DNA from: Lachnospiraceae bacterium
GTDB taxonomy: Bacteria > Bacillota > Clostridia > Lachnospirales > Lachnospiraceae
Assembly (NCBI GenBank): GCA_030531165.1
Contig: JAUNOI010000003.1
Coordinates: 21,196-85,195 of the forward strand
Length of the DNA: 64,000 nucleotides
Direction: 5' to 3'
Part shown: positions 1 to 64,000 of the stretch, piece by piece
How positions within the stretch are numbered: the first letter of the stretch is position 1
How the letters are laid out: each line of letters opens with the position of its first letter
The notes under the pieces: generated by a model
The model's database searches: none
Told to the model about the DNA's origin: nothing
What the model saw: only the letters and a program-made list of their open reading frames with translations
Made by a program: the position numbers and the translations under genes

Positions 1-1
1 A

Positions 2-691
2 ATTACTTCAGCGAGTAACCTGGTAGGCGGCGATGGCGCCAGGATGGAACAGGCGGTACAGGAAGAGAATGTAAGCAGTGGCCCTTTTATTGGAAAAGTA
101 ATGGCAAGAGCGATCAAAATGGGTGAATCCAATGCCTGCATGAAGCGCATTGTAGCGGCGCCGACTGCAGGATCCTGTGGGGTGATACCGGCTGTTTTTA
201 TCAGTTTTGAAGAGGAATTTGGCTATGATGAAGAGAAAATGACAGAGGCGTTATTTGTAGCAGCCGGAATTGGAAGCGTAATCGCTGAACGAGCGAGCAT
301 TTCCGGGGCACAGGGAGGATGTCAGGCGGAAATCGGTGCGGCTTCTGCGATGGCGGCAGGAGGAGTTACCTATTTAAGAGGCGGTAACCATAGTCAGATT
401 GCGGATGCAGCTGCAGTGGCATTAAAGAATCTTTTAGGACTCGTCTGTGATCCTGTAGCAGGACTTGTAGAAGTGCCATGTGTGAAAAGAAATGTGATCG
501 GTGCAGTAAATGCAATCACTTCGGCGGATATGGTAATGGCGGGAATTAAAAGTAAAATACCGGCAGATGAAGTGATTGATGCCATGGGAGAAATTGGAAA
601 TCTTCTTCCGTCCAGCCTGCGTGAAACGAGCCAGGCAGGACTCGCAGTGACACCAACTGGTTTAGCAGTTACGGAACATTTAACGAAATAG
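2..691 (+). CDS. sdaAA: L-serine dehydratase, Fe-S dependent, alpha subunit (5' partial)
   Basis: This is the catalytic part of the oxygen-sensitive L-serine dehydratase, which converts L-serine to pyruvate and ammonia in the cytoplasm. The frame is open from base 2 (ITSASNLVGGDGAR precedes the first Met at base 44), so the gene starts left of the window. Cysteines expected to hold the [4Fe-4S] cluster sit in TAGSCGVIP, GAQGGCQAE and LVCDPVAGLVEVPC, which are hallmark blocks of this family. The C-terminus (TPTGLAVTEHLTK) looks complete. A beta subunit, if separate, would lie upstream and cannot be seen. Confidence 0.93.
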   Translation: MTSASNLVGGDGARMEQAVQEENVSSGPFIGKVMARAIKMGESNACMKRIVAAPTAGSCGVIPAVFISFEEEFGYDEEKMTEALFVAAGIGSVIAERASISGAQGGCQAEIGAASAMAAGGVTYLRGGNHSQIADAAAVALKNLLGLVCDPVAGLVEVPCVKRNVIGAVNAITSADMVMAGIKSKIPADEVIDAMGEIGNLLPSSLRETSQAGLAVTPTGLAVTEHLTK

Positions 692-702
692 ATGGCGCAA
701 AG

Positions 703-737
703 ATCCATAGATTTTTATAGAATCTATGGATTTTTTT
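703..737 (+). terminator. Intrinsic terminator after sdaAA
   Basis: A 10-bp inverted repeat (ATCCATAGAT and ATCTATGGAT) around a short A/T loop is followed by seven T residues, just after the stop codon of the serine dehydratase gene. Confidence 0.85.
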
Positions 738-829
738 ACATAATTCTTACATTATCGGTTTCAATTTGTGCTACAATAGAGTTTAATAGAAAAGAGAGAA
801 AGATATTTCCGGAAGGGGAGGATGAGCAT

Positions 830-2362
830 ATGAAAAAAACGCATATATTTGCTGCATTGACGATAGGATCTTATGAAGTAACTTTAACGATTTATGAAGT
901 TTCTCCTCAAGGCGGCATGCGTCTGCTGAATAAAATCAAGCAAAAAATTGAATTAGGAAAGGACACAATTCGTAGCGGAAGAATTTCCAATGAAAAGGTA
1001 AAACAGTTATGTAAAAAGCTGTTAAAATTAAAACCGGTTATGGAAGAGTTCGGAGTAGAAGAAGTGCTTGCTTATGGTGCAACTGCACTTCGTGAAGCGG
1101 AGAATCAATATTTCGTCCTGGAACAGATTAAGAATACGACCGGATTTGACGTCAAGATCGTCAATAATCCTGAGCAGAGCTTTTTAGTATATAAAGGAGT
1201 TGTATCGAATCCGGCTTTTGACGAAATTGCAAAAGATGGAGTTGCAATTCTGGATGCAAGTCCCGGCAGACTTCGTGTTACGATCTATCATGACGGTGAT
1301 CTCACATTGACACAGAATGTTTCGCTTGGATCTATGAAGATTCGCGAATGGGTAAAGAATACAGGCTATTCTCAGGAGGACAAGACATTTTTGATCCGGG
1401 AGATCATTTCATATCGGTTTAAAGAGCTGGACAGTTTATTTTTAGATGATGTTAAGTTAAAAACACTGATTATCTCAGGGGATCTGTTTACCAGCCAGCC
1501 GCGTTGGAAAAGTAAAAAGGGAGATATTCTAAATGCAGAAAAGTTTTTGAAACTCTGCCGGAAGGGTGAGAAGCATTTAGAACAGAATATGGCGCTTACG
1601 GAAGATGCTGATATTTTACTTCCTTCTGTTATTATTTGTGAGGAGTTTTTCAAGCGAATTGGAGCAAAGCAGGCATGGATTTCCGGTATCGAGATGAATG
1701 ACGGGATTGCTTATGAGCACGCGATGGCTACAAGATATCTTCCGCCTCATCATGATTTTACGCAGGATATTCATTCAGAAGTGGTTAAGGTTATGGATCG
1801 TTTTATTACGGAGACAGACCACAATTATTACGTTGATAAAGTCAGTGATATTATATTTAAGTGTCTTGCAAAGAAAGTGGGATTTACAACGCATGATCGA
1901 TTGCTGCTCCATACGGCGGCTCTGCTCCATAATGTCGGATCATACATTGCGATGACGGATTCTGCAAATATTTCCAGCTATATCGTAAAAAGAACGGATT
2001 TAGTTGGATTTTCAGATAAAGACAGAGAGATGCTTGGCGAGATCATACGCTGCCATAAAATGTCATATGAAGATTTCCTTGATACGATCGGGGAACAGAA
2101 ATTTTCACGTGAGGAGATGAGCCTGATCGGAAGGCTGAGTATCTTGCTCGGCGTAGCGAATACGCTTGATGTTGCTCATTGCCAGAAATTCGATACGATC
2201 CGGGTAAATATAAAAGACGATGAAGTCCGCATTACCGTAAATTCACTTTCGGATGGAGTATTAGAAAAGAATTTTATAGAAGGACATAAGGAATTTTTTG
2301 AATCGATGTTTGGTTATAAACTTGTTTTACGGGAAAAGAACCAGAGATATGTAACATTGTAA
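830..2362 (+). CDS. ppx: Ppx/GppA family phosphatase with C-terminal HD-like domain
   Basis: Likely exopolyphosphatase or guanosine pentaphosphatase of 510 residues. The N-terminal ~300 residues have the actin-like Ppx/GppA fold (early FAALTIGSYEVTLTIYE, then YGATALREAEN and LDASPGRLRV blocks). The C-terminal part has a helical HD-like domain (LLHTAALLHNVGSYI), with Asn where many HD proteins have Asp. I chose the ATG at 830 because GGGGAGGATG stands just before it; an in-frame upstream extension to 692 runs through the terminator and is not credible. It lies 16 bases before polyphosphate kinase, so the two form a synthesis-and-degradation pair for polyphosphate. Which of the two Ppx/GppA activities dominates is not decided by sequence. 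Confidence 0.88.
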   Translation: MKKTHIFAALTIGSYEVTLTIYEVSPQGGMRLLNKIKQKIELGKDTIRSGRISNEKVKQLCKKLLKLKPVMEEFGVEEVLAYGATALREAENQYFVLEQIKNTTGFDVKIVNNPEQSFLVYKGVVSNPAFDEIAKDGVAILDASPGRLRVTIYHDGDLTLTQNVSLGSMKIREWVKNTGYSQEDKTFLIREIISYRFKELDSLFLDDVKLKTLIISGDLFTSQPRWKSKKGDILNAEKFLKLCRKGEKHLEQNMALTEDADILLPSVIICEEFFKRIGAKQAWISGIEMNDGIAYEHAMATRYLPPHHDFTQDIHSEVVKVMDRFITETDHNYYVDKVSDIIFKCLAKKVGFTTHDRLLLHTAALLHNVGSYIAMTDSANISSYIVKRTDLVGFSDKDREMLGEIIRCHKMSYEDFLDTIGEQKFSREEMSLIGRLSILLGVANTLDVAHCQKFDTIRVNIKDDEVRITVNSLSDGVLEKNFIEGHKEFFESMFGYKLVLREKNQRYVTL

Positions 2363-2378
2363 GGGGGATAAGAGAATA

Positions 2379-4493
2379 ATGAAAGAATTTAAAAATCCGG
2401 AATTTTATGATAACCGTGAACTCAGTTGGATTAAATTTAATGAACGATGTCTGGAAGAAGCGAAGAAAACGGATCTGCCGATTCTGGAAAGATTAAACTT
2501 TTTAAGTATTACCGCTTCTAATCTGGATGAGTTTTTTATGGTCCGTGTCGCATCTTTAAAAGATGTTGAAAATGCGGGAAGCAAAAAGAAAGATATCGCA
2601 GGCATGACTGCAGAAGAACAGCTGAAGAAAATCAGTAAAAAACTTCATGAATTTATGAAATCTCAATATACGACTTTTACCCATTCGCTTGCTCCACAGT
2701 TAAAAGAGAGCGGGCTTACGGTTTTAAAATCCTATACGGAGATGACACCGGAACAGTCTGCTAAAACGGAAGCGTATTTTGATGAGATCGTATATCCGGT
2801 TTTGACTCCTATGGCGGTGGATTCTTCCAGACCATTTCCGTTGGTAAGAAATAAATCCATTAATATTGCAGCATTTATTTCCCCAAAGGATGATTCGAAT
2901 GAAGCTGATTTTGCAACTGTACAGGTACCAGATGTACTGCCTAGAGGATTTTTCATGGACAATGAAGATGGAACGCAGTCTTTGATCTTATTGGAAGAGA
3001 TTATCAAACAGAATATGCATAAACTATTCTTAAAACATGATATTCAGACGATGGGAGTTTATCGGATCATTCGTAATGCCGATCTGACGATTGATGAGGA
3101 AGAGGCAGCCGATCTGTTAAAAGAGATCGAAGAAAAGATCCGGGGACGTCAATGGGGACAGGTGATCCATTTAAGTGTGGAAGACGGTATGGAGAAGAAG
3201 CTGATCAAATATCTTTCTGAAAACTTCCATGTAAAAAAAGAAGATATCTATTATTTAAATGGACCGATGGATCTGAAATATTTTATGAAGCTCCATGGTA
3301 TGGACGGCTGGGATGATAAGCGTCACAAAAAGCATAGACCAGCTCCAGTTAAAGAATTTGCTAATGAAGAATCGGTATTTGATGTCATTCGTGAAAAAGA
3401 TGTTTTAATGCACCATCCATATCAGTCCTTTGATCCGGTTGTCAATTTTGTAAAAGAAGCGAGTACGGATCCGAATGTATTGGCTATCAAGCAGACATTG
3501 TACCGTGTTTCAGGCAATTCGCCGATTATTGCGGCACTTGAACGGGCAGCCATGGAAGGAAAACAGGTTACGGTCTTAGTCGAACTGAAAGCGCGATTTG
3601 ACGAAGAGAATAATATCGTATGGGCCCGCAAGCTTGAAAAAGCAGGCTGTCATGTTATCTATGGATTGGTCGGATTAAAAACGCACAGCAAGATTACGCT
3701 TGTTGTCCGCAGGGAAGAGGAAGGAATTAAGCGCTATGTTCATCTGGGAACAGGAAACTATAATGATTCTACTGCCAAAATTTATACAGATATGGGTATG
3801 TTTACTTGCGATGAAGCAATTGGAAGTGATGCGACCGCTGTATTTAATATGCTCTCCGGTTATTCGGAACCGGAACAGTGGAATAAATTACTGGTTGCCC
3901 CATATTGGCTGAAAAATGCATTTTATTCGATGATCGATCGTGAGATTCAGCATGCAAAAGAGGGAAAGGAAGCGCGGATTATTGCAAAGATGAATTCTCT
4001 GAATCATAAGGGAATCATTCAGAAATTATATGAAGCTTCCCAGGCAGGCGTAAAGATCGATCTGATCGTTCGAGGCATCTGCTGTCTGCGTGTCGGAATT
4101 CCGGGAGTCAGCGAGAATATTACCGTTCGATCGATTGTGGGTCAGTTCCTTGAACATGCGAGGATCTTTTATTTCTATAATGACGGGGCAGAGGATATGT
4201 TCCTTGGAAGTGCGGATTGGATGAACCGAAACCTGGAACGCCGTGTAGAAATCGTTTATCCGGTTGAAGATGAGAATTTGAAAGAACAGGTAAAAGAGGT
4301 GTTGACCGTTCAGCTTGAGGATACCATGCAGGCGCGAATCTATCAGCCGGATGGTACATATAAGCGCATAGATCGCCGCGGCAAGAAAGCATTGAATTCA
4401 CAGGACTATTTTGTAAAATGGGCAAATAAGCAGTTAAAAGAAGAAAAAGATATCAAAGGGGAACGGAAATTTATCCCAAAGTATGCTGAGTAA
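2379..4493 (+). CDS. ppk1: Polyphosphate kinase 1
   Basis: Full-length Ppk1 (704 residues) which makes inorganic polyphosphate from ATP reversibly. It starts with the typical FYDNRELSWIKFNERCLEEA and SNLDEFFMVRVASL N-domain. The autophosphorylated histidine is in VGLKTHSKITLVV and the second catalytic histidine in FLEHARIFYFYNDG; MNRNLERRVEIVYPV near the end is also conserved. A ribosome binding site (AAGGGGGATAAGAG) precedes the ATG. It is translated in an operon with the Ppx homologue 16 bases upstream and closed by a strong terminator directly after the stop codon. Confidence 0.96.
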   Translation: MKEFKNPEFYDNRELSWIKFNERCLEEAKKTDLPILERLNFLSITASNLDEFFMVRVASLKDVENAGSKKKDIAGMTAEEQLKKISKKLHEFMKSQYTTFTHSLAPQLKESGLTVLKSYTEMTPEQSAKTEAYFDEIVYPVLTPMAVDSSRPFPLVRNKSINIAAFISPKDDSNEADFATVQVPDVLPRGFFMDNEDGTQSLILLEEIIKQNMHKLFLKHDIQTMGVYRIIRNADLTIDEEEAADLLKEIEEKIRGRQWGQVIHLSVEDGMEKKLIKYLSENFHVKKEDIYYLNGPMDLKYFMKLHGMDGWDDKRHKKHRPAPVKEFANEESVFDVIREKDVLMHHPYQSFDPVVNFVKEASTDPNVLAIKQTLYRVSGNSPIIAALERAAMEGKQVTVLVELKARFDEENNIVWARKLEKAGCHVIYGLVGLKTHSKITLVVRREEEGIKRYVHLGTGNYNDSTAKIYTDMGMFTCDEAIGSDATAVFNMLSGYSEPEQWNKLLVAPYWLKNAFYSMIDREIQHAKEGKEARIIAKMNSLNHKGIIQKLYEASQAGVKIDLIVRGICCLRVGIPGVSENITVRSIVGQFLEHARIFYFYNDGAEDMFLGSADWMNRNLERRVEIVYPVEDENLKEQVKEVLTVQLEDTMQARIYQPDGTYKRIDRRGKKALNSQDYFVKWANKQLKEEKDIKGERKFIPKYAE

Positions 4494-4533
4494 AAACAAG
4501 GCGGAACATGATTTATGTGTTCCGCCTTGTTTT
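4493..4533. terminator. Bidirectional terminator between ppk1 and cyclophilin genes
   Basis: A 16-bp perfect stem (AAAACAAGGCGGAACA and its complement) with a 9-base loop; the arms end in A and T runs, so it can serve both the + strand ppk1 and the converging - strand cyclophilin gene. Confidence 0.9.
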
Positions 4534-4544
4534 GATAAATTGAT

Positions 4545-5069
4545 TTATAATTTTTCCGGTTCTTCGTATTCTACGCCAAATGTTTCAACTGTAACCTCTT
4601 TCATGGTCTGTGGCTCTACGGGCGCATCGCCGAACCAGCCTGTTCTTACATTTGCAATTTTATTAACTACGTCCATACCTTCAATAACCTGGCCGAATGC
4701 AGCGTATTCACCATCTAAGTGAGGAGAAGTTTCATGCATGATAAAGAACTGGGAACCGGCAGAATCAGGAACCATTGTGCGTGCCATCGAGAGGACGCCT
4801 GGCGTATGCTTTAAGTCATTCTGGAAACCGTTGTTTGTAAATTCACCTTTGATGCAGTAGCCCGGACCGCCGGTTCCATTGCCCTCAGGATCGCCGCCCT
4901 GAATCATAAATCCTTTAATGATTCTGTGGAAACCTACACCATTGTAGAAACCTTTGTTTATTAATGAAACAAAGTTGCGCACGGTCATAGGTGCGATTTC
5001 AGGATATAATTCTGCTTTCATAACGTCGCCGTTTTCCATAGTGATCGTAACGATTGGATTTTTTGCCAT
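4545..5069 (-). CDS. Cyclophilin-type peptidyl-prolyl cis-trans isomerase
   Basis: A 174-residue single-domain cyclophilin without signal peptide, so a cytoplasmic protein-folding catalyst of proline bonds. Family blocks are clear: GVGFHRIIKGFMIQGGDPEG with the catalytic Arg, GTGGPGYCIKGEF, SMARTMVPDSAGSQFFIMHE and GEYAAFGQVIEGMDVV. The ATG at 5069 follows a GGAAAT-type site. The gene is monocistronic, with its own promoter upstream and a shared terminator downstream. Confidence 0.95.
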   Translation of the reverse strand: MAKNPIVTITMENGDVMKAELYPEIAPMTVRNFVSLINKGFYNGVGFHRIIKGFMIQGGDPEGNGTGGPGYCIKGEFTNNGFQNDLKHTPGVLSMARTMVPDSAGSQFFIMHETSPHLDGEYAAFGQVIEGMDVVNKIANVRTGWFGDAPVEPQTMKEVTVETFGVEYEEPEKL

Positions 5070-5110
5070 AATTGTATTTCCTTTCTGATTATCAATAATT
5101 TCTTTCCTAT

Positions 5111-5139
5111 CATAACATAAACATCAGAATTCGTTAATG
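5111..5139 (-). promoter_or_regulatory. Predicted sigma-A promoter of the cyclophilin gene
   Basis: On the minus strand TTAACG and TATGAT are separated by 17 bases, about 40 bases upstream of the cyclophilin start codon. Confidence 0.6.
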
Positions 5140-5187
5140 GTTTATTTTTGTTAAGAAATTTATCAGATAATCTTTATTGAAATATAG

Positions 5188-5216
5188 TTTCTATCAAAAA
5201 CGATAAATGTTATAAT
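5188..5216 (+). promoter_or_regulatory. Predicted promoter of mltG
   Basis: A consensus -10 TATAAT (5211-5216) with a poor -35 (TTTCTA) 17 bases upstream, ending 34 bases before the mltG start codon. Confidence 0.45.
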
Positions 5217-5250
5217 GATAAAAACGAGAAATGATAACGGAGGAAAACAC

Positions 5251-6246
5251 ATGAAAGGAAAGATAAAGATCGTACTGCTGATTGTTATTCTGATCTTTGC
5301 GGCGGCAGCAGCATTTTTATTTGCGGGCAATGCAAAGACATTAAAGAGTGCAGAAGTAACGATCGATGAAGGGAGCGGTACGATGGATATCGCGAAAACT
5401 TTGAAAGAAGAAGGGGTCATACGTTCGGAAGCAGCATTTGTGGTTCAATTAAGAATGTCGGAATATGCCGGAAAGCTACAGTATGGAACATATGAGATCA
5501 AGAAGGATACCGGAATGAAAGAACTGTTCCGCATGCTGGCAACGCAGGGAGCGAAAGAGGGAAAGGTAAATGTCACGATTCCGGAAGGATTTTCCGTAGA
5601 ACAGATTGGTGATACGTTAGAGAAGAAAGGATTATTTTCAAAAAAAGATTTTCTAAAGGCTGCCAATACAACAGAGGGATATGATTTTGCGTGGCTGAAA
5701 GAGATCAAATCATCTTCCAAACGGAATTATCTGCTGCAGGGATATCTGTATCCTGACACGTATAACCTGTATAAGACTGCAACACCAGAAGAAGTAGTTT
5801 CGCTGATGCTTTCTAATTTCGAGACGCATATAAGAGGGCTTGATACGGAGGGAAGTCTTGACAGGATTGTAACGGAGGCATCCGTGATCGAAAGGGAGAC
5901 AAGCGTGGATTCCGAAAGACCGCTCATTGCGGGCGTGATTGAAAATCGCTTGAAAGAGAATATGAAATTGCAGATTGATGTAACGGTTCTTTATCCGCTG
6001 ACCGATGGCATGTATGATCAGAATCGTGTCAGCTACGAGGATCTGAAAGTTGATTCACCATATAATACTTACAAGAACAAAGGGCTTCCGGTGGGACCGA
6101 TCTGCAATCCATCAGTAGAATCGATCAAAGCTGCGGCACAGCCGGAACAACATGAGTATCTGTATTATCATACAAAATCAAAGGGCAGCAAAGAACATAA
6201 TTTTTATAAAACGTATAAAGAACATATAGATTCACAAGGAAAATAA
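5251..6246 (+). CDS. mltG: Endolytic murein transglycosylase MltG (YceG-like)
   Basis: A 331-residue membrane-anchored enzyme that cuts nascent peptidoglycan glycan strands and is thought to release or terminate them. One N-terminal membrane segment (IKIVLLIVILIFAAAAAFLF) is followed by a LysM-like part and the YceG catalytic domain. The catalytic Glu is expected in TEASVIERETSV; AGVIENRLKENMKLQIDVTV and GLPVGPICNPS are also family blocks. ATG at 5251 has the site GGAGGAAAACAC before it; the in-frame ATG at 5215 overlaps the promoter and is unlikely. Confidence 0.93.
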   Translation: MKGKIKIVLLIVILIFAAAAAFLFAGNAKTLKSAEVTIDEGSGTMDIAKTLKEEGVIRSEAAFVVQLRMSEYAGKLQYGTYEIKKDTGMKELFRMLATQGAKEGKVNVTIPEGFSVEQIGDTLEKKGLFSKKDFLKAANTTEGYDFAWLKEIKSSSKRNYLLQGYLYPDTYNLYKTATPEEVVSLMLSNFETHIRGLDTEGSLDRIVTEASVIERETSVDSERPLIAGVIENRLKENMKLQIDVTVLYPLTDGMYDQNRVSYEDLKVDSPYNTYKNKGLPVGPICNPSVESIKAAAQPEQHEYLYYHTKSKGSKEHNFYKTYKEHIDSQGK

Positions 6247-6322
6247 TAAGAAAATACACAGATATTGTCTATTAATTAACGAGAACGTACGAAAAAAAAT
6301 ACTAAAAAAAGTGATAATTGAC

Positions 6323-6399
6323 TTTTCATCATTGTGAAAATGTTGTAAAATAAGAATATCTGTTATAAGAGGAACAATCTGTACATCCAAACAGATTGT
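6323..6399 (+). promoter_or_regulatory. Candidate promoter and leader hairpin of the PFOR gene
   Basis: TTTTCA and TAAAAT (6323-6328, 6346-6351) are spaced by 17 bases. The transcript would then carry a perfect 8-bp hairpin (ACAATCTG/CAGATTGT, 6374-6399) at its 5' end, a place where hairpins often stabilise abundant messages. The remainder of 6247-6496 shows only A/T-rich spacer. Confidence 0.4.
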
Positions 6400-6496
6400 G
6401 AAGAAATAATCTTTTGTTTATCATGGGCAAAAGAGAAAAAGGAAAGGATGCTTGATTGCATTACTGACCAAATTTTTTTAGGAGGGACAAATCAAA

Positions 6497-9400
6497 ATGG
6501 CAAGAAAAATGAAAACTATGGATGGTAATACCGCTGCCGCTCACGTATCTTATGCGTTTACAGAATGTGCAGCTATTTTCCCAATTACACCATCCTCTCC
6601 AATGGCTGAATCTACAGATCAGTGGGCTACCCAGGGAAGAAAAAATATTTTCGGACATCCTGTAGAATTAGTTGAAATGGAATCTGAAGGCGGAGCAGCA
6701 GGTGCTGTACATGGATCATTATCTTCAGGTGCTTTAACAACGACTTATACAGCATCTCAGGGATTATTACTTATGATTCCGAATATGTACAAGATTGCCG
6801 GTGAATTATTACCTTGCGTAATTGATGTTTCTGCTCGTGCATTAGCATCTCATGCATTAAATATCTTTGGTGATCACTCTGACGTTTACGCTTGTCGTCA
6901 GACAGGTTTTGCTATGTTATGTAGCTCTAACGTTCAGGAAGTAATGGATTTAGGAGCAGTTGCTCACTTATCTACGATCAAAGGAAGCGTTCCTGTACTT
7001 CATTTCTTTGATGGTTTCAGAACTTCTCATGAATATCAGAAGATCGAAGCTTGGGATTATGATGACCTTGCAGATATGGTTGATTATGACAAATTAAAAG
7101 AATTCAAGAAAAATTGTCTTAATCCGGAACGTCCTACATTAAGAGGTTCTGCTCAGAACCCTGATATCTTCTTCCAGGCACGTGAAGCTTGTAATACATA
7201 TTACAATGCATTCCCAGCTATCGTTGAAGAATATATGGACAAAGTCAATGCAAAGATCGGAACAGACTATAAATTATTCAACTATTATGGATCAGAAGAT
7301 GCTGAAAGCGTTATTATCGCTATGGGTTCTGTTTGTGACACAATCGAAGAAACAATCGATTACTTAGTAAAACAGGGCAAGAAAGTCGGCGTTGTTAAAG
7401 TTCGTTTATACAGACCATTTGTTGCTGAAAAATTAGTAGAAGCAATTCCTGATACTGTTAAAGTAATCAACGTACTTGACAGATCAAAAGAACCAGGTGC
7501 TCTTGGAGAACCATTATACTTAGACGTCGTTGCAGCATTAAAAGGAACAAAATTCGATGCAATTCCTGTTAATGGCGGACGTTATGGTTTAGGTTCTAAA
7601 GATACAACACCAGCTGATATTATTGCTACATTTGAAAATACAGAAAAGAAAGAATTTACACTTTCTATCGTTGATGATGTTACAAATCTTTCTCTTGAAA
7701 GAGGCGAAACACCTGTTACAGCTCCAGAAAGCATCGTTGCTTGTAAATTCTGGGGACTTGGTGCTGACGGTACAGTAGGTGCTAACAAGAACTCTGTTAA
7801 GATCATTGGTGACCACACAGACAAATATGCTCAGGCATACTTTGATTATGATTCTAAGAAATCCGGTGGTGTTACAATGTCCCACTTACGTTTCGGCGAT
7901 GACCCAATCAAATCTACTTACTTAATTAACAAAGCAGATTTCGTTGCTTGTCACTGTGCACCATATGTTAACAAATATAACATGGTTCAGGACTTAAAAG
8001 ATGGCGGTACATTCTTATTAAACTGCTCATGGGCTCCTGAAGAATTAGGCGATCATTTACCAGGACAGGTAAAGGCTTACTTAGCAAAACACAACATCAA
8101 ACTTTATATCATCGATGGTATTAAGATTGGTAAAGAAATCGGTTTAGGTAACCGTATTAATACAGTACTTCAGTCTGCATTCTTCAAATTATCCGGAATT
8201 ATTCCAGAAGAAGATGCAATCCAGTACATGAAAGATGCTGCAACAAAATCATATAGCAAGAAAGGTGATCACATCGTTAAGATGAACCATGATGCGATTG
8301 ATGCAGGTGCAAAAGCCGTTGTTGCAGTGGATGTTCCAGCTGAATGGGCTGACTGCGAACCAGAACCATTATTCGAACAGGTAACAGGCGACAGAGCTGA
8401 CTTAGTAGATTACGTTAACGGAATTCAGAACTACGTTAACTCTCAGACTGGTAATACATTACCTGTTTCCAGCTTATTACCATATGCTGATGGTCATATG
8501 CCACAGGGATCTGCTGCTTACGAAAAACGTGGTGTTGCAGTAGATGTTCCAATGTGGAATCCGGATAACTGTATCCAGTGTAACTTCTGTTCTTATGTAT
8601 GTCCTCATGCATGTATCAGACCAATTGCTATGACAGAAGAAGAATTAGCAGCTGCTCCTGAAGGAACAAAAGCTTTAACATTGACAGGTATGCCACAGTA
8701 TAAATTCGTTATGACAACAACAGTACTTGACTGTACAGGATGTGGATCTTGTGTAAATGTATGTCCAGGTAAGAAAGGTGAAAAAGCTCTTACAATGGCT
8801 CCACTTGATTCTCAGATGCCAGAACAGGAAGTTTATACATATGGTCAGAGCTTAGATATCAAAGAAGACGTTGTTGCTAAATTTAAAGAAGCTTCTGTAA
8901 AAGGTTCTCAGTTCAAACAGCCATTGCTTGAATTCTCAGGCGCATGTGCAGGTTGTGGTGAGACTCCATACGCTAAATTAGTAACGCAGTTATTCGGTGA
9001 AAGAATGTACATCGCAAATGCAACAGGATGTACATCTATCTGGGCAGGTTCTTCTCCAGCTACACCATACACAGTTAACAAGAAAGGACAGGGTCCTGCT
9101 TGGTGTAACTCCTTATTCGAAGATAATGCTGAATTTGGTTTAGGTATGTACTTAGGACAGAAGACAATCAGAGATCAGTTAAAAGAAAAAGTAGTTGCTT
9201 TAGGTGAAAAAGCTGAAAATGCTGAAGTAAAAGAAGCAGTTGCTGAATACTTAGATACTTATCAGGTAGGCGCTACAAATGGTGCTGCTACAGATAAATT
9301 AGTTGCTGCATTAGAAGCTTGCGGATGCGAAGATGGAAAAGCAATCTTAGAACAGAAAGAATTCTTATCTAAGAAATCTCAGTGGATCTTCGGTGGTGAC

Positions 9401-10015
9401 GGATGGGCTTACGACATCGGTTACGGCGGATTAGATCATGTATTAGCTTCTGGTGAAGATGTAAACGTATTCGTATTCGATACAGAAGTTTACTCTAACA
9501 CAGGTGGACAGGCTTCAAAAGCTACAAATACCGGTGCGATCGCTCAGTTCGCAGCAGCTGGTAAAGAAGTTAAGAAGAAAGACCTTGCAGCAATCGCTAT
9601 GAGCTATGGATATATCTATGTTGCACAGATTTCTATGGGTGCTAACATGCAGCAGTGTGTAAAAGCTATTGCAGAAGCAGAAGCTTATCCAGGACCATCT
9701 TTGATCATCGCTTATGCTCCATGTATCAACCATGGTATCAAGGGCGGTATGAAGATTGCTATGACAGAAGAAAAGAAAGCTGTTACATCTGGTTACTGGC
9801 ACTTATTCAGATACAATCCAGAAGCTCCGGAAGGAACAAATCCATTTACATTGGATTCTAAAGCTCCAACAACAGAATACAATGACTTCTTAATGGGTGA
9901 AGTTCGTTACAACGCTCTTGCTCGTCAGAATCCTGAAAGAGCAAAAGACTTATTTGCTAAGGCTGAGGCTACAGCAAAAGCTAAATACGAAGCATTAGTA
10001 GAAAAAGCAAAATAA
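6497..10015 (+). CDS. nifJ: Pyruvate:ferredoxin (flavodoxin) oxidoreductase
   Basis: The 1172-residue single-chain PFOR that oxidises pyruvate to acetyl-CoA and CO2 and reduces ferredoxin, the central step of anaerobic energy metabolism. Domains run in the standard order: domain I (THVSYAFTECAAIFPITPSSPMAE is the pyruvate-binding end, with variations here), transketolase-like domain II, the two-cluster ferredoxin domain (CIQCNFCSYVCPHAC and CTGCGSCVNVCPGKK), then the proximal cluster CAGCGE and thiamine diphosphate site (GGDGWAYDIGYGGLDHV, NTGGQASKAT). The codon choice is strongly narrowed (TTA, ACA, GCA/GCT, GAA), more than in neighbours, which fits very high expression. It is monocistronic. 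Confidence 0.98.
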   Translation: MARKMKTMDGNTAAAHVSYAFTECAAIFPITPSSPMAESTDQWATQGRKNIFGHPVELVEMESEGGAAGAVHGSLSSGALTTTYTASQGLLLMIPNMYKIAGELLPCVIDVSARALASHALNIFGDHSDVYACRQTGFAMLCSSNVQEVMDLGAVAHLSTIKGSVPVLHFFDGFRTSHEYQKIEAWDYDDLADMVDYDKLKEFKKNCLNPERPTLRGSAQNPDIFFQAREACNTYYNAFPAIVEEYMDKVNAKIGTDYKLFNYYGSEDAESVIIAMGSVCDTIEETIDYLVKQGKKVGVVKVRLYRPFVAEKLVEAIPDTVKVINVLDRSKEPGALGEPLYLDVVAALKGTKFDAIPVNGGRYGLGSKDTTPADIIATFENTEKKEFTLSIVDDVTNLSLERGETPVTAPESIVACKFWGLGADGTVGANKNSVKIIGDHTDKYAQAYFDYDSKKSGGVTMSHLRFGDDPIKSTYLINKADFVACHCAPYVNKYNMVQDLKDGGTFLLNCSWAPEELGDHLPGQVKAYLAKHNIKLYIIDGIKIGKEIGLGNRINTVLQSAFFKLSGIIPEEDAIQYMKDAATKSYSKKGDHIVKMNHDAIDAGAKAVVAVDVPAEWADCEPEPLFEQVTGDRADLVDYVNGIQNYVNSQTGNTLPVSSLLPYADGHMPQGSAAYEKRGVAVDVPMWNPDNCIQCNFCSYVCPHACIRPIAMTEEELAAAPEGTKALTLTGMPQYKFVMTTTVLDCTGCGSCVNVCPGKKGEKALTMAPLDSQMPEQEVYTYGQSLDIKEDVVAKFKEASVKGSQFKQPLLEFSGACAGCGETPYAKLVTQLFGERMYIANATGCTSIWAGSSPATPYTVNKKGQGPAWCNSLFEDNAEFGLGMYLGQKTIRDQLKEKVVALGEKAENAEVKEAVAEYLDTYQVGATNGAATDKLVAALEACGCEDGKAILEQKEFLSKKSQWIFGGDGWAYDIGYGGLDHVLASGEDVNVFVFDTEVYSNTGGQASKATNTGAIAQFAAAGKEVKKKDLAAIAMSYGYIYVAQISMGANMQQCVKAIAEAEAYPGPSLIIAYAPCINHGIKGGMKIAMTEEKKAVTSGYWHLFRYNPEAPEGTNPFTLDSKAPTTEYNDFLMGEVRYNALARQNPERAKDLFAKAEATAKAKYEALVEKAK

Positions 10016-10066
10016 TTACAAATAATTTGTGAATGACTTTGTTTTAAGATAATAATGTTTATGCAG

Positions 10067-10101
10067 ACTATGCGAAATCCTTGTGGTTTCGCATAGTTTT
10101 T
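10067..10101 (+). terminator. Terminator of the PFOR gene
   Basis: A perfect 11-bp stem (ACTATGCGAAA/TTTCGCATAGT) with a 9-base loop and a following TTTT. Confidence 0.88.
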
Positions 10102-10126
10102 GCGCTTTATGTGAAATACATTTCAG

Positions 10127-10155
10127 TTGGCTTTTTGCTGTTTGTCTGCTATAAT
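10127..10155 (+). promoter_or_regulatory. Predicted sigma-A promoter of rpe
   Basis: TTGGCT and TATAAT with a 17-base spacer, 40 bases before the rpe start codon. Confidence 0.65.
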
Positions 10156-10195
10156 TTGTTGTAGCAGGACAACAAATAAAAAGGAGAAAATAATT

Positions 10196-10852
10196 ATGGA
10201 ATATATCATTTCACCATCGATTTTATCAGCAGATTTTAATAATCTCGGCAGAGATGTAAAAGAGGTTGCAGATTCAAAAGCACAGTGGCTTCATATTGAC
10301 GTTATGGATGGGACGTTTGTACCGAATATTTCATTCGGGTTCCCAGTGATTGGAGCGCTTAGAAAGCAGACGGACATGTTTTTTGATGTTCATCTGATGA
10401 TCGTTCATCCTGAAAAATATATTACAAGATTCGCGGATGCAGGTGCGGATATGATTACGGTTCATGCAGAAGCGTGTACGCATCTGGACCGTACGATTCA
10501 GGAAATCAAACAGGCAGGAGCAAAAGTGGGAGTCGCATTAAACCCTGCAACGCCGTTATCTGCAGTGGAATATGTCTTAGATCAAGTGGATATGATTTTG
10601 ATCATGACGGTAAATCCGGGATATGGCGGACAGAAGTATATCCCTTATTGTGACCGCAAGATCCAAGAATTGAAAGCAATCATAGATGAAAGAGGTCTGA
10701 ATGTAAATATTCAGGTTGACGGCGGTGTGACTGTGGATAACATCGATAGAATCGCGGAATGTGGTGCGAATGTTTTTGTTGCCGGTTCATCGGTATTCAA
10801 TGGTGATATAGACCATAATGTGGACCAATTATTGAAGAAATTGGGAAAATAA
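10196..10852 (+). CDS. rpe: Ribulose-phosphate 3-epimerase
   Basis: A 218-residue TIM-barrel enzyme that interconverts ribulose-5-phosphate and xylulose-5-phosphate in the pentose phosphate pathway. Conserved blocks: SPSILSADFNNLG, HIDVMDGTFVPNISFG (metal and catalytic Asp), FFDVHLMI, MTVNPGYGGQKYI and NIQVDGGV. The ATG at 10196 follows AAGGAGAAAATAATT. The next gene (Mrp/ApbC) begins 17 bases later, and they are probably co-transcribed. Confidence 0.96.
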   Translation: MEYIISPSILSADFNNLGRDVKEVADSKAQWLHIDVMDGTFVPNISFGFPVIGALRKQTDMFFDVHLMIVHPEKYITRFADAGADMITVHAEACTHLDRTIQEIKQAGAKVGVALNPATPLSAVEYVLDQVDMILIMTVNPGYGGQKYIPYCDRKIQELKAIIDERGLNVNIQVDGGVTVDNIDRIAECGANVFVAGSSVFNGDIDHNVDQLLKKLGK

Positions 10853-10869
10853 ATATTGGAGGAAGAAAA

Positions 10870-11700
10870 ATGAGTTCTTGTTCAAATGATTGCAGTTCCT
10901 GCAGTTCCAATTGCTCATCCAGAAGAGAGCCTCAGGATCTGCACTTTAAATTGCATGAAAGAAGTAAAGTAAAAAAGGTCATTGGTATTGTCAGCGGAAA
11001 AGGTGGCGTTGGTAAATCTATGACGACCTCTTTGATGGCAGTCGGCATGAATCGTGCCGGATATAAAGTCGGTATTATGGATGCGGATATTACCGGTCCG
11101 TCTATTCCAAAAGGATTTGGTTTGCACGAACAGCTTTTTGGTACAAAAGAAGGTTTGATCGTACCTGCAATGACGAACCGTGGAATCGATGTTGTATCGA
11201 TCAATTTATTGTTGGATACAGAAACAACTCCTGTTATCTGGAGGGGACCTGTTTTAGGCAATGTAATCAAACAGTTCTGGAGTGAAACATTGTGGCAGGA
11301 CATTGACTATATGTTTGTCGATATGCCTCCGGGAACCGGTGATGTACCATTGACGGTATTTCAGTCTATTCCATTAGATGGTATTATTATCGTAGCATCT
11401 CCACAGGAATTAGTTGGGATGATCGTTGGAAAAGCAGTGAATATGGCGAAGATGATGAATGTTCCGATTCTGGGCTTGGTTGAGAATATGAGCTACCTGG
11501 AATGTCCGGACTGTGGAAGACATATCAGCGTGTTTGGTGAAAGTCATATCGATGAGATCGGTACACAATATGAATTACCGGTACTTGCAAAACTTCCAAT
11601 CGATCCAAAGCTTGCATCGGCATGTGATAGTGGAGAGATGGAAGAATTAGAGCAGCTTTATATTGATAAGATCGTAGAGTTGTTAAAGTCTCAGGGATAA
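10870..11700 (+). CDS. Mrp/ApbC family Fe-S cluster carrier ATPase
   Basis: A 276-residue P-loop ATPase of the Mrp/NBP35 type, which carries and delivers Fe-S clusters. The first 17 residues are a Cys-rich tail (MSSCSNDCSSCSSNCSS with five Cys) not found in all relatives. A deviant Walker A (VSGKGGVGKSMTT) follows, then DADITGPSIPKGFG, the MPPGTGDVPL block, and the bridging CPDC pair in YLECPDCGRHISVFGESH. This protein fits a host with many Fe-S enzymes such as PFOR and AsrABC. The client proteins are unknown. Confidence 0.92.
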   Translation: MSSCSNDCSSCSSNCSSRREPQDLHFKLHERSKVKKVIGIVSGKGGVGKSMTTSLMAVGMNRAGYKVGIMDADITGPSIPKGFGLHEQLFGTKEGLIVPAMTNRGIDVVSINLLLDTETTPVIWRGPVLGNVIKQFWSETLWQDIDYMFVDMPPGTGDVPLTVFQSIPLDGIIIVASPQELVGMIVGKAVNMAKMMNVPILGLVENMSYLECPDCGRHISVFGESHIDEIGTQYELPVLAKLPIDPKLASACDSGEMEELEQLYIDKIVELLKSQG

Positions 11701-11717
11701 TAAGTAAGATAGAAAAG

Positions 11718-11756
11718 AGGAAGGTTACGCGCTATGGTTGTAACCTTCCTTTTTTC
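11718..11756 (+). terminator. Terminator after the Mrp/ApbC gene
   Basis: An 11-bp stem (AGGAAGGTTAC/GTAACCTTCCT) with 11-base loop and a run of six T. Confidence 0.88.
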
Positions 11757-11815
11757 ATGATATTGGAAATAAGAATTTTTGATACAATTGATAGGGCTTA
11801 GCGAGTTTATCTTGT

Positions 11816-12652
11816 TTAGCGTTTTTTCATCTTACGATATGCATTCGGGGTCATTTGCGTACTCTTCTTAAATACCTGCGAAAAATACGACTGAGAAGAA
11901 AAGCCGACTTTGGATGCAATTTGTGCAATCGAATAATTGCTTGTCTCAAGCAGCCGTTTGCTTTCGGCAATTCTTTTTTCGATCAGATAGTTAATCGGAG
12001 AATATCCAATATATTTGTTGAATGCATGGACCATGTAGTATTTGTTCATATGTGTCATATCCGCAAGATAGTCCAATGTAATGTTCTCGCTGAAATGATG
12101 ATCGATATAACGTTTAATGAAAGTGCATTCTTTATTCGTCCGTGCCGTAGAAGTTGAAGTAACGGTACAGTGTGTCAAGCGGATCATATTTGTCACGAGA
12201 ACTTCCAATAAATTCTGGCAGACTATTTCGTAATTATAATCGGTTTTCTTAATTTCTTTTAAAATTGATTTAAAGTAAAAAGAAATGTGAGAGTGCTTGT
12301 TTTCCTTCATGCTTTTTTTTATGTACAAGCTGGAATTCATATCGGTAAACTCGTTTGGTGTAAAAAAGATACCGTCTGTGCCGATTACAATTGCTTCTAA
12401 TTCGCTGTCTTCGTAAGATAATAAGCGATGTTTGATATTCGGATTAATAATAACAAAATCATGCTTCTGAAGCGGACATATCGTTTGATCGATGAGAAAT
12501 TCGCCGCTCCCCTTCGTAATGTAATATAATTCGGTATATGTATGTTCCTGTAGTTCCCGGTTAGGCTTTGACGGATAGGCTGCCCGTTTGATATATAGAA
12601 GCCGGCAGTCAAATGTTTGAAATTGCCGTCCTGGAGAGGCTTGCAGTTCCAT
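11816..12652 (-). CDS. AraC family transcriptional regulator
   Basis: A 278-residue regulator with an N-terminal cupin-like sensor (HTYTELYYITKGSGEFLIDQ, then HDFVIINPNIKHRL) and a C-terminal AraC double helix-turn-helix (ITLDYLADMTHMNKYYMVHAF and YSIAQIASKVGFSSQSYFSQ, ending with TPNAYRKMKK). Cupin AraC proteins usually sense a sugar or a small metabolite and activate nearby uptake or degradation genes. Its immediate upstream neighbour on the same strand is a nucleotidyltransferase 10 bases away, and the two are likely one transcript. The effector and targets are unknown. Confidence 0.9.
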   Translation of the reverse strand: MELQASPGRQFQTFDCRLLYIKRAAYPSKPNRELQEHTYTELYYITKGSGEFLIDQTICPLQKHDFVIINPNIKHRLLSYEDSELEAIVIGTDGIFFTPNEFTDMNSSLYIKKSMKENKHSHISFYFKSILKEIKKTDYNYEIVCQNLLEVLVTNMIRLTHCTVTSTSTARTNKECTFIKRYIDHHFSENITLDYLADMTHMNKYYMVHAFNKYIGYSPINYLIEKRIAESKRLLETSNYSIAQIASKVGFSSQSYFSQVFKKSTQMTPNAYRKMKKR

Positions 12653-12662
12653 GTAATGCCTC

Positions 12663-13583
12663 CTATTCCCATAATGAATCAGGATAGATACCTTGATCGC
12701 GGAAAGCTTTTAGTGCGGAAACAACATGTTCTTTATCTTCTTTATAAGTGACTCCATACCATTTTGCGGAAGAATTCAATACTTTAACATCTGCCTTTCC
12801 GGAATCAATGAGATGGCTGACAACGGAAGGAATAAAATATTCACCTTTTAATGGATTATGAATAACTGCATCGTCTAAAAATGCCGGGAATCCTTCGCTG
12901 ATTTCGTTGAACAAATTATGTTGGAAACCAAAGAAATTCATCGATACCAGACTGTCATATGCAAGAGGGATCCATGTCTCACCGTCATCTTCGGTGTACA
13001 CCGCAGTTTTCTCACGTTTTTCAATATGCGTGCGCTCTGTAATTGACTTTAGATAGCCGTCTTCATCCGTGATGCAGATTCCACGGGATACATGTCCATT
13101 ATCGGTTACGGTGTTTTTCAGATGATATCCTACCATCGCATAATGATACTTATTATCATTGTGTTCTTCCGTCAAATATTCATACATAACGCGATATGCG
13201 TCAACCCCATAATAATCGTCTGCATTAATCACTGCAAATGGTCCATCCACAACATCTTTACAGCAATAAATAGCATGGGCAGTTCCCCATGGCTTCACAC
13301 GGCCTTCTGGCACTTCATATCCTTCCGGAAGCTTATCCAGTTCCTGGTAGGCATAGCTTACCTCAATATGCGGTTCAATCCGTCTGCCGATCTGTTCTTT
13401 AAATATATCGGCAATTTGTTCTTTAATTAAAAATACAATTTTCTTAAAGCCGGCACGTTTGGCATCATACACAGAATAATCAATAATGGCATTGCCATAT
13501 TCGTCCATAGGATCCATTTGTTTTAATCCACCATAACGGCTTCCCATTCCGGCAGCAAGTATGACAAGTGTTGGTTCTTTCAT
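12663..13583 (-). CDS. Sugar-phosphate nucleotidyltransferase family protein
   Basis: A 306-residue NTP-transferase fold protein. The nucleotide-binding loop LAAGMGSRYGGLKQMDPM is at the N-terminus, followed by GTAHAIYCCKDVV and the metal-site Asp pair in FAVINADDYYGVDAY. Relatives activate sugars as UDP-, dTDP- or GDP-sugars, but the substrate cannot be read from the sequence. The start at 13583 is set by CTCCTCCT (reverse of AGGAGGAG) six bases before it; an ATG ten codons upstream has no such site. It shares a probable transcript with the downstream AraC gene. Confidence 0.85.
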   Translation of the reverse strand: MKEPTLVILAAGMGSRYGGLKQMDPMDEYGNAIIDYSVYDAKRAGFKKIVFLIKEQIADIFKEQIGRRIEPHIEVSYAYQELDKLPEGYEVPEGRVKPWGTAHAIYCCKDVVDGPFAVINADDYYGVDAYRVMYEYLTEEHNDNKYHYAMVGYHLKNTVTDNGHVSRGICITDEDGYLKSITERTHIEKREKTAVYTEDDGETWIPLAYDSLVSMNFFGFQHNLFNEISEGFPAFLDDAVIHNPLKGEYFIPSVVSHLIDSGKADVKVLNSSAKWYGVTYKEDKEHVVSALKAFRDQGIYPDSLWE

Positions 13584-13710
13584 AATTCTCCTCCTAATTG
13601 TAAGTTCATTCATTTTCTAAGCACAGTATAGCATAAAATATCTAATTTATATATATTTTATTTGAAGATTGCCAAATATTTATAAAAAAATTACTGACAA
13701 GACAATAGAC

Positions 13711-13739
13711 TTGATAACAAGAAATAAAAGTGGTATAGT
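13711..13739 (+). promoter_or_regulatory. Predicted sigma-A promoter of nadBC
   Basis: TTGATA and TATAGT spaced by 17 bases, about 64 bases before the nadB start. I see no clear NiaR/NadR-type palindrome next to it. Confidence 0.65.
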
Positions 13740-13802
13740 AGAATTCATAAAAAATTTAAATGGGAAAGAATAACCATGAATTGATTAATGGAAGGGATAA
13801 AG

Positions 13803-15116
13803 ATGAAAAGAAAAGCAGATGTAATCATCGTAGGAACTGGCGCTGCCGGTCTTTTTTGTGCACTCCACCTGCCAAAAAGTATGGATGTACTCATGATTAC
13901 AAAAGACGATGCTGAATTAAGTGATTCTTATTTGGCGCAGGGTGGAATCTCGACACTGAGAGATAAAGAAGACTATGAAAGCTATTATGAAGATACGATG
14001 AAGGCGGGGCACTATGAGAATAAAGCGGAATCCGTTGAGATTATGATCAAATCATCACCGAAGATCATTCGTGAATTGATTGGATATGGTGTTGATTTTG
14101 ATAAGAATGGCGAAGAGATTGCATTTACAAGAGAGGGCGGCCATTCTAAGTTTCGTATTATGCATCACAAAGACATAACCGGTAAGGAAATTACGAGTAA
14201 ATTATACGAAAGAGTAAAAGAATGTAAGAATATTACAATTTTAGAATATACGATGATGATAGATGTTATAGAAGATCATGGGGGATGTTGCGGCATCGTC
14301 GTATATGAACCGGACGGCAGGATTGATACATATTATAGTAAGAACGTAGTGTTAGCAACGGGTGGTGTCGGCGGCTTGTTTCCGAATTCAACCAATTTTA
14401 ATCATTTGACGGCGGATAGTCTTGCAATTGCCATTAAGCATCATATTGCTTTGGAAAATATTAATTATATTCAGATTCATCCGACCACATTATATTCGAA
14501 AAAGCCGGGACGGCGCTTTTTGATTTCTGAATCCGTGCGTGGTGAAGGTGCTGTTTTGCTTAATAAGAAAGGGGAACGTTTTGTGGATGAATTGCTTCCG
14601 CGCGATATTGTTACAGAAGCGATCCGTAAGCAGATGAGAGAAGATCAGTCTGACCACGTATATATGTCTGTAAAGCATATGGATCGGGAAGAGTTGTTGA
14701 GACATTTCCCCAATATTTATGAGAGGTGTCTGGAAGAAGGGTATGATATGACAAAGGATTTGATACCGGTTACCCCGTCTCAGCACTATTTTATGGGAGG
14801 AATCCAGGTTGATAAAAACAGTGCAACTTCTATGCCGTATTTATATGCAGTTGGAGAGACAAGCTGCAATGGTGTTCATGGTAAGAACAGATTAGCAAGC
14901 AATTCTCTTCTGGAAGCGCTTGTATTTGCAGAGCGCGCGGCAAAACATATTGTAGAAGAGGAAGGTACATTCAAAGAAGTACCAGTGGATATGACACAAT
15001 ATGTTTCCAGAGATGAGATCCAAAAAGAATACAGAAACCTTGTGTTAGAGGAAATAAAAAGAAGGGATGGAGAGTTTTATGCTAAGTGGTGTGACCCTGA
15101 AGCTTCAGTTGGATGA
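13803..15116 (+). CDS. nadB: L-aspartate oxidase (short form)
   Basis: Flavoprotein that oxidises L-aspartate to iminoaspartate, the first step to quinolinate and NAD. It has the N-terminal FAD dinucleotide fold (IIVGTGAAGLFCALHLP), SYLAQGGIST, SESVRGEGAVLLNKKGERF and GVHGKNRLASNSLLEALVF, which are family blocks. At about 437 residues it lacks most of the C-terminal helical domain of the ~540-residue E. coli enzyme, as do other clostridial forms. The ATG at 13803 lies six bases after GGAAGGG. It overlaps nadC by 38 bases. A nadA gene is not in the window. Confidence 0.92.
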   Translation: MKRKADVIIVGTGAAGLFCALHLPKSMDVLMITKDDAELSDSYLAQGGISTLRDKEDYESYYEDTMKAGHYENKAESVEIMIKSSPKIIRELIGYGVDFDKNGEEIAFTREGGHSKFRIMHHKDITGKEITSKLYERVKECKNITILEYTMMIDVIEDHGGCCGIVVYEPDGRIDTYYSKNVVLATGGVGGLFPNSTNFNHLTADSLAIAIKHHIALENINYIQIHPTTLYSKKPGRRFLISESVRGEGAVLLNKKGERFVDELLPRDIVTEAIRKQMREDQSDHVYMSVKHMDREELLRHFPNIYERCLEEGYDMTKDLIPVTPSQHYFMGGIQVDKNSATSMPYLYAVGETSCNGVHGKNRLASNSLLEALVFAERAAKHIVEEEGTFKEVPVDMTQYVSRDEIQKEYRNLVLEEIKRRDGEFYAKWCDPEASVG

Positions 15117-15936
15117 TTATATTTTAAGCGCTTTAAAAGAAGATATTACGAGTGAGGACGTATCGACGAATGCTGTGATGCCATGTCCAAAGCAGGGAAT
15201 CGTCGAGTTGATCTGCAAAGAAGATGGTATTATATGCGGTCTGGATGTATTTGAACGAGTTTTTACATTATTAGATGATAAGACAGTATTTGAGACAGAA
15301 TTAAAGGACGGCGATCAAGTGAAGAATGGACAGCTGATGGGAGTTGTGAAAGGCGATATCCGTGTTTTATTATCCGGAGAACGGGTCGCTTTGAATTATC
15401 TTCAGCGAATGAGCGGTATTGCAACGTTTACAAAATCACTTGCGGATGAACTGAAAGGTTCTAAAACGAAGCTTTTGGATACGAGAAAGACGACACCGAA
15501 TATGCGTCCATTTGAAAAGTATGCGGTGACGGTCGGCGGCGGCAATAACCACCGTTACAATCTATCCGACGGCGTCATGTTAAAGGATAACCATATCGGT
15601 GCAGCCGGAGGAATTAAGGAAGCCGTTGCGCTTGCCAAAGACTACGCACCGTTTGTCCGTAAAATCGAAGTAGAAGTGGAAACGATGGAGCAGGTCAAGG
15701 AAGCTGTGGAAGCGGGGGCTGAAATCATTATGCTCGATAATATGAGTTACGAGCAGATGAAAGAGGCAGTTGTCTATATCGATGGCAGAGCGGAAACCGA
15801 ATGTTCGGGCAATGTAACGAAGGACCGTCTGGCAGCGATTCGTGAGATCGGTGTCGACTATGTATCGAGTGGTGCGTTGACGCACTCTTATCCAATCCTG
15901 GATATTTCATTGAAAAATCTGCATCCGACAGAATAA
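15079..15936 (+). CDS. nadC: Nicotinate-nucleotide pyrophosphorylase (carboxylating)
   Basis: Quinolinate phosphoribosyltransferase (285 residues), making nicotinate mononucleotide from quinolinate and PRPP. Conserved features: EDITSEDVST, GERVALNYLQRMSGIAT, LLDTRKTTPNMRPFEKYAV and GGGNNHRYNLSDGVMLKDNH, plus VEVETMEQ and IMLDNM. The ATG at 15079 has GGAGAG seven bases ahead and is preferred to an ATG at 15067. Coupled translationally to nadB. Confidence 0.95.
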   Translation: MLSGVTLKLQLDDYILSALKEDITSEDVSTNAVMPCPKQGIVELICKEDGIICGLDVFERVFTLLDDKTVFETELKDGDQVKNGQLMGVVKGDIRVLLSGERVALNYLQRMSGIATFTKSLADELKGSKTKLLDTRKTTPNMRPFEKYAVTVGGGNNHRYNLSDGVMLKDNHIGAAGGIKEAVALAKDYAPFVRKIEVEVETMEQVKEAVEAGAEIIMLDNMSYEQMKEAVVYIDGRAETECSGNVTKDRLAAIREIGVDYVSSGALTHSYPILDISLKNLHPTE

Positions 15937-15948
15937 ATTGATGACGAA

Positions 15949-15975
15949 AAGAAGCGCTCTGGGTGCTTCTTTTTT
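15949..15975 (+). terminator. Terminator of nadBC
   Basis: Stem AAGAAGC/GCTTCTT with a short loop and a T run. Confidence 0.8.
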
Positions 15976-16060
15976 GTCGCAGTAATTGACATTTTATATA
16001 AAATAAGGGAAAATGTTGATAGAGTATACTGTATAAATATTTTAAAGGAGAATTTATTTT

Positions 16061-16315
16061 ATGAAAAATTATCGATACATAGTTACAGATCCTTCCGGGT
16101 TGCATGCACGTCCGGCAACGATGATCGCATCCTGTTTGATGGGACATAAAAGTATGGCAACGGTTGCAGTTGGAGATCATATTGTCGATGGAAGCGATGT
16201 ATTGGCACTTATGAGTTTATATGTAAAGGTGAATGAAGAACTCCTGTTTTATATTGAAGGGGAAGATGAAGAAGAAACTCTCGCGGATCTGAAAAATGTA
16301 CTAAAAAAACTTTAA
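16061..16315 (+). CDS. HPr-family phosphocarrier protein with Asp46
   Basis: An 84-residue HPr-fold protein. The phosphoryl-accepting His15 is in SGLHARPAT, with the same numbering as B. subtilis HPr. The regulatory Ser46 position, phosphorylated by HPr kinase in Firmicutes, is Asp46 here (VDGSDVLALMSL), with a Ser at 45. It could be a true HPr with altered control or a Crh-like or other-PTS paralogue; Crh lacks His15 but keeps Ser46, so this is the opposite pattern. No ptsI lies nearby. TTGACA at 15986-15991 is a likely -35, but I find no good -10. Confidence 0.88.
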   Translation: MKNYRYIVTDPSGLHARPATMIASCLMGHKSMATVAVGDHIVDGSDVLALMSLYVKVNEELLFYIEGEDEEETLADLKNVLKKL

Positions 16316-16346
16316 AAAAAGACTATACCACTGGTAAATTTACATA

Positions 16347-16550
16347 TTGACAAGTGGTAAAAAACATGCTAGTCTATAACTGTAATACAGATGTATTACC
16401 TAACCGGATAAAACACATTCTGCGAGTTTTACCGGTTTGTGTGTGGCGGCAAGCGAAAATAACATTTGTTATTTTTGCAGGGCTTGTGCTTCCGCACATA
16501 TGTAAGATTATAATATGTGTTTGCATTAAAAAAATATGTCAATATTTTTT
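16347..16550 (+). ncRNA. Candidate structured RNA between HPr and transketolase genes
   Basis: The 349-base gap 16316-16664 has no credible gene. A promoter-like pair (TTGACA 16347-16352, TAGTCT 16370-16375, 17-base spacer) is followed by three hairpins: GTAATAC/GTATTAC (16382-16399), AACCGG..CCGGTT with extended arms (16402-16437) and a 61-base imperfect palindrome (16440-16500). A 9-bp A/T hairpin (16529-16550) could act as a terminator. A separate promoter for tkt follows. The class is not one I recognise; it does not show SRP, 6S, tmRNA or T-box signatures that I know. Confidence 0.5.
16448..16477 (+). repeat. Conserved 30-base hairpin core, copy A
   Basis: This 30-base core begins GGCAAGCG and contains AACATTTGTT. 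It matches 24 of 30 bases of the segment at 21868-21897, and several of the differences are paired changes that keep the stem. Confidence 0.6.
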
Positions 16551-16604
16551 CTGTACGAATGCAAGAATAAAAATGTATAAGTGTAGAAACTTTGTTGGAA
16601 ACAT

Positions 16605-16633
16605 TTGTGTTGAGTGGGCCTCCATATTATAAT
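16605..16633 (+). promoter_or_regulatory. Predicted promoter of the split transketolase genes
   Basis: TTGTGT and TATAAT with 17 bases between, 31 bases before the start codon. Confidence 0.6.
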
Positions 16634-16664
16634 GAGATTATTAAACAAAAAGGAGAGAAAATCT

Positions 16665-17471
16665 ATGGCATCATTAGCTGTAACAGCAAACGAAATTAGA
16701 AAAAGCATCATTAAAGCAGTGCATAGTGCAAAATCCGGTCATCCGGGCGGTTCCTTATCAGCAGCAGATATTTTTACCTATCTTTATTTTGAGGAGATGA
16801 ACATCGATCCGAAGAATCCGAAAGATCCGAACAGAGATCGTTTCGTATTATCGAAGGGACATGTAGCTCCGGGATATTATGCAACGCTGGCCGAAAGAGG
16901 ATATTTTCCAAAGGAAGATCTGATCACATTGAGAAAGATTGGTTCTCATCTTCAGGGACATCCTTGTATTGCACATACGCCGGGTGTGGATATGTCAAGC
17001 GGATCATTGGGACAGGGTATCTCTGCGGCAGTGGGTATGGCTCTTGCTGCAAAGCTTCGAGGCGATGACTATCGTGTATATACGCTGTTAGGTGATGGCG
17101 AGATCCAGGAAGGTCAGGTATGGGAGGCATCCATGTTTGCCGGTCATAGAAAGTTAGACAACTTAGTAGTGATCGTGGACAACAATGGACTCCAGATCGA
17201 CGGTAACATTGAAGATGTATGCTCTCCATATCCAATTGCAGATAAATTCAAAGCATTTAACTTTAATGTGATAGAAATTGATGGACATGACTTTGATCAG
17301 ATTGCAGATGCATTTAAAGCAGCAAGAGAATGCAAGGGTATGCCAACGGCAATCATCGCGAAGACTATAAAGGGCAAAGGTGTAAGTTTCATGGAGAACC
17401 AGGCATCATGGCATGGAAGTGCTCCAAATGATGAACAGGCAGCAATCGCCCTGAAAGACTTAGAACAGTAG
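16665..17471 (+). CDS. Transketolase, N-terminal subunit
   Basis: The thiamine-diphosphate-binding half (268 residues) of a two-subunit transketolase, which moves two-carbon units in the non-oxidative pentose phosphate pathway. Motifs: SGHPGGSLSAADIFTYLYF, SKGHVAPGYYATLAERGYF, GSLGQGISAAVGMALA and the ThDP motif GDGEIQEGQVWEA..N. ATG at 16665 follows AGGAGAGAAAATCT. The C-terminal subunit begins 20 bases after it, so both are made from one message. Splitting is common in Clostridia. Confidence 0.95.
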   Translation: MASLAVTANEIRKSIIKAVHSAKSGHPGGSLSAADIFTYLYFEEMNIDPKNPKDPNRDRFVLSKGHVAPGYYATLAERGYFPKEDLITLRKIGSHLQGHPCIAHTPGVDMSSGSLGQGISAAVGMALAAKLRGDDYRVYTLLGDGEIQEGQVWEASMFAGHRKLDNLVVIVDNNGLQIDGNIEDVCSPYPIADKFKAFNFNVIEIDGHDFDQIADAFKAARECKGMPTAIIAKTIKGKGVSFMENQASWHGSAPNDEQAAIALKDLEQ

Positions 17472-17491
17472 GAAAGCGAGGTAGATGTAAG

Positions 17492-18433
17492 ATGGCAGAT
17501 GTAAAGAAGATTGCAACCAGAGAGAGTTATGGTAACGCATTAGTTGAATTAGGTAAAAAGTATGATAATATTGTCGTTTTAGATGCTGACCTTGCGGCAG
17601 CGACTAAGACAGGAGTATTCAAAAAGGCATTTCCGGAACGCCACATCGACTGCGGTATCGCAGAGGGTAATATGGTAGGCGTCGGTGCCGGTCTTGCAGC
17701 GGCAGGGATGGTACCATTTGTAAGTTCTTTTGCGATGTTTGCAGCAGGAAGAGCATTTGAACAGGTACGTAATTCCGTTGGATATCCTCATCTGAATGTA
17801 AAAATTGGTGCAACGCATGCGGGTATTTCCGTAGGTGAAGACGGTGCAACTCATCAGTGTAACGAAGACATCGCTTTGATGAGGACGATTCCGGGTATGG
17901 TAGTGATCAATCCGGCGGATGATACCGAAGCAAGAGCTGCAGTATATGCAGCTTATGAACATGATGGTCCTGTATATTTAAGATTCGGACGTCTGGCTGC
18001 TCCGGTTATCTTTGATCCCGAAGATTTTAAATTTGAGATCGGAAAAGGTCAGGTAATTTCTGAAGGGACGGATGTTACGATCATCGCGACAGGTTTGATG
18101 GTTGCAAATTCCATTGATGCGGCTAAGATGCTGGCAGAAAAGGGAATCAGTGCAAAAGTGATCAATATGGCTACGATTAAACCATTGGATGAAGAATTAG
18201 TCATTGCGGCAGCAAAAGAGACAGGAAAAGTCGTTACGGTAGAAGAACATTCCGTGATCGGCGGACTTGGAAGTGCTGTATGTGACGTTCTGAGCGAAAA
18301 ATGCCCAACACAGGTATTGAAGATCGGCGTGAACGATGAATTTGGACATTCCGGACCGGCATTAGACCTGATTGCTGAATTTGGATTAGATGCAAAAGGA
18401 ATTGCAGAGAAAGTAGAAGCATTTGTAAAATAA
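17492..18433 (+). CDS. Transketolase, C-terminal subunit
   Basis: The pyrimidine-binding and C-terminal half (313 residues) of the split transketolase. It starts TRESYGNALVELGKKYDNIVVLDADLAAAT, has ERHIDCGIAEGNMVGVGAGLA (catalytic Glu region), THAGISVGEDGATHQCNEDIAL and a C-terminal domain with TIIATGLMVANS and EHSVIGGLGSAV. It ends with its own terminator 50 bases on. Confidence 0.95.
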   Translation: MADVKKIATRESYGNALVELGKKYDNIVVLDADLAAATKTGVFKKAFPERHIDCGIAEGNMVGVGAGLAAAGMVPFVSSFAMFAAGRAFEQVRNSVGYPHLNVKIGATHAGISVGEDGATHQCNEDIALMRTIPGMVVINPADDTEARAAVYAAYEHDGPVYLRFGRLAAPVIFDPEDFKFEIGKGQVISEGTDVTIIATGLMVANSIDAAKMLAEKGISAKVINMATIKPLDEELVIAAAKETGKVVTVEEHSVIGGLGSAVCDVLSEKCPTQVLKIGVNDEFGHSGPALDLIAEFGLDAKGIAEKVEAFVK

Positions 18434-18481
18434 AATTTGAAATAATAAAAAAGTCAATATCCATAAAATGATAAAGAAAAG

Positions 18482-18513
18482 AAGTCGTTTTCGATTAAGA
18501 AAACGGCTTTTTT
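18482..18513 (+). terminator. Terminator of transketolase operon
   Basis: Stem AAGTCGTTTTC/GAAAACGGCTT with one G-T pair and a run of six T. Confidence 0.85.
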
Positions 18514-18574
18514 CTATGTGTAAAATGAAAAAACAGGACTTATTGATTTTAGATTATTAAGAAAAGTTTGCTTG

Positions 18575-18591
18575 TTGATAATAATTATCAA
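18575..18591. promoter_or_regulatory. Perfect Fur-box-like palindrome upstream of feo operon
   Basis: TTGATAATAATTATCAA is an 8+1+8 perfect palindrome and matches the classic Fur box pattern built of GATAAT repeats. It is the first of three such sites before the feo operon. Confidence 0.75.
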
Positions 18592-18599
18592 TAAAGCTA

Positions 18600-18628
18600 T
18601 TGACAATGCGATTGAGAATCGTTATCAT
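18600..18628 (+). promoter_or_regulatory. feo operon promoter overlapped by a second Fur-like box
   Basis: TTGACA (18600-18605) and TATCAT (18623-18628) are 17 bases apart. A second imperfect Fur-like site (TTGAGAATCGTTATCAT, 18612-18628) covers the spacer and the -10, where a repressor would block RNA polymerase. Confidence 0.7.
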
Positions 18629-18634
18629 ATAAAT

Positions 18635-18861
18635 GAAATTTGAAATTGAGAATCGCTTTCAAAATAATACATATCATAACAATGTGGTTAAGCAGTTTAT
18701 CATGCATGCATCGGAACGGTCATTGTTCCTCGTACTATTTCTACATCATCCTTCTTTGAGCATACGGTGGCAATACGATGCAGGCTGCATTTGTTAGAAA
18801 CATATGTTTTGTAGGGTGAGTCAGATATTTTCTAAAGGTCTCAATAGAATGGAGAGAGAAA
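18635..18861 (+). other. Long 5' leader of the feo operon
   Basis: About 227 bases lie between the predicted start of transcription and the first gene. Inside are GGAAC/GTTCC (18713-18717 with 18725-18729) and a longer-range pair TGCATCG/CGATGCA (18707-18713 with 18776-18782). No open reading frame with a ribosome site is visible. A structured leader is possible, but I match it to no known riboswitch. Confidence 0.35.
18646..18662. promoter_or_regulatory. Third Fur-like box
   Basis: TTGAGAATCGCTTTCAA, an imperfect palindrome with the TTGA..TCAA ends of the other two boxes, just downstream of the predicted transcription start. Confidence 0.6.
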
Positions 18862-19110
18862 ATGACAGATGCCGGAACAAACGAATTAGTAATCGAAAAG
18901 TTAAGAAGTCATGGATGCAGAATTACAAATCAGCGCAGAATCTTAATTGATATCATACTGGAACATGATTGTGCTTCCTGCAAGGAGATTTATTATCTTG
19001 CATCGAAAAAAGATCCGTCTATCGGGATCGCAACTGTATACCGCATGATGCGTACTTTGGAAGAGTACGGAATCATTACAAGAAAATCCATGTATCAAGT
19101 TGAAATATAA
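18862..19110 (+). CDS. Fur-family DNA-binding domain-only protein in feo operon
   Basis: An 82-residue protein that is only the winged-helix half of a Fur repressor (GCRITNQRRILIDIILEH, CKEIYYLASKKDPSIGIATVYRMMRTLEEYGII). The C-terminal dimerisation and metal-binding half, with its HHHH..C motif, is absent, and only 19 bases separate its stop from feoA, so it is not a visible frameshift. Cys19, Cys37 and Cys40 could bind metal or an Fe-S cluster. Family members are Fe-sensing repressors; its size and place recall FeoC of enterobacteria, a small winged-helix protein in the feo operon. A role in regulating feo is inference. Confidence 0.85.
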   Translation: MTDAGTNELVIEKLRSHGCRITNQRRILIDIILEHDCASCKEIYYLASKKDPSIGIATVYRMMRTLEEYGIITRKSMYQVEI

Positions 19111-19129
19111 CAGAAAGAAGTGAAAAAAG

Positions 19130-19342
19130 ATGCCATTATCGATGGTGAACGAAGGTGTGCCGTATGTTATCCAACGAATCGGCGGTAAAGAGGAAACTAG
19201 AAGATTTCTTGAAAATCTTGGATTTGTGACCGGAGCGGAAGTGACGGTGATATCCATCATTGATGGAAATATTATTATAAATGTAAAAGATTCTAGGGTT
19301 GCTATTGGCAAAGCAATGGCAAATAAAATTATGGTCGCATAA
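19130..19342 (+). CDS. feoA: FeoA-domain protein 1
   Basis: A 70-residue SH3-like FeoA protein (YVIQRIGGKEETRRFLENLGFVTGAEVTVIS, ending KIMVA). FeoA is a small cytosolic partner needed for ferrous iron transport by FeoB. It is the first of two tandem FeoA genes and has shorter similarity to the consensus than the second; it is 33 bases upstream of the second. Confidence 0.9.
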   Translation: MPLSMVNEGVPYVIQRIGGKEETRRFLENLGFVTGAEVTVISIIDGNIIINVKDSRVAIGKAMANKIMVA

Positions 19343-19375
19343 ATTGCGGCCCCAAGTTTTTTAGGAGGAAAAAAT

Positions 19376-19597
19376 ATGAAAACATTACGTGACGCCGCAG
19401 TCGGCGAAACAGTAAAAGTTGTAAAGTTAACAGGACACGGACCGGTAAAGAGACGTATCATGGATATGGGAATTACTAAGGGCATTGATGTATATGTTCG
19501 AAAAGTCGCTCCGCTTGGCGATCCGGTTGAGGTAACCGTTAGAGGTTATGAATTATCTGTTCGAAAAGCAGATGCGGAAATGATCGAAGTTGAATAG
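19376..19597 (+). CDS. feoA: FeoA-domain protein 2
   Basis: A 73-residue FeoA (MKTLRDAAVGETVKVVKLTG, RIMDMGITKGIDVYVRKVAPLGDPVEV). It has the G-x-x-x-V-x-x-L pattern and the basic loop of the family. AGGAGGAAAAAT precedes its ATG, a strong site. It stands directly before feoB (38 bases). Confidence 0.95.
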   Translation: MKTLRDAAVGETVKVVKLTGHGPVKRRIMDMGITKGIDVYVRKVAPLGDPVEVTVRGYELSVRKADAEMIEVE

Positions 19598-19635
19598 GTA
19601 TATATGAAAATAAATAGTTTTAGGAGGAAAGAGAG

Positions 19636-21783
19636 ATGGCAATTACAATTGCTTTAGCAGGTAACCCGAATAGTGGTAAAACAACATTGTTCAATGCTTT
19701 GACGGGTGCAAATCAGTACGTAGGTAACTGGCCTGGTGTAACAGTAGAAAAAAAGGAAGGAAAGTTAAAAGGGAATAAAGATGTCGTGATCGCCGATTTA
19801 CCGGGTATCTATTCTTTATCTCCATATACTTTGGAAGAAGTCGTTGCAAGAAATTATCTTGTAAATGAACAGCCTGATGCAATCTTAAATATTATCGATG
19901 GAACAAACATTGAACGTAACCTGTATTTAACGACACAGTTAGTGGAAATGGGAATTCCGGTTGTTATGGCAGTTAATATGATGGATCTTGTACGTAAAAA
20001 CGGGGATTCCATCAATATCAAAGCATTGTCAAAGAAATTAGGTTGTGAAGTGGTTGAAATCTCTGCGATCAAGGGCGAAGGAGTGAAAGAAGCTGCTGAT
20101 CTTGCTGTAAAACTTGCAAAAAGCAAAAAAGCAGTAAAGCTCGTTCATGCATTTGACCCAAAAGTGGAAAAAGTGATCTCTTCAATCGAAAGCAGACTTG
20201 ATTTCTCAATCCGGGAAGAACAGAAACGTTTCTTTGCAATCAAATTATTGGAACGTGATGAAAAAATCGGAGAGATGTTAAGTACAGTTCCAAATGTTGA
20301 TGCGGAGATTAAAGAAATTGAAGCAGAGATGGATGACGATACAGAAAGTATTATTACAAATGAAAGATATACATATATTTCTTCGATCATCGGAGAATGT
20401 GTGACGAAAAAACGTGCATCAGGAGAATTGACAACATCAGATAAAATCGATAAGATTGTTACAAACCGTATTTTAGCACTGCCGATCTTTGCAGTCGTGA
20501 TGTTTGCAGTATATTACATTGCGATGGTAACGATTGGTGCAGCAGCAACGGATTGGACGAATGGAGCATTATTTGAAGAAACCATTTTACCTGCAGTTGG
20601 AGGAGCATTGGAATCCATCGGCTGTGCGGCATGGTTGGAAGGATTGATCGTTGACGGTATTATCGCCGGTGTCGGCGCGGTACTTGGATTTGTTCCTCAG
20701 ATGTTAGTGCTGTTCTTCTTACTTGCTATTTTGGAAGGATGCGGTTATATGGCACGTATTGCGTTTATCATGGACCGTATTTTCCGCAGATTTGGTTTAT
20801 CCGGTAAATCTTTCATTCCAATGTTAGTTGGAACCGGATGTGGTGTACCGGGTGTTATGGCCTCCCGTACGATCGAAAGTGAACAGGACAGACGAATGAC
20901 GATCATGACAACTACATTCGTGCCTTGTGGTGCAAAAATGCCGATCGTAGGATTGATCGCAGGTGCGATCTTCGGTGGTGCTCCATGGGTGGCAACGAGT
21001 GCATACTTTGTTGGATTTGCGGCAATTCTTTGCTCTGGTATTATCTTAAAGAAGACAAAATGGTTTGCAGGCGATCCTGCTCCATTTGTAATGGAATTAC
21101 CGGCATATCATATGCCTACTGCCGGAAGCGTACTGCGTCAGACATGGGAACGCGGCTGGTCATTTATTAAAAAAGCAGGAACGATCATCTTACTTTCTAC
21201 GATCTTCGTATGGTTTACATCCGGATTTGGATGGGTTGATGGACAGTTTAAGATGTTAGAAGCTCTTGAAATGGATCACAGTATTCTTGCCAAAATCGGT
21301 AATGCGATCTGCTGGATCTTTAAACCGCTTGGATGGGGCGACTGGAGATCGACGGTTGCAGCATTCACTGGTTTGGTAGCAAAAGAAAACGTAGTAGCTA
21401 CATTTGGTATCCTTTACGGAGTTGAAGAAGTTGCTGAAAACGGAGATGAGATCTGGGGAAATCTTGCTGCGAATATGAGCCAGATTTCAGCATACTCATT
21501 CCTGGTATTTAACTTATTATGCGCGCCATGTTTTGCAGCTATGGGTGCGATCAAACGTGAAATGAACAATACAAGATGGTTCTGGAGAGCAATCGGTTAC
21601 CAGTGTGGATTAGCCTATCTGGCAGCACTCTGTGTATTCCAGATCGGTACGGTGATTACCGGCGGCGGATTTGGAATCGGTACGATTGTAGCAATCATCA
21701 TTATCGTAGCCTTTGTTGTTGCTTTGGTGAAACCTGTAAAAGCAGGTGAATACCTTGGCATGAAAAAAGAGGCTGCAAAATAA
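19636..21783 (+). CDS. feoB: Ferrous iron transporter FeoB
   Basis: A 715-residue inner membrane Fe(II) transporter. The N-terminal G domain has G1 GNPNSGKTTLFNALTG, G3 DLPG and G4 NMMD; a GDI-like helical region follows. The membrane part has two gate domains (GCGVPGVMASRTIESEQDRRM and the later FTGLVAKENVVATFGILYG) and about eight or more segments. Length is typical. Regulation by Fur-like boxes upstream of the operon suggests expression under iron limitation. Confidence 0.97.
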   Translation: MAITIALAGNPNSGKTTLFNALTGANQYVGNWPGVTVEKKEGKLKGNKDVVIADLPGIYSLSPYTLEEVVARNYLVNEQPDAILNIIDGTNIERNLYLTTQLVEMGIPVVMAVNMMDLVRKNGDSINIKALSKKLGCEVVEISAIKGEGVKEAADLAVKLAKSKKAVKLVHAFDPKVEKVISSIESRLDFSIREEQKRFFAIKLLERDEKIGEMLSTVPNVDAEIKEIEAEMDDDTESIITNERYTYISSIIGECVTKKRASGELTTSDKIDKIVTNRILALPIFAVVMFAVYYIAMVTIGAAATDWTNGALFEETILPAVGGALESIGCAAWLEGLIVDGIIAGVGAVLGFVPQMLVLFFLLAILEGCGYMARIAFIMDRIFRRFGLSGKSFIPMLVGTGCGVPGVMASRTIESEQDRRMTIMTTTFVPCGAKMPIVGLIAGAIFGGAPWVATSAYFVGFAAILCSGIILKKTKWFAGDPAPFVMELPAYHMPTAGSVLRQTWERGWSFIKKAGTIILLSTIFVWFTSGFGWVDGQFKMLEALEMDHSILAKIGNAICWIFKPLGWGDWRSTVAAFTGLVAKENVVATFGILYGVEEVAENGDEIWGNLAANMSQISAYSFLVFNLLCAPCFAAMGAIKREMNNTRWFWRAIGYQCGLAYLAALCVFQIGTVITGGGFGIGTIVAIIIIVAFVVALVKPVKAGEYLGMKKEAAK

Positions 21784-21812
21784 AATAGTTATATAGAATC
21801 CCTTTCAAAGCA

Positions 21813-21841
21813 CAAATGCCTGCCGGATCCGGTGGGCTTTG
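21813..21841 (+). other. Strong hairpin after feoB
   Basis: CAAATGCCTGCCGGA and TCCGGTGGGCTTTG pair over 14 positions with one bulged T and two G-T pairs. No T run follows, so it is more likely a stabiliser or processing signal than a terminator. It is 30 bases after the feoB stop codon. Confidence 0.5.
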
Positions 21842-21867
21842 ATGCTTTACTTTACGCGGAGGTACAA

Positions 21868-21930
21868 GGCAAGTGGAAACAACATTTGTTGCTTCTGTTT
21901 GCCCAGCACGCGAACCGGCAAACAGGAGGT
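21868..21930 (+). promoter_or_regulatory. Alternative hairpins before the FeoB-associated gene (includes hairpin core copy B)
   Basis: Bases 21868-21897 form the second copy of the 30-base hairpin core seen at 16448. GGCAA at 21868 can close that hairpin by pairing with TTGCC at 21899-21903. The same bases also form a perfect 9-bp stem with GGCAAACAG at 21917-21925, which runs into the AGGAGGT ribosome site (21924-21930). The two folds exclude each other, the arrangement of a translational switch. A trigger is unknown. Confidence 0.5.
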
Positions 21931-21937
21931 GTTTATT

Positions 21938-22096
21938 ATGGGAACGATTGTTGTATTAGCAATTTTGCTTGTGATCATCGGATTGATCATCAGAAGTATG
22001 TATAAAGATAAAAAAGCAGGGAAATCGCTTCAATGTGGTGTAAACTGCAAAAACTGCAGCGGGCATTGTGCACATATGCAGTCGGACAGAAAATAG
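21938..22096 (+). CDS. FeoB-associated Cys-rich small membrane protein
   Basis: A 52-residue protein with one N-terminal membrane segment (IVVLAILLVIIGLIIRSMY) and a Cys-rich tail (CGVNCKNCSGHC, four Cys). Small proteins of this kind are recurrent companions of FeoB in Firmicutes and have been named FeoB-associated; the tail may bind iron. The ATG at 21938 follows AGGAGGTGTTTATT. It lies 154 bases after feoB behind the possible RNA switch. Confidence 0.9.
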   Translation: MGTIVVLAILLVIIGLIIRSMYKDKKAGKSLQCGVNCKNCSGHCAHMQSDRK

Positions 22097-22167
22097 AAAT
22101 TGACAGTATAAATGATCTGTGGAGATTTTCATATATAAGCTGGTAGTATTGTATTTTTTTTAATAAT

Positions 22168-22219
22168 ATTACGATAATATTACAAATCCATTTACAAGTC
22201 ATGATAAATGTGCTATTAT
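22168..22219 (+). promoter_or_regulatory. WalR-like box and promoter of NlpC/P60 gene 1
   Basis: ATTACG-N5-ATTACA (22168-22184) matches the reverse complement of the WalR (YycF) box TGTWAH-N5-TGTWAH with one mismatch. It ends six bases before the -35 of TTTACA-17-TATTAT (22191-22219). Confidence 0.6.
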
Positions 22220-22259
22220 ATTTACTGATGTGAGTTAAGAGTATTTGGAGGATAATAAG

Positions 22260-22922
22260 ATGAGTAATCAAAAACCATTATATATGAGATTTGTAACGTT
22301 AATTTTGTCATTTGTGTTGGTTGCAGGTATTGTATGTGCAGGCAATCAGCGTGATACATATGCTTCATATAAAAGATATGTTACTGCGTCAACGCTTGCG
22401 ATTCGCACGAAACCATCCTCTAGTTCAAAACAGGTTGGATCCTACAAAAAAGGAAAGAAGATTACCTGCTATGGAACGAGCGGAAGCTGGACAAAAGTAA
22501 AATATAAAGATAAATACCGTTATGTATTTACAAACTATTTATCAAAGTCAAAACCTTCATCAAGTTCTTCATCGTCAAAAGGCGTTCAGGTAGCAAATTA
22601 TGCAAAGCAATTTGTTGGTAATCCATATAAATATGGAGGAACCAGTTTGACAAATGGAGCGGATTGTTCCGGTTTTACCCAGTCTGTATATAAACATTTC
22701 GGATACAGCATTCCAAGAACTTCATCTGAACAGAGAAGTGCTGGAACAAAGGTTAGCTGGGCTAATAAGCAGATTGGAGATTTGATCTGTTATGATGGAC
22801 ATGTAGCAATTTATATTGGAAGTAATCAGATCGTCCATGCAAGCAGTGCGAAGACAGGAATTAAAATTTCCTCTCCGGCCGACTATCGAAAAGTTCTTTC
22901 GGTTAGAAGAATTGTAAAGTAA
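22260..22922 (+). CDS. Secreted SH3b-NlpC/P60 cell-wall hydrolase, copy 1
   Basis: A 220-residue exported protein: a signal peptide (FVTLILSFVLVAGIVCAG with basic start), a bacterial SH3 domain (residues ~35-95, VTASTLAIRTKPSSSSKQVG..W), a Ser-rich linker and a C-terminal NlpC/P60 domain. The catalytic Cys is in GADCSGFTQSVYKHFG and the His in CYDGHVAIYIG; a further His is in IVHASSAKTG. Such enzymes are D,L-endopeptidases that cut peptidoglycan stems. The ATG at 22260 follows GGAGGATAATAAG. A close paralogue follows at 23136. Confidence 0.93.
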   Translation: MSNQKPLYMRFVTLILSFVLVAGIVCAGNQRDTYASYKRYVTASTLAIRTKPSSSSKQVGSYKKGKKITCYGTSGSWTKVKYKDKYRYVFTNYLSKSKPSSSSSSSKGVQVANYAKQFVGNPYKYGGTSLTNGADCSGFTQSVYKHFGYSIPRTSSEQRSAGTKVSWANKQIGDLICYDGHVAIYIGSNQIVHASSAKTGIKISSPADYRKVLSVRRIVK

Positions 22923-22943
22923 ATAATGATAAATGATCATAGA

Positions 22944-22993
22944 AAGCTTCTTTTTATATATCTGTATAACAGAATATAAAAAGAGGTTTTTTT
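22944..22993 (+). terminator. Terminator of NlpC/P60 gene 1
   Basis: A 16-bp A/T-rich stem (22944-22959 with 22974-22989, some G-T pairs) followed by T residues. Confidence 0.75.
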
Positions 22994-23044
22994 GTTGTAT
23001 AGGAAATTCCTTCATAGATGTTTTAATAAGATAAGAAAATAAAT

Positions 23045-23096
23045 ATTACAAAAATGTTACAAAACTATTTACAAATGGTTGTTATTGTGTTATTAT
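23045..23096 (+). promoter_or_regulatory. WalR-like box and promoter of NlpC/P60 gene 2
   Basis: ATTACA-N5-GTTACA (23045-23061) is an exact match to the reverse WalR consensus. It ends six bases before the -35 of TTTACA-17-TATTAT (23068-23096), exactly the same geometry as in the first copy. Confidence 0.65.
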
Positions 23097-23135
23097 ATAT
23101 AACATAATAATTAAGAAATTTCGGAGGAAGATAAA

Positions 23136-23786
23136 ATGCATAAACAGAAAACATTCAGTATAACAATCGTAACATTGATTTTATCTCTTATTTTGACAAT
23201 GGGTCTTATATGTGTTAATTTTCAGAGAGATACATATGCTTCATATAAAAGATACGTCACAGCATCAACCCTTGCGATTCGTACGAAAGCGTCTTCCAGT
23301 TCAAAACAAGTTGGATCTTATAAAAAAGGAAAAAAGATTACTTGTTACGGAACGAGCGGAAGCTGGACGAAGGTAAAATATAAAGGAAATACCCGATATG
23401 TATATACGAAGTATCTTTCAAAATCAAAACCGTCGTCAGTTACAGGCGCACAAGTGGCGGCTTATGCGAAAAAATTTGTCGGCAATCCATATAAATACGG
23501 AGGAACGAGTTTGACAAAAGGAGCAGATTGTTCTGGTTTTACACAATCTGTATATAAGCATTTCGGATACAGCATCCCAAGAACTTCATCTGAACAGAGA
23601 AGTGCAGGTACAAAAGTGAGCTGGTCCAATAAAAAAGCAGGAGATTTAATTTGTTATGATGGTCATGTAGCAATTTATATTGGAAGCAATAAAATTGTTC
23701 ATGCAAGCAATAAGAAGACAGGAATTAAGATCTCTTCTCCTGCAAACTATCGAAAAGTATTATCTGTTCGCCGAATTGTAAAATAA
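23136..23786 (+). CDS. Secreted SH3b-NlpC/P60 cell-wall hydrolase, copy 2
   Basis: A 216-residue paralogue of the preceding gene with the same signal peptide, SH3b and NlpC/P60 order (GADCSGFTQSVYKHFGYSI, CYDGHVAIYIGSNKIVHAS). The linker is shorter, having lost part of the Ser run (KSKPSSVTGAQ against KSKPSSSSSSSKGVQ). The DNA and protein are nearly identical in the catalytic part and have drifted in the signal peptide, consistent with tandem duplication with partial homogenisation. Function as a cell-wall endopeptidase is well supported; division of labour between the two is unknown. Confidence 0.93.
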   Translation: MHKQKTFSITIVTLILSLILTMGLICVNFQRDTYASYKRYVTASTLAIRTKASSSSKQVGSYKKGKKITCYGTSGSWTKVKYKGNTRYVYTKYLSKSKPSSVTGAQVAAYAKKFVGNPYKYGGTSLTKGADCSGFTQSVYKHFGYSIPRTSSEQRSAGTKVSWSNKKAGDLICYDGHVAIYIGSNKIVHASNKKTGIKISSPANYRKVLSVRRIVK

Positions 23787-23790
23787 AGAA

Positions 23791-23840
23791 AACTTCTTCT
23801 TATGTGTCTGCTATAGCAGATGATTAAGAAGAAGTTTTTT
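23791..23840. terminator. Bidirectional terminator between NlpC/P60 gene 2 and MATE gene
   Basis: AACTTCTTCTTA pairs with TAAGAAGAAGTT (23791-23802 and 23825-23836) around a 22-base loop that itself can pair (TCTGCTATAGCAGA); T run on one side and A run on the other. Confidence 0.8.
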
Positions 23841-25185
23841 ATTTTGTAATATTCTTGACCCATCTGTATTTCCGGTAATACCAGATTTCAAGCGGCATTT
23901 TTGTAAATTCGTCAAGATTCAGGAGGAAATATACGATTGGAACCGGAAGATGCAGGATAAAGGCGGCGATACAACCGATTGGAACGATGACCATCCACAT
24001 ATTGATCGTGTCACAGATTAGTCCGAAACGGGTATCACCGCCGGCACTGAAGATACCGCCAATTGTTGTGGCGCTGAAAGATTTGCCGATCATATAGTAG
24101 GAGCAGACGAAAAGCATGAATCTTAAATACTCGTGTGCCTTTGGACTCAATGTGCCTGCAAATTTGAGAATCAATGGGATACAAGAGAATAAAAGCAGGC
24201 AGGAAGCAGTTCCTGCTACTAAGGAAACAATGCATAATTTGTTTCCTAATGTTTTAGCTTTTTCTAAATGCCCTTTTCCGAGTTCATTGCCAATTAAAAT
24301 ACCTGTGCCAACACCGATTCCGAGACAGAGGCAGGCAGACATATTTTTGGCAATCTGGGCAATCGAATTAGCAGCAACTGCATCAGTTCCGAGGTGTCCC
24401 ATAATAACAGAGAACATTGTAAAACCGCAGCCCCATATAACCTGATTGGCAAGAGAAGGCCATGTATAATGGATATAATCCTTCTGAAGCCATGGGAGCG
24501 GATGCAGGATGTTCTTTGGACGGATTCGAATGTCCGACTGGCGGATATTTTCAAATATGATCAGACATAGTTCGACTCCGCGGGAAATTGTTGTGGCAAT
24601 TGCAGCTCCCACAATTCCGAGTTCTGGGAAACCGAACAGGCCAAAGATTAAAAAGGCATTTATAAGGATATTTAAAATGACAGCAATGGAACCGTAAAGT
24701 GTGCTTAAGACAGCACGATTTGTATTTTTCATAATGCATAGATATATCTGTGAAATCCCCATAAAAAAGTAAGAAAGGGCAATGATACGCAGATAAGAAA
24801 TACCAAGACGAATCAGAGTCGTATCATTTGTAAAAATTTTCATCAGCAGATCTGGTTTTAACAGGGAAGCCAGTGAAAAAATTAAAGAGAACGAGATGGA
24901 GAAACGAAGCACAATGCCTAAAATTTCTTCGACGCGCTGCTTTTCGCCTTTTCCCCAATATTGAGCGGCGAGAACAGTCTCTCCAATCGAAAAAGCACCT
25001 AAAAAGAGGCTCAGAACGAATTGTATTTGGCCTGCAAGGGAAACTGCTGATAAAGAATTTTGATTGAGTAGGCCGAGCATGAGTGCGTCGGAGGCACTAA
25101 CAAGCGAAGTCATAAAATTCTGCAGTGCCATTGGAAGAACTAAGCCAAATAATTTTTTCAGCAGATTTTTATTTTCTGAATTCAT
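23839..25185 (-). CDS. MATE family multidrug and toxin efflux transporter
   Basis: A 448-residue membrane protein with about 12 segments and internal two-fold repeat typical of MATE antiporters, which export drugs or metabolites with Na+ or H+. The early segment ALQNFMTSLVSASDALMLGL and later GFTMFSVIMGHLGTDAVAANSIAQI are family-like repeats. The ATG at 25185 follows GAGGAGTATTTTACC. The substrate cannot be predicted. Confidence 0.93.
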   Translation of the reverse strand: MNSENKNLLKKLFGLVLPMALQNFMTSLVSASDALMLGLLNQNSLSAVSLAGQIQFVLSLFLGAFSIGETVLAAQYWGKGEKQRVEEILGIVLRFSISFSLIFSLASLLKPDLLMKIFTNDTTLIRLGISYLRIIALSYFFMGISQIYLCIMKNTNRAVLSTLYGSIAVILNILINAFLIFGLFGFPELGIVGAAIATTISRGVELCLIIFENIRQSDIRIRPKNILHPLPWLQKDYIHYTWPSLANQVIWGCGFTMFSVIMGHLGTDAVAANSIAQIAKNMSACLCLGIGVGTGILIGNELGKGHLEKAKTLGNKLCIVSLVAGTASCLLLFSCIPLILKFAGTLSPKAHEYLRFMLFVCSYYMIGKSFSATTIGGIFSAGGDTRFGLICDTINMWMVIVPIGCIAAFILHLPVPIVYFLLNLDEFTKMPLEIWYYRKYRWVKNITK

Positions 25186-25364
25186 GGTAAAATACTCCTC
25201 TAAAACTTTTCTGAAGACATTTTAATCCTTTTTTTGTACATCTGCAATGACATCATTTGTATGAAAGAAAAGATATCGGGGAAATGCGTAGAAGAATTTT
25301 CGGAAATATGTTAAGATAATGATAAACGAGAGGGTGGCAAGAGAAAAGGAAAGGAAGTTCTGTC

Positions 25365-26579
25365 ATGAGTGAAGATAGAAGACAAAATTCCACTAAAATA
25401 GCGGTTACTGCAGATCTGCATTTACTGGCACAGAGCCTACATGATCTTGGAGAGGCATTTCTCCAGATGTATCATAACGGAGATGGGAAACAGACGAAGA
25501 ATGGAACGAAGTTGATCCGCCAGATGTTTTCTGAGATTCGAAAGGCGCATCCGGATGCGGTACTGATTGCTGGCGATCTAACGCTGAACGGTGAGCGTGC
25601 GAGCCATGAGGAGATGGTAGAGCAACTTCGGATTGTGAAAGATGACGGGATATCTGTTTATGTGCTGCCGGGCAATCATGATATCGGGAGGATTGATGCA
25701 AAAGGATATTTTGGAGAAGAGGAATTTTCGGTTCCGACGGTTACAGAGCATGAATTTGCCGCGATTTATGAAGATTTTGGATATGGACAGGCTGTTTCAA
25801 GAGATCCAAATAGTTTGAGTTATGTTGTGAAACTATCGGATCAAAATTGGCTGTTCTGTCTGGATAACTGCTGCAGAATCAATGGAATTCCGCAGCGTTA
25901 CGGGGAGTTATCAGAAGCATCACTTATATGGCTGGAGGAGATGCTGAAGAAAGCGAGAGAAGTGGAGGCATTTCCGATTGTTGCAGGACATTATAATCTT
26001 GCTTATCACAATAAGGTATTCAAATATGGGTTTACGATGCGCAATCATAATGAAGTCGGTGATCTTTTGAGAAAGTATCAGACCGTATTGTATTTGAGCG
26101 GCCATATGCATATGCAGCATATGAAGTTTCAGTCGGGAATTATGGATATTGCGACATCTTCACCGGCAACATATCCGCATCAGTACGGTATGTTACAGAT
26201 CGATCATGGGAACAAAGCGTATTACCAGACGCAGCAGATTAGCATGGATATTCACGAGAGAGAGCATTTTCGCAAATTCTATCAGAATAATTTTAAAAAG
26301 CAGGTGTTAGGAGAGCTGGAACATAAAAGTAATCTGACACAGGATGAAAAAGAACGGATGGCAGCATTTGCAGCGAAGATGAATCTGTTTTATTTTTCCG
26401 GATATTTTTATATGATGGAAGCAGAGCTTGGAAATTCAGAAGAGTGGGCGTTGTGGATTGAAAAGGCAAATGATATTTTCTTTTATACGTATTTGAAAAG
26501 TATGATTTATGATTCTATGAGGAATCATAATATTTATACGGATTCTATTAAAAGAAAGCAGACGGATAAACAGGTTTAA
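25365..26579 (+). CDS. Calcineurin-like metallophosphoesterase
   Basis: A 404-residue protein with a full metallophosphoesterase metal site: DLHLL, GDLTLNGE, PGNHDIGR, GHYN and SGHMHMQH in order over residues 16-235. The remaining C-terminal ~160 residues are alpha-helical and not recognised. No signal peptide is seen, so the enzyme is cytoplasmic. Relatives are phosphodiesterases of varied nucleotides or proteins. The next gene, a Crp-type regulator, starts eight bases after the stop and is probably in the same transcript. Confidence 0.9.
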   Translation: MSEDRRQNSTKIAVTADLHLLAQSLHDLGEAFLQMYHNGDGKQTKNGTKLIRQMFSEIRKAHPDAVLIAGDLTLNGERASHEEMVEQLRIVKDDGISVYVLPGNHDIGRIDAKGYFGEEEFSVPTVTEHEFAAIYEDFGYGQAVSRDPNSLSYVVKLSDQNWLFCLDNCCRINGIPQRYGELSEASLIWLEEMLKKAREVEAFPIVAGHYNLAYHNKVFKYGFTMRNHNEVGDLLRKYQTVLYLSGHMHMQHMKFQSGIMDIATSSPATYPHQYGMLQIDHGNKAYYQTQQISMDIHEREHFRKFYQNNFKKQVLGELEHKSNLTQDEKERMAAFAAKMNLFYFSGYFYMMEAELGNSEEWALWIEKANDIFFYTYLKSMIYDSMRNHNIYTDSIKRKQTDKQV

Positions 26580-26587
26580 CAGAGAAG

Positions 26588-27286
26588 ATGAAAAAAGAAA
26601 ATTTATTGTATCAGTTGGATTGTTTTAAAGGCGTTGGAGAGGAATCGCTTGATATTTTATGGAAGGAAGGCAGATTGGAAAACTACAAGAAGAATCAGAT
26701 GATCTTGCGTGCCAAAGAATCCATTCCGAATATTTATGTGCAGATTTCCGGAAAATCCATCATCTATAATCTGACGCATTTAGGTAAAAGAAAGATTTTA
26801 TTCGTATTTGGGAGAGGCGCATTGTTGAATGAGCATGTGTTTCATAATCGTGACGCTTCCTTTTATTGTGAGACAATTGAAAAAAGTACGGTGTTTGCAG
26901 TTTCGTCTGAGGTATTTATTCGATGCATGAAAGATGACTTCTTATTGACAAAGGCGGTATTGGATGCGCAGGAGCGGAAGATGTGGCGCCTCGGACATCA
27001 GTTGAAGAATACCGTTGGAAGTATCTATATGGAACGGAAGATGGCGGCAAAACTGTGGAAACTGGCGCGGGATTTTGGAATTGAGAGAGTGGAAGGGATT
27101 GAGATTGACATGAATATGACGATTACATTCCTTGCAGATATGCTTGGTGCGCCGAGAGAGACGACATCGAAGACGTGTAAAGTTTTGACGGATTATGGAT
27201 TGATTTCAATGAAAAAACGGAGAATTACGATCGTAAATCCAGAAAGAATGTCCCATTTTTATAAGACTGGAGAGATTTTATCATAG
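26588..27286 (+). CDS. Crp/Fnr family transcriptional regulator
   Basis: A 232-residue regulator with an N-terminal cyclic-nucleotide-like sensor barrel and a C-terminal helix-turn-helix (ITFLADMLGAPRETTSKTCKVLTDYGLISMKKRRITI). There is no N-terminal Fnr Cys cluster, so the signal is unknown. It sits directly before asrABC, and a palindrome of the Crp/Fnr type lies in front of asrA, so control of sulfite reduction is a good inference. The start codon has only a weak AGAG site and depends on the upstream gene. Confidence 0.9.
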   Translation: MKKENLLYQLDCFKGVGEESLDILWKEGRLENYKKNQMILRAKESIPNIYVQISGKSIIYNLTHLGKRKILFVFGRGALLNEHVFHNRDASFYCETIEKSTVFAVSSEVFIRCMKDDFLLTKAVLDAQERKMWRLGHQLKNTVGSIYMERKMAAKLWKLARDFGIERVEGIEIDMNMTITFLADMLGAPRETTSKTCKVLTDYGLISMKKRRITIVNPERMSHFYKTGEILS

Positions 27287-27377
27287 AACAGCCCGAATAG
27301 AGAAGGTTTCTATATGATAGAAAATATTTATTGATCAATAGTAAAAATATAAAAAATTTAATAGATGTAAGAAATGA

Positions 27378-27423
27378 TTCTGTGACCTATGTCACAGAAT
27401 TTTTTTTATGAGATTGATATAAT
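27378..27423 (+). promoter_or_regulatory. Crp/Fnr-type palindrome and -10 element of the asr promoter
   Basis: A perfect palindrome (TTCTGTGAC-CTAT-GTCACAGAA, 27378-27399) fits TGTGA-N6-TCACA. A -10 TATAAT is at 27418-27423, putting the palindrome centre (27388.5) about 41.5 bases upstream of the expected start, the class II activator position. No -35 is visible, as expected for activated promoters. The T run after the palindrome means it could also be an intrinsic terminator of the regulator gene; it may do both. Confidence 0.65.
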
Positions 27424-27477
27424 ATTATCAACATGGAAATAGTAGATGGCAGATTGCTGTCAGGGAAGGAGTTATTT

Positions 27478-28473
27478 ATGGGAGTTCAATTATCAAAAGC
27501 GGAAGCGGCGCAAAAGTTTGAGCAGTGGACGAAACAATATGATGTGTATGCTCCAATGCTGATGGAAGGGGAGGGGTGTTTTTCTGATATGGATGTGATC
27601 CGGTACGGAAAAGTTTCCTCTCTGGACGATATTGTATGGGACAAAAAGTCCGATTATTCTTTTAAGGAGATGTTACTGGCAATTAACGAAACTTTATTCT
27701 ATTTTACGGAAGATCAGACAACTGTACCGAAAGGGCCGGAAAAGGATCTTCTGATCTTCCTGCGTTCGTGTGATCTTCATGCAGTTAAAAGACTCGATGA
27801 TATTTATTTAAAAAATGGATTTGAAGATTTCTACTATGCGAGAGTTAGAGAACGTGCAAAATTCATCTTAATGGGTTGTGAGACGAGTTGTAAATCTGGT
27901 TTCTGTGTCAGCATGGGAACGAATTGGTCTGATAATTATGATGCCTATATCAAGTTAGATGGCGATCAGGTGTATGCCGATATTCGATGTGAAGAGCTAC
28001 AGGGGTTTGCCGAAGGCGGAACAGATGCTGAAATAATCCCTGATTATGTAACGGAAAATATCGAAAAAGTCACACTGCCAAAGAAACTTTCGAATGAAAG
28101 TTTTACAAAGGAAATCTGGCAGGAATATGGAGACCGCTGTATTACATGCGGGCGATGCAATTTTGCGTGTCCGACCTGTACCTGTTTTACGATGCAGGAC
28201 ATTTTTTATAAGGATAATGCGAAAGTTGGAGAAAGAAGAAGAGTCTGGGCTTCCTGTCAGGTAGATGGATACGATGAAATCGCCGGAGGTATCGGATTCC
28301 GCAAGACAAAAGGTGATCGTGTTCGATTTAAAGTGATGCATAAGATCTATGATTACGAAAAGCGTTTTGGATATCCGATGTGCGTTGGATGCGGACGATG
28401 CGACGATATCTGTCCGGAATACATTTCTTATTCGAATTTGATCAATCGATTAGCAAAGGAGGAGAATGAATAA
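27478..28473 (+). CDS. asrA: Anaerobic sulfite reductase subunit A
   Basis: A 331-residue ferredoxin-like electron-transfer subunit of the AsrABC dissimilatory-type sulfite reductase that makes sulfide from sulfite. Its C-terminal half holds two [4Fe-4S] motifs, CITCGRCNFACPTCTC and CVGCGRCDDICPEYI. GAAGGAG and TTATTT precede the ATG at 27478; an upstream in-frame ATG at 27433 would be at the very start of the predicted transcript. It overlaps asrB by one base. Confidence 0.95.
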   Translation: MGVQLSKAEAAQKFEQWTKQYDVYAPMLMEGEGCFSDMDVIRYGKVSSLDDIVWDKKSDYSFKEMLLAINETLFYFTEDQTTVPKGPEKDLLIFLRSCDLHAVKRLDDIYLKNGFEDFYYARVRERAKFILMGCETSCKSGFCVSMGTNWSDNYDAYIKLDGDQVYADIRCEELQGFAEGGTDAEIIPDYVTENIEKVTLPKKLSNESFTKEIWQEYGDRCITCGRCNFACPTCTCFTMQDIFYKDNAKVGERRRVWASCQVDGYDEIAGGIGFRKTKGDRVRFKVMHKIYDYEKRFGYPMCVGCGRCDDICPEYISYSNLINRLAKEENE

Positions 28474-29264
28474 TGAAAAATGAATACATTCCTCAATTGT
28501 CAACTATTAAAAAAGTAGTAAAACATACCGATTTGGAATATACCTTCACGATGGAATATGAAGGTGATGTAAAACCGGGGCAGTTTTTTGAAGTGTCGAT
28601 TCCGAAATATGGTGAAGCTCCGATTTCGGTCAGCGGAATTGATGATGGCACGGTTGATTTTACGATTCGTCGTGTTGGAAAAGTAACGAATGAAATTTTT
28701 GAAAATTATGTGGGGGACTCATTCTTTATCCGGGGACCGTATGGAAATGGATTTGATGTGAATCATTATAAAGGTAAAGAAGTCGTGATCATCGCAGGTG
28801 GAACCGGACTTTCGCCGGTACGAGGCGTTGTGAATTATTTTGCGGATCATGCAGACGAAACGGTCAGTACGACTCTGATTGCCGGTTTCAAATCTCCGAA
28901 GGATGTTCTGTTTAAAGCGGATTTTAAAGAATGGAATGAGAAGATCAACGTGATCAAAACGGTTGACGGAGCCCCGGAAGGATATGAAGGACCAGTTGGT
29001 ATGGTAACGAAATATATCCCGGATCTGAAGTTTGAAAATATTGAAAATACAGCATTTATCTGTGTCGGACCTCCGATCATGATCAAATTTACGATTATGG
29101 AAATCCAGAAATTAGGAGTACCGGATGAGAATATCTGGATCTCACATGAAAGAAAGATGTGCTGTGGACTTGGAAAATGCGGTCACTGCAAGATCGGTTC
29201 TACCTATATCTGCCTGGATGGACCTGTATTTAACTATGTAGACGGCAAAGAACTGATTGATTAG
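28473..29264 (+). CDS. asrB: Anaerobic sulfite reductase subunit B
   Basis: A 263-residue NAD(P)H-dependent flavin reductase subunit. FAD site (FFEVSIPKYGEAPISVSG), the NAD(P) loop (IIAGGTGLSPVRGVVN), and a C-terminal Cys cluster for a [2Fe-2S] centre (CCGLGKCGHCKIGSTYICLDGPVF). It passes electrons from NAD(P)H through AsrA to AsrC. Coupled to asrA by ATGA overlap. Confidence 0.96.
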   Translation: MKNEYIPQLSTIKKVVKHTDLEYTFTMEYEGDVKPGQFFEVSIPKYGEAPISVSGIDDGTVDFTIRRVGKVTNEIFENYVGDSFFIRGPYGNGFDVNHYKGKEVVIIAGGTGLSPVRGVVNYFADHADETVSTTLIAGFKSPKDVLFKADFKEWNEKINVIKTVDGAPEGYEGPVGMVTKYIPDLKFENIENTAFICVGPPIMIKFTIMEIQKLGVPDENIWISHERKMCCGLGKCGHCKIGSTYICLDGPVFNYVDGKELID

Positions 29265-29275
29265 GAGGTGTCAGT

Positions 29276-30250
29276 ATGGGATTAGATATTAATACAAAAA
29301 AATTAAAGAAAAATGCATTCCGCGTATCAAAAGTCCGTGGGATCGGAGCTTCTCGTATTCGTGTGCCGGGTGGATATCTGAATGCAGAAGTACTCGGAAT
29401 GGTGCAGGAAATTGCGCAGGAATACGGAAATGGTTATGTCCATCTGACAACCCGTCAGGGATTTGAGATTGAAGGCATCCGCTATGAAGATATGGATGCG
29501 ATCAATAAAAAATTACAGCCGATCATCGAATTGCTGGAAATTAACCAGAAAGATCCTGATACGGGTTATCCGGCTTCCGGAACGAGAAATATCAGCGCAT
29601 GTATCGGGAATAATGTCTGTCCTTTTGCAAATTATAATACTGCGGAGCTTGCAAAACGGATTGAGAAAGAAGTATTTCCCAACGACCTGCATTTTAAGAT
29701 CGCATGTACTGGATGTTCGAATGACTGCGCGAAGGCGAGAATGCACGATTTCGGCATTATCGGTATGACAATGCCGCAGTATGATCCGAGTCGCTGCGTC
29801 GCATGCCAGGCATGTATCAAAGGCTGTAAGCAATTGTCTGTAGATGCATTAAGATTAGAAAATTATAAGATCGTACGAGATGAGGAGAAATGCATCGGAT
29901 GTGGCGTTTGCGTAACAAAATGCCCGACAAGAGCGTTGACGAGAAGCAAAAAGAAATACTATAAACTTGCGATCATGGGAAGAACCGGTAAGAAAAATCC
30001 GCGTCTCGGAGAGGATTTCCTTGTCTGGGCAGATGCGGATAATATTATTAAGATCATCAAGAATACGTACAAATTCGTGGAGGAATATATTTCTCCGGAT
30101 GCGCCCGCAAGAAAAGAACACATTGGATATATTATTGACCGTGTTGGATTTGAAGAATATAAAAAATGGGCATTGGACGGTGTAGACTTGATGCCTGAAA
30201 CGATTATGAAAGAATGCGTATATTGGAATGGCATTCATTTCAAACGATAA
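29276..30250 (+). CDS. asrC: Anaerobic sulfite reductase subunit C (siroheme)
   Basis: A 324-residue siroheme and [4Fe-4S] catalytic subunit. The siroheme-cluster cysteines are in CIGNNVC..N and CTGCSNDCAKA; a ferredoxin-like insert (CVACQACIKGCKQL and CIGCGVCVTKCPTRAL) follows. It completes sulfite reduction to sulfide. Ends 15 bases before the molybdoenzyme gene, so transcription very likely continues. Confidence 0.97.
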   Translation: MGLDINTKKLKKNAFRVSKVRGIGASRIRVPGGYLNAEVLGMVQEIAQEYGNGYVHLTTRQGFEIEGIRYEDMDAINKKLQPIIELLEINQKDPDTGYPASGTRNISACIGNNVCPFANYNTAELAKRIEKEVFPNDLHFKIACTGCSNDCAKARMHDFGIIGMTMPQYDPSRCVACQACIKGCKQLSVDALRLENYKIVRDEEKCIGCGVCVTKCPTRALTRSKKKYYKLAIMGRTGKKNPRLGEDFLVWADADNIIKIIKNTYKFVEEYISPDAPARKEHIGYIIDRVGFEEYKKWALDGVDLMPETIMKECVYWNGIHFKR

Positions 30251-30265
30251 TGAAGGGAGAAGAGG

Positions 30266-32350
30266 ATGAAGAAAATACAATCGACCTGTAATTATTGTGC
30301 CATCGACTGTAACCTGGATTTTTATGTGGAAGATAATAAGATCGTGAAGACGGTCCCGACAAAGGGATATCCGGTCAATGACGGATTTAGTTGTATTAAA
30401 GGATTGTCCCTAAGCAAACAGCAGACGACGGTAAAACCGAATGCGCTTCCGAAAATTCGACAAAAAGATGGCAGTTTTAAAGAAGTACCGTGGGACGAGG
30501 CATTTACTCATGTGGCTTCGGAATTAAAGCGGATTCAGGATCAGTATGGAACGGAAAGTGTTGCGGGTATTAGTACGGGGCAGCTGACATTGGAAGAATT
30601 TGCGATTTTCGGACATGTGATGCGGAATTATTTACAGACAAACGTAGACGGCAATACGCGCCTTTGCATGGCGACTGCTGTTGTGGCGCATAAACAGAGC
30701 TATGGATTTGATGCACCGGGATATACGCTAAATGACCTGGAGTTATCCGATACACTTGTATTTATCGGAGCGAATCCTGTTGTTGCACATCCAATCGTAT
30801 GGGGCAGAGTCCGTCAGAATCAAGTGCCGGGCCATAAGATCATCGTGATCGACCCGAGAAAATCGGAAACGGCGATGAATGCGGATTATCATTACGAATT
30901 AAAACCGAGAACGGATTTGTTATTGCTCTATACGGTGGCGAATTTGTTGATTGAAAAAAATTATCTGGATCATAAATTCATCGAAGAACATACGGAACGG
31001 TTTGACGAATTTAAGGAATTTGTGAAATCCTATACACTGGAACGCGGTGCCAGAGGAACTGGATTGACTGAGGAACAGATCTTAGAGTTTGTTGAGATGA
31101 TCCATAGCGGAAAAAGGGTTTCGTTCTGGTGGACCATGGGCGTCAATCAGGGATATGAAGCGGTCCGTACTGCGCAGGCGATCATTAATATTGCATTGAT
31201 GACAGGTAACATCGGTAAACCAGGAACCGGGGCTAATTCAATTACCGGACAATGCAATGCGATGGGTTCCCGTGCGTTCAGTAATACAGCTGTATTTTTC
31301 GGCGGCGGGGATTTTACGAATCCTGCAAGAAGAAAACGGATCTCCGAAGTACTCGGTATTCCGGATGAGATGCTGGCAAAGAAACCGACCGCAACGTACA
31401 ATCAGATCATCGAAGGCATCAATGAAGGAAAGATCAAAGGACTTTGGATTTTATGCACAAATCCAAGGCACAGCTGGACGAATAACGAGACATTTGCAAG
31501 TGCTGCAAAGAAGCTGGAATTATTTGTCGTTCAGGATATTTACGATACGATTGAAAGCGCCGAAGATTGCACCGTATATTTCCCTGTTGTTCCGGGAATA
31601 AAAAAAGAGGGTACGTATGTGAATCTGGAAAGACGTCTTTCCGCAATACGGCCGGTATTAAAGAGAGAGGAAAATGAGATTTCCGATTACGAAGCTGTCT
31701 TAGGTGTTGGAAAAGCACTCGGTATGGGAGACGCCCTAAAAGGATGGGAGACGCCGAAAGACTGCTTTAACCTGATGCGGGAATGTTCGAGAAATATGCC
31801 TTGTGATTTTACGGGTATTACATGGAAAGCCTTAGAAGAGTCCCACGGAATCCAGTGGCCGTATCCGGAAGGAAAAGAAGAAGAAAATAAGGAAGAACAG
31901 CGGAGATTATACGGTGACGGACAGTTCTTTACGCCTTCCAAAAAAGCACAGTTCATGTTTGAAGAGGTATCGGAAAATCCATATCCGCAGACGGAAGAAT
32001 TCCCATATGTTTTCAATACGGGACGAGGTTCCGTTGGACAGTGGCATACCCAGAGTCGTACGAAAGAGGTCAAATTCGTCGAAGATGTATCGGCTAAGAA
32101 GGCATATCTGTATATGAATGAAAAACTTGCCAAGGAACATGATATTCACTGGATGGATGAAATTAAGGTATATTCCATTAATGGACAAAATGCAGTATTT
32201 GCCGTAAAGACGACGGATCAGGTGCCATATGACCAGCTGTATGCTCCGATTCACTATATAGAATGCAACAAGCTGACGCCTTCGAATTACGATCCTTATT
32301 CTAAGGAACCGAATTATAAGGGTGCAACCGTCCGCTTTGAAAAATGTTAG
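30266..32350 (+). CDS. narB: Molybdopterin oxidoreductase, nitrate-reductase-like (NarB/Nas family)
   Basis: A 694-residue catalytic molybdoenzyme. Cys8, Cys11, Cys15 and Cys43 give the CxxC-x3-C-x27-C [4Fe-4S] motif at the N-terminus. The molybdenum ligand is probably Cys134 in GNTRLCMATAV, as in assimilatory and periplasmic nitrate reductases, while formate dehydrogenases use Sec or Cys in another context. No twin-arginine signal is present, so it acts in the cytoplasm. The following Fe-S and FAD proteins are plausible electron donors. A nitrate reductase fits best (gene order recalls the nar cluster of Clostridium perfringens, from memory), but a different oxyanion cannot be excluded. Confidence 0.8.
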   Translation: MKKIQSTCNYCAIDCNLDFYVEDNKIVKTVPTKGYPVNDGFSCIKGLSLSKQQTTVKPNALPKIRQKDGSFKEVPWDEAFTHVASELKRIQDQYGTESVAGISTGQLTLEEFAIFGHVMRNYLQTNVDGNTRLCMATAVVAHKQSYGFDAPGYTLNDLELSDTLVFIGANPVVAHPIVWGRVRQNQVPGHKIIVIDPRKSETAMNADYHYELKPRTDLLLLYTVANLLIEKNYLDHKFIEEHTERFDEFKEFVKSYTLERGARGTGLTEEQILEFVEMIHSGKRVSFWWTMGVNQGYEAVRTAQAIINIALMTGNIGKPGTGANSITGQCNAMGSRAFSNTAVFFGGGDFTNPARRKRISEVLGIPDEMLAKKPTATYNQIIEGINEGKIKGLWILCTNPRHSWTNNETFASAAKKLELFVVQDIYDTIESAEDCTVYFPVVPGIKKEGTYVNLERRLSAIRPVLKREENEISDYEAVLGVGKALGMGDALKGWETPKDCFNLMRECSRNMPCDFTGITWKALEESHGIQWPYPEGKEEENKEEQRRLYGDGQFFTPSKKAQFMFEEVSENPYPQTEEFPYVFNTGRGSVGQWHTQSRTKEVKFVEDVSAKKAYLYMNEKLAKEHDIHWMDEIKVYSINGQNAVFAVKTTDQVPYDQLYAPIHYIECNKLTPSNYDPYSKEPNYKGATVRFEKC

Positions 32351-32359
32351 GAGGCTCTT

Positions 32360-32782
32360 ATGTATCGAATTAAAATAGACCGCAGCCGCTGCATCGGGTG
32401 TCTGACCTGCGTTACCGCATGTATCGTCAGCCATGAAACCGAAAGCGGAGATGCGAGAAACCGCGTAGTCATCGACAGTGAGACGAAACCGGCACCGATC
32501 TTCTGCCGGCACTGTGAACGTCCGGAATGTACGTATACGTGCATGACCGGAGCGATGAAGAAAAATCCGGAAACCGGATATGTCGAATATGATAAAGATC
32601 ATTGTGCAAGCTGCTATATGTGTATTATGTCCTGTCCATACGGCATTTTAAAATACGACAGCATTAAGCATGAAGAAATCATGAAATGTAATATGTGTGT
32701 TCACCGCAGTGAGGATGGAACCGGAAATCCGATGTGCGTGGAGAAATGTCCGATGAATGCGATTACGGTTGAGGAGGTATAA
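32360..32782 (+). CDS. Four-cluster ferredoxin-like subunit
   Basis: A 140-residue electron-transfer protein with four [4Fe-4S] motifs: CIGCLTCVTACIV, CRHCERPECTYTC, CASCYMCIMSCPYG and CNMCVHRS..CVEKCPMNAI. This arrangement is that of the beta-type subunits (DmsB/HycB-like) that pair with molybdoenzymes. It starts nine bases after the molybdoenzyme gene, so it is most probably its partner. Confidence 0.92.
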   Translation: MYRIKIDRSRCIGCLTCVTACIVSHETESGDARNRVVIDSETKPAPIFCRHCERPECTYTCMTGAMKKNPETGYVEYDKDHCASCYMCIMSCPYGILKYDSIKHEEIMKCNMCVHRSEDGTGNPMCVEKCPMNAITVEEV

Positions 32783-32783
32783 G

Positions 32784-34016
32784 ATGAGATATGTTGTATT
32801 AGGCTCTTCAGCAGCAGGAGTAAATGGCGTCAGGGAATTACGAAAATTAGATAAAGCGTGTGAGATTATACTGATTTCTAAGGATGAAGATATCTATTCC
32901 CGCTGCATTCTGCATAAGTATTTATGCGGGGAAAGGGATAAAAAAGGAATCAGCTTTGTTGAGGAGAATTTTGCTGAACTTTATAATGTAAACTGGATCA
33001 AAGGAAAGGCCTGTACCGGACTAAAGGCGGATGAAAAGGTCGTAATTTTAGAAGATGGAGAGACCATCTCTTACGACAAATTGCTGATCGCAACCGGTTC
33101 CCATAGCTTTATTCCGCCGATAAAAGGTCTGAAAGAGGCAAAAAATGCAATTGGTTTCCGTAATATTGATGATATCGAGGTATTAAAAGAAGTTGGAAAG
33201 ACAGGTAAGCATATCATTGTTATGGGTTCGGGTCTCGTCGGAATCGATTGCGCGACCGGATTTCTTGAAATGGGTGTCAAAGTAACGCTCGTCGATATGG
33301 CAGGATGGCTGCTGAACAAGCAGCTGGATAAACGTGCGGCACAGACATATATTGACGCATTTTACGAAAGAGGCATCGATCAGTATTATGGTGTCGGCGT
33401 TTCCGAAGTGATTTTAAATGATGATCAGATGATTATAGAAGTGATTTTGACTGATGGAACACATCTGCCGTGTGATTATATGGTTCTAACAGCGGGCGTC
33501 CGTGCAAATATTGAATTTCTGGAGGGATCGGGAATCGAAGTGAGCCGTTTTGGCCTTGTTTATGACGAAACCGGAAAAACGAGCGATGACAATGTTTATG
33601 GTGCCGGTGATGTATCGGGGACGAGTCCGATCTGGCCGGTTGCGGTAAAAGAAGGCATAGTTGCAGCAAGCAATATGGCAGGCATACCGAGAAAGATGAC
33701 GGATTTTTTTGCAAGCAAATCGACGATGAGTTTCCTGGGCATTCATAGCATGTCTCTCGGCGATGTTCATCCGGAAGATGATTCCTATACGGTAGAGATC
33801 AAAGAGACAAAAGACTTTTACAAGAAGATTGTTCATAAAGGCGGAAAGATCACAGGTGCGCTTCTGCAAGGAGATTTGGCATACGGGGGTGTACTGCAGC
33901 AGCTGATTGCGCGTCAGATCGACATTACGAAAGTAAAGAAACCGATCTTCGATATCGATTATTCAGATTTCTTTCATATGAAGGATAATTTTGAATTCTT
34001 CTATGAAGAAAATTAG
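32784..34016 (+). CDS. NAD(P)H-dependent FAD oxidoreductase (rubredoxin-reductase-like)
   Basis: A 410-residue pyridine nucleotide-disulfide oxidoreductase family protein with FAD loop (VVLGSSAAGVNGVREL), NAD loop (VMGSGLVGIDCATGFLEMG) and the second FAD motif (VYGAGDVSGTSPIWPVA). No redox-active CxxC or CxxxxC is visible near the N-terminus, in line with NADH oxidase or rubredoxin reductase types. The likely role is to feed electrons from NAD(P)H to the preceding Fe-S subunit and molybdoenzyme. The ATG at 32784 follows GAGGAGGTATAAG, one base after the stop codon of the previous gene. Confidence 0.88.
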   Translation: MRYVVLGSSAAGVNGVRELRKLDKACEIILISKDEDIYSRCILHKYLCGERDKKGISFVEENFAELYNVNWIKGKACTGLKADEKVVILEDGETISYDKLLIATGSHSFIPPIKGLKEAKNAIGFRNIDDIEVLKEVGKTGKHIIVMGSGLVGIDCATGFLEMGVKVTLVDMAGWLLNKQLDKRAAQTYIDAFYERGIDQYYGVGVSEVILNDDQMIIEVILTDGTHLPCDYMVLTAGVRANIEFLEGSGIEVSRFGLVYDETGKTSDDNVYGAGDVSGTSPIWPVAVKEGIVAASNMAGIPRKMTDFFASKSTMSFLGIHSMSLGDVHPEDDSYTVEIKETKDFYKKIVHKGGKITGALLQGDLAYGGVLQQLIARQIDITKVKKPIFDIDYSDFFHMKDNFEFFYEEN

Positions 34017-34039
34017 AAAGAAATTTAGGAGGACAAAAT

Positions 34040-34969
34040 ATGGAAAGACTGGAAAGAATACCGGTTCCGGTGCTTCCTACATTTGTAGGAGCGTTAACGC
34101 TCAGCAACGTTTATTCAGGCATGGGTTATACATGGATCAGACATCTGACGATGTGGGCAGCAACGATCGTATTATTGTTATATATCGTGAAACTGGTCCG
34201 ATATCCGAAAACCTGTCTGAGCGAATATAAAACCGTTGTACCATGTAGTTTGTATGCGGGCTTTACGATGGTGACGATGATTCTCGGAAGTTATTATTTT
34301 GATTATGCGCCGGGATTTGGAAAAGCATTATGGAGTATCGGACTGGCAGTCCATGCGGTACATATTCTTATCTTTACATTCCGCAATGTTTTTAGAGAAA
34401 GAAACATCAATACCTTTGTACCGAGCTGGTTTGTGACGTATAATGGAATTATGGTAAGTTGTGTCGTGGGTGGTGCGATGAATGCGGGAAGTGTTTTAAA
34501 ATATGTGGTCTACTATGGAATCATTATTTACTTTATCATTATCCCAATTATGATCTGGAGACTGATCACGGTGGAAGTAAAACCACCGGTATATCATACG
34601 ATGGCGGTTGTACTCGCGCCATGTAGTTTGTGTGTGGTCAGCTATTTGAATGTGATTCCGGATCCAAATCAGACATTGCTGTATATTTTATATGCCTGTG
34701 TGCTGGTATCGCTGGCATTTATTATCATCAAACTGCCAAAATTCTTTTCTTTTCCTTTTGCACCGGGATTTGCGGGTATGACGTTCCCGATGGCAATCGG
34801 AATTGTAGCGACGAATAAGATGAGTGGATATTTGGCAGCGGTAGGAAAAGATTCTTTCGCTGCTATGACGGCACAGCTTGGAGGAATTCAGATTTATCTG
34901 ACGACGATGATTATTGGATTTGTTTTATTGAATTTCCTGATCATGGCGTTAAAAACTGAAAGGAAATAA
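34040..34969 (+). CDS. TDT family (TehA/SLAC1-like) anion transporter
   Basis: A 309-residue protein with about ten membrane segments resembling the tellurite-resistance/dicarboxylate transporter family (PVPVLPTFVGALTLSNVYSG, SFPFAPGFAGMTFPMAIG). Family members pass anions, among them nitrate and chloride (SLAC1), malate (Mae1) and sulfite (Ssu1). In this operon, downstream of sulfite and nitrate-type reductases, it is a candidate path for nitrate, nitrite or sulfite. I cannot decide which. Confidence 0.85.
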   Translation: MERLERIPVPVLPTFVGALTLSNVYSGMGYTWIRHLTMWAATIVLLLYIVKLVRYPKTCLSEYKTVVPCSLYAGFTMVTMILGSYYFDYAPGFGKALWSIGLAVHAVHILIFTFRNVFRERNINTFVPSWFVTYNGIMVSCVVGGAMNAGSVLKYVVYYGIIIYFIIIPIMIWRLITVEVKPPVYHTMAVVLAPCSLCVVSYLNVIPDPNQTLLYILYACVLVSLAFIIIKLPKFFSFPFAPGFAGMTFPMAIGIVATNKMSGYLAAVGKDSFAAMTAQLGGIQIYLTTMIIGFVLLNFLIMALKTERK

Positions 34970-34973
34970 TTGG

Positions 34974-35570
34974 ATGATAGCAGGATATATATTGACTGGC
35001 GGGAAAAATACACGAATGAATGGAGAGAAAAAACTTTTTTTGACCTATGATGAAATGCCATTTTATGCACATATTTTTCAGGCATTTCAAATCCTTCCTA
35101 AGACTTATCTGTCCGTTGAGGCAGAAGAACCCTATAAAGCGCTCAAAATTCCAATGGTACAAGATATCTATCCTGCGATCGGTCCACTTGGGGGCATTTA
35201 CTCCGGGCTGCTTCGGTGTCCGGAGGATGCGCTGTTTGTCACTGCATGTGATATGCCTTTGATAGACCAGGCTACAGTGAAGCTGGTGTGCAGGTATTAT
35301 TGGCAGCATCCTGGGAAAGTTACGGTCGTAAAGGCAGGAGGAAGGATTCATCCGCTGTTTGGGATCTATCCGAAATCGGTCCTGCTGCTGATCGGACGGA
35401 TGGTTGCTGAAAAAAATTATAAGGTGATGAATTTATTTACCGAAACGGATGTATCTGTGGTAGAATTAGAGCAGGAAAAAACGGTGAAGAACATCAATAC
35501 ACCAAGGGAATATGAACAATTAAAACATATTGTGAGGCAGAAGCATGGAACAGAAACTGAATCATTTTGA
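34974..35570 (+). CDS. mobA: Molybdenum cofactor guanylyltransferase
   Basis: A 198-residue nucleotidyltransferase that attaches GMP to the molybdenum cofactor to give MGD, the form used by nitrate reductases and formate dehydrogenases. Motifs: [19 protein letters not shown] (GTP loop), [17 protein letters not shown] and [12 protein letters not shown] (metal-binding Asp). It overlaps moaC by 26 bases and follows the transporter by four bases. Confidence 0.93.
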
Positions 35571-36039
35571 TGGAAATGGAAACGCCGTTATGGTAGATGT
35601 GACGGAGAAGAAAATTACAAAGCGGACCGCAGTTGCTTCAGGGAAGATCAAAGTGAGTCCTGCGGTCATCGATGCTGTTATTCATGGAACATCGAAAAAG
35701 GGGGATGTACTTGGAGTTGCGCGGGTAGCAGGCATTATGGCGGTGAAGCAGACGCCGAATCTGATTCCCATGTGTCATACGCTTCTGATTCAGAAGTGTT
35801 CCGTTGATTTTGATGTGCACGAGGAAGCGTGTGAGATCATCTCGCTCTGTACTGTTCGATTGGAAGGAAAGACCGGTGTAGAGATGGAAGCATTGACTGG
35901 AGTTTCCATCTCGCTTTTGACGATCTACGATATGTGCAAGGCGATCGATAAGGCGATGGAGATTACGGATATTCATCTGGAATCCAAATCAGGCGGGAAA
36001 AGCGGTAATTATATAAGAGATGAAGGCAGGTCATTATGA
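35545..36039 (+). CDS. moaC: Cyclic pyranopterin monophosphate synthase
   Basis: A 164-residue enzyme that forms cyclic pyranopterin monophosphate from the MoaA product. Conserved: [28 protein letters not shown] (substrate-binding), [23 protein letters not shown] with the catalytic Asp, and KSGGKSGNY at the end. It overlaps moaA by four bases. Confidence 0.97.
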
Positions 36040-37001
36040 AAGATCAGTATGGACGAAAGATTGACTATCTGCGGATTTCAATTACGGATCGCTGCAATTT
36101 AAGATGCACATACTGTATGCCCGAAGAAGGGATTGTCTGTATCGGACACGATCAGATCCTGCGATATGAAGAAATTATCACGATTTGCCGTGCGATGGCG
36201 CAGAAAGGATTCAAGCATCTGAAGATCACCGGCGGAGAACCTCTCGTGCGGCGTGGAGCGGCAGGGCTGATCCGGCAGTTAAAAGCGATTTCGGGAATCG
36301 AGACGGTGACCTTGACGACGAACGGTATATTGCTCGAAGCCATGATTCAGGATCTGGCGGATGCCGGAATTGACGGAATCAATGTCAGCCTGGATACATT
36401 GGATGCAAAAATATACGCGCGTATCACCCGCGGCGGCAATCTGAACCAGGTATTGGCAGGGCTGAAAGCGGTACTTCGCTATCCACAGATTACCTTAAAA
36501 GTGAATTGTGTATTAAGCGGAGAAGACTGGGAGGAAAATGCGATTTCGGTTGCGGAACTTGCGAAAGATCTTCCGATCCATGTCCGGTTTATCGAACATA
36601 TGCCGATTGGCCCGGAACCTAATAAAGAGGTGACACGACAGGACCTTGTAAAAGAGGTTTTGGAACGCGCATATGGCACTGCTGTTCTTTCCGAAAGACC
36701 GATGGGTTACGGACCAAGTGTTTATTATCGGTTCGAAGGATTTTCGGGGAAGATTGGTTTTATCAGTGCAGTCAGCCACAAGTTTTGTTCCGAATGTAAT
36801 CGTGTCAGACTGACCGCGGACGGCAGACTGCGATTATGCCTGCAGTCAAAAGAAAGCGTGGATCTGAAAGCAGTTTTGAGGGGAAATCATCCCGAAAGGC
36901 TTGGTAAGATCATAGAACAGGCAGTTTATCGAAAACCGAGGGAACATCATTTTGAAGAACAAAGCATTGAGACGACCGGCATGTCGCAGATTGGAGGATA
37001 A
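36036..37001 (+). CDS. moaA: GTP 3',8-cyclase (radical SAM)
   Basis: A 321-residue radical SAM enzyme that starts molybdopterin synthesis from GTP. N-terminal cluster motif [13 protein letters not shown] and SAM-binding [11 protein letters not shown]; the second cluster is carried by [19 protein letters not shown]. The end (TTGMSQIGG) matches the usual GG-terminated tail in family members. Overlaps moaC. Confidence 0.97.
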
Positions 37002-37002
37002 G

Positions 37003-37491
37003 ATGAGAGTTGCGGTCATTACATCGAGTGATTCCGGTTATGAAGGGAAGAGAGAGGATCTGAGCGGACCATGTGTACAGGAGATTGCACGGTCTTTTGG
37101 TGCAGAAATCGTATATACGAATCTGCTGCCCGATACGCAGCAGATCTTAGAAGAAGAACTAAAGAAAATTTGTGACCAGAATATTGCGGATCTGATCTTA
37201 ACGACTGGAGGAACCGGATTTTCTACGCGTGACTGTATGCCGGAGGCAACTTTAGCGGTATCGGAGCGAATGGTTCCGGGAATTCCGGAAGCGATGCGTG
37301 CATATAGCATGCAGTTTACAAAGCGGGCGATGTTAAGCCGTGCAGCAGCAGGAATCCGCAGGAAGACACTGATCATCAATCTTCCTGGTAGTCCGAAAGC
37401 TGTTCGGGAATGTCTCGAATATATCTTTCCGGAATTGGAACACGGCGTGGACATTCTGATTGGAGCCGCCGTTAACTGCGCAAGAAAATAA
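37003..37491 (+). CDS. MoaB/Mog family molybdopterin adenylyltransferase
   Basis: A 162-residue MoCF-biosynthesis protein (VAVITSSDSGYEGKREDLSG, TTGGTGFSTRDCMPEAT, MLSRAAAGIRRKTLIINLPG). Family members adenylylate molybdopterin before molybdate insertion. The start at 37003 follows GGAGGATAAG, one base after the moaA stop. After this gene comes a 280-base gap with a structured leader. Confidence 0.92.
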   Translation: MRVAVITSSDSGYEGKREDLSGPCVQEIARSFGAEIVYTNLLPDTQQILEEELKKICDQNIADLILTTGGTGFSTRDCMPEATLAVSERMVPGIPEAMRAYSMQFTKRAMLSRAAAGIRRKTLIINLPGSPKAVRECLEYIFPELEHGVDILIGAAVNCARK

Positions 37492-37499
37492 AAATCAAA

Positions 37500-37745
37500 T
37501 AGAATCAATTACTCCGAGCGAAGTAATCTAAGGGCATTGCCTATGATTATGAGCCGTCGGCTTTTGTGACTTGGCAGACAGAGCACCGTTTGTCAGGCTG
37601 CAAAAGGACCGGCCGGGGTCTGAATGGAAACAGACAGGCCTTCCCTTTTGAAAAGGAGCTTACAAAACGGTGGGATAACTCACGGTATTTTTGTGATACC
37701 AAAAAGTATGTAAGGCTGTATTTCAAAGGAAATACAGCCTTTTTC
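37500..37745 (+). promoter_or_regulatory. Candidate Moco riboswitch with transcription terminator
   Basis: The gap is densely structured. ATTACT/AGTAAT closes a hairpin with CCGAGC in it (37508-37527). A long stem joins 37553-37566 to 37601-37613 (CTTTTG/CAAAAG core) and encloses an 8-bp hairpin (37572-37579 with 37588-37595). GTCTG/CAGAC (37618-37635) frames a GAAA-containing loop. A perfect 12-bp terminator follows, 30 bases before the next gene, a molybdopterin-binding protein. Position and architecture fit the Moco RNA motif (Rfam RF01055, from memory); sequence consensus was not checked. Confidence 0.65.
37712..37744 (+). terminator. Attenuator terminator of the candidate Moco leader
   Basis: AAGGCTGTATTT/AAATACAGCCTT perfect 12-bp stem, 6-base loop, then TTTTT, placed before the start of the next gene rather than after a gene, as in riboswitch-controlled attenuation. 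Confidence 0.85.
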
Positions 37746-37772
37746 CATATATCGATAGAGGAGGAAAAGAAA

Positions 37773-38801
37773 GTGAAATTAATTAAGACAGAAGAGGCGG
37801 TCGGACATGTGATCTGCCATGATATTACGATCATCATTAAGGATAAGATCAAGGATACTGCTTTTCGAAAAGGACATATTGTAGAGGAAAAGGATATACC
37901 GGTTTTGTTGTCAATTGGGAAAGACCATCTGTATGTCTGGGAAAAGGACGAAAAGATGTATCATGAAGATGAAGCTGCGGTGATCTTAGCCGATGCGTGT
38001 GAAGGAAGCGGAATGGAACGGTCAAAGCCGAAAGAGGGAAAGATTGAATTGAAAGCGTCGATGGACGGACTGCTTCAGATTGATGTGGAACGCCTGACGA
38101 AGATCAATTCGCTTGAACATATGATGATTGCGACAAGACATACAAATACTTATGTCAAAAAAGGTGATAAACTGGCGGGGACGCGAATTATTCCGCTTGT
38201 CATTGAAAGAGAAAAGATGAAGGCAGTTGCACAGATTGCCGATAAAGAGAATCCTATTATCAGGATTCTTCCATTCGTCAGAAAGACGGTTGGAATTGTA
38301 ACAACGGGGAATGAAGTGTATTACGGTAGGATCAAAGATACGTTTACACCGGTCATCCGCGATAAAATGGAACAGTTTGGAGTTGAAGTAATCGGACACA
38401 AGATTTGTGGGGATGATCCGGAACAGATTACAAGTGCTATTTCCTATTTAAAAGAGCAGGGAGCGCAAATGATCTTATGTACCGGCGGCATGAGTGTCGA
38501 TCCGGATGACCGCACGCCGAGTGCGATCCGAAACAGCGGTGCCGAAATTATATCCTATGGTGCACCGGTACTTCCGGGAGCCATGTTCTTGCTCGGGTAT
38601 TTTGAAGATGGTACGCCGATCATGGGATTGCCGGGATGTGTCATGTATGCGAAAGCGACGATTTTTGATCTCGTACTGCCCCGGATACTGGCAGATGTAA
38701 AAATTACGAAGATGGATCTTGCAGTTATGGGACATGGGGGATATTGCCTTGGATGCGACGTCTGTCATTATCCAAACTGCGGATTTGGTAAAGGGGTGTA
38801 G
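37773..38801 (+). CDS. Molybdopterin-binding domain protein (MoeA-related) with Cys-rich tail
   Basis: A 342-residue protein with a GTG start after GGAGGAAAAGAAA. The C-terminal half is a MoCF/MoeA-type molybdopterin-binding domain (VGIVTTGNEVYYG, ILCTGGMSVDPDDRTP, PGAMFLLGYFEDGTPIMGLPG). The N-terminal part resembles a linker and domain found in selenium-linked molybdenum proteins but I do not recognise it clearly. The last 20 residues contain GYCLGCDVCHYPNCGFG with four Cys. It likely helps molybdenum insertion or maturation of a Mo enzyme and is the first gene after the candidate riboswitch. Confidence 0.8.
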   Translation: MKLIKTEEAVGHVICHDITIIIKDKIKDTAFRKGHIVEEKDIPVLLSIGKDHLYVWEKDEKMYHEDEAAVILADACEGSGMERSKPKEGKIELKASMDGLLQIDVERLTKINSLEHMMIATRHTNTYVKKGDKLAGTRIIPLVIEREKMKAVAQIADKENPIIRILPFVRKTVGIVTTGNEVYYGRIKDTFTPVIRDKMEQFGVEVIGHKICGDDPEQITSAISYLKEQGAQMILCTGGMSVDPDDRTPSAIRNSGAEIISYGAPVLPGAMFLLGYFEDGTPIMGLPGCVMYAKATIFDLVLPRILADVKITKMDLAVMGHGGYCLGCDVCHYPNCGFGKGV

Positions 38802-38803
38802 CT

Positions 38804-40003
38804 ATGGTTCAGCTTGAAGAAGCTCAGGAAGTATTAAAGAATACAGTACACTTTATAGAAGAAACAGAAAAAGTGGTTTTGTCGAATGCGATCGGACGCG
38901 TTTTGGCAGCTGATGCTGTCGCGAAAGTCGACCAGCCGCCGTTTCCAAGATCTCCGTTAGATGGATATGCGGTCAGGGGGAGCGACACAAAGGGGCTGAC
39001 AAAGGAATATCCCGGAACATTCCGTGTCATTGGAAAAATATATGCGGGAGAGGTATTTGAAGGAATTATAGAAAGAGGAGAGGCTGTCCGCATTATGACC
39101 GGAGCCCCAATTCCTGATGGAGCTGACACCGTCATTCGGCAGGAGTGGACGGACTATGGAGAGGATGAAGTCCGCATTTATGCGGAGTCCAAGCCGTATC
39201 AGAATTACTGCTGTCAGGGAGAGGATTACAAAAAAGGAGATATTTTATTAAAAAAAGGGACTGTATTAGATGGTATCTCGATTGCAATACTTGCAAGTCT
39301 CGGTATGAAGGAGGCGGAAGTATATCGTTTACCGAATATTGCAGTGATATCCACAGGTGATGAGGTAGTGCAGCCTGGAGAACCGCTAAAATCCGGAAAA
39401 ATATACGATTCGAACCTGCATCTTTTATACGGCAGATTGGCGGAGATAGGAATTCGTCCGTATGCCTCTGTTCATAGCAAAGATTCCGCGCCGCATATGG
39501 CTGAGACGATCAAGTCATTCGTGGATCAAGCAGACCTGATCATAACAACAGGCGGCGTATCCGTTGGCGAAAAGGACATTATGCATGAGGTTGCGGAGTT
39601 GCTGGGTGCAGAAAAACTTTTCTGGCGTGTGGACTTAAAACCCGGAGCACCTACTCTGTCTATGGTATTTGAGAATACGCTGATCATCTGTCTTTCCGGG
39701 AACCCATTTGGAGCTGCGGCCAATTTTGAGCTTTTGGTGCGAGGTGTCATTGGGAAGCTGAGCGGCAATCCAAGATGGAATATGGACAAGAAAAAAGCTG
39801 TCATGCAGACGGGTTTTCCGAAAAAGGGCGGCGTAAGAAGGTTTTTAAGGGCATATCATGAGGACGGCAATGTATGGCTGCCGGCAGGGAAGCACGTATC
39901 GGGGGTATTCTCTTCAATGATCGGCTGTAACTGTCTTGTGGAAGTTCCAGAGGATAAAGATGGTGTCATGAAAGGAGATTCTGTATGGATACATCTTCTG
40001 TAG
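38804..40003 (+). CDS. moeA: Molybdopterin molybdenumtransferase
   Basis: A 399-residue MoeA, which inserts molybdate into adenylylated molybdopterin. Blocks: RVLAADAVAKVDQPPFPRSP with DGYAVR, GEAVRIMTGAPIPDGADTVI, ISTGDEVVQPGEPLKSGKIYDSN, TTGGVSVGEKD and LSGNPFGA. It starts two bases after the previous stop and overlaps mobB by 19 bases. Confidence 0.96.
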   Translation: MVQLEEAQEVLKNTVHFIEETEKVVLSNAIGRVLAADAVAKVDQPPFPRSPLDGYAVRGSDTKGLTKEYPGTFRVIGKIYAGEVFEGIIERGEAVRIMTGAPIPDGADTVIRQEWTDYGEDEVRIYAESKPYQNYCCQGEDYKKGDILLKKGTVLDGISIAILASLGMKEAEVYRLPNIAVISTGDEVVQPGEPLKSGKIYDSNLHLLYGRLAEIGIRPYASVHSKDSAPHMAETIKSFVDQADLIITTGGVSVGEKDIMHEVAELLGAEKLFWRVDLKPGAPTLSMVFENTLIICLSGNPFGAAANFELLVRGVIGKLSGNPRWNMDKKKAVMQTGFPKKGGVRRFLRAYHEDGNVWLPAGKHVSGVFSSMIGCNCLVEVPEDKDGVMKGDSVWIHLL

Positions 40004-40854
40004 TAAAAAAACCATTTTTTTATTGCATCAGCGGTTATAAAAACAGCGGAAAGACAACGTTGATTACGAAGTTAATTCCGGTGCTCAGGGAACGCGGTTA
40101 TCAAGTTGCGGTCATCAAACACGACGGACACGATTTTGAAAGTGATGTTCCAGGAACGGACAGCTGGAGACATCAAAAAGCGGGGGCTTATGGAACGGCA
40201 GTTTTTTCTAAGAACCGGATGATGGTGACGAAAGAATGTAAAAGAATCGATGAAACAATCCTGGCACAATGTTTCCCGGAAGCGGATATTATCTTGATCG
40301 AAGGATTAAAGAACAGTTCTTATCCTAAATATATGTGTAATTATCCGGAGGAGGAACCGATGGATGCGGAAAAACTGGCAGATTGGATTGAGGAGTTGTG
40401 GAAAGGAGAACAAATGGGTACGGTTCATGCGATATGCATCAGTGAAAAAAAGGGAACACAAAAATACGAAATTCCGGAAGTAACGGTTCTTGAGGATTTT
40501 GGATTAGAAAGGGATGCACATGCGGGAAAATGGCATAGGCAGGTCAGCTTGTTGTCCCTTGAAAGAATAGAAGAATTTCGCGCAAAGGGAGCCAATATTT
40601 CTTTTGGAGCATTCGGGGAGAACCTCGTAGTCTCCGGGTTTGATTTTAAATCATTTCAAATAGGAACAAAATTCAAATGCAACGATGTTGTGCTTGAATT
40701 GACGCAGATTGGAAAAGAATGCCATCATGGATGCCAGATCAGGCGCCAGATGGGAGACTGTATTATGCCTCGGGAAGGCGTATTTTGCAGGGTTTTGAAA
40801 GGAGGTGTGATAAAAAAGGGAGATAAATTTTCGATTATTTCAGAAGAAAAGTAA
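39985..40854 (+). CDS. mobB: MobB-MOSC fusion protein
   Basis: A 289-residue two-domain protein. Residues ~10-150 are MobB-like with Walker A SGYKNSGKTTLITKL, a KHDGHDFESDVPGTDSWRHQ block and IILIEGLKNS; MobB binds GTP and helps MGD formation. Residues ~150-285 are a MOSC domain (GKWHRQVSLLSLERIE, FGENLVVSG, CHHGCQIRRQMGDCIMPREGVF), a fold found in Moco sulfurases and carriers. The fusion ties the last steps of cofactor delivery to one polypeptide. Confidence 0.93.
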   Translation: MDTSSVVKKPFFYCISGYKNSGKTTLITKLIPVLRERGYQVAVIKHDGHDFESDVPGTDSWRHQKAGAYGTAVFSKNRMMVTKECKRIDETILAQCFPEADIILIEGLKNSSYPKYMCNYPEEEPMDAEKLADWIEELWKGEQMGTVHAICISEKKGTQKYEIPEVTVLEDFGLERDAHAGKWHRQVSLLSLERIEEFRAKGANISFGAFGENLVVSGFDFKSFQIGTKFKCNDVVLELTQIGKECHHGCQIRRQMGDCIMPREGVFCRVLKGGVIKKGDKFSIISEEK

Positions 40855-40882
40855 TTATTTGCATTTTTAGGAGGAAAGAGGA

Positions 40883-41698
40883 ATGAAAAAAATGAAACGA
40901 ATCATGGCTTTGATCTGTACGGCAATGATAGTCTTTGGATTAACCGCATGCGGAGGCAGCAGTGACACGGAGAAAAGCGGCAACGATGATAATAAAAAGA
41001 CGGAATTGTATATTCTGGCAGCAGCGAGTATGACGGATGTGTTAAATGAACTCGCAGAGTCCTATGAGAAGGAACATCCGGATGTAAAACTGAATTTCTC
41101 CTTTGCATCTTCGGGTGATCTTCAGACGCAGATTGAAGAGGGGGCTCCTGCGGATGTCTTTATCTCGGCAGCTCAGAAGCAGATGAATGCATTAAAAGAC
41201 GAAGATCTGATGGATAATGACAGTATTGTGGATCTGCTAGAGAATAAAGTTGTACTAATTAAACACAAAGATTCCGATCTCGATATCAAATCTTTTGAAG
41301 ATATAGCAACGGATAAGGTGGAGATGGTTGCAATCGGCAATCCGGACAGCGTGCCTGTCGGTCAGTATACACAGACGATCTATGAAAACCTGAAGTTATG
41401 GGATGATATCAAGGATAAAGCAAATCTCGGAAAAGATGTACGTCAGGTGCTTGACTGGGTAGCTACTGAAAATGCAGACTGTGGTATTGTATATGCAACA
41501 GATGCCGCAATTGAGGAAGATGTGGAAGTTGTATGTGAAGCTCCGGAAGGAAGCTGCGATCCTGCGATTTATCCTGCCGGCATTGTAAAGGCAACAGAAA
41601 ATAAAGAAGACGCTCAGGAGTTCTTGGATTTCTTAAAGACGGATGAAGCAAAACAGGCATTTGAAAAATATCAGTTTACATATGTATATTCAGAATAA
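40883..41698 (+). CDS. modA: Molybdate ABC transporter substrate-binding lipoprotein
   Basis: A 271-residue lipoprotein with signal and lipobox (VFGLTACGG). The mature part is ModA-like (ILAAASMTDVLNELAESYEKEHP, NFSFASSGDLQTQIEEGAPADVFISA, VPVGQYTQ). It captures molybdate, or perhaps tungstate, outside the membrane for the ModBC transporter encoded next. The ribosome site AGGAGGAAAGAGGA is strong. Confidence 0.95.
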   Translation: MKKMKRIMALICTAMIVFGLTACGGSSDTEKSGNDDNKKTELYILAAASMTDVLNELAESYEKEHPDVKLNFSFASSGDLQTQIEEGAPADVFISAAQKQMNALKDEDLMDNDSIVDLLENKVVLIKHKDSDLDIKSFEDIATDKVEMVAIGNPDSVPVGQYTQTIYENLKLWDDIKDKANLGKDVRQVLDWVATENADCGIVYATDAAIEEDVEVVCEAPEGSCDPAIYPAGIVKATENKEDAQEFLDFLKTDEAKQAFEKYQFTYVYSE

Positions 41699-41726
41699 AA
41701 GAATCTAATGGAAGGGAAGGATAAAA

Positions 41727-42404
41727 ATGGATTTTGCACCGATTATCATATCATTAAAAATTGCCATCGTGTCCACTGCGGTCACATTTTTTATCGGAAT
41801 GTATGCGGCATGGAAAACTGCAAATATGATACATGGAAAAGGGATTCTTGACGCCGTTTTTACCCTTCCTATGGTATTGCCGCCGACGGTTACGGGTTTT
41901 TTTCTACTCGTATTCTTTGGGAAAAGCAGTGCGATCGGAGCGTTTCTGTCAAAATACGATTTTGACTTTGTATTTTCATGGCGCGGGGCAGTTCTTGCCT
42001 CGATCGTTGTGACATTTCCGCTGATGTACCGGACGACAAGAAGCGCATTCGAACAGCTGAATCCGAATTTGATCGATGCTGGAAGGACGCTTGGATTGTC
42101 TGGTTTTAAGATCTTTTGGAAAATCGTATTTCCAAACTGCCTCCCGGGGATTCTCGGAGCGACGATTCTGAGTTTTTCCAGGGCGCTTGGTGAATTCGGA
42201 GCAACGATCATGATCGCGGGCAATATACCGGGAAAGACGCAGACGGCTTCTCTTGCCGTCTATACGGCGATGCAGGCGGGGAATCGTCCGCTTGCCTATC
42301 AATGGGTTATGGTTCTGATGCTGATTTCATTTGCAGCAATGCTTGCGATGAATGCCGTGAACGGCAGACAAGAACTTTTAGTTCGAAAAGGAGGAGGACG
42401 CTGA
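41727..42404 (+). CDS. modB: Molybdate ABC transporter permease
   Basis: A 225-residue permease with five membrane segments and the binding-protein-dependent EAA loop (ALGEFGATIMIAGNIPGKTQT). TLPMVLPPTVTGFFLLVFFG and MYRTTRSAFEQLNPNLIDAGRTLG are ModB-like. It is two bases from modC and part of the modABC operon. Confidence 0.95.
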   Translation: MDFAPIIISLKIAIVSTAVTFFIGMYAAWKTANMIHGKGILDAVFTLPMVLPPTVTGFFLLVFFGKSSAIGAFLSKYDFDFVFSWRGAVLASIVVTFPLMYRTTRSAFEQLNPNLIDAGRTLGLSGFKIFWKIVFPNCLPGILGATILSFSRALGEFGATIMIAGNIPGKTQTASLAVYTAMQAGNRPLAYQWVMVLMLISFAAMLAMNAVNGRQELLVRKGGGR

Positions 42405-42406
42405 CC

Positions 42407-43372
42407 ATGGCGCTGATCGTAAATATTGAAAAAAGAATCGGGGATTTTCATTTAAAGACAGCATTTGAAGTGGAAGCCGGGGAAATCTTCGGACTTCTCG
42501 GAGAAAGCGGATGTGGAAAGAGCATGACGTTAAAATGCATTGCCGGAATTGAGACTCCTGATCGCGGAAGAATTATTTTAAATAACAGGATTTTATTTGA
42601 CTCTGAAAGACGGATAAATCTGATTCCTCAAAAACGGAAAGTTGGATATTTGTTTCAGGATTATGCTCTGTTCCCGAATATGACCGTGGAAAAGAACATT
42701 GGGATCGTGTTGAGGAAAGGAGAGCGGGTACAGGATTATCTCGAGCAGTTTTACTTGAAGGGATTAGAAAACCATTATCCGTTTATGTTATCGGGTGGAC
42801 AGAAGCAGCGATGCGCGCTTGCGCGTATGATGGCTTCAAAACCGGAATTGTTGTTATTTGATGAGCCTTTTAGTGCCGTTGATAAAAATCTGAAGTGGAA
42901 TTTGGAATTGCAGGTTCTGGATCTGCTTGATCAGATGAACAAGCCTGCAATTTTTGTTACGCATAATAAAGATGAGATTGACCATTTGTGTGAAAAGGTC
43001 GGCATTTTAAGTCGGGGACAGATGAAGGAAGTTGGAGCAAAAGAAGATATTTTTCGGCATCCGAAGACATCTGCTTCTGCAAAACTGACCGGATGCGAAA
43101 ATGTATTTTCTGTCGATGGCGGATCTTATTCATACGTCGGAATTCCGCAGGAGGCGGTTAAACTGACCGATTCAGAGGCGGATGCCGATATTACGGGCAG
43201 AATTGAACGGATTTTCCGGGAAAAAGAAGAAACGGTTTTGATTATCCGGATGAAAAAACGCATCTTCTATTATCGGTGCCAGAATCCGGTGCCCGACAGA
43301 GGTTTTTCAGTTGGGGATACCATTTATCTTGGAGTAGATAAAAAGAGGATATGGTATCTAAGGGAATCATGA
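42407..43372 (+). CDS. modC: Molybdate ABC transporter ATP-binding protein
   Basis: A 321-residue ABC ATPase with Walker A GESGCGKSMT, Q-loop GYLFQDYALFPNM, signature LSGGQKQR, Walker B LLLFDEPFSAVD and the switch His in TH. The C-terminal ~90 residues contain only a reduced TOBE-like regulatory region. The start at 42407 is set by AAAGGAGGAGGACGCTGACC; longer upstream frames overlap modB and lack a site. Confidence 0.94.
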   Translation: MALIVNIEKRIGDFHLKTAFEVEAGEIFGLLGESGCGKSMTLKCIAGIETPDRGRIILNNRILFDSERRINLIPQKRKVGYLFQDYALFPNMTVEKNIGIVLRKGERVQDYLEQFYLKGLENHYPFMLSGGQKQRCALARMMASKPELLLFDEPFSAVDKNLKWNLELQVLDLLDQMNKPAIFVTHNKDEIDHLCEKVGILSRGQMKEVGAKEDIFRHPKTSASAKLTGCENVFSVDGGSYSYVGIPQEAVKLTDSEADADITGRIERIFREKEETVLIIRMKKRIFYYRCQNPVPDRGFSVGDTIYLGVDKKRIWYLRES

Positions 43373-43381
43373 TGATAAAAG

Positions 43382-43419
43382 ATAAGACTTTGGAGTGGTG
43401 ACGAAGTCTTATTTTTTTG
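43382..43419 (+). terminator. Terminator after modC
   Basis: Stem ATAAGACTT/AAGTCTTAT with a 12-base loop and seven T residues. Confidence 0.88.
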
Positions 43420-43501
43420 TATTTCCTTTATATAAAGTAAAAATAACATTTTATAAGCTTCCAATCTATGGTAAAATAAAGCTGATTATGGAGGAAATGA
43501 C

Positions 43502-44218
43502 ATGAAGATCATTGCGCATATTGAGACAGATTTTCCCGAAAAATTCGGTATACCGAGACAGAGCGGAATTGTGGAAGAATTACAGGGGAAAATTACATTT
43601 GAACCAGAATATCGAAATCCGGAAGCGGTCCGTGGGTTGGATGGCTTTAGCTATATATGGCTGCTGTGGCAGTTTGATGGTGCAGAGAAGGATCGATGGT
43701 CTGCGACCGTAAAACCTCCAAGGCTTGGGGGTAATCAGAGAATGGGTGTATTTGCGACCAGATCGCCATTTCGCCCGAATCCGATCGGATTGTCATCCGT
43801 GAGGCTGGAGAAGATTACTTTTACTGAACGCGGACCGGTCTTATATGTGCGTGGAGCGGATTTGCGGGATGGAACGCCGATCTACGATATTAAACCATAT
43901 CTTCCCTATGCGGATTGCCATACGGATGCATCAGAAGGGTTTGCCCATGAAATCCGCGGGAATCGTCTGGATGTCATTTTCCCGAGAGAATTGCTGGAAG
44001 AGTTTCCAAAAGAAAAAAGAGATGCGGTCATAAAAGTTTTACGGCAGGATCCGCGTCCTTCCTATCACGATGATCCGGAGCGGAAATATGGCATGGCGTT
44101 TGATGGAAAAGATATTCATTTTCGTGTAGAGGGACAAAAACTGACCGTATTTGAAGTGGTACCATATGAGGAAGTGAGGAAAAAGAATGATATTATTTTT
44201 GACAAGCAGCCCATGTGA
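43502..44218 (+). CDS. trmO: tRNA N6-threonylcarbamoyladenosine methyltransferase (TrmO/TsaA family)
   Basis: A 238-residue SAM-dependent enzyme of the TsaA/YaeB family that methylates threonylcarbamoyladenosine at position 37 of some tRNAs. Blocks: FPEKFGIPRQSG, GLDGFSYIWLLWQF, RMGVFATRSPFRPNPIGLSSV and DGTPIYDIKPYLPYAD. Length agrees with bacterial members. Its end overlaps the next gene by 32 bases. Confidence 0.93.
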   Translation: MKIIAHIETDFPEKFGIPRQSGIVEELQGKITFEPEYRNPEAVRGLDGFSYIWLLWQFDGAEKDRWSATVKPPRLGGNQRMGVFATRSPFRPNPIGLSSVRLEKITFTERGPVLYVRGADLRDGTPIYDIKPYLPYADCHTDASEGFAHEIRGNRLDVIFPRELLEEFPKEKRDAVIKVLRQDPRPSYHDDPERKYGMAFDGKDIHFRVEGQKLTVFEVVPYEEVRKKNDIIFDKQPM

Positions 44219-44924
44219 TGATCATGTTCCATCACACATGCATTTGCCATGCTGCTATTTTGAGAAGAATGATTTCGTAATAAATTTAAAAAAATATTGG
44301 AAGCAAAATGCAAAATGCCTGATCATCAGTGCGGCTCCGCGTAATTTTGGATTGAATAATGAGATGGTATATACTTTTCATCGGGCATTTCTTTACCATG
44401 GAATGATCCCGGAATATGTACGAGTCTGCGATGCGAGAAACGACTACCATATTTCAGACTTAGTGAAAGAAAGTGATATGATTATTTTAGGCGGCGGTCA
44501 TGTGCCGACACAGATGGATTTCTTTGAGAAAATCGGACTTAGAGAGCTGTTAAAAGAATATAAGGGTATCGTTATGGGCATCAGTGCGGGTTCTATGAAT
44601 TGTGCTGAAACCGTATATGCCCAGCCGGAGGAAGCGGGAGAGTCCGTTGACCAGGATTACCGCAGATTTTTCCCGGGGCTGGCGCTTACAAAATATCAGA
44701 TTTTACCGCATTATCAAAAAGTAAAGGATAATATTCTAGATGGCAAACGGTTGTATGAAGATATCATCTATCAGGACAGTTTTCATCAGAGATTTTATGC
44801 ATTGCCGGACAGCAGTTATATTTTGCAGGATAAGGATGGAGCGGTCCTTTATGGAGAAGCATATCTTGTTCAGGATGGAAAACTTACAAAGATATGTGAA
44901 GATGGAGAGTCTGTGATTTTATAA
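44187..44924 (+). CDS. Peptidase S51 (dipeptidase E-like) family protein
   Basis: A 245-residue class I glutamine-amidotransferase-like serine peptidase. The nucleophile is Ser in IVMGISAGSMNCAETVYA; GGGHVPTQMDFFEKIGL resembles the oxyanion-hole region. Family members cleave Asp-X dipeptides or similar small peptides in the cytoplasm. AGGAAGTGAGGAAAAAGA precedes the ATG inside trmO. Confidence 0.88.
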   Translation: MILFLTSSPCDDHVPSHMHLPCCYFEKNDFVINLKKYWKQNAKCLIISAAPRNFGLNNEMVYTFHRAFLYHGMIPEYVRVCDARNDYHISDLVKESDMIILGGGHVPTQMDFFEKIGLRELLKEYKGIVMGISAGSMNCAETVYAQPEEAGESVDQDYRRFFPGLALTKYQILPHYQKVKDNILDGKRLYEDIIYQDSFHQRFYALPDSSYILQDKDGAVLYGEAYLVQDGKLTKICEDGESVIL

Positions 44925-44941
44925 TAGAAGGAAGACAACGT

Positions 44942-45400
44942 ATGACGAAAGATGAACAATTTATGTCAGAAGCGATTCGATTGGCAGAGTTGGCGGTGGA
45001 GCATGGAAATGAGCCATTTGGAGCAGTGCTTGTAAAAGAGGGTAGGATTGTCTGTACGAATGAGAATCAAATCCATTCTGGACAGGATCCGACCTATCAT
45101 GCGGAACTGGGCTTGATCCGAAATTTTTGTCTGGAAACAGGCATAACAAAATTACAGGATTATACTCTGTATTCCAGTTGCGAACCGTGCTTTATGTGCA
45201 GTGGAGCTATGGTCTGGACAAAATTAGGAAGGCTGGTATATGCAGCTTCCAATATCGATCTGGAAATGATTTTGCGTAAAAAGGGCAGCAATTGCAGCCG
45301 GATCACATTTGAACATTCAAATTGGAAACCGGAGATAACGGCAGGAGTTTTAAGAAAAGAAAGTATACGGGTTTTAGAACAGTATTTTGGAAATAAATAA
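44942..45400 (+). CDS. Cytidine/deoxycytidylate deaminase family zinc enzyme
   Basis: A 152-residue CDA-fold protein with the zinc motifs YHAELGLI and SSCEPCFMCSGAM. Close relatives deaminate guanine, other nucleobases or the tRNA wobble adenosine. The protein lacks features that would decide between guanine deaminase and tRNA-specific forms. It is 17 bases after the peptidase gene. Confidence 0.85.
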   Translation: MTKDEQFMSEAIRLAELAVEHGNEPFGAVLVKEGRIVCTNENQIHSGQDPTYHAELGLIRNFCLETGITKLQDYTLYSSCEPCFMCSGAMVWTKLGRLVYAASNIDLEMILRKKGSNCSRITFEHSNWKPEITAGVLRKESIRVLEQYFGNK

Positions 45401-45418
45401 AAATGGAGGATTTATAAA

Positions 45419-46057
45419 ATGAATGAAAATCGAGTAACCAGAAATGATCTTTTGGCACCGGAAATCATCAAAGGGCTGGAATCACGGAATATGTCCGGAT
45501 ATTATGCCAAGACGAAAGAGGAAGCATTGGAGATTGCGTTGAGTCTGATTCCGGAGGGAAGTACGATTGCAAGAGGTGGTTCGATGTCTGTGGATGAGAT
45601 CGGGCTTGGAGATGCATTGGAACAGGGCAATTACGATTATTGCAACCGTGACAGATGCAAGACGCGGGAAGAGAAGAGGGAAGCCGAAATCAAAGCATAT
45701 GACAGTGACATTTTCCTTGGCAGTACGAATGCAATTACGGAAGATGGTGTGCTGATCAACATAGATGGCAATGCAAACCGTGTTTCCGCAATGGCGTATG
45801 GGCCAAGAAAGGTGATTTATATTGTCGGCATGAATAAAGTGACGAGCGATGTGGATGCAGGCATGAAGCGCGCGAGAGGAGAAGCGGCAACGATCAATGC
45901 ACAGAGATTTGGCCTTTCCACACCTTGCAGTAAGACAGGAAAATGCTTTGACTGCAAATCACCGGATACGATCTGCTGTCAGTTTCTGATCACGAGATAT
46001 TCGAAGCATAAAGACCGGATTCATGTGATTTTGGTCAATGACATATTAGGATTTTAA
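45419..46057 (+). CDS. LUD-domain (LutC-like) protein
   Basis: A 212-residue LUD-domain protein (GSTIARGGSMSVDEIGLGDAL, FLGSTNAITEDGVLINIDGNANRVSAM, VYGPRKVIYIVGMNK-like block). Some members belong to the LutABC lactate oxidase complex, but this gene stands without lutA or lutB. A Cys-rich stretch, CSKTGKCFDCKSPDTICC, near the C-terminus could hold metal. The role is unknown. Confidence 0.85.
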   Translation: MNENRVTRNDLLAPEIIKGLESRNMSGYYAKTKEEALEIALSLIPEGSTIARGGSMSVDEIGLGDALEQGNYDYCNRDRCKTREEKREAEIKAYDSDIFLGSTNAITEDGVLINIDGNANRVSAMAYGPRKVIYIVGMNKVTSDVDAGMKRARGEAATINAQRFGLSTPCSKTGKCFDCKSPDTICCQFLITRYSKHKDRIHVILVNDILGF

Positions 46058-46062
46058 ACTTC

Positions 46063-46989
46063 ATGAATAAAAAAAGACGCAATTCTCTGCTTTTGATCTT
46101 GACTGCATTTATATGGGGAACTGCATTTGTAGCACAGAGCACCGGCGGCGATGCGTTGGGTCCCTATACTTTTAACTGCATCCGTTCGATCCTGGCAGGG
46201 ATCGTTTTGATTCCGGTCATACGGTTTCTGGATGGTATCGGTCTGACGAAGCAGAAGATGAAACATGAAAAGGAAAAAAGGGAACTTCTCATTGGGGGTA
46301 TTTGCTGTGGAGTGGTACTTGCGGCGGCGAGTAGTTTTCAACAAATGGGGCTTTATTTTGGAACATCTGCCGGAAAAGCAGGATTTCTTACATCATGCTA
46401 TATCCTGCTTGTTCCGATTTTCGGATTGTTTTTACGAAAAAGATGTGGAATCAATGTCTGGATCGGAATTGGGATTGCAATGATAGGATTATACCTGCTG
46501 TGTATGAATGGGACGCTTTCCATTCAGTTTTCGGATGGCCTATTGATGCTTTGCGCCTGCTTTTTTGCAATTCATATTCTTGTGATCGATCATTTTGCGG
46601 CAAGAACGGATGGGGTAAGGATGGCATGCATTCAGTTTCTCGTATGTGGTGCGGTTTCTGCGGTTTTGATGTTTTTGATCGATATGCATGCTTCGATCGG
46701 GGGATTTCTTGCGCTGAAATCATTGCTTCGGAGCCCAGATGCATGGATCTCTGTTTTGTATGCAGGCATTTTATCATCGGGAGCTGGATATACGTTACAG
46801 ATCATCGGACAGCAGGAAGTAGAGCCTGCGATTGCATCATTGTTGATGAGCCTCGAATCTGTTTTTTCTGTATTGGCGGGATGGGCTCTGCTCGGCGAGA
46901 TTTTGTCAGCGAAGGAAGTCTTTGGCTGCATGTTAATTTTTGGATCTGTAATACTGGCACAATTGCCGGTGAAAAGGGCAGAATTTTAA
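46063..46989 (+). CDS. EamA (DMT superfamily) transporter
   Basis: A 308-residue inner membrane protein with ten segments in two EamA repeats (LLILTAFIWGTAFVAQS at the start; AGYTLQIIGQQEVEPAIASLLMSLESVFSVLAG in the second repeat). Family members export or import metabolites and amino acids by proton exchange. The substrate is not predictable. Confidence 0.9.
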   Translation: MNKKRRNSLLLILTAFIWGTAFVAQSTGGDALGPYTFNCIRSILAGIVLIPVIRFLDGIGLTKQKMKHEKEKRELLIGGICCGVVLAAASSFQQMGLYFGTSAGKAGFLTSCYILLVPIFGLFLRKRCGINVWIGIGIAMIGLYLLCMNGTLSIQFSDGLLMLCACFFAIHILVIDHFAARTDGVRMACIQFLVCGAVSAVLMFLIDMHASIGGFLALKSLLRSPDAWISVLYAGILSSGAGYTLQIIGQQEVEPAIASLLMSLESVFSVLAGWALLGEILSAKEVFGCMLIFGSVILAQLPVKRAEF

Positions 46990-47019
46990 TAGAACTTTAA
47001 CAGAGGAGGAGATGCATAT

Positions 47020-47670
47020 ATGGAAAGTGTTATTATTGGGATTGCCGGGGGAACCGGATCTGGGAAGTCGACATTTACCAATCGGCTCAAACGTCAGTTT
47101 GGAGAAAGTGTAACGGTAATTTATCATGACAATTATTATCGCAGGCAGGAAAATATACCGTTTGAAGAGAGAAAGAAAGTGAATTACGATCATCCGGATT
47201 CTCTGGAAACGGAATTATTGCTGGAACATTTGAAGCAGTTAAAAGAAGGATATCCCATCGATTGTCCGATTTATGATTATACGCAGCATAACCGTTCGGA
47301 AAAGACTGTGCGTATTCATCCGAGTCCGATTATCATTGTAGAGGGAATCCTGCTTTTGGCGGATAAGAGGTTAAGAGACCTGTTTGATATTAAAGTATAT
47401 GTGGATGCGGATGCGGATGAACGTATTCTGCGAAGAATTTCCCGCGATATGGAAGAACGGGGAAGGGATTTTGACAATATTATGGAACAATATCTGACAA
47501 CAGTGAAGCCGATGCATAACCTGTTTGTCCGGCCTACTCGCGCAATGGCGGATATTGTGTTAAATAGTGGTCGAAATGATGTAGCATTTGATCTGTTTCA
47601 GGCAAAAATAAAAGCGATTTTGGAAGAAGCAGAAAAGGAAAATAAAGAAAGAGAAAGGATAAGATCATGA
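47020..47670 (+). CDS. udk: Uridine kinase
   Basis: A 216-residue P-loop kinase that phosphorylates uridine and cytidine to UMP and CMP in salvage. Walker A IAGGTGSGKSTFTNRL; VIYHDNYYRRQENIPFEERKKVNYDHPDSLE is diagnostic. The ATG at 47020 has GAGGAGGAGATGCATAT ahead of it. It overlaps the BMP lipoprotein gene by four bases and so is coupled to nucleoside import. Confidence 0.95.
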   Translation: MESVIIGIAGGTGSGKSTFTNRLKRQFGESVTVIYHDNYYRRQENIPFEERKKVNYDHPDSLETELLLEHLKQLKEGYPIDCPIYDYTQHNRSEKTVRIHPSPIIIVEGILLLADKRLRDLFDIKVYVDADADERILRRISRDMEERGRDFDNIMEQYLTTVKPMHNLFVRPTRAMADIVLNSGRNDVAFDLFQAKIKAILEEAEKENKERERIRS

Positions 47671-48857
47671 AGAGAATGAGAAAAATACTGGCTGCATTGC
47701 TCATATGCGTGATGACAGTTTCTATTACGGCATGTAGAAACGGATCAGTAGAGACGGAAAACACCGGTAGTTCGGAATACCGTGTCTGCATGATCACGGA
47801 TGCGGGAGATATTACGGACCAGTCATTCAATCAAACAACGTACGAAGCGTGCAGGGCATATTGTGAAGAACATGATATCGACTTTACTTACAAAAAACCG
47901 GATGGGGACACGGATTATGCCCGTATTGCGATGGTAGATGTAGCGGTTGCAGAAGGATATAATGTCCTTGTCATGCCGGGATATGTATTTGCGGCTACAT
48001 TGAATGAAGTTACATTTAAGTATCCGGATATCAAGTTCATTTCGCTTGATATGAGTGCCGGTGATATTATTGCTGCGGCAGTTGGAAACGACTATTATGC
48101 AAATCCGGATGCTTATAAGGTTGAAGATTATTACAATACGAAAAACACATACTGTGCGATCTATCAGGAAGCGGTTCCGGGATATCTTGCGGGATATACG
48201 GCGGTGCAGCTCGGTTATCATAAGTTAGGATTTCTCGGTGGGCAGGCAGTCCCTGCGGTTATGCGTTTTGGATATGGATATCTTCAGGGAATTAATGATG
48301 CTGCGAAGGAATTAGGAGTGACAAAGGATGTCTCCGTCCAGTATGCATATGGCGGACAGTTCTATGGTTCTACGGAAATTACCGCGGCGATGGACACCTG
48401 GTATAATAATGGTACGGAAATTGTATTTGCCTGTGGAGGAGGTATCTTTACTTCGGCTGCAGAAGCTGCTGCAAAGACAGGTGGAAAGATGATCGGTGTG
48501 GACAGTGACCAGTCGGTAACAATCGATGCTTATGGAGAAGGCATGACCGTTACCTCAGCGATGAAGAGTTTGACGGCAACGGTAAATACGATGTTAGATT
48601 CAATTATTTATGATGGAACATGGAAGGAACATGTAGGTAACATTGAGAATCTCGGACTCGTTTCTGGTACGGACATGGAGCTCAATTATGTCGGTCTGCC
48701 GGAAGAATCCACACAGTGGAATGATTCTTTTGGGGTAGAAGATTATCATGAACTGGTCAATCATATTTTCAGTGGAGAAATTAAGATCAACAGTTCGATC
48801 GATCAGATGCCGAAATTAGAAATTGAAGTCCATGAACGACAGGGTACAATTATGTAA
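47667..48857 (+). CDS. BMP-family nucleoside-binding lipoprotein
   Basis: A 396-residue substrate-binding protein with signal and lipobox (MTVSITACRNG) and a PnrA/BMP fold (VCMITDAGDITDQSFNQTTYE, GYNVLVMPGYVF, FACGGGIFTSAAEAAAKTGGK, GVDSDQS). BMP proteins bind purine and pyrimidine nucleosides. It heads the ABC transporter that follows. Overlaps udk by four bases. Confidence 0.93.
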   Translation: MKRMRKILAALLICVMTVSITACRNGSVETENTGSSEYRVCMITDAGDITDQSFNQTTYEACRAYCEEHDIDFTYKKPDGDTDYARIAMVDVAVAEGYNVLVMPGYVFAATLNEVTFKYPDIKFISLDMSAGDIIAAAVGNDYYANPDAYKVEDYYNTKNTYCAIYQEAVPGYLAGYTAVQLGYHKLGFLGGQAVPAVMRFGYGYLQGINDAAKELGVTKDVSVQYAYGGQFYGSTEITAAMDTWYNNGTEIVFACGGGIFTSAAEAAAKTGGKMIGVDSDQSVTIDAYGEGMTVTSAMKSLTATVNTMLDSIIYDGTWKEHVGNIENLGLVSGTDMELNYVGLPEESTQWNDSFGVEDYHELVNHIFSGEIKINSSIDQMPKLEIEVHERQGTIM

Positions 48858-48871
48858 GGAGGGTTGAGCAA

Positions 48872-50401
48872 ATGGGAGAATATGCCATTGAGATGCTTAA
48901 TATAACCAAACGGTTTCCGGGCATCATTGCAAATGACAATATTACATTACAGCTGAGAAAAGGCGAAATTCATGCTCTTTTAGGAGAAAACGGAGCAGGA
49001 AAATCCACATTGATGAGTGTATTATTTGGTCTTTATCAGCCGGAAGAAGGAGAAATCCATAAAGATGGCAAAAGAGTTACGATCAATGATCCAAACGATG
49101 CGAATGATCTGGGGATTGGAATGGTACACCAGCATTTCAAATTAGTAGAGTGTTTTTCCGTATTGGATAATATCATTCTTGGGGTAGAGCCGACGCAAAA
49201 CGGACTGTTGAAAAAAGATGCAGCCCGCAAAAAGGTCGTAGAATTATCTGAGAAATACCATCTTCAGGTGGATCCGGATGCGATCATTGAGGATATTACC
49301 GTCGGGATGCAGCAGAGAACGGAAATTTTAAAGATGCTCTACCGTGATAATGAAATTTTAATATTTGATGAACCGACCGCTGTGCTTACGGTGCAGGAGA
49401 TTGCGGAGTTGATGCAGATCATGAAGGGACTTGCGGCAGAAGGCAAGAGCATCCTCTTTATTTCTCATAAGTTAAACGAGATCATGGAGGTTGCTGACCG
49501 CTGTACGATACTCAGAAAAGGAAAATACGTAGGAACCGTTGACATTGCGGACACAACACCGGAAGGATTATCCGCAATGATGGTTGGAAGGGATGTCAGC
49601 TTTAATGTAGATAAGGCACCTGCAAAACCAGGCAAGACGGTATTAGAGGTAAAGGATATGTCCGTTGCTTCGGGAAGACATAAAAAAGATGCGGTTCAGA
49701 ATGTCAGCTTTCAAGTTCGAAGCGGGGAGATCGTATGTATTGCCGGCATTGACGGCAATGGACAGACGGAACTCGTCTACGGCCTATCAGGCTTAGCTCC
49801 ATTAAAAAGTGGAAGCATTCTATTAGATGGAAAGGATGTTTCGAAAGAGTCTATTCGTCAGCGTTCGATACTCGGACAAAGTCATATTCCGGAAGACCGG
49901 CATAAGCACGGACTCGTATTGGATTATTCGTTAGAAGATAATCTGGTGATCCAGAGGTATTTTGAACCGGAATTTACCGGAAAGTTTGGAATTTTAAAGA
50001 AAAATGCGATTCGCCAATATGCCAATAAACTGATTGAAAAATTTGACGTTCGTTCCGGACAGGGAGCCATTACGAGAACCCGCGATATGTCCGGCGGAAA
50101 TCAGCAAAAAGCGATCATAGCCCGTGAGATTGATAAAGATCCGCATTTTCTGATTGCTGTACAGCCTACAAGAGGGGTGGACGTTGGAGCTATTGAATTT
50201 ATCCACAAACAGATTGTTGCAGAGCGCGATAAAGGAAAAGGAGTTCTTTTGGTCAGCCTTGAATTAGATGAAGTTATGGATGTATCTGATAGAATCCTCG
50301 TTATGTATGAAGGAGAGATTGTCGGAGAATTTAAACCGGAAGAAATTACGGTAGAAGAACTTGGCCTGTATATGACAGGTGCCAAGAGACAGGAGGTTTA
50401 A
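48872..50401 (+). CDS. Nucleoside ABC transporter, dual ATP-binding protein
   Basis: A 509-residue protein with two ABC ATPase modules, as in RbsA/YufO. First half: Walker A GENGAGKST, Walker B ILIFDEPTAVLT. Second half: degenerate Walker A GIDGNGQTEL, signature MSGGNQQKAI. This form energises the two permeases encoded next. Ribosome site AGGAGGG is eight bases before ATG. Confidence 0.95.
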   Translation: MGEYAIEMLNITKRFPGIIANDNITLQLRKGEIHALLGENGAGKSTLMSVLFGLYQPEEGEIHKDGKRVTINDPNDANDLGIGMVHQHFKLVECFSVLDNIILGVEPTQNGLLKKDAARKKVVELSEKYHLQVDPDAIIEDITVGMQQRTEILKMLYRDNEILIFDEPTAVLTVQEIAELMQIMKGLAAEGKSILFISHKLNEIMEVADRCTILRKGKYVGTVDIADTTPEGLSAMMVGRDVSFNVDKAPAKPGKTVLEVKDMSVASGRHKKDAVQNVSFQVRSGEIVCIAGIDGNGQTELVYGLSGLAPLKSGSILLDGKDVSKESIRQRSILGQSHIPEDRHKHGLVLDYSLEDNLVIQRYFEPEFTGKFGILKKNAIRQYANKLIEKFDVRSGQGAITRTRDMSGGNQQKAIIAREIDKDPHFLIAVQPTRGVDVGAIEFIHKQIVAERDKGKGVLLVSLELDEVMDVSDRILVMYEGEIVGEFKPEEITVEELGLYMTGAKRQEV

Positions 50402-50404
50402 ACG

Positions 50405-51529
50405 ATGAATACTGCAAAAGAAAAGAAGAGCCTATTGACCAATGACGGTGTTCAAACTCTGCTTGCATCAATCGTATGTATCGTTTTGGGTCTTTTGGTT
50501 GGGTATATCGTGTTATTATTTATCAACCCTGCAGGTGCCGGGAAGGCTATCACTTCGATTTTGAAAAACTTTTTATACTTTCCTCGTCCGGCAATTGCAC
50601 TGGAGTATTTCGGAAGTACTTTAGCAAAATCTGCACCGCTTTTGATGTGTACGTTATCGGTATTGTTTGCATATAAAGTCGGTTTATTCAATATCGGAGC
50701 ATCCGGACAGTATGCAGTAGGAGCAGGACTCAGCTTATATCTTGCAATCGGTTATCATATGCCATGGTATGTCTGCATGATTGCGGCTATGATCGGAGGC
50801 GGAATCCTTGGAGGAATTGCAGGATTTTTAAAGGCATATTTAAATGTAAATGAAGTTATCGCATGCATCATGTTAAACTGGATCAGCTTATATGGAGTTA
50901 ATATGCTTCTTACAAATGTCAAGGAGTCGAGCACGACTTATACATTGGCATTAAGAACAAATAATCCGAAAGCGTTGATTCCAAGTCTGGGATTGAACCA
51001 TTTATTTTCCGATAACAGGTATGTGACGATTGCTATTCCATTGGCTGTTGTTTTTGCGATTCTGGTATGGGTTGTATTGGAAAAGACAAAACTCGGCTAT
51101 GAGTTAAAAGCAACGGGACTGAGTATCAATGCTGCAAAGTACGCAGGTATGAAAGAAAAGAAAAATATGATTCTTACCATGGTAATTGCAGGATGCCTGG
51201 CAGGCCTCGGAGCATCATTCTTATATTTGAGTGGAATTGAACAGTGGTCCTGTTCCCAGACGGCAGTACCTGCGATGGGATTTAATGGAATTGCTGCGGC
51301 ATTTCTTGGCGGTCTGCATCCGATCGGAAGTGTATTTGCATCATTTTTTATCCAGCACATTACAAGCGGTGGTGCTTATGTAGATAAGATGGTTTATTGT
51401 TCCCAGATTTCAGATTTGATTTCTTCAATCATTATTTACTTCTGCAGTTTTGTATTGTTCTTTAAGTACTGCATGAACCGGCATTTGAATAAAAAAGCGG
51501 AGAGACTGACAAAGAAAGGAGGAGAATAA
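50405..51529 (+). CDS. Nucleoside ABC transporter permease 1
   Basis: A 374-residue permease with about ten membrane segments. ALGSFNGIAAAFLGGLHPIGSVFASFF-like and LFNIGASGQYAVGAG blocks agree with the YufP/BmpC nucleoside permease family. It follows the ATPase gene by three bases. Confidence 0.94.
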   Translation: MNTAKEKKSLLTNDGVQTLLASIVCIVLGLLVGYIVLLFINPAGAGKAITSILKNFLYFPRPAIALEYFGSTLAKSAPLLMCTLSVLFAYKVGLFNIGASGQYAVGAGLSLYLAIGYHMPWYVCMIAAMIGGGILGGIAGFLKAYLNVNEVIACIMLNWISLYGVNMLLTNVKESSTTYTLALRTNNPKALIPSLGLNHLFSDNRYVTIAIPLAVVFAILVWVVLEKTKLGYELKATGLSINAAKYAGMKEKKNMILTMVIAGCLAGLGASFLYLSGIEQWSCSQTAVPAMGFNGIAAAFLGGLHPIGSVFASFFIQHITSGGAYVDKMVYCSQISDLISSIIIYFCSFVLFFKYCMNRHLNKKAERLTKKGGE

Positions 51530-51531
51530 TC

Positions 51532-52473
51532 ATGGCATTGTTATTACAGTATACACTTATTTATGCATCGGTATTATTCTTAGTCGCACTGGGCGGATGT
51601 TTCTCCGAACATAGCGGGGTTATCAACCTTGGTTTAGAAGGGGTCATGGTAATGGGAGCTTTAGGAGGAGCGCTTGTCATGAAATATATGGCAGCTTTAT
51701 CTGCAGCACCGATGATTATCTGTGTTATTTTGGGCAGTGTGGTATTTGGAGTGATTTATTCCCTGCTGTTAGCTGTGGCAGCAATTAATTTTAAAGCAGA
51801 CCAGACTCTGGTCGGAACTGCTATGAATCTGCTGGGGACAGCAGCGGCAACGGTATTCGTAAAAGCGATAAACATGGCAGAAGACCCAAATAATGTATCT
51901 TCTACGATCCAGTATATTAATCAGAAAAAGGCATTTTCCCTTGTAAAGATCGGCGGCTTTGAGATCAGCTGGTTTATGGTGCTGGCAGTCGTTATTTTGA
52001 TCGCATCGAATATTTTATTATATCGAACACGCTTTGGACTGCGTCTGATGGCATGTGGCGAACATCCGCAGGCGGCAGATTCTGTAGGAATTAATGTCTA
52101 TAAAATGCGTTATGCAGGCGTATTGATCTCCGGCGTATTAGGAGGACTTGGAGGTATCGTATATATTACGGCAGGCGTATCCGAATGGAAATTCGAAAAT
52201 GGTGTTGCCGGTTTTGGATTTCTTGCTTTAGCGGTTATGATTTTTGGCCAGTGGAAGCCAAATCTGATCGGACTGGCAGCATTGCTGTTCGGTTTGTTTC
52301 GCGCATTGTCAAACGTATACACCGGATTTGATGTATTGGTAGCTCTTCACCTGCCAAGCACGATTTATAATATGCTTCCATATATCATTTCGCTGATCGT
52401 ATTAGCAATTTTCTCTAAAAATTCCAGGGCGCCGAAAGCCGAAGGAATTCCATATGATAAAAGCCAGAGGTAA
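51532..52473 (+). CDS. Nucleoside ABC transporter permease 2
   Basis: A 313-residue second permease (VINLGLEGVMVMGALGGALV, GLRLMACGEHPQAADSVGIN, FGFLALAVMIFGQWKPN), like YufQ. Together with permease 1 it forms the membrane channel. Overlaps the kinase gene region by sharing TAATG. Confidence 0.94.
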   Translation: MALLLQYTLIYASVLFLVALGGCFSEHSGVINLGLEGVMVMGALGGALVMKYMAALSAAPMIICVILGSVVFGVIYSLLLAVAAINFKADQTLVGTAMNLLGTAAATVFVKAINMAEDPNNVSSTIQYINQKKAFSLVKIGGFEISWFMVLAVVILIASNILLYRTRFGLRLMACGEHPQAADSVGINVYKMRYAGVLISGVLGGLGGIVYITAGVSEWKFENGVAGFGFLALAVMIFGQWKPNLIGLAALLFGLFRALSNVYTGFDVLVALHLPSTIYNMLPYIISLIVLAIFSKNSRAPKAEGIPYDKSQR

Positions 52474-52478
52474 TGATC

Positions 52479-53399
52479 ATGGGAATGGTAGTAATTGGTG
52501 CAGTATTTGTGGATGTAAAAGGATATCCACAGACGCAGTTTATCCCGGGTGGAAGAAATGTTGGGAGCATTGAACGTGTTCATGGAGGAGTCGGACGAAA
52601 TGTAGCGGAGGATATTGCCAATATCGAGCTCAGACCGACATTTGTGAGTCTGGTCGATCGTGATGCCTCCGGAAAAGAAGTCATCGACAAATTGAAGAAC
52701 CATAAAGTGGATACGAGATATATCCGGCAAACGGAAGAAGGCATGGGAACCTGGCTGGCAGTTTTTAATAACGAGGGTGATGTCGTTGCATCCGTATCAA
52801 AGCGGCCTGATTTAAGACCAATTTTAAATATCCTGGATGAACAGGGTGATGAGATTTTTAAAGATGCAGATAGCATTATTGTTGAACTCGATATTGACAA
52901 AGAAATAATAAAAAAAGTTTTCTATTATGCGGATAAATATAACAAAGAAGTCTATGCGCTTGTATCCAATATGAGCATTGCTATCAAGCGCCGTGACTTT
53001 TTAAGAAGGACAAGTTGTTTTGTCTGCAATCAACAGGAAGCTGGCATGCTTTTTTCAGAAGATTATGGCAACTGCAATGTGGAAGAGATGAGCCGTATTT
53101 TAAAACAAAAAATACAATCGGCCAAAATCCGCCGAATGGTAGTTACAATAGGCGGCCAGGGAGCCGTATATGCGGAATTGGATGGAGAATATGGAGTTTG
53201 TTCTTCCATTCCGGTAGAAGTAGTGGATACGACAGGGGCCGGAGACTCCTTTTTTGCCGGAACTGCTATCGGTTTGACATATGGAAAAACATTGAAAGAA
53301 TCGTGTTTGATCGGAGCAAAGCTAGCAGCCTCGGTCATCTGTACATCGGAAAGCGTCTGTCCTAGATTTTTGCCGAGTGAAATCGGAATTGAATGCTAA
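52479..53399 (+). CDS. PfkB family (ribokinase-like) nucleoside or sugar kinase
   Basis: A 306-residue PfkB kinase with the N-terminal GGRNVGSIERVHGGVGRNVA motif and the C-terminal catalytic DTTGAGDSFFAG. Placed at the end of a nucleoside transporter and kinase operon it probably phosphorylates a nucleoside or pseudouridine; the substrate cannot be read. Start 52479 is chosen because AGAGG stands eight bases before it, rather than at the ATG of 52473, which is too close. Confidence 0.88.
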   Translation: MGMVVIGAVFVDVKGYPQTQFIPGGRNVGSIERVHGGVGRNVAEDIANIELRPTFVSLVDRDASGKEVIDKLKNHKVDTRYIRQTEEGMGTWLAVFNNEGDVVASVSKRPDLRPILNILDEQGDEIFKDADSIIVELDIDKEIIKKVFYYADKYNKEVYALVSNMSIAIKRRDFLRRTSCFVCNQQEAGMLFSEDYGNCNVEEMSRILKQKIQSAKIRRMVVTIGGQGAVYAELDGEYGVCSSIPVEVVDTTGAGDSFFAGTAIGLTYGKTLKESCLIGAKLAASVICTSESVCPRFLPSEIGIEC

Positions 53400-53405
53400 A
53401 CAAGG

Positions 53406-53445
53406 AAAAGCGGTAGGAGAATAGAAGTATTGTTCTACCGCTTTA
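53406..53445. terminator. Terminator between the PfkB operon and the split binding protein
   Basis: AAAGCGGTAG and CTACCGCTTT form a 10-bp stem with an 18-base loop that has further pairing. Confidence 0.6.
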
Positions 53446-53456
53446 TACGGCTATTT

Positions 53457-54026
53457 TTATTTTAATGCTTCTTTTGCATAGCTGTTGTCGACTAACGTGT
53501 CAAATGGAATCTTTTCTTTTAATTCTCCCGCTTCATTTAAAATATCCTGCAGCAGATCATAGCTGTCTTCATCAAAAACGGGAGTTTCTTTATACGTATC
53601 CTGTTCCATATAGCGTTTGAGTATTTTTATAAGATCTTTTTTTGATGTTTCTTTAAATTGCGGAGAGATAATATCTGCGATTTCCTCTGCGGTATGGCTG
53701 TTTACATATTGCTGGCCCTTGGCGATTGCTTTTGTAAAGCCTTTGACCGTATCTGCATTTTCTTTTAAATAACTCTTTTTCGCACAATAAGTGGTATAAG
53801 GGACGTAGCCGCTTTCGACACCGAGAGATGCAACAACATGACCGGCACCTTCCTTTTCAAGAGAAGTAGCGTTTGGCTCAAACTCAACGGTAAAATCGCC
53901 GGTACCTCCGGTAAACGCACCTGCTGTATTTGCAAAATCAATATTTTGGATCATATGGATATCCTTTTCCGGATCGATGCCGTTCTTTTTCAAAACATAC
54001 TCAAAGATCATCTCCGGCATACCACC
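53457..54026 (-). pseudogene. ABC-type substrate-binding protein, 3' half (interrupted)
   Basis: About 190 residues of the C-terminal lobe of an SsuA/NMT1-like binding protein (GGMPEMIFEYVLKKNGIDPE, NIDFANTAGAFTGGTGDFTVEFEPN, VPYTTYCAKKSYLKENADTV). It has no start codon or export signal of its own; the open frame before it belongs to the inserted recombinase gene. The matching 5' half is at 62888-63306 on the same strand. Joining the two at the shared core gives in-frame IGGRKGGMPEM, the expected family sequence. Such proteins bring sulfonates, pyrimidines or thiamine precursors to ABC permeases, none of which is visible here. Confidence 0.88.
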
Positions 54027-55938
54027 TGTTGACCGCATTACCATGTAAATTTTGTTCCCATTCTGCGCCAGATGATATGTTTGTCTGAAAGCTTTCTATC
54101 AATTCCTTCAGTTCTTTTTTTGATTTTATGATTAAATAAGGCTTTAAGGAGTTGTCTGTCGATTCTATGAATCCTTGATCCCTCATTAGATGAATATACG
54201 GTAATACGGATCTTCTGGATTTCGGATAACCGGCTTCGGTTAATTTGGAAGAAAGATATTTTGCGGAAGTAAAACCACGGTCATCCTCGTAGATTAGCTT
54301 CATTGTTGACAGGATAATCTCGTTTTCCTTTTTGTTTAGTTCGCTGGCAGGCCGATCTGTGATGAGATCAGAAAGATTATATTTTAATATAATATCCGGA
54401 AAACCATTTTCATCGACTGCAATCCTTTCAATTAGGATTTCAATATCTTTTCGATCCAGGATACCATTTTCTATGATTTCATCCAGAACTTCAAGAGCAG
54501 TCGTCCATGGATGTTTTCCATCCGGTGTTTTTCGTTCGGTCTTGGGAAGTTCCTGCAGCTGCATTTCGAGCAAATGAATATGTGCCAGAATGTCCTCTTG
54601 CAAAGCAAGATAACTTTCCGTGATCAGATCTTCATTTTTCGCATCAGAAGCCAAGTCTTTTATCTTTTGAGCGAATAAGGCCTTTAACTGTTTTTTTTGT
54701 CCATTCATCATTTTGCTGATTTCCAGCCTCTTTTCTTCTATCGATTTTTTCTCTGATTCAAAATCTTTCAAATGATAGTCGGCAATCGTTTCGCATAGGG
54801 TGTTCCGGCAAAGACGGATATAATTGATCACATCATTCATTAAAGCATTTTCTTCAATCAAATGTGCTTTTGGGCAATAGCGTTTTCCCTTTGAGTTGTA
54901 TGTACTGCATATATAATATTTTCGTTCTCCTTTCGATGTCATGCGAATAACAGGGGTAAGACGATTTCCACAATCTTTGCAAAACAGACAGGTTCCAAAT
55001 GGATGATGGATTTTCGTTTTGGAACATTTTCGCCGTCTGCCGCGATAATTTGTTTTCGCACGTTTGACTTTGATATCCTGTACGAGTTCAAAGGATGATT
55101 TATCGATGATAGCAGGATGATGATTCTCAAAAATGTATTGTTTTTCTGTTGGGATTCGTTTGTCTTTTCCGTGAACGGTAGTTCTGGCGCGCTTATGAAG
55201 GCGGTAGGTTCCAATATAGAAGTCATTGTCAAGAATATTCTTTACCATGCTGTCAGACCATTCTGGTACTACCTGCCAATTGCTGTGTTTTCCCTCCGCA
55301 AGTTCTCTCTCATGCCGGACAGCAGAGGGAGTAGGTACAAGATTTTCTGTTAGATAGGTGGCAATTTTTCGGTACCCAAAGCCTTGCATATAAAGTTCAT
55401 AAATCTGTTTGATCTGTTCCGCTTCATTCGGTACGATTTCAATGATTTCTTTCTTTTTATCATTTCTTTTATAACCGAATGGTACGCATGTCAAAAGTGT
55501 TCCCTCTTTCTGGCGTGCTCTTAGGACACGACGGATTTTCTTGCTGGTGTCTTTTACATATTTTTCGTTATACCACGTTTTAATGCCGATGATATCGTCA
55601 TCCGGCGTAAAGGAATCATAATTATCATCGATGACGATCAGATGTTTTCCACGTTCCTGAAACTCATCCAGCAAAAGCAGAACTTTCGCATTATGCCGTC
55701 CAAGGCGGGAGAAATCCTTCACCAATACCGTGTCAAGATCCTTATTCAGATCTGCCATCATCTGCTGAAAACCCGGACGGTCAAATTTATAGCCGGAAAT
55801 ACCATCATCTTCATACCAACGGTCTATGACAATATTTTTTGAAGCAGCATATTGGTTAATAATTAGTTTTTGATTTTCAATGGAAACATAGCTTCGTTTA
55901 TCATCATCCCTCGACAGCCTGACATATCCTGCGTTCAT
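54001..55938 (-). CDS. Large serine recombinase (site-specific integrase)
   Basis: A 645-residue serine recombinase. Catalytic Ser9 is in GYVRLSRDDDKR; resolvase domain residues ~1-145 (VKDFSRLGRHNAKV). A recombinase domain follows to ~270, then a zinc ribbon (CLFCKDCGNRL..YYICSTYNSKGKRYCP), and a long coiled coil (~370-450). The last seven residues (WYAGDDL) and the stop codon come from the interrupted target gene beyond the core. In the excised circle the same frame would end at AGG TGA after Arg. It would drive integration and excision of the element. Confidence 0.95.
   Translation of the reverse strand: MNAGYVRLSRDDDKRSYVSIENQKLIINQYAASKNIVIDRWYEDDGISGYKFDRPGFQQMMADLNKDLDTVLVKDFSRLGRHNAKVLLLLDEFQERGKHLIVIDDNYDSFTPDDDIIGIKTWYNEKYVKDTSKKIRRVLRARQKEGTLLTCVPFGYKRNDKKKEIIEIVPNEAEQIKQIYELYMQGFGYRKIATYLTENLVPTPSAVRHERELAEGKHSNWQVVPEWSDSMVKNILDNDFYIGTYRLHKRARTTVHGKDKRIPTEKQYIFENHHPAIIDKSSFELVQDIKVKRAKTNYRGRRRKCSKTKIHHPFGTCLFCKDCGNRLTPVIRMTSKGERKYYICSTYNSKGKRYCPKAHLIEENALMNDVINYIRLCRNTLCETIADYHLKDFESEKKSIEEKRLEISKMMNGQKKQLKALFAQKIKDLASDAKNEDLITESYLALQEDILAHIHLLEMQLQELPKTERKTPDGKHPWTTALEVLDEIIENGILDRKDIEILIERIAVDENGFPDIILKYNLSDLITDRPASELNKKENEIILSTMKLIYEDDRGFTSAKYLSSKLTEAGYPKSRRSVLPYIHLMRDQGFIESTDNSLKPYLIIKSKKELKELIESFQTNISSGAEWEQNLHGNAVNRWYAGDDL
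54023..54052. other. Left attachment site (attL) of the element
   Basis: Core CACCT (54023-54027), then 15 bases, then the arm ATGTAAATTT (54043-54052), which is the inverted partner of the arm at the right end. Confidence 0.75.
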
Positions 55939-56011
55939 AAAAGCCTCCTAATATATATTGAAAAAATAGAAACAAAATTTGATCATAAGATACATGAATT
56001 TTCTGAATATG

Positions 56012-56200
56012 TTAATCGTGGTTGATCGGGTAATGATTTTTAATCAGAGCCTTTAATCCATCGTGTATATTCTTTTCACTTTGTGCGTCTTGATAAATCA
56101 CAACACGGAAACCAAAATCAGTGTATTTCTTTTTCTCTTTTGATAAAGCATCTTCGTTCTGAAAATCAGATTTCCAGAGATAATAGACAGGCTTTGCCAA
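56012..56200 (-). CDS. Small conserved-looking protein of unknown function
   Basis: A 62-residue protein (starts MAKPVYYLWKSDFQNEDALS) with a TTG start codon preceded by GAAAGG ten bases upstream. It is rich in Lys, Tyr and Asp, ends NHYPINHD, and has no membrane segment or Cys. It stands between the recombinase and carB inside the element, in the same direction as the recombinase. A role in excision is conceivable, but I have no evidence for it. Confidence 0.5.
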   Translation of the reverse strand: MAKPVYYLWKSDFQNEDALSKEKKKYTDFGFRVVIYQDAQSEKNIHDGLKALIKNHYPINHD

Positions 56201-56310
56201 CGTATGACATCCTTTCAGATTTTCTTCATGTGTAAATTATGAGAAAAGTCAATGGTTGTGCGTGTCCAATAATGAAAAAGAAACTTTTTTACAAAAATTC
56301 TTCAAAAAGA

Positions 56311-56338
56311 TTGCGATTTGAAAAACTTTCTTTATAAT
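56311..56338 (+). promoter_or_regulatory. Predicted promoter of carB
   Basis: TTGCGA and TATAAT with a 16-base spacer, 46 bases before the carB start codon. No PyrR-type attenuator is seen between promoter and gene. Confidence 0.65.
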
Positions 56339-56384
56339 AGAAAGTGTATGAGATTGAAAAATTTGATAAAGAAGGAGATTTTTT

Positions 56385-59300
56385 ATGCCAAAAAGAACGG
56401 ATATTCACAAAGTACTTATTATCGGTTCCGGACCGATCGTTATTGGACAGGCGTGTGAGTTTGACTATTCTGGTACACAGGCTTGTAAAGCTTTAAAAAA
56501 ATTAGGATATGAGATCGTATTAGTAAACTCAAATCCTGCTACGATCATGACGGATCCGGAGACGGCAGATGTCACTTATATTGAACCATTGAATGTGGAA
56601 CGTTTGGAGCAGATTATTGCAAAAGAACGGCCGGATGCAGTACTTCCTAATCTGGGCGGACAGTCTGGGCTGAATTTATGTGCAGAGTTGAGCAAAGAGG
56701 GAATTTTAGACAAATATAACGTACAGGTGATCGGCGTCCAGATTGATGCAATCGAACGTGGAGAAGATCGCATTGAGTTTAAGAACACGATGAATGAACT
56801 CGGTATCGAGATGGCCCGCAGCCAGGTTGCATACAGCGTAGAAGAAGGACTTGAGATCGCGGACCGTTTAGGATATCCTGTTGTGCTTCGGCCGGCATAT
56901 ACGATGGGTGGAGCCGGAGGCGGACTCGTTTATAATAAAGAAGAATTAAAGACAGTTATGGCACGAGGACTTCAGGCAAGCCTTGTAGGACAGGTGTTAG
57001 TAGAAGAATCTATTTTAGGTTGGGAAGAATTAGAATTAGAGGTTGTTCGCGACTCAGAAGGCAATATGATCACAGTGTGCTTCATTGAGAACATTGACCC
57101 GATGGGTGTGCATACCGGAGATTCTTTCTGTGCAGCACCGATGCTTACGATTTCAAAAGAAGTACAGGCAAGACTTCAGGAACAGGCTTACAAAATTGTT
57201 GATTCTGTACAGGTAATCGGCGGCACGAACGTACAGTTCGCGCATGATCCGGTCAGTGATCGAATCATTGTTATTGAAATCAATCCGCGTACTTCCCGTT
57301 CATCCGCACTTGCATCGAAGGCAACTGGATTCCCGATTGCTTTAGTTTCTGCAATGCTCGCAACGGGTCTTACATTAAAAGATATTCCATGTGGAAAATA
57401 TGGCACGCTTGATAAATATGTTCCGGATGGAGATTATGTTGTAATTAAGTTTGCACGCTGGGCATTTGAAAAGTTTAAAGGGGTAGAGGATAAACTTGGC
57501 ACCCAGATGCGCGCAGTCGGCGAAGTTATGAGCATCGGTAAAAACTATAAAGAAGCATTCCAGAAAGCGATCCGCAGCCTGGAGACCGGACGTTATGGAC
57601 TTGGACATGCAAAGGATTTTGATACAAAATCCAAAGAAGAATTATTGAAGATGCTGATTACGCCGAGCAGTGAACGTCATTTCATTATGTATGAGGCCTT
57701 AAGAGCCGGTGCAACGGTTGATGAGATCTATGAATTGACGAGAGTTAAGAAGTATTTTATTGAACAGATGAAAGAATTGGTAGAAGAGGAAGAAGAACTT
57801 CTGAAATCCAAAGGATCTCTTCCGGCAGATGACTTGCTGATTTCGGCGAAAAGAGACGGATTTTCTGATAAGTATATCAGCCAGATTCTGGAAATCAGTG
57901 AGGACGATGTTCGAAACAGACGAATCAGCCTTGGCGTGGAAGAAGCATGGGAAGGCGTACACGTAAGTGGTACACCGGATAGTGCATACTATTATTCTAC
58001 TTACAATGCAGAGGATAAGAATCCGATCAAAGAGGACAAACCAAAGATCATGATCTTAGGCGGCGGCCCGAACCGTATCGGTCAGGGTATCGAGTTTGAT
58101 TACTGCTGCGTACATGCTTCTCAGGCATTGAAGAAATTAGGATTTGAAACGATTATCGTAAACTGTAATCCGGAGACAGTATCTACTGATTATGATACCT
58201 CGGATAAATTATACTTCGAACCATTGACATTAGAAGATGTATTGAGCATCTATAATAAAGAAAAACCGCTCGGAGTGATTGCGCAGTTTGGTGGACAGAC
58301 ACCACTGAACTTAGCTTCCGAATTAGAAAAGAACGGAGTTCGTATCCTGGGTACTTCTCCGGCAGTCATTGATTTGGCAGAGGACCGCGATCAGTTCCGT
58401 GCAATGATGGATAAACTGGAAATTCCTATGCCGGAATCGGGCATGGCAACTACGGTAGACGAAGCGCTCAAAATCGCAGAAGAGATCGGATATCCGGTTA
58501 TGGTGCGTCCATCTTATGTCCTTGGCGGACGTGGTATGGAAGTTGTATATGATCCGGAATCCATGACCGGTTATATGAAAGCGGCAGTCGGTGTGACTCC
58601 TGACAGACCAATTTTGATCGACCGTTTCTTAGGTCATGCGACAGAATGCGAGGCAGACGCGATCAGCGACGGTACCCATGCATTTGTACCTGCGGTTATG
58701 GAACACATCGAACTTGCAGGCGTACATTCCGGAGATTCTGCATGTATCGTTCCATCTGCACATATTTCTGATGAGAACGTTGCGACGATCAAAGAATATA
58801 CGAGGAAGATTGCAGAAGAGATGCATGTCCGCGGATTGATGAATATGCAGTATGCGATTGAGAATGGCAAAGTCTTCGTATTAGAAGCGAATCCGCGTGC
58901 TTCCCGTACGGTACCGTTAGTATCGAAAGTCTGCAATATTCGCATGGTGCCGCTTGCAACAGAGATTATTACATCGGAGATTACAGGACGTCCGTCACCG
59001 GTTCCGAATTTAAAAGAACAGGTGATCCCGAATTATGGAGTAAAAGAAGCTGTATTCCCATTCAATATGTTCCAGGAAGTTGACCCGATTTTAGGACCGG
59101 AAATGCGTTCTACCGGAGAAGTTTTAGGTCTTTCCAGCTCTTATGGAGAGGCTTTCTATAAAGCACAGGAGGCAGCATCTCTGAAACTGCCATTAGATGG
59201 CACTGTACTGATCTCGGTTAACCGCAAGGATAAAGAAGAAGTGGTCGATGTTGCGAAGATTTTTGCAGAAAATGGATTCCGTATTCTTGCAACAGAAGGC

Positions 59301-59609
59301 AATTATAAACGGATCAGCGAAGCCGGTATTCCTGCTGAGAAAGTGAAAAAGCTCCATGAAGGCCGTCCGAATATTTATGATCTGATCACAAACGGAAAGA
59401 TTGATATTGTCATCAATTCTCCGGTTGGCAAGGATAGTACAAATGATGACAGCTACCTGAGAAAGGCTGCGATCAAGGCGAAGATTCCATATTATACAAC
59501 AATTGCAGCAGCTCTTGCGACTGCAAAGGGAATTCATGAGATTAAAGTGAATGGAAACAGCGAGATAAAATCTCTTCAGGAATTGCATAGCGAAATTCAC
59601 GATAAATAA
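56385..59609 (+). CDS. carB: Carbamoyl-phosphate synthase large subunit homologue
   Basis: A full-length 1074-residue CarB with two homologous ATP-grasp halves (VLIIGSGPIVIGQACEFDYS and MILGGGPNRIGQGIEFDYCC) and a C-terminal MGS-like allosteric domain (LISVNRKDKEEVVDVAKIF..). It would make carbamoyl phosphate for pyrimidines and arginine from ammonia, bicarbonate and two ATP. No carA small subunit is adjacent, though CarA normally supplies the ammonia. Several stretches (MTISKEVQARLQEQAYKIVD) differ from housekeeping CarB that I recall, so it could be a paralogue. It is carried inside the element. Confidence 0.93.
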   Translation: MPKRTDIHKVLIIGSGPIVIGQACEFDYSGTQACKALKKLGYEIVLVNSNPATIMTDPETADVTYIEPLNVERLEQIIAKERPDAVLPNLGGQSGLNLCAELSKEGILDKYNVQVIGVQIDAIERGEDRIEFKNTMNELGIEMARSQVAYSVEEGLEIADRLGYPVVLRPAYTMGGAGGGLVYNKEELKTVMARGLQASLVGQVLVEESILGWEELELEVVRDSEGNMITVCFIENIDPMGVHTGDSFCAAPMLTISKEVQARLQEQAYKIVDSVQVIGGTNVQFAHDPVSDRIIVIEINPRTSRSSALASKATGFPIALVSAMLATGLTLKDIPCGKYGTLDKYVPDGDYVVIKFARWAFEKFKGVEDKLGTQMRAVGEVMSIGKNYKEAFQKAIRSLETGRYGLGHAKDFDTKSKEELLKMLITPSSERHFIMYEALRAGATVDEIYELTRVKKYFIEQMKELVEEEEELLKSKGSLPADDLLISAKRDGFSDKYISQILEISEDDVRNRRISLGVEEAWEGVHVSGTPDSAYYYSTYNAEDKNPIKEDKPKIMILGGGPNRIGQGIEFDYCCVHASQALKKLGFETIIVNCNPETVSTDYDTSDKLYFEPLTLEDVLSIYNKEKPLGVIAQFGGQTPLNLASELEKNGVRILGTSPAVIDLAEDRDQFRAMMDKLEIPMPESGMATTVDEALKIAEEIGYPVMVRPSYVLGGRGMEVVYDPESMTGYMKAAVGVTPDRPILIDRFLGHATECEADAISDGTHAFVPAVMEHIELAGVHSGDSACIVPSAHISDENVATIKEYTRKIAEEMHVRGLMNMQYAIENGKVFVLEANPRASRTVPLVSKVCNIRMVPLATEIITSEITGRPSPVPNLKEQVIPNYGVKEAVFPFNMFQEVDPILGPEMRSTGEVLGLSSSYGEAFYKAQEAASLKLPLDGTVLISVNRKDKEEVVDVAKIFAENGFRILATEGNYKRISEAGIPAEKVKKLHEGRPNIYDLITNGKIDIVINSPVGKDSTNDDSYLRKAAIKAKIPYYTTIAAALATAKGIHEIKVNGNSEIKSLQELHSEIHDK

Positions 59610-59682
59610 GCTGAAACATGAAATAGCAAAGGAATACCGGCATTTGCCGGGTTCTTTTGCTGCTATCATTAAGGAGGATAAT

Positions 59683-61089
59683 ATGGGTGGTTTTTTTGGC
59701 GTAACATCAAAACAGGATTGTGTATTTGATCTGTTTTTTGGAACGGATTATCATTCACACCTTGGAACAAGACGTGCAGGGATGGCGGTATATGATAAAG
59801 AAAAAGGATTTGACCGTGCGATTCATAATATTGAAAATTCACCTTTCCGTACAAAATTTGACAGAGATGTCAATATTATGCAGGGAAATATGGGAATCGG
59901 ATGTATTTCGGATTATGAGCCGCAGCCTTTGATCGTGCGTTCTCATCATGGGACTTATGCGATCATGACCGTTGGTAAAATTAACAATATTGATCAGATC
60001 ATTAAGGATATTTTTAAGACAGGGCATGCGCATTTTTTGGAAATGAGTGGTGGAGATATCAATGCGACGGAGTTGGTTGCTGCGATCATTAACCAGAAGG
60101 ATAATATTATAGAAGGAATTCAATACGCGCAGGAGATTATCGATGGTTCAATGTCGATTGTCCTTTTGACGCCAAAAGGAATCTATGCGGCCAGAGACAG
60201 ACTGGGAAGAACTCCGATTGCACTGGGGCAAAATGATGATGGATATTGCCTCGCTTTTGAAAGCTTTTCTTATCTGAACCTCGGTTACCGTGCTCTTAGA
60301 GAATTGGGACCGGGAGAGATTGTTATTATGACGCCGGAATCTGTCCGGACGTTGGTAAAACCTGGAACGGAGATGAAGATCTGCACATTTCTATGGGTTT
60401 ATTATGGATATCCATCTTCTTCCTATGAGGGAATTAGTGTAGAAAAGATGAGATATCACTGTGGTGAGAAGCTTGCACAGAGGGATAATGCCAAACCGGA
60501 TATTGTGGCTGGTGTTCCGGATTCCGGTACGGCTCATGCGGTTGGATATGCGAATGCATCCGGAATTCCGTTTTCCAGACCATTTATTAAGTATACGCCG
60601 ACATGGCCGCGTTCCTTTATGCCAACGATGCAGAGCAGACGAAATCTGATCGCGAAGATGAAATTAATTCCTGTTCATGATTTGATTGAGAATAAAAGCT
60701 TGTTGTTGATTGATGATTCTATCGTTCGTGGAACGCAGCTTCGAGAAACGACGGAATTCTTGTATAAAAGCGGAGCGAAAGAAGTTCATGTCAGACCTGC
60801 GTGTCCACCAATTATGTATGGCTGCAAATATTTGAATTTCTCACGTTCTACTTCAGATATGGATCTGATTGCACGCCGTGTGATCGCGGAGATGAATGTG
60901 GGATATAAACATGTCAATCTTGCACCATATTCTGATCCTGATACGCCGGAATATCAAAATATGATTGACCGGATCTGCGAAAAGCTGAATTTCACATCCC
61001 TGCGTTATCACAGACTGGATGATATGATAGAGTCAGTAGGGTTAGATAGAAGCAAATTATGTACTTACTGTTGGGACGGAAGAGAATAA
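59683..61089 (+). CDS. PurF-like amidophosphoribosyltransferase paralogue lacking the catalytic cysteine
   Basis: A 468-residue protein with the Ntn glutaminase plus PRTase architecture of PurF. The PRPP loop LLLIDDSIVRGTQLRETT is intact and so are parts of the glutaminase core (HLGTRRAGMAVYD). The N-terminus is MGGFFGV where PurF has MCGIVGI-like sequence, so the nucleophilic Cys is Gly. It cannot hydrolyse glutamine by the known mechanism and may use free ammonia or have another task. The ATG at 59683 follows AAGGAGGATAAT; it lies 73 bases after carB and is probably co-transcribed. Confidence 0.9.
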   Translation: MGGFFGVTSKQDCVFDLFFGTDYHSHLGTRRAGMAVYDKEKGFDRAIHNIENSPFRTKFDRDVNIMQGNMGIGCISDYEPQPLIVRSHHGTYAIMTVGKINNIDQIIKDIFKTGHAHFLEMSGGDINATELVAAIINQKDNIIEGIQYAQEIIDGSMSIVLLTPKGIYAARDRLGRTPIALGQNDDGYCLAFESFSYLNLGYRALRELGPGEIVIMTPESVRTLVKPGTEMKICTFLWVYYGYPSSSYEGISVEKMRYHCGEKLAQRDNAKPDIVAGVPDSGTAHAVGYANASGIPFSRPFIKYTPTWPRSFMPTMQSRRNLIAKMKLIPVHDLIENKSLLLIDDSIVRGTQLRETTEFLYKSGAKEVHVRPACPPIMYGCKYLNFSRSTSDMDLIARRVIAEMNVGYKHVNLAPYSDPDTPEYQNMIDRICEKLNFTSLRYHRLDDMIESVGLDRSKLCTYCWDGRE

Positions 61090-61098
61090 GGTAAGAAC

Positions 61099-61137
61099 AA
61101 GACCCGGAAAACAGATGACTGTTTTGTCCGGGTCTTT
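61099..61137. terminator. Bidirectional terminator between PurF-like and nicotinamidase-like genes
   Basis: AAGACCCGGAAAACA with TGTTTTGTCCGGGTCTT, a 15-bp stem with one bulge, six-base loop, T and A ends. Confidence 0.9.
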
Positions 61138-61148
61138 TGAATGGCAAT

Positions 61149-61673
61149 TTATTCATGTTCAATCTGAATCTGACAGGCTTTCATCGCCTGAAGGGCAGTC
61201 TTGTGGCTTTCCGGCGTTACTCCGGCACAGCATGATGCATCAACGATCAATACTGCTTCCGGTAGAAATGCTTTGATGAGCATCACATTGGAAATAACAC
61301 AAATATCTGTACATAATCCGATAAAAGTAATGCTTTGAATCGGCTCTTTTTGGTCCATAGCTGTCAATATGGAAGCTAGTTCGGAAGAACCAAAGGTGAC
61401 TTTGTCAATTGCTTTTTCTGTACGCAGAGCTTCGAGTTCTGGATGGATCTCCCATCCTTTTGTTCCTCTGATGCAGTGCGGAACAGGGAGATTTTGTCCT
61501 TCCTGTGTCTGCATATAATCTGTGTCATGTGTATCCCTTGTGAAGAGGATCTTTCCATCAAAGGTCTTTATCTTTTGTATAACATTGGGTATGATAGCCT
61601 GTGCTTCAGCGGTCCCCAACGTTCCATCGATAAAATCATTCTGCATATCAACTACAATTAATATATTCTGCAT
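61149..61673 (-). CDS. Isochorismatase-family cysteine hydrolase (nicotinamidase-like)
   Basis: A 174-residue cysteine hydrolase. Catalytic Asp9 is in IVVDMQNDF and the Cys in GLCTDICVISN; FTRDTHDTDYMQTQEGQNLP and PVPHCIRGTKGWEIHPEL supply the metal-binding Asp and His residues seen in nicotinamidases. The likely reaction is nicotinamide to nicotinate, feeding NAD salvage, but other amide substrates are possible. It is followed on the same strand by no gene up to the terminator and preceded by the NUDIX gene 13 bases away. Confidence 0.88.
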   Translation of the reverse strand: MQNILIVVDMQNDFIDGTLGTAEAQAIIPNVIQKIKTFDGKILFTRDTHDTDYMQTQEGQNLPVPHCIRGTKGWEIHPELEALRTEKAIDKVTFGSSELASILTAMDQKEPIQSITFIGLCTDICVISNVMLIKAFLPEAVLIVDASCCAGVTPESHKTALQAMKACQIQIEHE

Positions 61674-61686
61674 GTGGCTCTCCTTA

Positions 61687-62187
61687 TTATTCGAAAGCTT
61701 TTTTTATGCTGTCATAATGGAGAAAGATCCCTTGTGCAGCAAATTCTTTGATTTCATCTAGTGTTGCGAGCATATATCCATCGATTTCCACTTCCTGAAA
61801 ATTCAGATCGGATTCATCGAAATCCTTAATAAAGCGATACACATCTACAAAGTAGTTATCACCTTCTCCGGGATTTTCACGGTGGTAATCGAATAGGAAA
61901 CCACCTTCAGCATTGGAAACATCCAGCCCGGTTTCTTCTTTGACTTCACGAATGACTGCATCTTTGGAAGATTCGCCTGCTCGGACACCTCCTCCGGAAA
62001 CTTCCCACCAGCCGGGAGCCCAGCTTTTTGTCATAACACGTTTGGTGATCAAAAACTTTCCATCTGGCCGTACGATTACGCCCAACACGGTCAAATGATA
62101 TTCATCATCCGCAAGACACCAGTCATTCCGTTTCATTGTCCGTCCGGTTTTCTGTTTATTTTTATCATAAATATCCCAGTATTCCAT
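61687..62187 (-). CDS. NUDIX hydrolase
   Basis: A 166-residue NUDIX protein with the signature GGGVRAGESSKDAVIREV plus KEETGLDV, the GX5EX7REUXEEXGU motif. N-terminal MEYWDIYDKNKQKTGRTMKR resembles isopentenyl-diphosphate isomerase-like and 8-oxo-type NUDIX starts. The substrate is a nucleoside diphosphate derivative of unknown identity. It is 13 bases before the nicotinamidase-like gene on the minus strand and shares its transcript. Confidence 0.9.
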   Translation of the reverse strand: MEYWDIYDKNKQKTGRTMKRNDWCLADDEYHLTVLGVIVRPDGKFLITKRVMTKSWAPGWWEVSGGGVRAGESSKDAVIREVKEETGLDVSNAEGGFLFDYHRENPGEGDNYFVDVYRFIKDFDESDLNFQEVEIDGYMLATLDEIKEFAAQGIFLHYDSIKKAFE

Positions 62188-62355
62188 GTGTTTTATTCCT
62201 TTCTCATTTTAATTATAAATCGTATTATAGCATAAAAATCTGCTTTCGGAAGAGTTTTGTAAAAATTCACGGAAAATTAAGAGTTGCAATCTTCCATGAA
62301 TCAAAAGTTATGGTATAATAAAAAAAGCAGATATACTAAAGGAGAAGGCAGTCAT

Positions 62356-62628
62356 ATGAAAAATAATGAGAGATGGTCGATTGCTATGTTTATTATTATT
62401 TTTATTCTTGCAGTATGTGAATTTATTATATTGCCGGATGGAATTGGAATTCGTTTAGGTGACGGATTAAAGCATTATTGCAGAATAAAACCATATGAGA
62501 TCATTGTTCCGGTCCTTATTTCAGGTTTTGGAGCAGGGCTTGTGCATCATGGAACGATTCGAAAGGGGATCATCTTTTTTTTAATTGGAATCATCATTTT
62601 TATTGCAACATTTATTTATCAATTATAG
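62356..62628 (+). CDS. Small membrane protein of unknown function
   Basis: A 90-residue protein with three hydrophobic segments (WSIAMFIIIFILAVCEFIIL, IIVPVLISGFGAGLVHHG and GIIFFLIGIIIFIATFI). GGAGAAGGCAGTCAT precedes the ATG at 62356. No family recognised. It lies 37 bases before the Cys-rich protein and may be co-expressed. Confidence 0.7.
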   Translation: MKNNERWSIAMFIIIFILAVCEFIILPDGIGIRLGDGLKHYCRIKPYEIIVPVLISGFGAGLVHHGTIRKGIIFFLIGIIIFIATFIYQL

Positions 62629-62665
62629 AGACTTTAAAGAAGGTATCCAATACGAAGGAAATATT

Positions 62666-62860
62666 ATGACAGAAAAAAAGAAGATTTACGGTACATGCGA
62701 AACATGTACTTATTATAGTTACGATGAAGAATTTGAAGAATATGTGTGTGATGTGAATATGGATGAAGATGAGTACTGCAGGTTTTTATCCAGCAAGCAC
62801 TATCAATGCCCTTATTGGAGAGATGGTAACGAATATGCGGTTGTTCGTCATCAGATGTAA
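62666..62860 (+). CDS. Small Cys-rich putative metal-binding protein
   Basis: A 64-residue protein with Cys in CETCTYYSYD, EYVCDVNMDEDEYCRF and HYQCPYWRDG, five in all, reminiscent of a Zn-ribbon-like small family common in Lachnospiraceae (from memory). Its stop codon is 22 bases from the right core of the element, so it lies just inside the border. GAAGGAAATATT precedes the ATG at 62666. Confidence 0.75.
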   Translation: MTEKKKIYGTCETCTYYSYDEEFEEYVCDVNMDEDEYCRFLSSKHYQCPYWRDGNEYAVVRHQM

Positions 62861-62887
62861 ATTTACATTGTGCATTGGCAGTCACCT
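62859..62887. other. Right attachment site (attR) of the element
   Basis: Arm AAATTTACAT (62859-62868), 14 bases, then core CACCT (62883-62887). Joined to attL's element side at the core, the arms face one another as a 10-bp inverted repeat. Confidence 0.75.
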
Positions 62888-63306
62888 TTTCGACCGCCGA
62901 TGACATCTTTGCCTTTGATATGATCCCAGCTGAAATTTTTGATTTCTTTTCTGGAGATCAAGAAGTTTCCGGCACGTTGTGTCAGCTGAGCAAAGTTTAC
63001 AGCATAATCCCGGTTACCTTCTTGATATTGATAAATGGTTGCTTCAGGACCCATGAATCCGATGTCCGCATCGCCGGATATGACAGCTGTCATCGTTTTG
63101 TCAGCGCCGAATCCCGTCTCTACATCCAGATCGATTCCTTCCTCTTTAAAATATCCCAATTCAATCGCAACATATTGAGGGGCATAAAAGATGGAATGAG
63201 CAACTTCATTCAGTGTGACTTTCTTTAATGATGGGGTTTTTTGACATCCATAAATACAGCATAGACATATGAGAAGCAAAGATGTCATAAATGCATACTT
63301 TTTCAT
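62863..63306 (-). pseudogene. ABC-type substrate-binding lipoprotein, 5' half (interrupted)
   Basis: The signal peptide and N-terminal lobe of an SsuA/NMT1-like binding protein (lipobox IYGC; LNEVAHSIFYAPQYVAIELGYF, ISGDADIGFMGPEATIYQYQ). After IKGKDVIGGRKG the frame enters the element and ends within eight residues (DCQCTM then stop). True homology ends at 62888. The ATG at 63306 follows TTGGAGTTATTT. A short exported lipoprotein may still be made but lacks the second lobe. Confidence 0.88.
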
Positions 63307-63358
63307 AAATAACTCCAAACTTTTTTCTTTATTCTATGTGAATCATGAGAATTTGTTC

Positions 63359-63386
63359 TTGAAAAATTTTTTTACTGTGGTACACT
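63359..63386 (+). promoter_or_regulatory. Predicted promoter of the YerC gene
   Basis: TTGAAA and TACACT with 16-base spacer; 100 bases before the start codon. Confidence 0.45.
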
Positions 63387-63486
63387 GGTTATAGAGTGCT
63401 TTAGTACGTTAAAAAATTAGAGTGTGACGTTGAACAACATTAGAATAGGGGATTTTAGAATACCTTTTAAAGATGGAGGAATAGAT

Positions 63487-63783
63487 ATGGGAAAGACGAT
63501 TAGAACTCCGGAAGTAGAACAGCTTTTTCGTGCGATTCTGACTTTGAACTCTGTAGAAGAATGCTTTACCTATTTTGAAGATATCTGCACAGTGAATGAA
63601 CTATTATCACTTGCGCAGCGTTTTGAGGTTGCCCGGATGTTACGGGAACATCATACGTATTTAGAAGTAGCGAATAAGACGGGAGCATCTACTGCCACGA
63701 TCAGCCGTGTGAACCGCTCTTTGAATTATGGCAATGATGGATATGATATGGTCTTTAGCCGTATGAAAGAAGCAGAAGAATAA
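63487..63783 (+). CDS. TrpR-like protein YerC/YecD
   Basis: A 98-residue helical DNA-binding protein of the TrpR/YerC-YecD family. It has the C-terminal helix-turn-helix (HTYLEVANKTGASTATISRVNRSLNYG). The family resembles the Trp repressor but the effector in Firmicutes is not known to me. The ATG at 63487 follows GGAGGAATAGAT. Confidence 0.9.
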   Translation: MGKTIRTPEVEQLFRAILTLNSVEECFTYFEDICTVNELLSLAQRFEVARMLREHHTYLEVANKTGASTATISRVNRSLNYGNDGYDMVFSRMKEAEE

Positions 63784-63784
63784 A

Positions 63785-63832
63785 TATAGCCACAATGAAA
63801 ATCCGTTGTGGCTATTTCTTTTTCTTTTTTTT
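63785..63832. terminator. Terminator after the YerC gene
   Basis: ATAGCCACAA pairs with TTGTGGCTAT with an 11-base loop and a long T/C-rich tail; it also overlaps the end of the gene on the other strand. Confidence 0.8.
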
Positions 63833-63994
63833 GTCAGTTTTTTCATCTTCCGGGGTGTAGAGTGAATCGATCATGCCTTCAATAATCTGTTTTTTCATAT
63901 AAATATCAAAAGATAAGGTAGTAATAAAGGCCAGATTTTGTAAAAATTCTTTTTCATTTTCATCTTTTATTTCACAAAAAGATTCTTTGCTCAT
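63812..63994 (-). CDS. Hypothetical small protein
   Basis: A 60-residue frame (MSKESFCEIKDENEKEFLQN..) ending in a poly-Lys tail encoded by the T-rich terminator region. The upstream sequence is outside the window, so its ribosome site and true start cannot be checked. Composition is protein-like in its first 50 residues. No family recognised. Confidence 0.45.
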   Translation of the reverse strand: MSKESFCEIKDENEKEFLQNLAFITTLSFDIYMKKQIIEGMIDSLYTPEDEKTDKKKKKK

Positions 63995-64000
63995 CTTTAA

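Follow-up and report, generated by a model that had tools for sequence, protein, structure and literature searches.

In a genome of a Lachnospiraceae bacterium, two open reading frames that resemble the beginning and the end of one SsuA/NMT1-like lipoprotein gene lie some distance apart on the same strand. The locus raises the question of what separated them and whether the separation is permanent. The stretch of DNA analysed, 64,000 nucleotides in length, is referred to below as the window, and the positions of the features are collected in Table 1. The original prediction, that a single gene had been split by an 8.86-kb insertion, was examined by comparison with related genomes.

The gene was found to be cut in two by an insert of 8,860 bp (54023-62882), with the break at the Gly146 codon (numbering of the protein of the intact relative), which spans the core. 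CACCT was present at both breakpoints, with a spacing of 8,860 bp. After the flanks were joined at the core, a single open frame of 329 codons plus a stop codon was obtained, which reads ...VIGGRKGGMPEM... The end-to-end alignment expected of the joined protein was obtained with the intact gene of a genus-mate (G003), which it matched without a stop (84%, residues 1-329). In many more distant genomes, a single open frame matched it at 44-65% along most of the protein; matches at E<=0.001 were present in 46 of 61 genomes, and some of these were remote paralogues of about 22-33%. It was concluded that both halves belong to one gene and that the target, the junctions and the insert length were as claimed, with an empty site present in G003. 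The gene order on either side of the intact G003 copy also agreed with that of the window, with yerC at the 5' flank and S51/TsaA/modABC at the 3' flank; relative to G003, the window has an extra operon (47020-53399) between these flanks. CACCT had been expected at the empty site as well, but the core in G003 reads CGCCT, so that CACCT is not a universal target. The 5' half was judged by eye to encode a signal peptide and a lipobox.

Table 1. Features of the split gene and its insert, ordered by position in the window.
Feature	Position	Strand	Evidence and remarks
3' half of the lipoprotein gene, from Gly147	53457..54023	-	Pfam NMT1_2, E 1.5e-10; aligns with residues 146-334 of G003
Large serine recombinase (LSR), 645 aa in the integrated state	54001..55938	-	Pfam Resolvase, Recombinase, Zn_ribbon_recom
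Left core CACCT (attL)	54023..54027		probable crossover dinucleotide GG (minus strand), 54025-54026
Left attP arm	54043..54049		minus strand reads TTTACAT; 16 bp between arm and core GG; lies in the 3' end of the LSR gene
62-aa ORF upstream of the recombinase	56012..56200	-	no Pfam family; candidate directionality factor
Carbamoyl-phosphate synthase large subunit, orphan paralogue	56385..59609	+	NCBIfam CPSaseII_lrg above cut-off
PurF-like amidotransferase/phosphoribosyltransferase paralogue	59683..61089	+	Pfam GATase_7; TIGR01134 purF below cut-off
Isochorismatase-family hydrolase	61149..61673	-	Pfam PF00857, E 1.8e-29
NUDIX hydrolase	61687..62187	-	Pfam PF00293, E 2.8e-17
orf114, small protein	62356..62628	+	no family; relatives at the same locus in G001, G003 and G004
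DUF6472 protein	62666..62860	+	Pfam PF20076, E 6.9e-26; stop codon abuts the right attP arm
Right attP arm	62862..62868		minus strand reads ATGTAAA; 16 bp between arm and core GG; adjoins the DUF6472 stop codon
Right core CACCT (attR)	62883..62887		probable crossover dinucleotide GG (minus strand), 62885-62886
5' half of the SsuA/NMT1-like lipoprotein gene, to Lys145	62887..63306	-	Pfam NMT1, E 7.7e-12; aligns with residues 1-146 of the intact G003 protein

Rejoining of the insert ends gave a symmetric attP, TTTACAT-N16-GG-N16-ATGTAAA, and such symmetric arms were also present in several other genera. Common to the sites of the window's recombinase group was GG, bases 1 and 2 of the Gly146 codon, centred between the inverted-repeat arms. 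CACCT had been taken as the core; it does occur at both junctions, but the central GG is a better position for the crossover than CACCT as a whole. A common core in attL and attR, a reconstituted attP with inverted arms, an empty attB in a relative and a shared target were all found, and the insert was classed as a site-specific integrative element. The assembly of the window species contained neither an intact lipoprotein gene nor a convincing attP, and its one match, with a mismatch, was taken as chance; this speaks against a reversible insertion. Scanning of 397 genomes of the family with the attP pattern gave matches at four places in three genomes, judged by eye to be chance; the only convincing attP was seen on contig C27 of the sister species, G004.

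The protein adjoining attL was assigned to the LSR class because PF00239, PF07508 and PF13408 were all above cut-off in one long protein. Its Ser9, at the position usual for the catalytic serine, did not vary among 10 aligned members. When integrated, the gene takes its last 7 codons from host DNA past the core; the predicted circle would instead give a protein of 638 aa that ends at a TGA formed at the core. Against curated NCBIfam models, it scored far below cut-off (XisF, 90.9 of 375 bits; CcrB, 90.2 of 900 bits). Relatives of the 62-aa ORF were found at 57 of 80 recombinase loci (the best 80 of 347 relatives), and a profile scan gave one weak sub-threshold match, to MrpA_fam, and no assignable family.

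The recombinase family proved to have one dedicated target among relatives of at least 41% identity. Among 397 Lachnospiraceae genomes, the target gene was the one used in all 16 that bear the LSR. In addition, 94 loci were examined, namely 14 viral loci and the 80 genome loci that ranked best among 347 relatives; the genomes behind these two counts overlap. Within the best 80 of 347, 74 of the 76 loci with at least 41% LSR identity had fragments of the target gene nearby, and contig ends cut off the remaining two (L129 and L189). The 3' half started at most 500 bp from the recombinase in 69 of the 80, five more had a fragment nearby (L142, L152, L171, L183 and L185), and both the 3' half and a 5' half upstream were found in 24. 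Four distant loci of this set (L192, L194, L195 and L196; 35-38% identity) had no gene fragment. Of the 14 viral loci, all of them IMG/VR matches, 13 (38% identity or less) likewise had none; the one close match (63%, L197) had its 3' half within 500 bp and both halves present, being itself inside the same split host gene. In all 12 genomes reached through named loci, both halves lay on one strand in the right order, and inserts elsewhere in the family were up to about 39 kb. Because the split recurs at the identical codon in relatives, it is due neither to chance nor to an assembly slip.

Of the 40 LSR pairs listed as closest (0-4% apart), 36 came from hosts with a difference of 20-43% between their 3' halves. 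Nearly identical LSRs in such widely diverged hosts indicate that the family is horizontally mobile, and purely vertical inheritance was ruled out for the same reason. Only two records of annotated phages matched the LSR at E<=1e-60 (35.0% and 32.6%). A plasmid-borne family was rejected, as no plasmid record matched at E<=1e-60; a tRNA target, as the window contains no tRNA gene; and a known RNA or riboswitch, as 52400-64000 gave no Rfam match at the gathering score. The interpretation as an insertion was supported and could be extended: the insert is very probably an integrative element of an LSR family dedicated to the Gly146 codon of an SsuA/NMT1-like gene across Lachnospiraceae.

The Pfam scan of the 8 ORFs in the insert recognised no relaxase or transfer gene and no phage family, so that it was classed neither as an IME nor as a prophage. 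Some relatives in the family carry a D5-type primase and a putative relaxase; for the G004 copy of the latter, the Pfam scan gave no family. The orphan carB, the purF-like gene and the isochorismatase and NUDIX genes of the insert are chromosomal genes that are sited elsewhere in other members of the genus. Another carB adjoins a carA-like gene (labelled by eye) elsewhere in the window's genome (contig C118), and the orphan carB is absent from the G003 assembly. A simple LSR-mediated inversion was considered as the origin of the payload and rejected: alone it does not yield the same-strand order, and two steps would be needed. Excision would take the orphan carB and the purF-like gene off the chromosome, which was counted against reversibility.

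The age of the interruption was estimated from the window's genome (G000) and G004, which have in common the junction of 5' half, half-site and DUF6472 stop codon as well as payload genes. With dS at about 1-2, the right junction is probably common to the two by descent and the interruption old. For this pair, omega was 0.047 (maximum likelihood, ML; 325 codons, dS 1.92), and for the 3' half alone it was 0.081 (Nei-Gojobori, dS 1.16); the halves contained no stop and no frame-breaking gap in either genome. The window's gene shows two features of a gene-intervening element of the skin/gin type, an in-frame split and selection on both halves; the intact G003 gene and two junction versions in the G004 assembly bear only indirectly on a regulated, precise excision. 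The purifying selection suggests that the lipoprotein is still made via excision, but an excised molecule of the window species was not seen. However, between G000 and G004 the halves had a pN of 0.09, about equal to that between G000 and the intact G003 gene (ratio 1.0 and 0.8), and the corresponding ratios of four control genes were 0.16-0.65; since the ratios of the halves are above the controls, the split lineage may be under partly relaxed constraint. For G000 and G001, the ML estimate (omega 0.785, dS 0.21) is at odds with a pS close to saturation (0.74-0.86), and the fit was regarded as failed. Other pairs involving G001 or G003 were left out because their estimates were mostly saturated or failing, and the comparison of TsaA with G004, which was out of frame, was also left out of the selection estimates.

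The argument from constraint is carried only by the G000-G004 pair. Across the family, 82 3' and 36 5' fragments were collected (sets that include duplicate genomes, e.g. L028/L137 and L112/L175), and 10 and 3 of them, respectively, were short of full length, although alignments ending at a stop codon would hide that stop. L177 was counted as full length, yet its halves are broken into overlapping pieces and hence frameshifted. Because most insertions look recent, intact halves are to be expected, and their general intactness was rejected as proof of function. In the purF2 tree, G003, with its intact gene, sits between the split lineages and G002 stands apart from the other four genus members; the carB2 tree does not fix the order of G001 and G003.

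A mechanism that accords with these data is as follows. The LSR, to judge from its family, would recombine attP, at the 3' end of its own gene, with attB in the lipoprotein gene, and the anatomy shows the gene halves left in attL and attR. In the window's genus, the comparison shows that the element has become a long-term resident, without a recognised transfer gene and holding chromosomal genes. In the reading favoured here, the LSR, perhaps with the 62-aa protein as a directionality factor, would still excise it in some cells or states, and the lipoprotein would then be produced from the rejoined gene. That excision restores the gene in this manner, as purifying selection on both halves would imply, is given an even chance. 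The broader reading, in which a long-interrupted yet functional gene (synonymous sites near exhausted) represents a reversible, possibly programmed interruption outside sporulation, is put forward tentatively. As an integrase insertion, the locus is ordinary; its interest is as a candidate long-lived reversible gene interruption.

A plain permanent knock-out, in which a dispensable gene was disrupted and its halves look intact only for want of time, would fit the recent horizontal spread evident for most of the LSR family; disruption of dispensable genes by IMEs with serine recombinases is described in PMC5704250. For the window, it seems rather unlikely, as the right junction is common to G004 at dS >1 with omega near 0.05-0.08; by our own estimate, at an omega of 0.081 at most about 8% of the elapsed time was neutral. 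Nearly the same low probability is given to a relic, that is, an insert that is no longer excisable and whose payload was placed between the halves by chromosomal rearrangement instead of att recombination. The location of the payload genes elsewhere in the genus agrees with this, as does G004, in which no recombinase adjoins the left half-site and a different one, 47% identical, lies further in; nevertheless, the half-sites, arms and LSR frame of the window are all intact.

It is also conceivable, but improbable, that each species is a mixture of cells that have the element and cells that lack it, and that homologous recombination with intact alleles cleans the halves, so that regular excision by the LSR is unneeded. 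G003 combines an intact gene with the lack of the orphan carB, so that element-free cells are probably viable. The G004 assembly has two junction versions, the second of them upstream of carB. Against this, the junction is shared by both species (one genome each), and the polymorphism must then outlast speciation. Finally, both halves keep long open frames, the window's left half-site contains an in-frame ATG, and in L110, L111 and L113 a single ORF (811-863 aa) covers the recombinase and continues into the 3' half, as might be expected if the halves acted as separate polypeptides. Since no signal peptide of its own was visible by eye in the 3' half, a surface-binding lobe could hardly be exported, and this explanation is considered highly implausible.

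The analysis provides a family of recombinases that share a single conserved target codon in many gut genera, together with a computed attP consensus. The integrase-attB pair is directly testable and might serve as a tool in Lachnospiraceae that resist genetic manipulation. If reversible, the interruption would carry programmed gene rearrangement beyond sporulation and nitrogen fixation into nutrient uptake, and an integrase element could hold chromosomal genes without destroying its host gene; excision would also move the orphan carbamoyl-phosphate synthase and the PurF-like gene onto the circle.

Several known systems resemble the element in part. SCC cassettes with Ccr also employ a serine recombinase, and G004 suggests that a further element used the site again; the window LSR, however, is far below the CcrB cut-off and its target differs. 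According to the account in PMC5704250, IMEs and islands with a single serine recombinase share the recombinase at one end, a very short direct repeat and a single target inside a protein gene, whereas the window insert has no recognised relaxase or transfer gene and its payload consists of chromosomal metabolic genes. IME_Rho_tet of gut Clostridia (PMC12904643) likewise has a serine recombinase, terminal inverted repeats and a favoured target and occurs in gut Lachnospiraceae; it is set apart by its description, in which MAFF2-type small ORFs (116/256) are favoured instead of a lipoprotein gene. In skin (sigK), SPbeta (spsM) and gin (gerE), as described in PMC5595907, a host gene is also split in frame by a serine-recombinase element, with intact halves that can be rejoined precisely, and gin, like the window element, lacks phage genes. 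In contrast, gin has 28.6 kb and three recombinases, and the window's target is a nutrient-type binding lipoprotein gene instead of a sporulation gene, for which developmental excision is only a possibility. The main text of Durrant et al. (PMC10083194) does not mention NMT1, ABC transporter or Lachnospir; it describes single-target LSR clusters in which, likewise, many diverged LSRs have one conserved attB in one gene, e.g. that of a prolyl isomerase.

The original prediction that a single binding-protein gene lies in two halves on one strand, with CACCT at both breakpoints, was borne out: CACCT was found at 54023-54027 and 62883-62887, delimiting a unit of 8,860 bp. When the halves were joined at the core, the reading frame was restored as predicted, giving 329 codons in a single frame. 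The database check proposed for the joined protein gave an end-to-end alignment, with 84% identity over residues 1-329, to the product of one open frame in G003, a relative of the same genus. Both halves matched the same Pfam families, NMT1 and NMT1_2. The best model for the intact protein was that of the SsuA family, but it scored below the cut-off (79.8 of 163.5 bits); therefore, the gene is called only SsuA/NMT1-like. The neighbouring genes on either side of the split gene matched those of G003, whereas the window contained an additional operon on the 3' side. Positions 47020-53399, which separate the LUD/deaminase genes from the 3' half, hold what are probably a nucleoside-type ABC transporter operon and a sugar kinase gene (labels assigned by eye). 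In Candidatus Fimousia stercorigallinarum (G004, same genus), the LUD/deaminase genes directly followed the 3' half, so this region is a further lineage-specific difference.

Features of the split gene, its junctions and its apparent further interruptions
Feature	Location	Orientation or remark
5' half of binding-lipoprotein gene	62887-63306	minus
3' half of binding-lipoprotein gene	53457-54023	minus
Two left-junction versions in G004	L052:4731-4778 and end of L030	attP version beside D5-type primase gene
Loci where the match ends at about codon 193	L117, L118, L127, L142, L171, L180, L186, L187	
Recombinase ORF of L226	7553-8932	gene's orientation
Recombinase ORF of L228	9342-10997	gene's orientation

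The left end of the insert was adjoined by a large serine recombinase, in which resolvase, recombinase and zinc-ribbon domains were identified. Rejoining of the insert ends produced a symmetric attP, TTTACAT-N16-GG-N16-ATGTAAA, whose central GG corresponds to bases 1-2 of codon Gly146 (G003 protein numbering). Because the empty site in G003 is CGCCT rather than the CACCT of the window, the common core is GG and not CACCT. The arms and spacing of this attP were found again in several other genera; the arms were different in a recombinase subgroup that is less closely related (L109-L111, for example). The recombinase gene overlaps attP, so that the integrated protein has 645 aa, the final seven being encoded beyond the core, and the protein of the predicted circle would have 638 aa, with a TGA stop at the core. 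At three loci (L110, L111 and L113), the recombinase frame had no stop before the 3' half and read on into it, forming single ORFs of 811-863 aa. Relatives of the 62-aa ORF upstream of the recombinase were present at 57 of the 80 recombinase loci.

The recombinase was detected (E<=1e-100) in 16 of 397 genomes of the family, and in all 16 it was adjoined by the binding-protein gene's 3' half. Named genomes were scanned with a recombinase alignment, and the best 80 loci of 347 relatives were retained. Among these, fragments of the binding-protein gene were found nearby at 74 of the 76 loci with at least 41% recombinase identity, the other two being cut off by contig ends; the four loci at 35-38% identity had no such fragment. 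In all 12 genomes picked from the retained loci for their long contigs, the two halves shared a strand and were correctly ordered, the inserts ranging from 3.5 to about 39 kb; in two of the 12 the gene was in three pieces. Among the 40 recombinase pairs listed as closest (0-4% apart), the host 3' halves differed by 20-43% in 36. Recombinase and 3'-half distances over 70 loci were only weakly correlated (Mantel r 0.17, a value reached in 33 of 999 permutations). The recombinase family has spread recently. Some members carried a D5-type primase, and some carried a putative relaxase gene or genes labelled toxin-antitoxin-like or Abi-like. In two other inserts of the family, chromosome-like genes were also observed beside the right end: HPr and an antiterminator (CAT_RBD/PRD) at L109:7199-8646, and genes for a DUF1538 protein and a PII-like protein (the latter labelled by eye) at L115:6354-8467.

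The same gene may be interrupted at other points as well. At eight loci the match ended at about codon 193 (GDFTV), as if at a second interruption, and in L226, from the same genome as L127, an unrelated serine recombinase (460 aa, 24% identical) directly adjoined the gene's last part. L228 and L180, and possibly L144, L186 and L197, showed a third interruption, at about codon 70-80; the recombinase adjoining it in L228 (Anaerocolumna sp. MB42-C2) was a third one, of 552 aa and 30% identity. One gene appears to be used by three recombinase groups.

The window's insert encodes a carbamoyl-phosphate synthase large subunit (carB), a PurF-like protein, an isochorismatase, a NUDIX hydrolase and two small proteins. 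Orthologues of this carB occupied different loci in G001 (Anaerostipes sp. 992a; 90%) and in G002, another relative (89%); none was seen in the assembly of G003. A second carB of the window's genome was beside a carA-like gene on another contig. The NUDIX and PurF-like genes were grouped with the isochorismatase gene in G003 and with carB in G001, in both cases on a different contig from the binding-protein gene. Outside the genus, the PurF-like gene (at least 57% identity) occurred in 20 of 32 genomes of the same family, and in all 10 of those compared it was on a separate contig from the binding-protein gene. Since these genes reside elsewhere in relatives, the payload consists of chromosomal genes rather than typical cargo. 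In G001, the same codon was split by a 9.3-kb insert with a recombinase 64% identical and different other genes, including an ABC1-type kinase whose relatives occupy different loci in G002, G003 and G004.

In G004, the right junction and the DUF6472, orf114, NUDIX and isochorismatase genes were ordered as in the window, with a different recombinase (47%) among them, and carB (95%) marked the left end of the G004 insert, its promoter immediately abutting the left half-site. This promoter occurred in two contigs. In one it was joined to the 3' half; in the other it was joined to a complete attP, beyond which lay an element carrying a primase gene. The copies had 1 mismatch in 148 bp. This attP was the only convincing one in the genomes searched. 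The G004 assembly holds two junction versions, which represent either an element in tandem or mixed strains.

The junction of 5' half, half-site and DUF6472 stop, with no spacer, was common to the window's genome and G004, and synonymous divergence of their payload genes was about equal to that of the flanking yerC. Accordingly, we take the split to be probably inherited from their common ancestor, with some doubt because the middle of the G004 insert is not physically linked in the assembly. In the purF-like tree, (G001,(G003,(window,G004))) with supports of 91/95, 99/97 and 100/99, the intact G003 fell between split lineages and G002 was placed elsewhere; the carB2 tree did not resolve G001 from G003. 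The purF-like topology would fit either a single insertion together with a single precise loss or two insertions.

Between the window and G004, dN was 0.094 and dS 1.16 for the 3' half (Nei-Gojobori), and dN was 0.090, dS 1.92 and omega 0.047 for both halves (ML, 325 codons), with no stops or frame-breaking gaps in either half. However, pN of the halves between the window and G004, relative to that between the window and the intact G003, gave ratios of 1.0 and 0.8. The ratios of four control genes (purF-like, yerC, NUDIX and isochorismatase) were only 0.16-0.65, and this contrast points to some relaxation of constraint. Family-wide, split genes showed no excess of substitutions at intact-invariant columns (0.012 and 0.010 versus 0.018 and 0.022); this says little on constraint because most insertions there are recent.

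The sequence comparisons establish the anatomy of attL, attR and attP, the recombinase, the empty site in a relative and the dedicated target. Integration would occur by attP x attB recombination, with the 62-aa ORF as a candidate directionality factor. Occasional excision may continue, since this would most simply explain why both halves are constrained, the 3' part alone being hardly exportable.

The literature searches, which covered main article texts, listed no description of this lipoprotein gene as an integrase target. Published articles describe serine-recombinase elements that disrupt dispensable genes (PMC5704250), recombinase clusters with a single target (PMC10083194), a gut element family with a different favoured target (PMC12904643) and gene-intervening elements (PMC5595907). 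Therefore, the kind of element is already known, and its target, payload and long-lived constraint are new relative to the literature searched.
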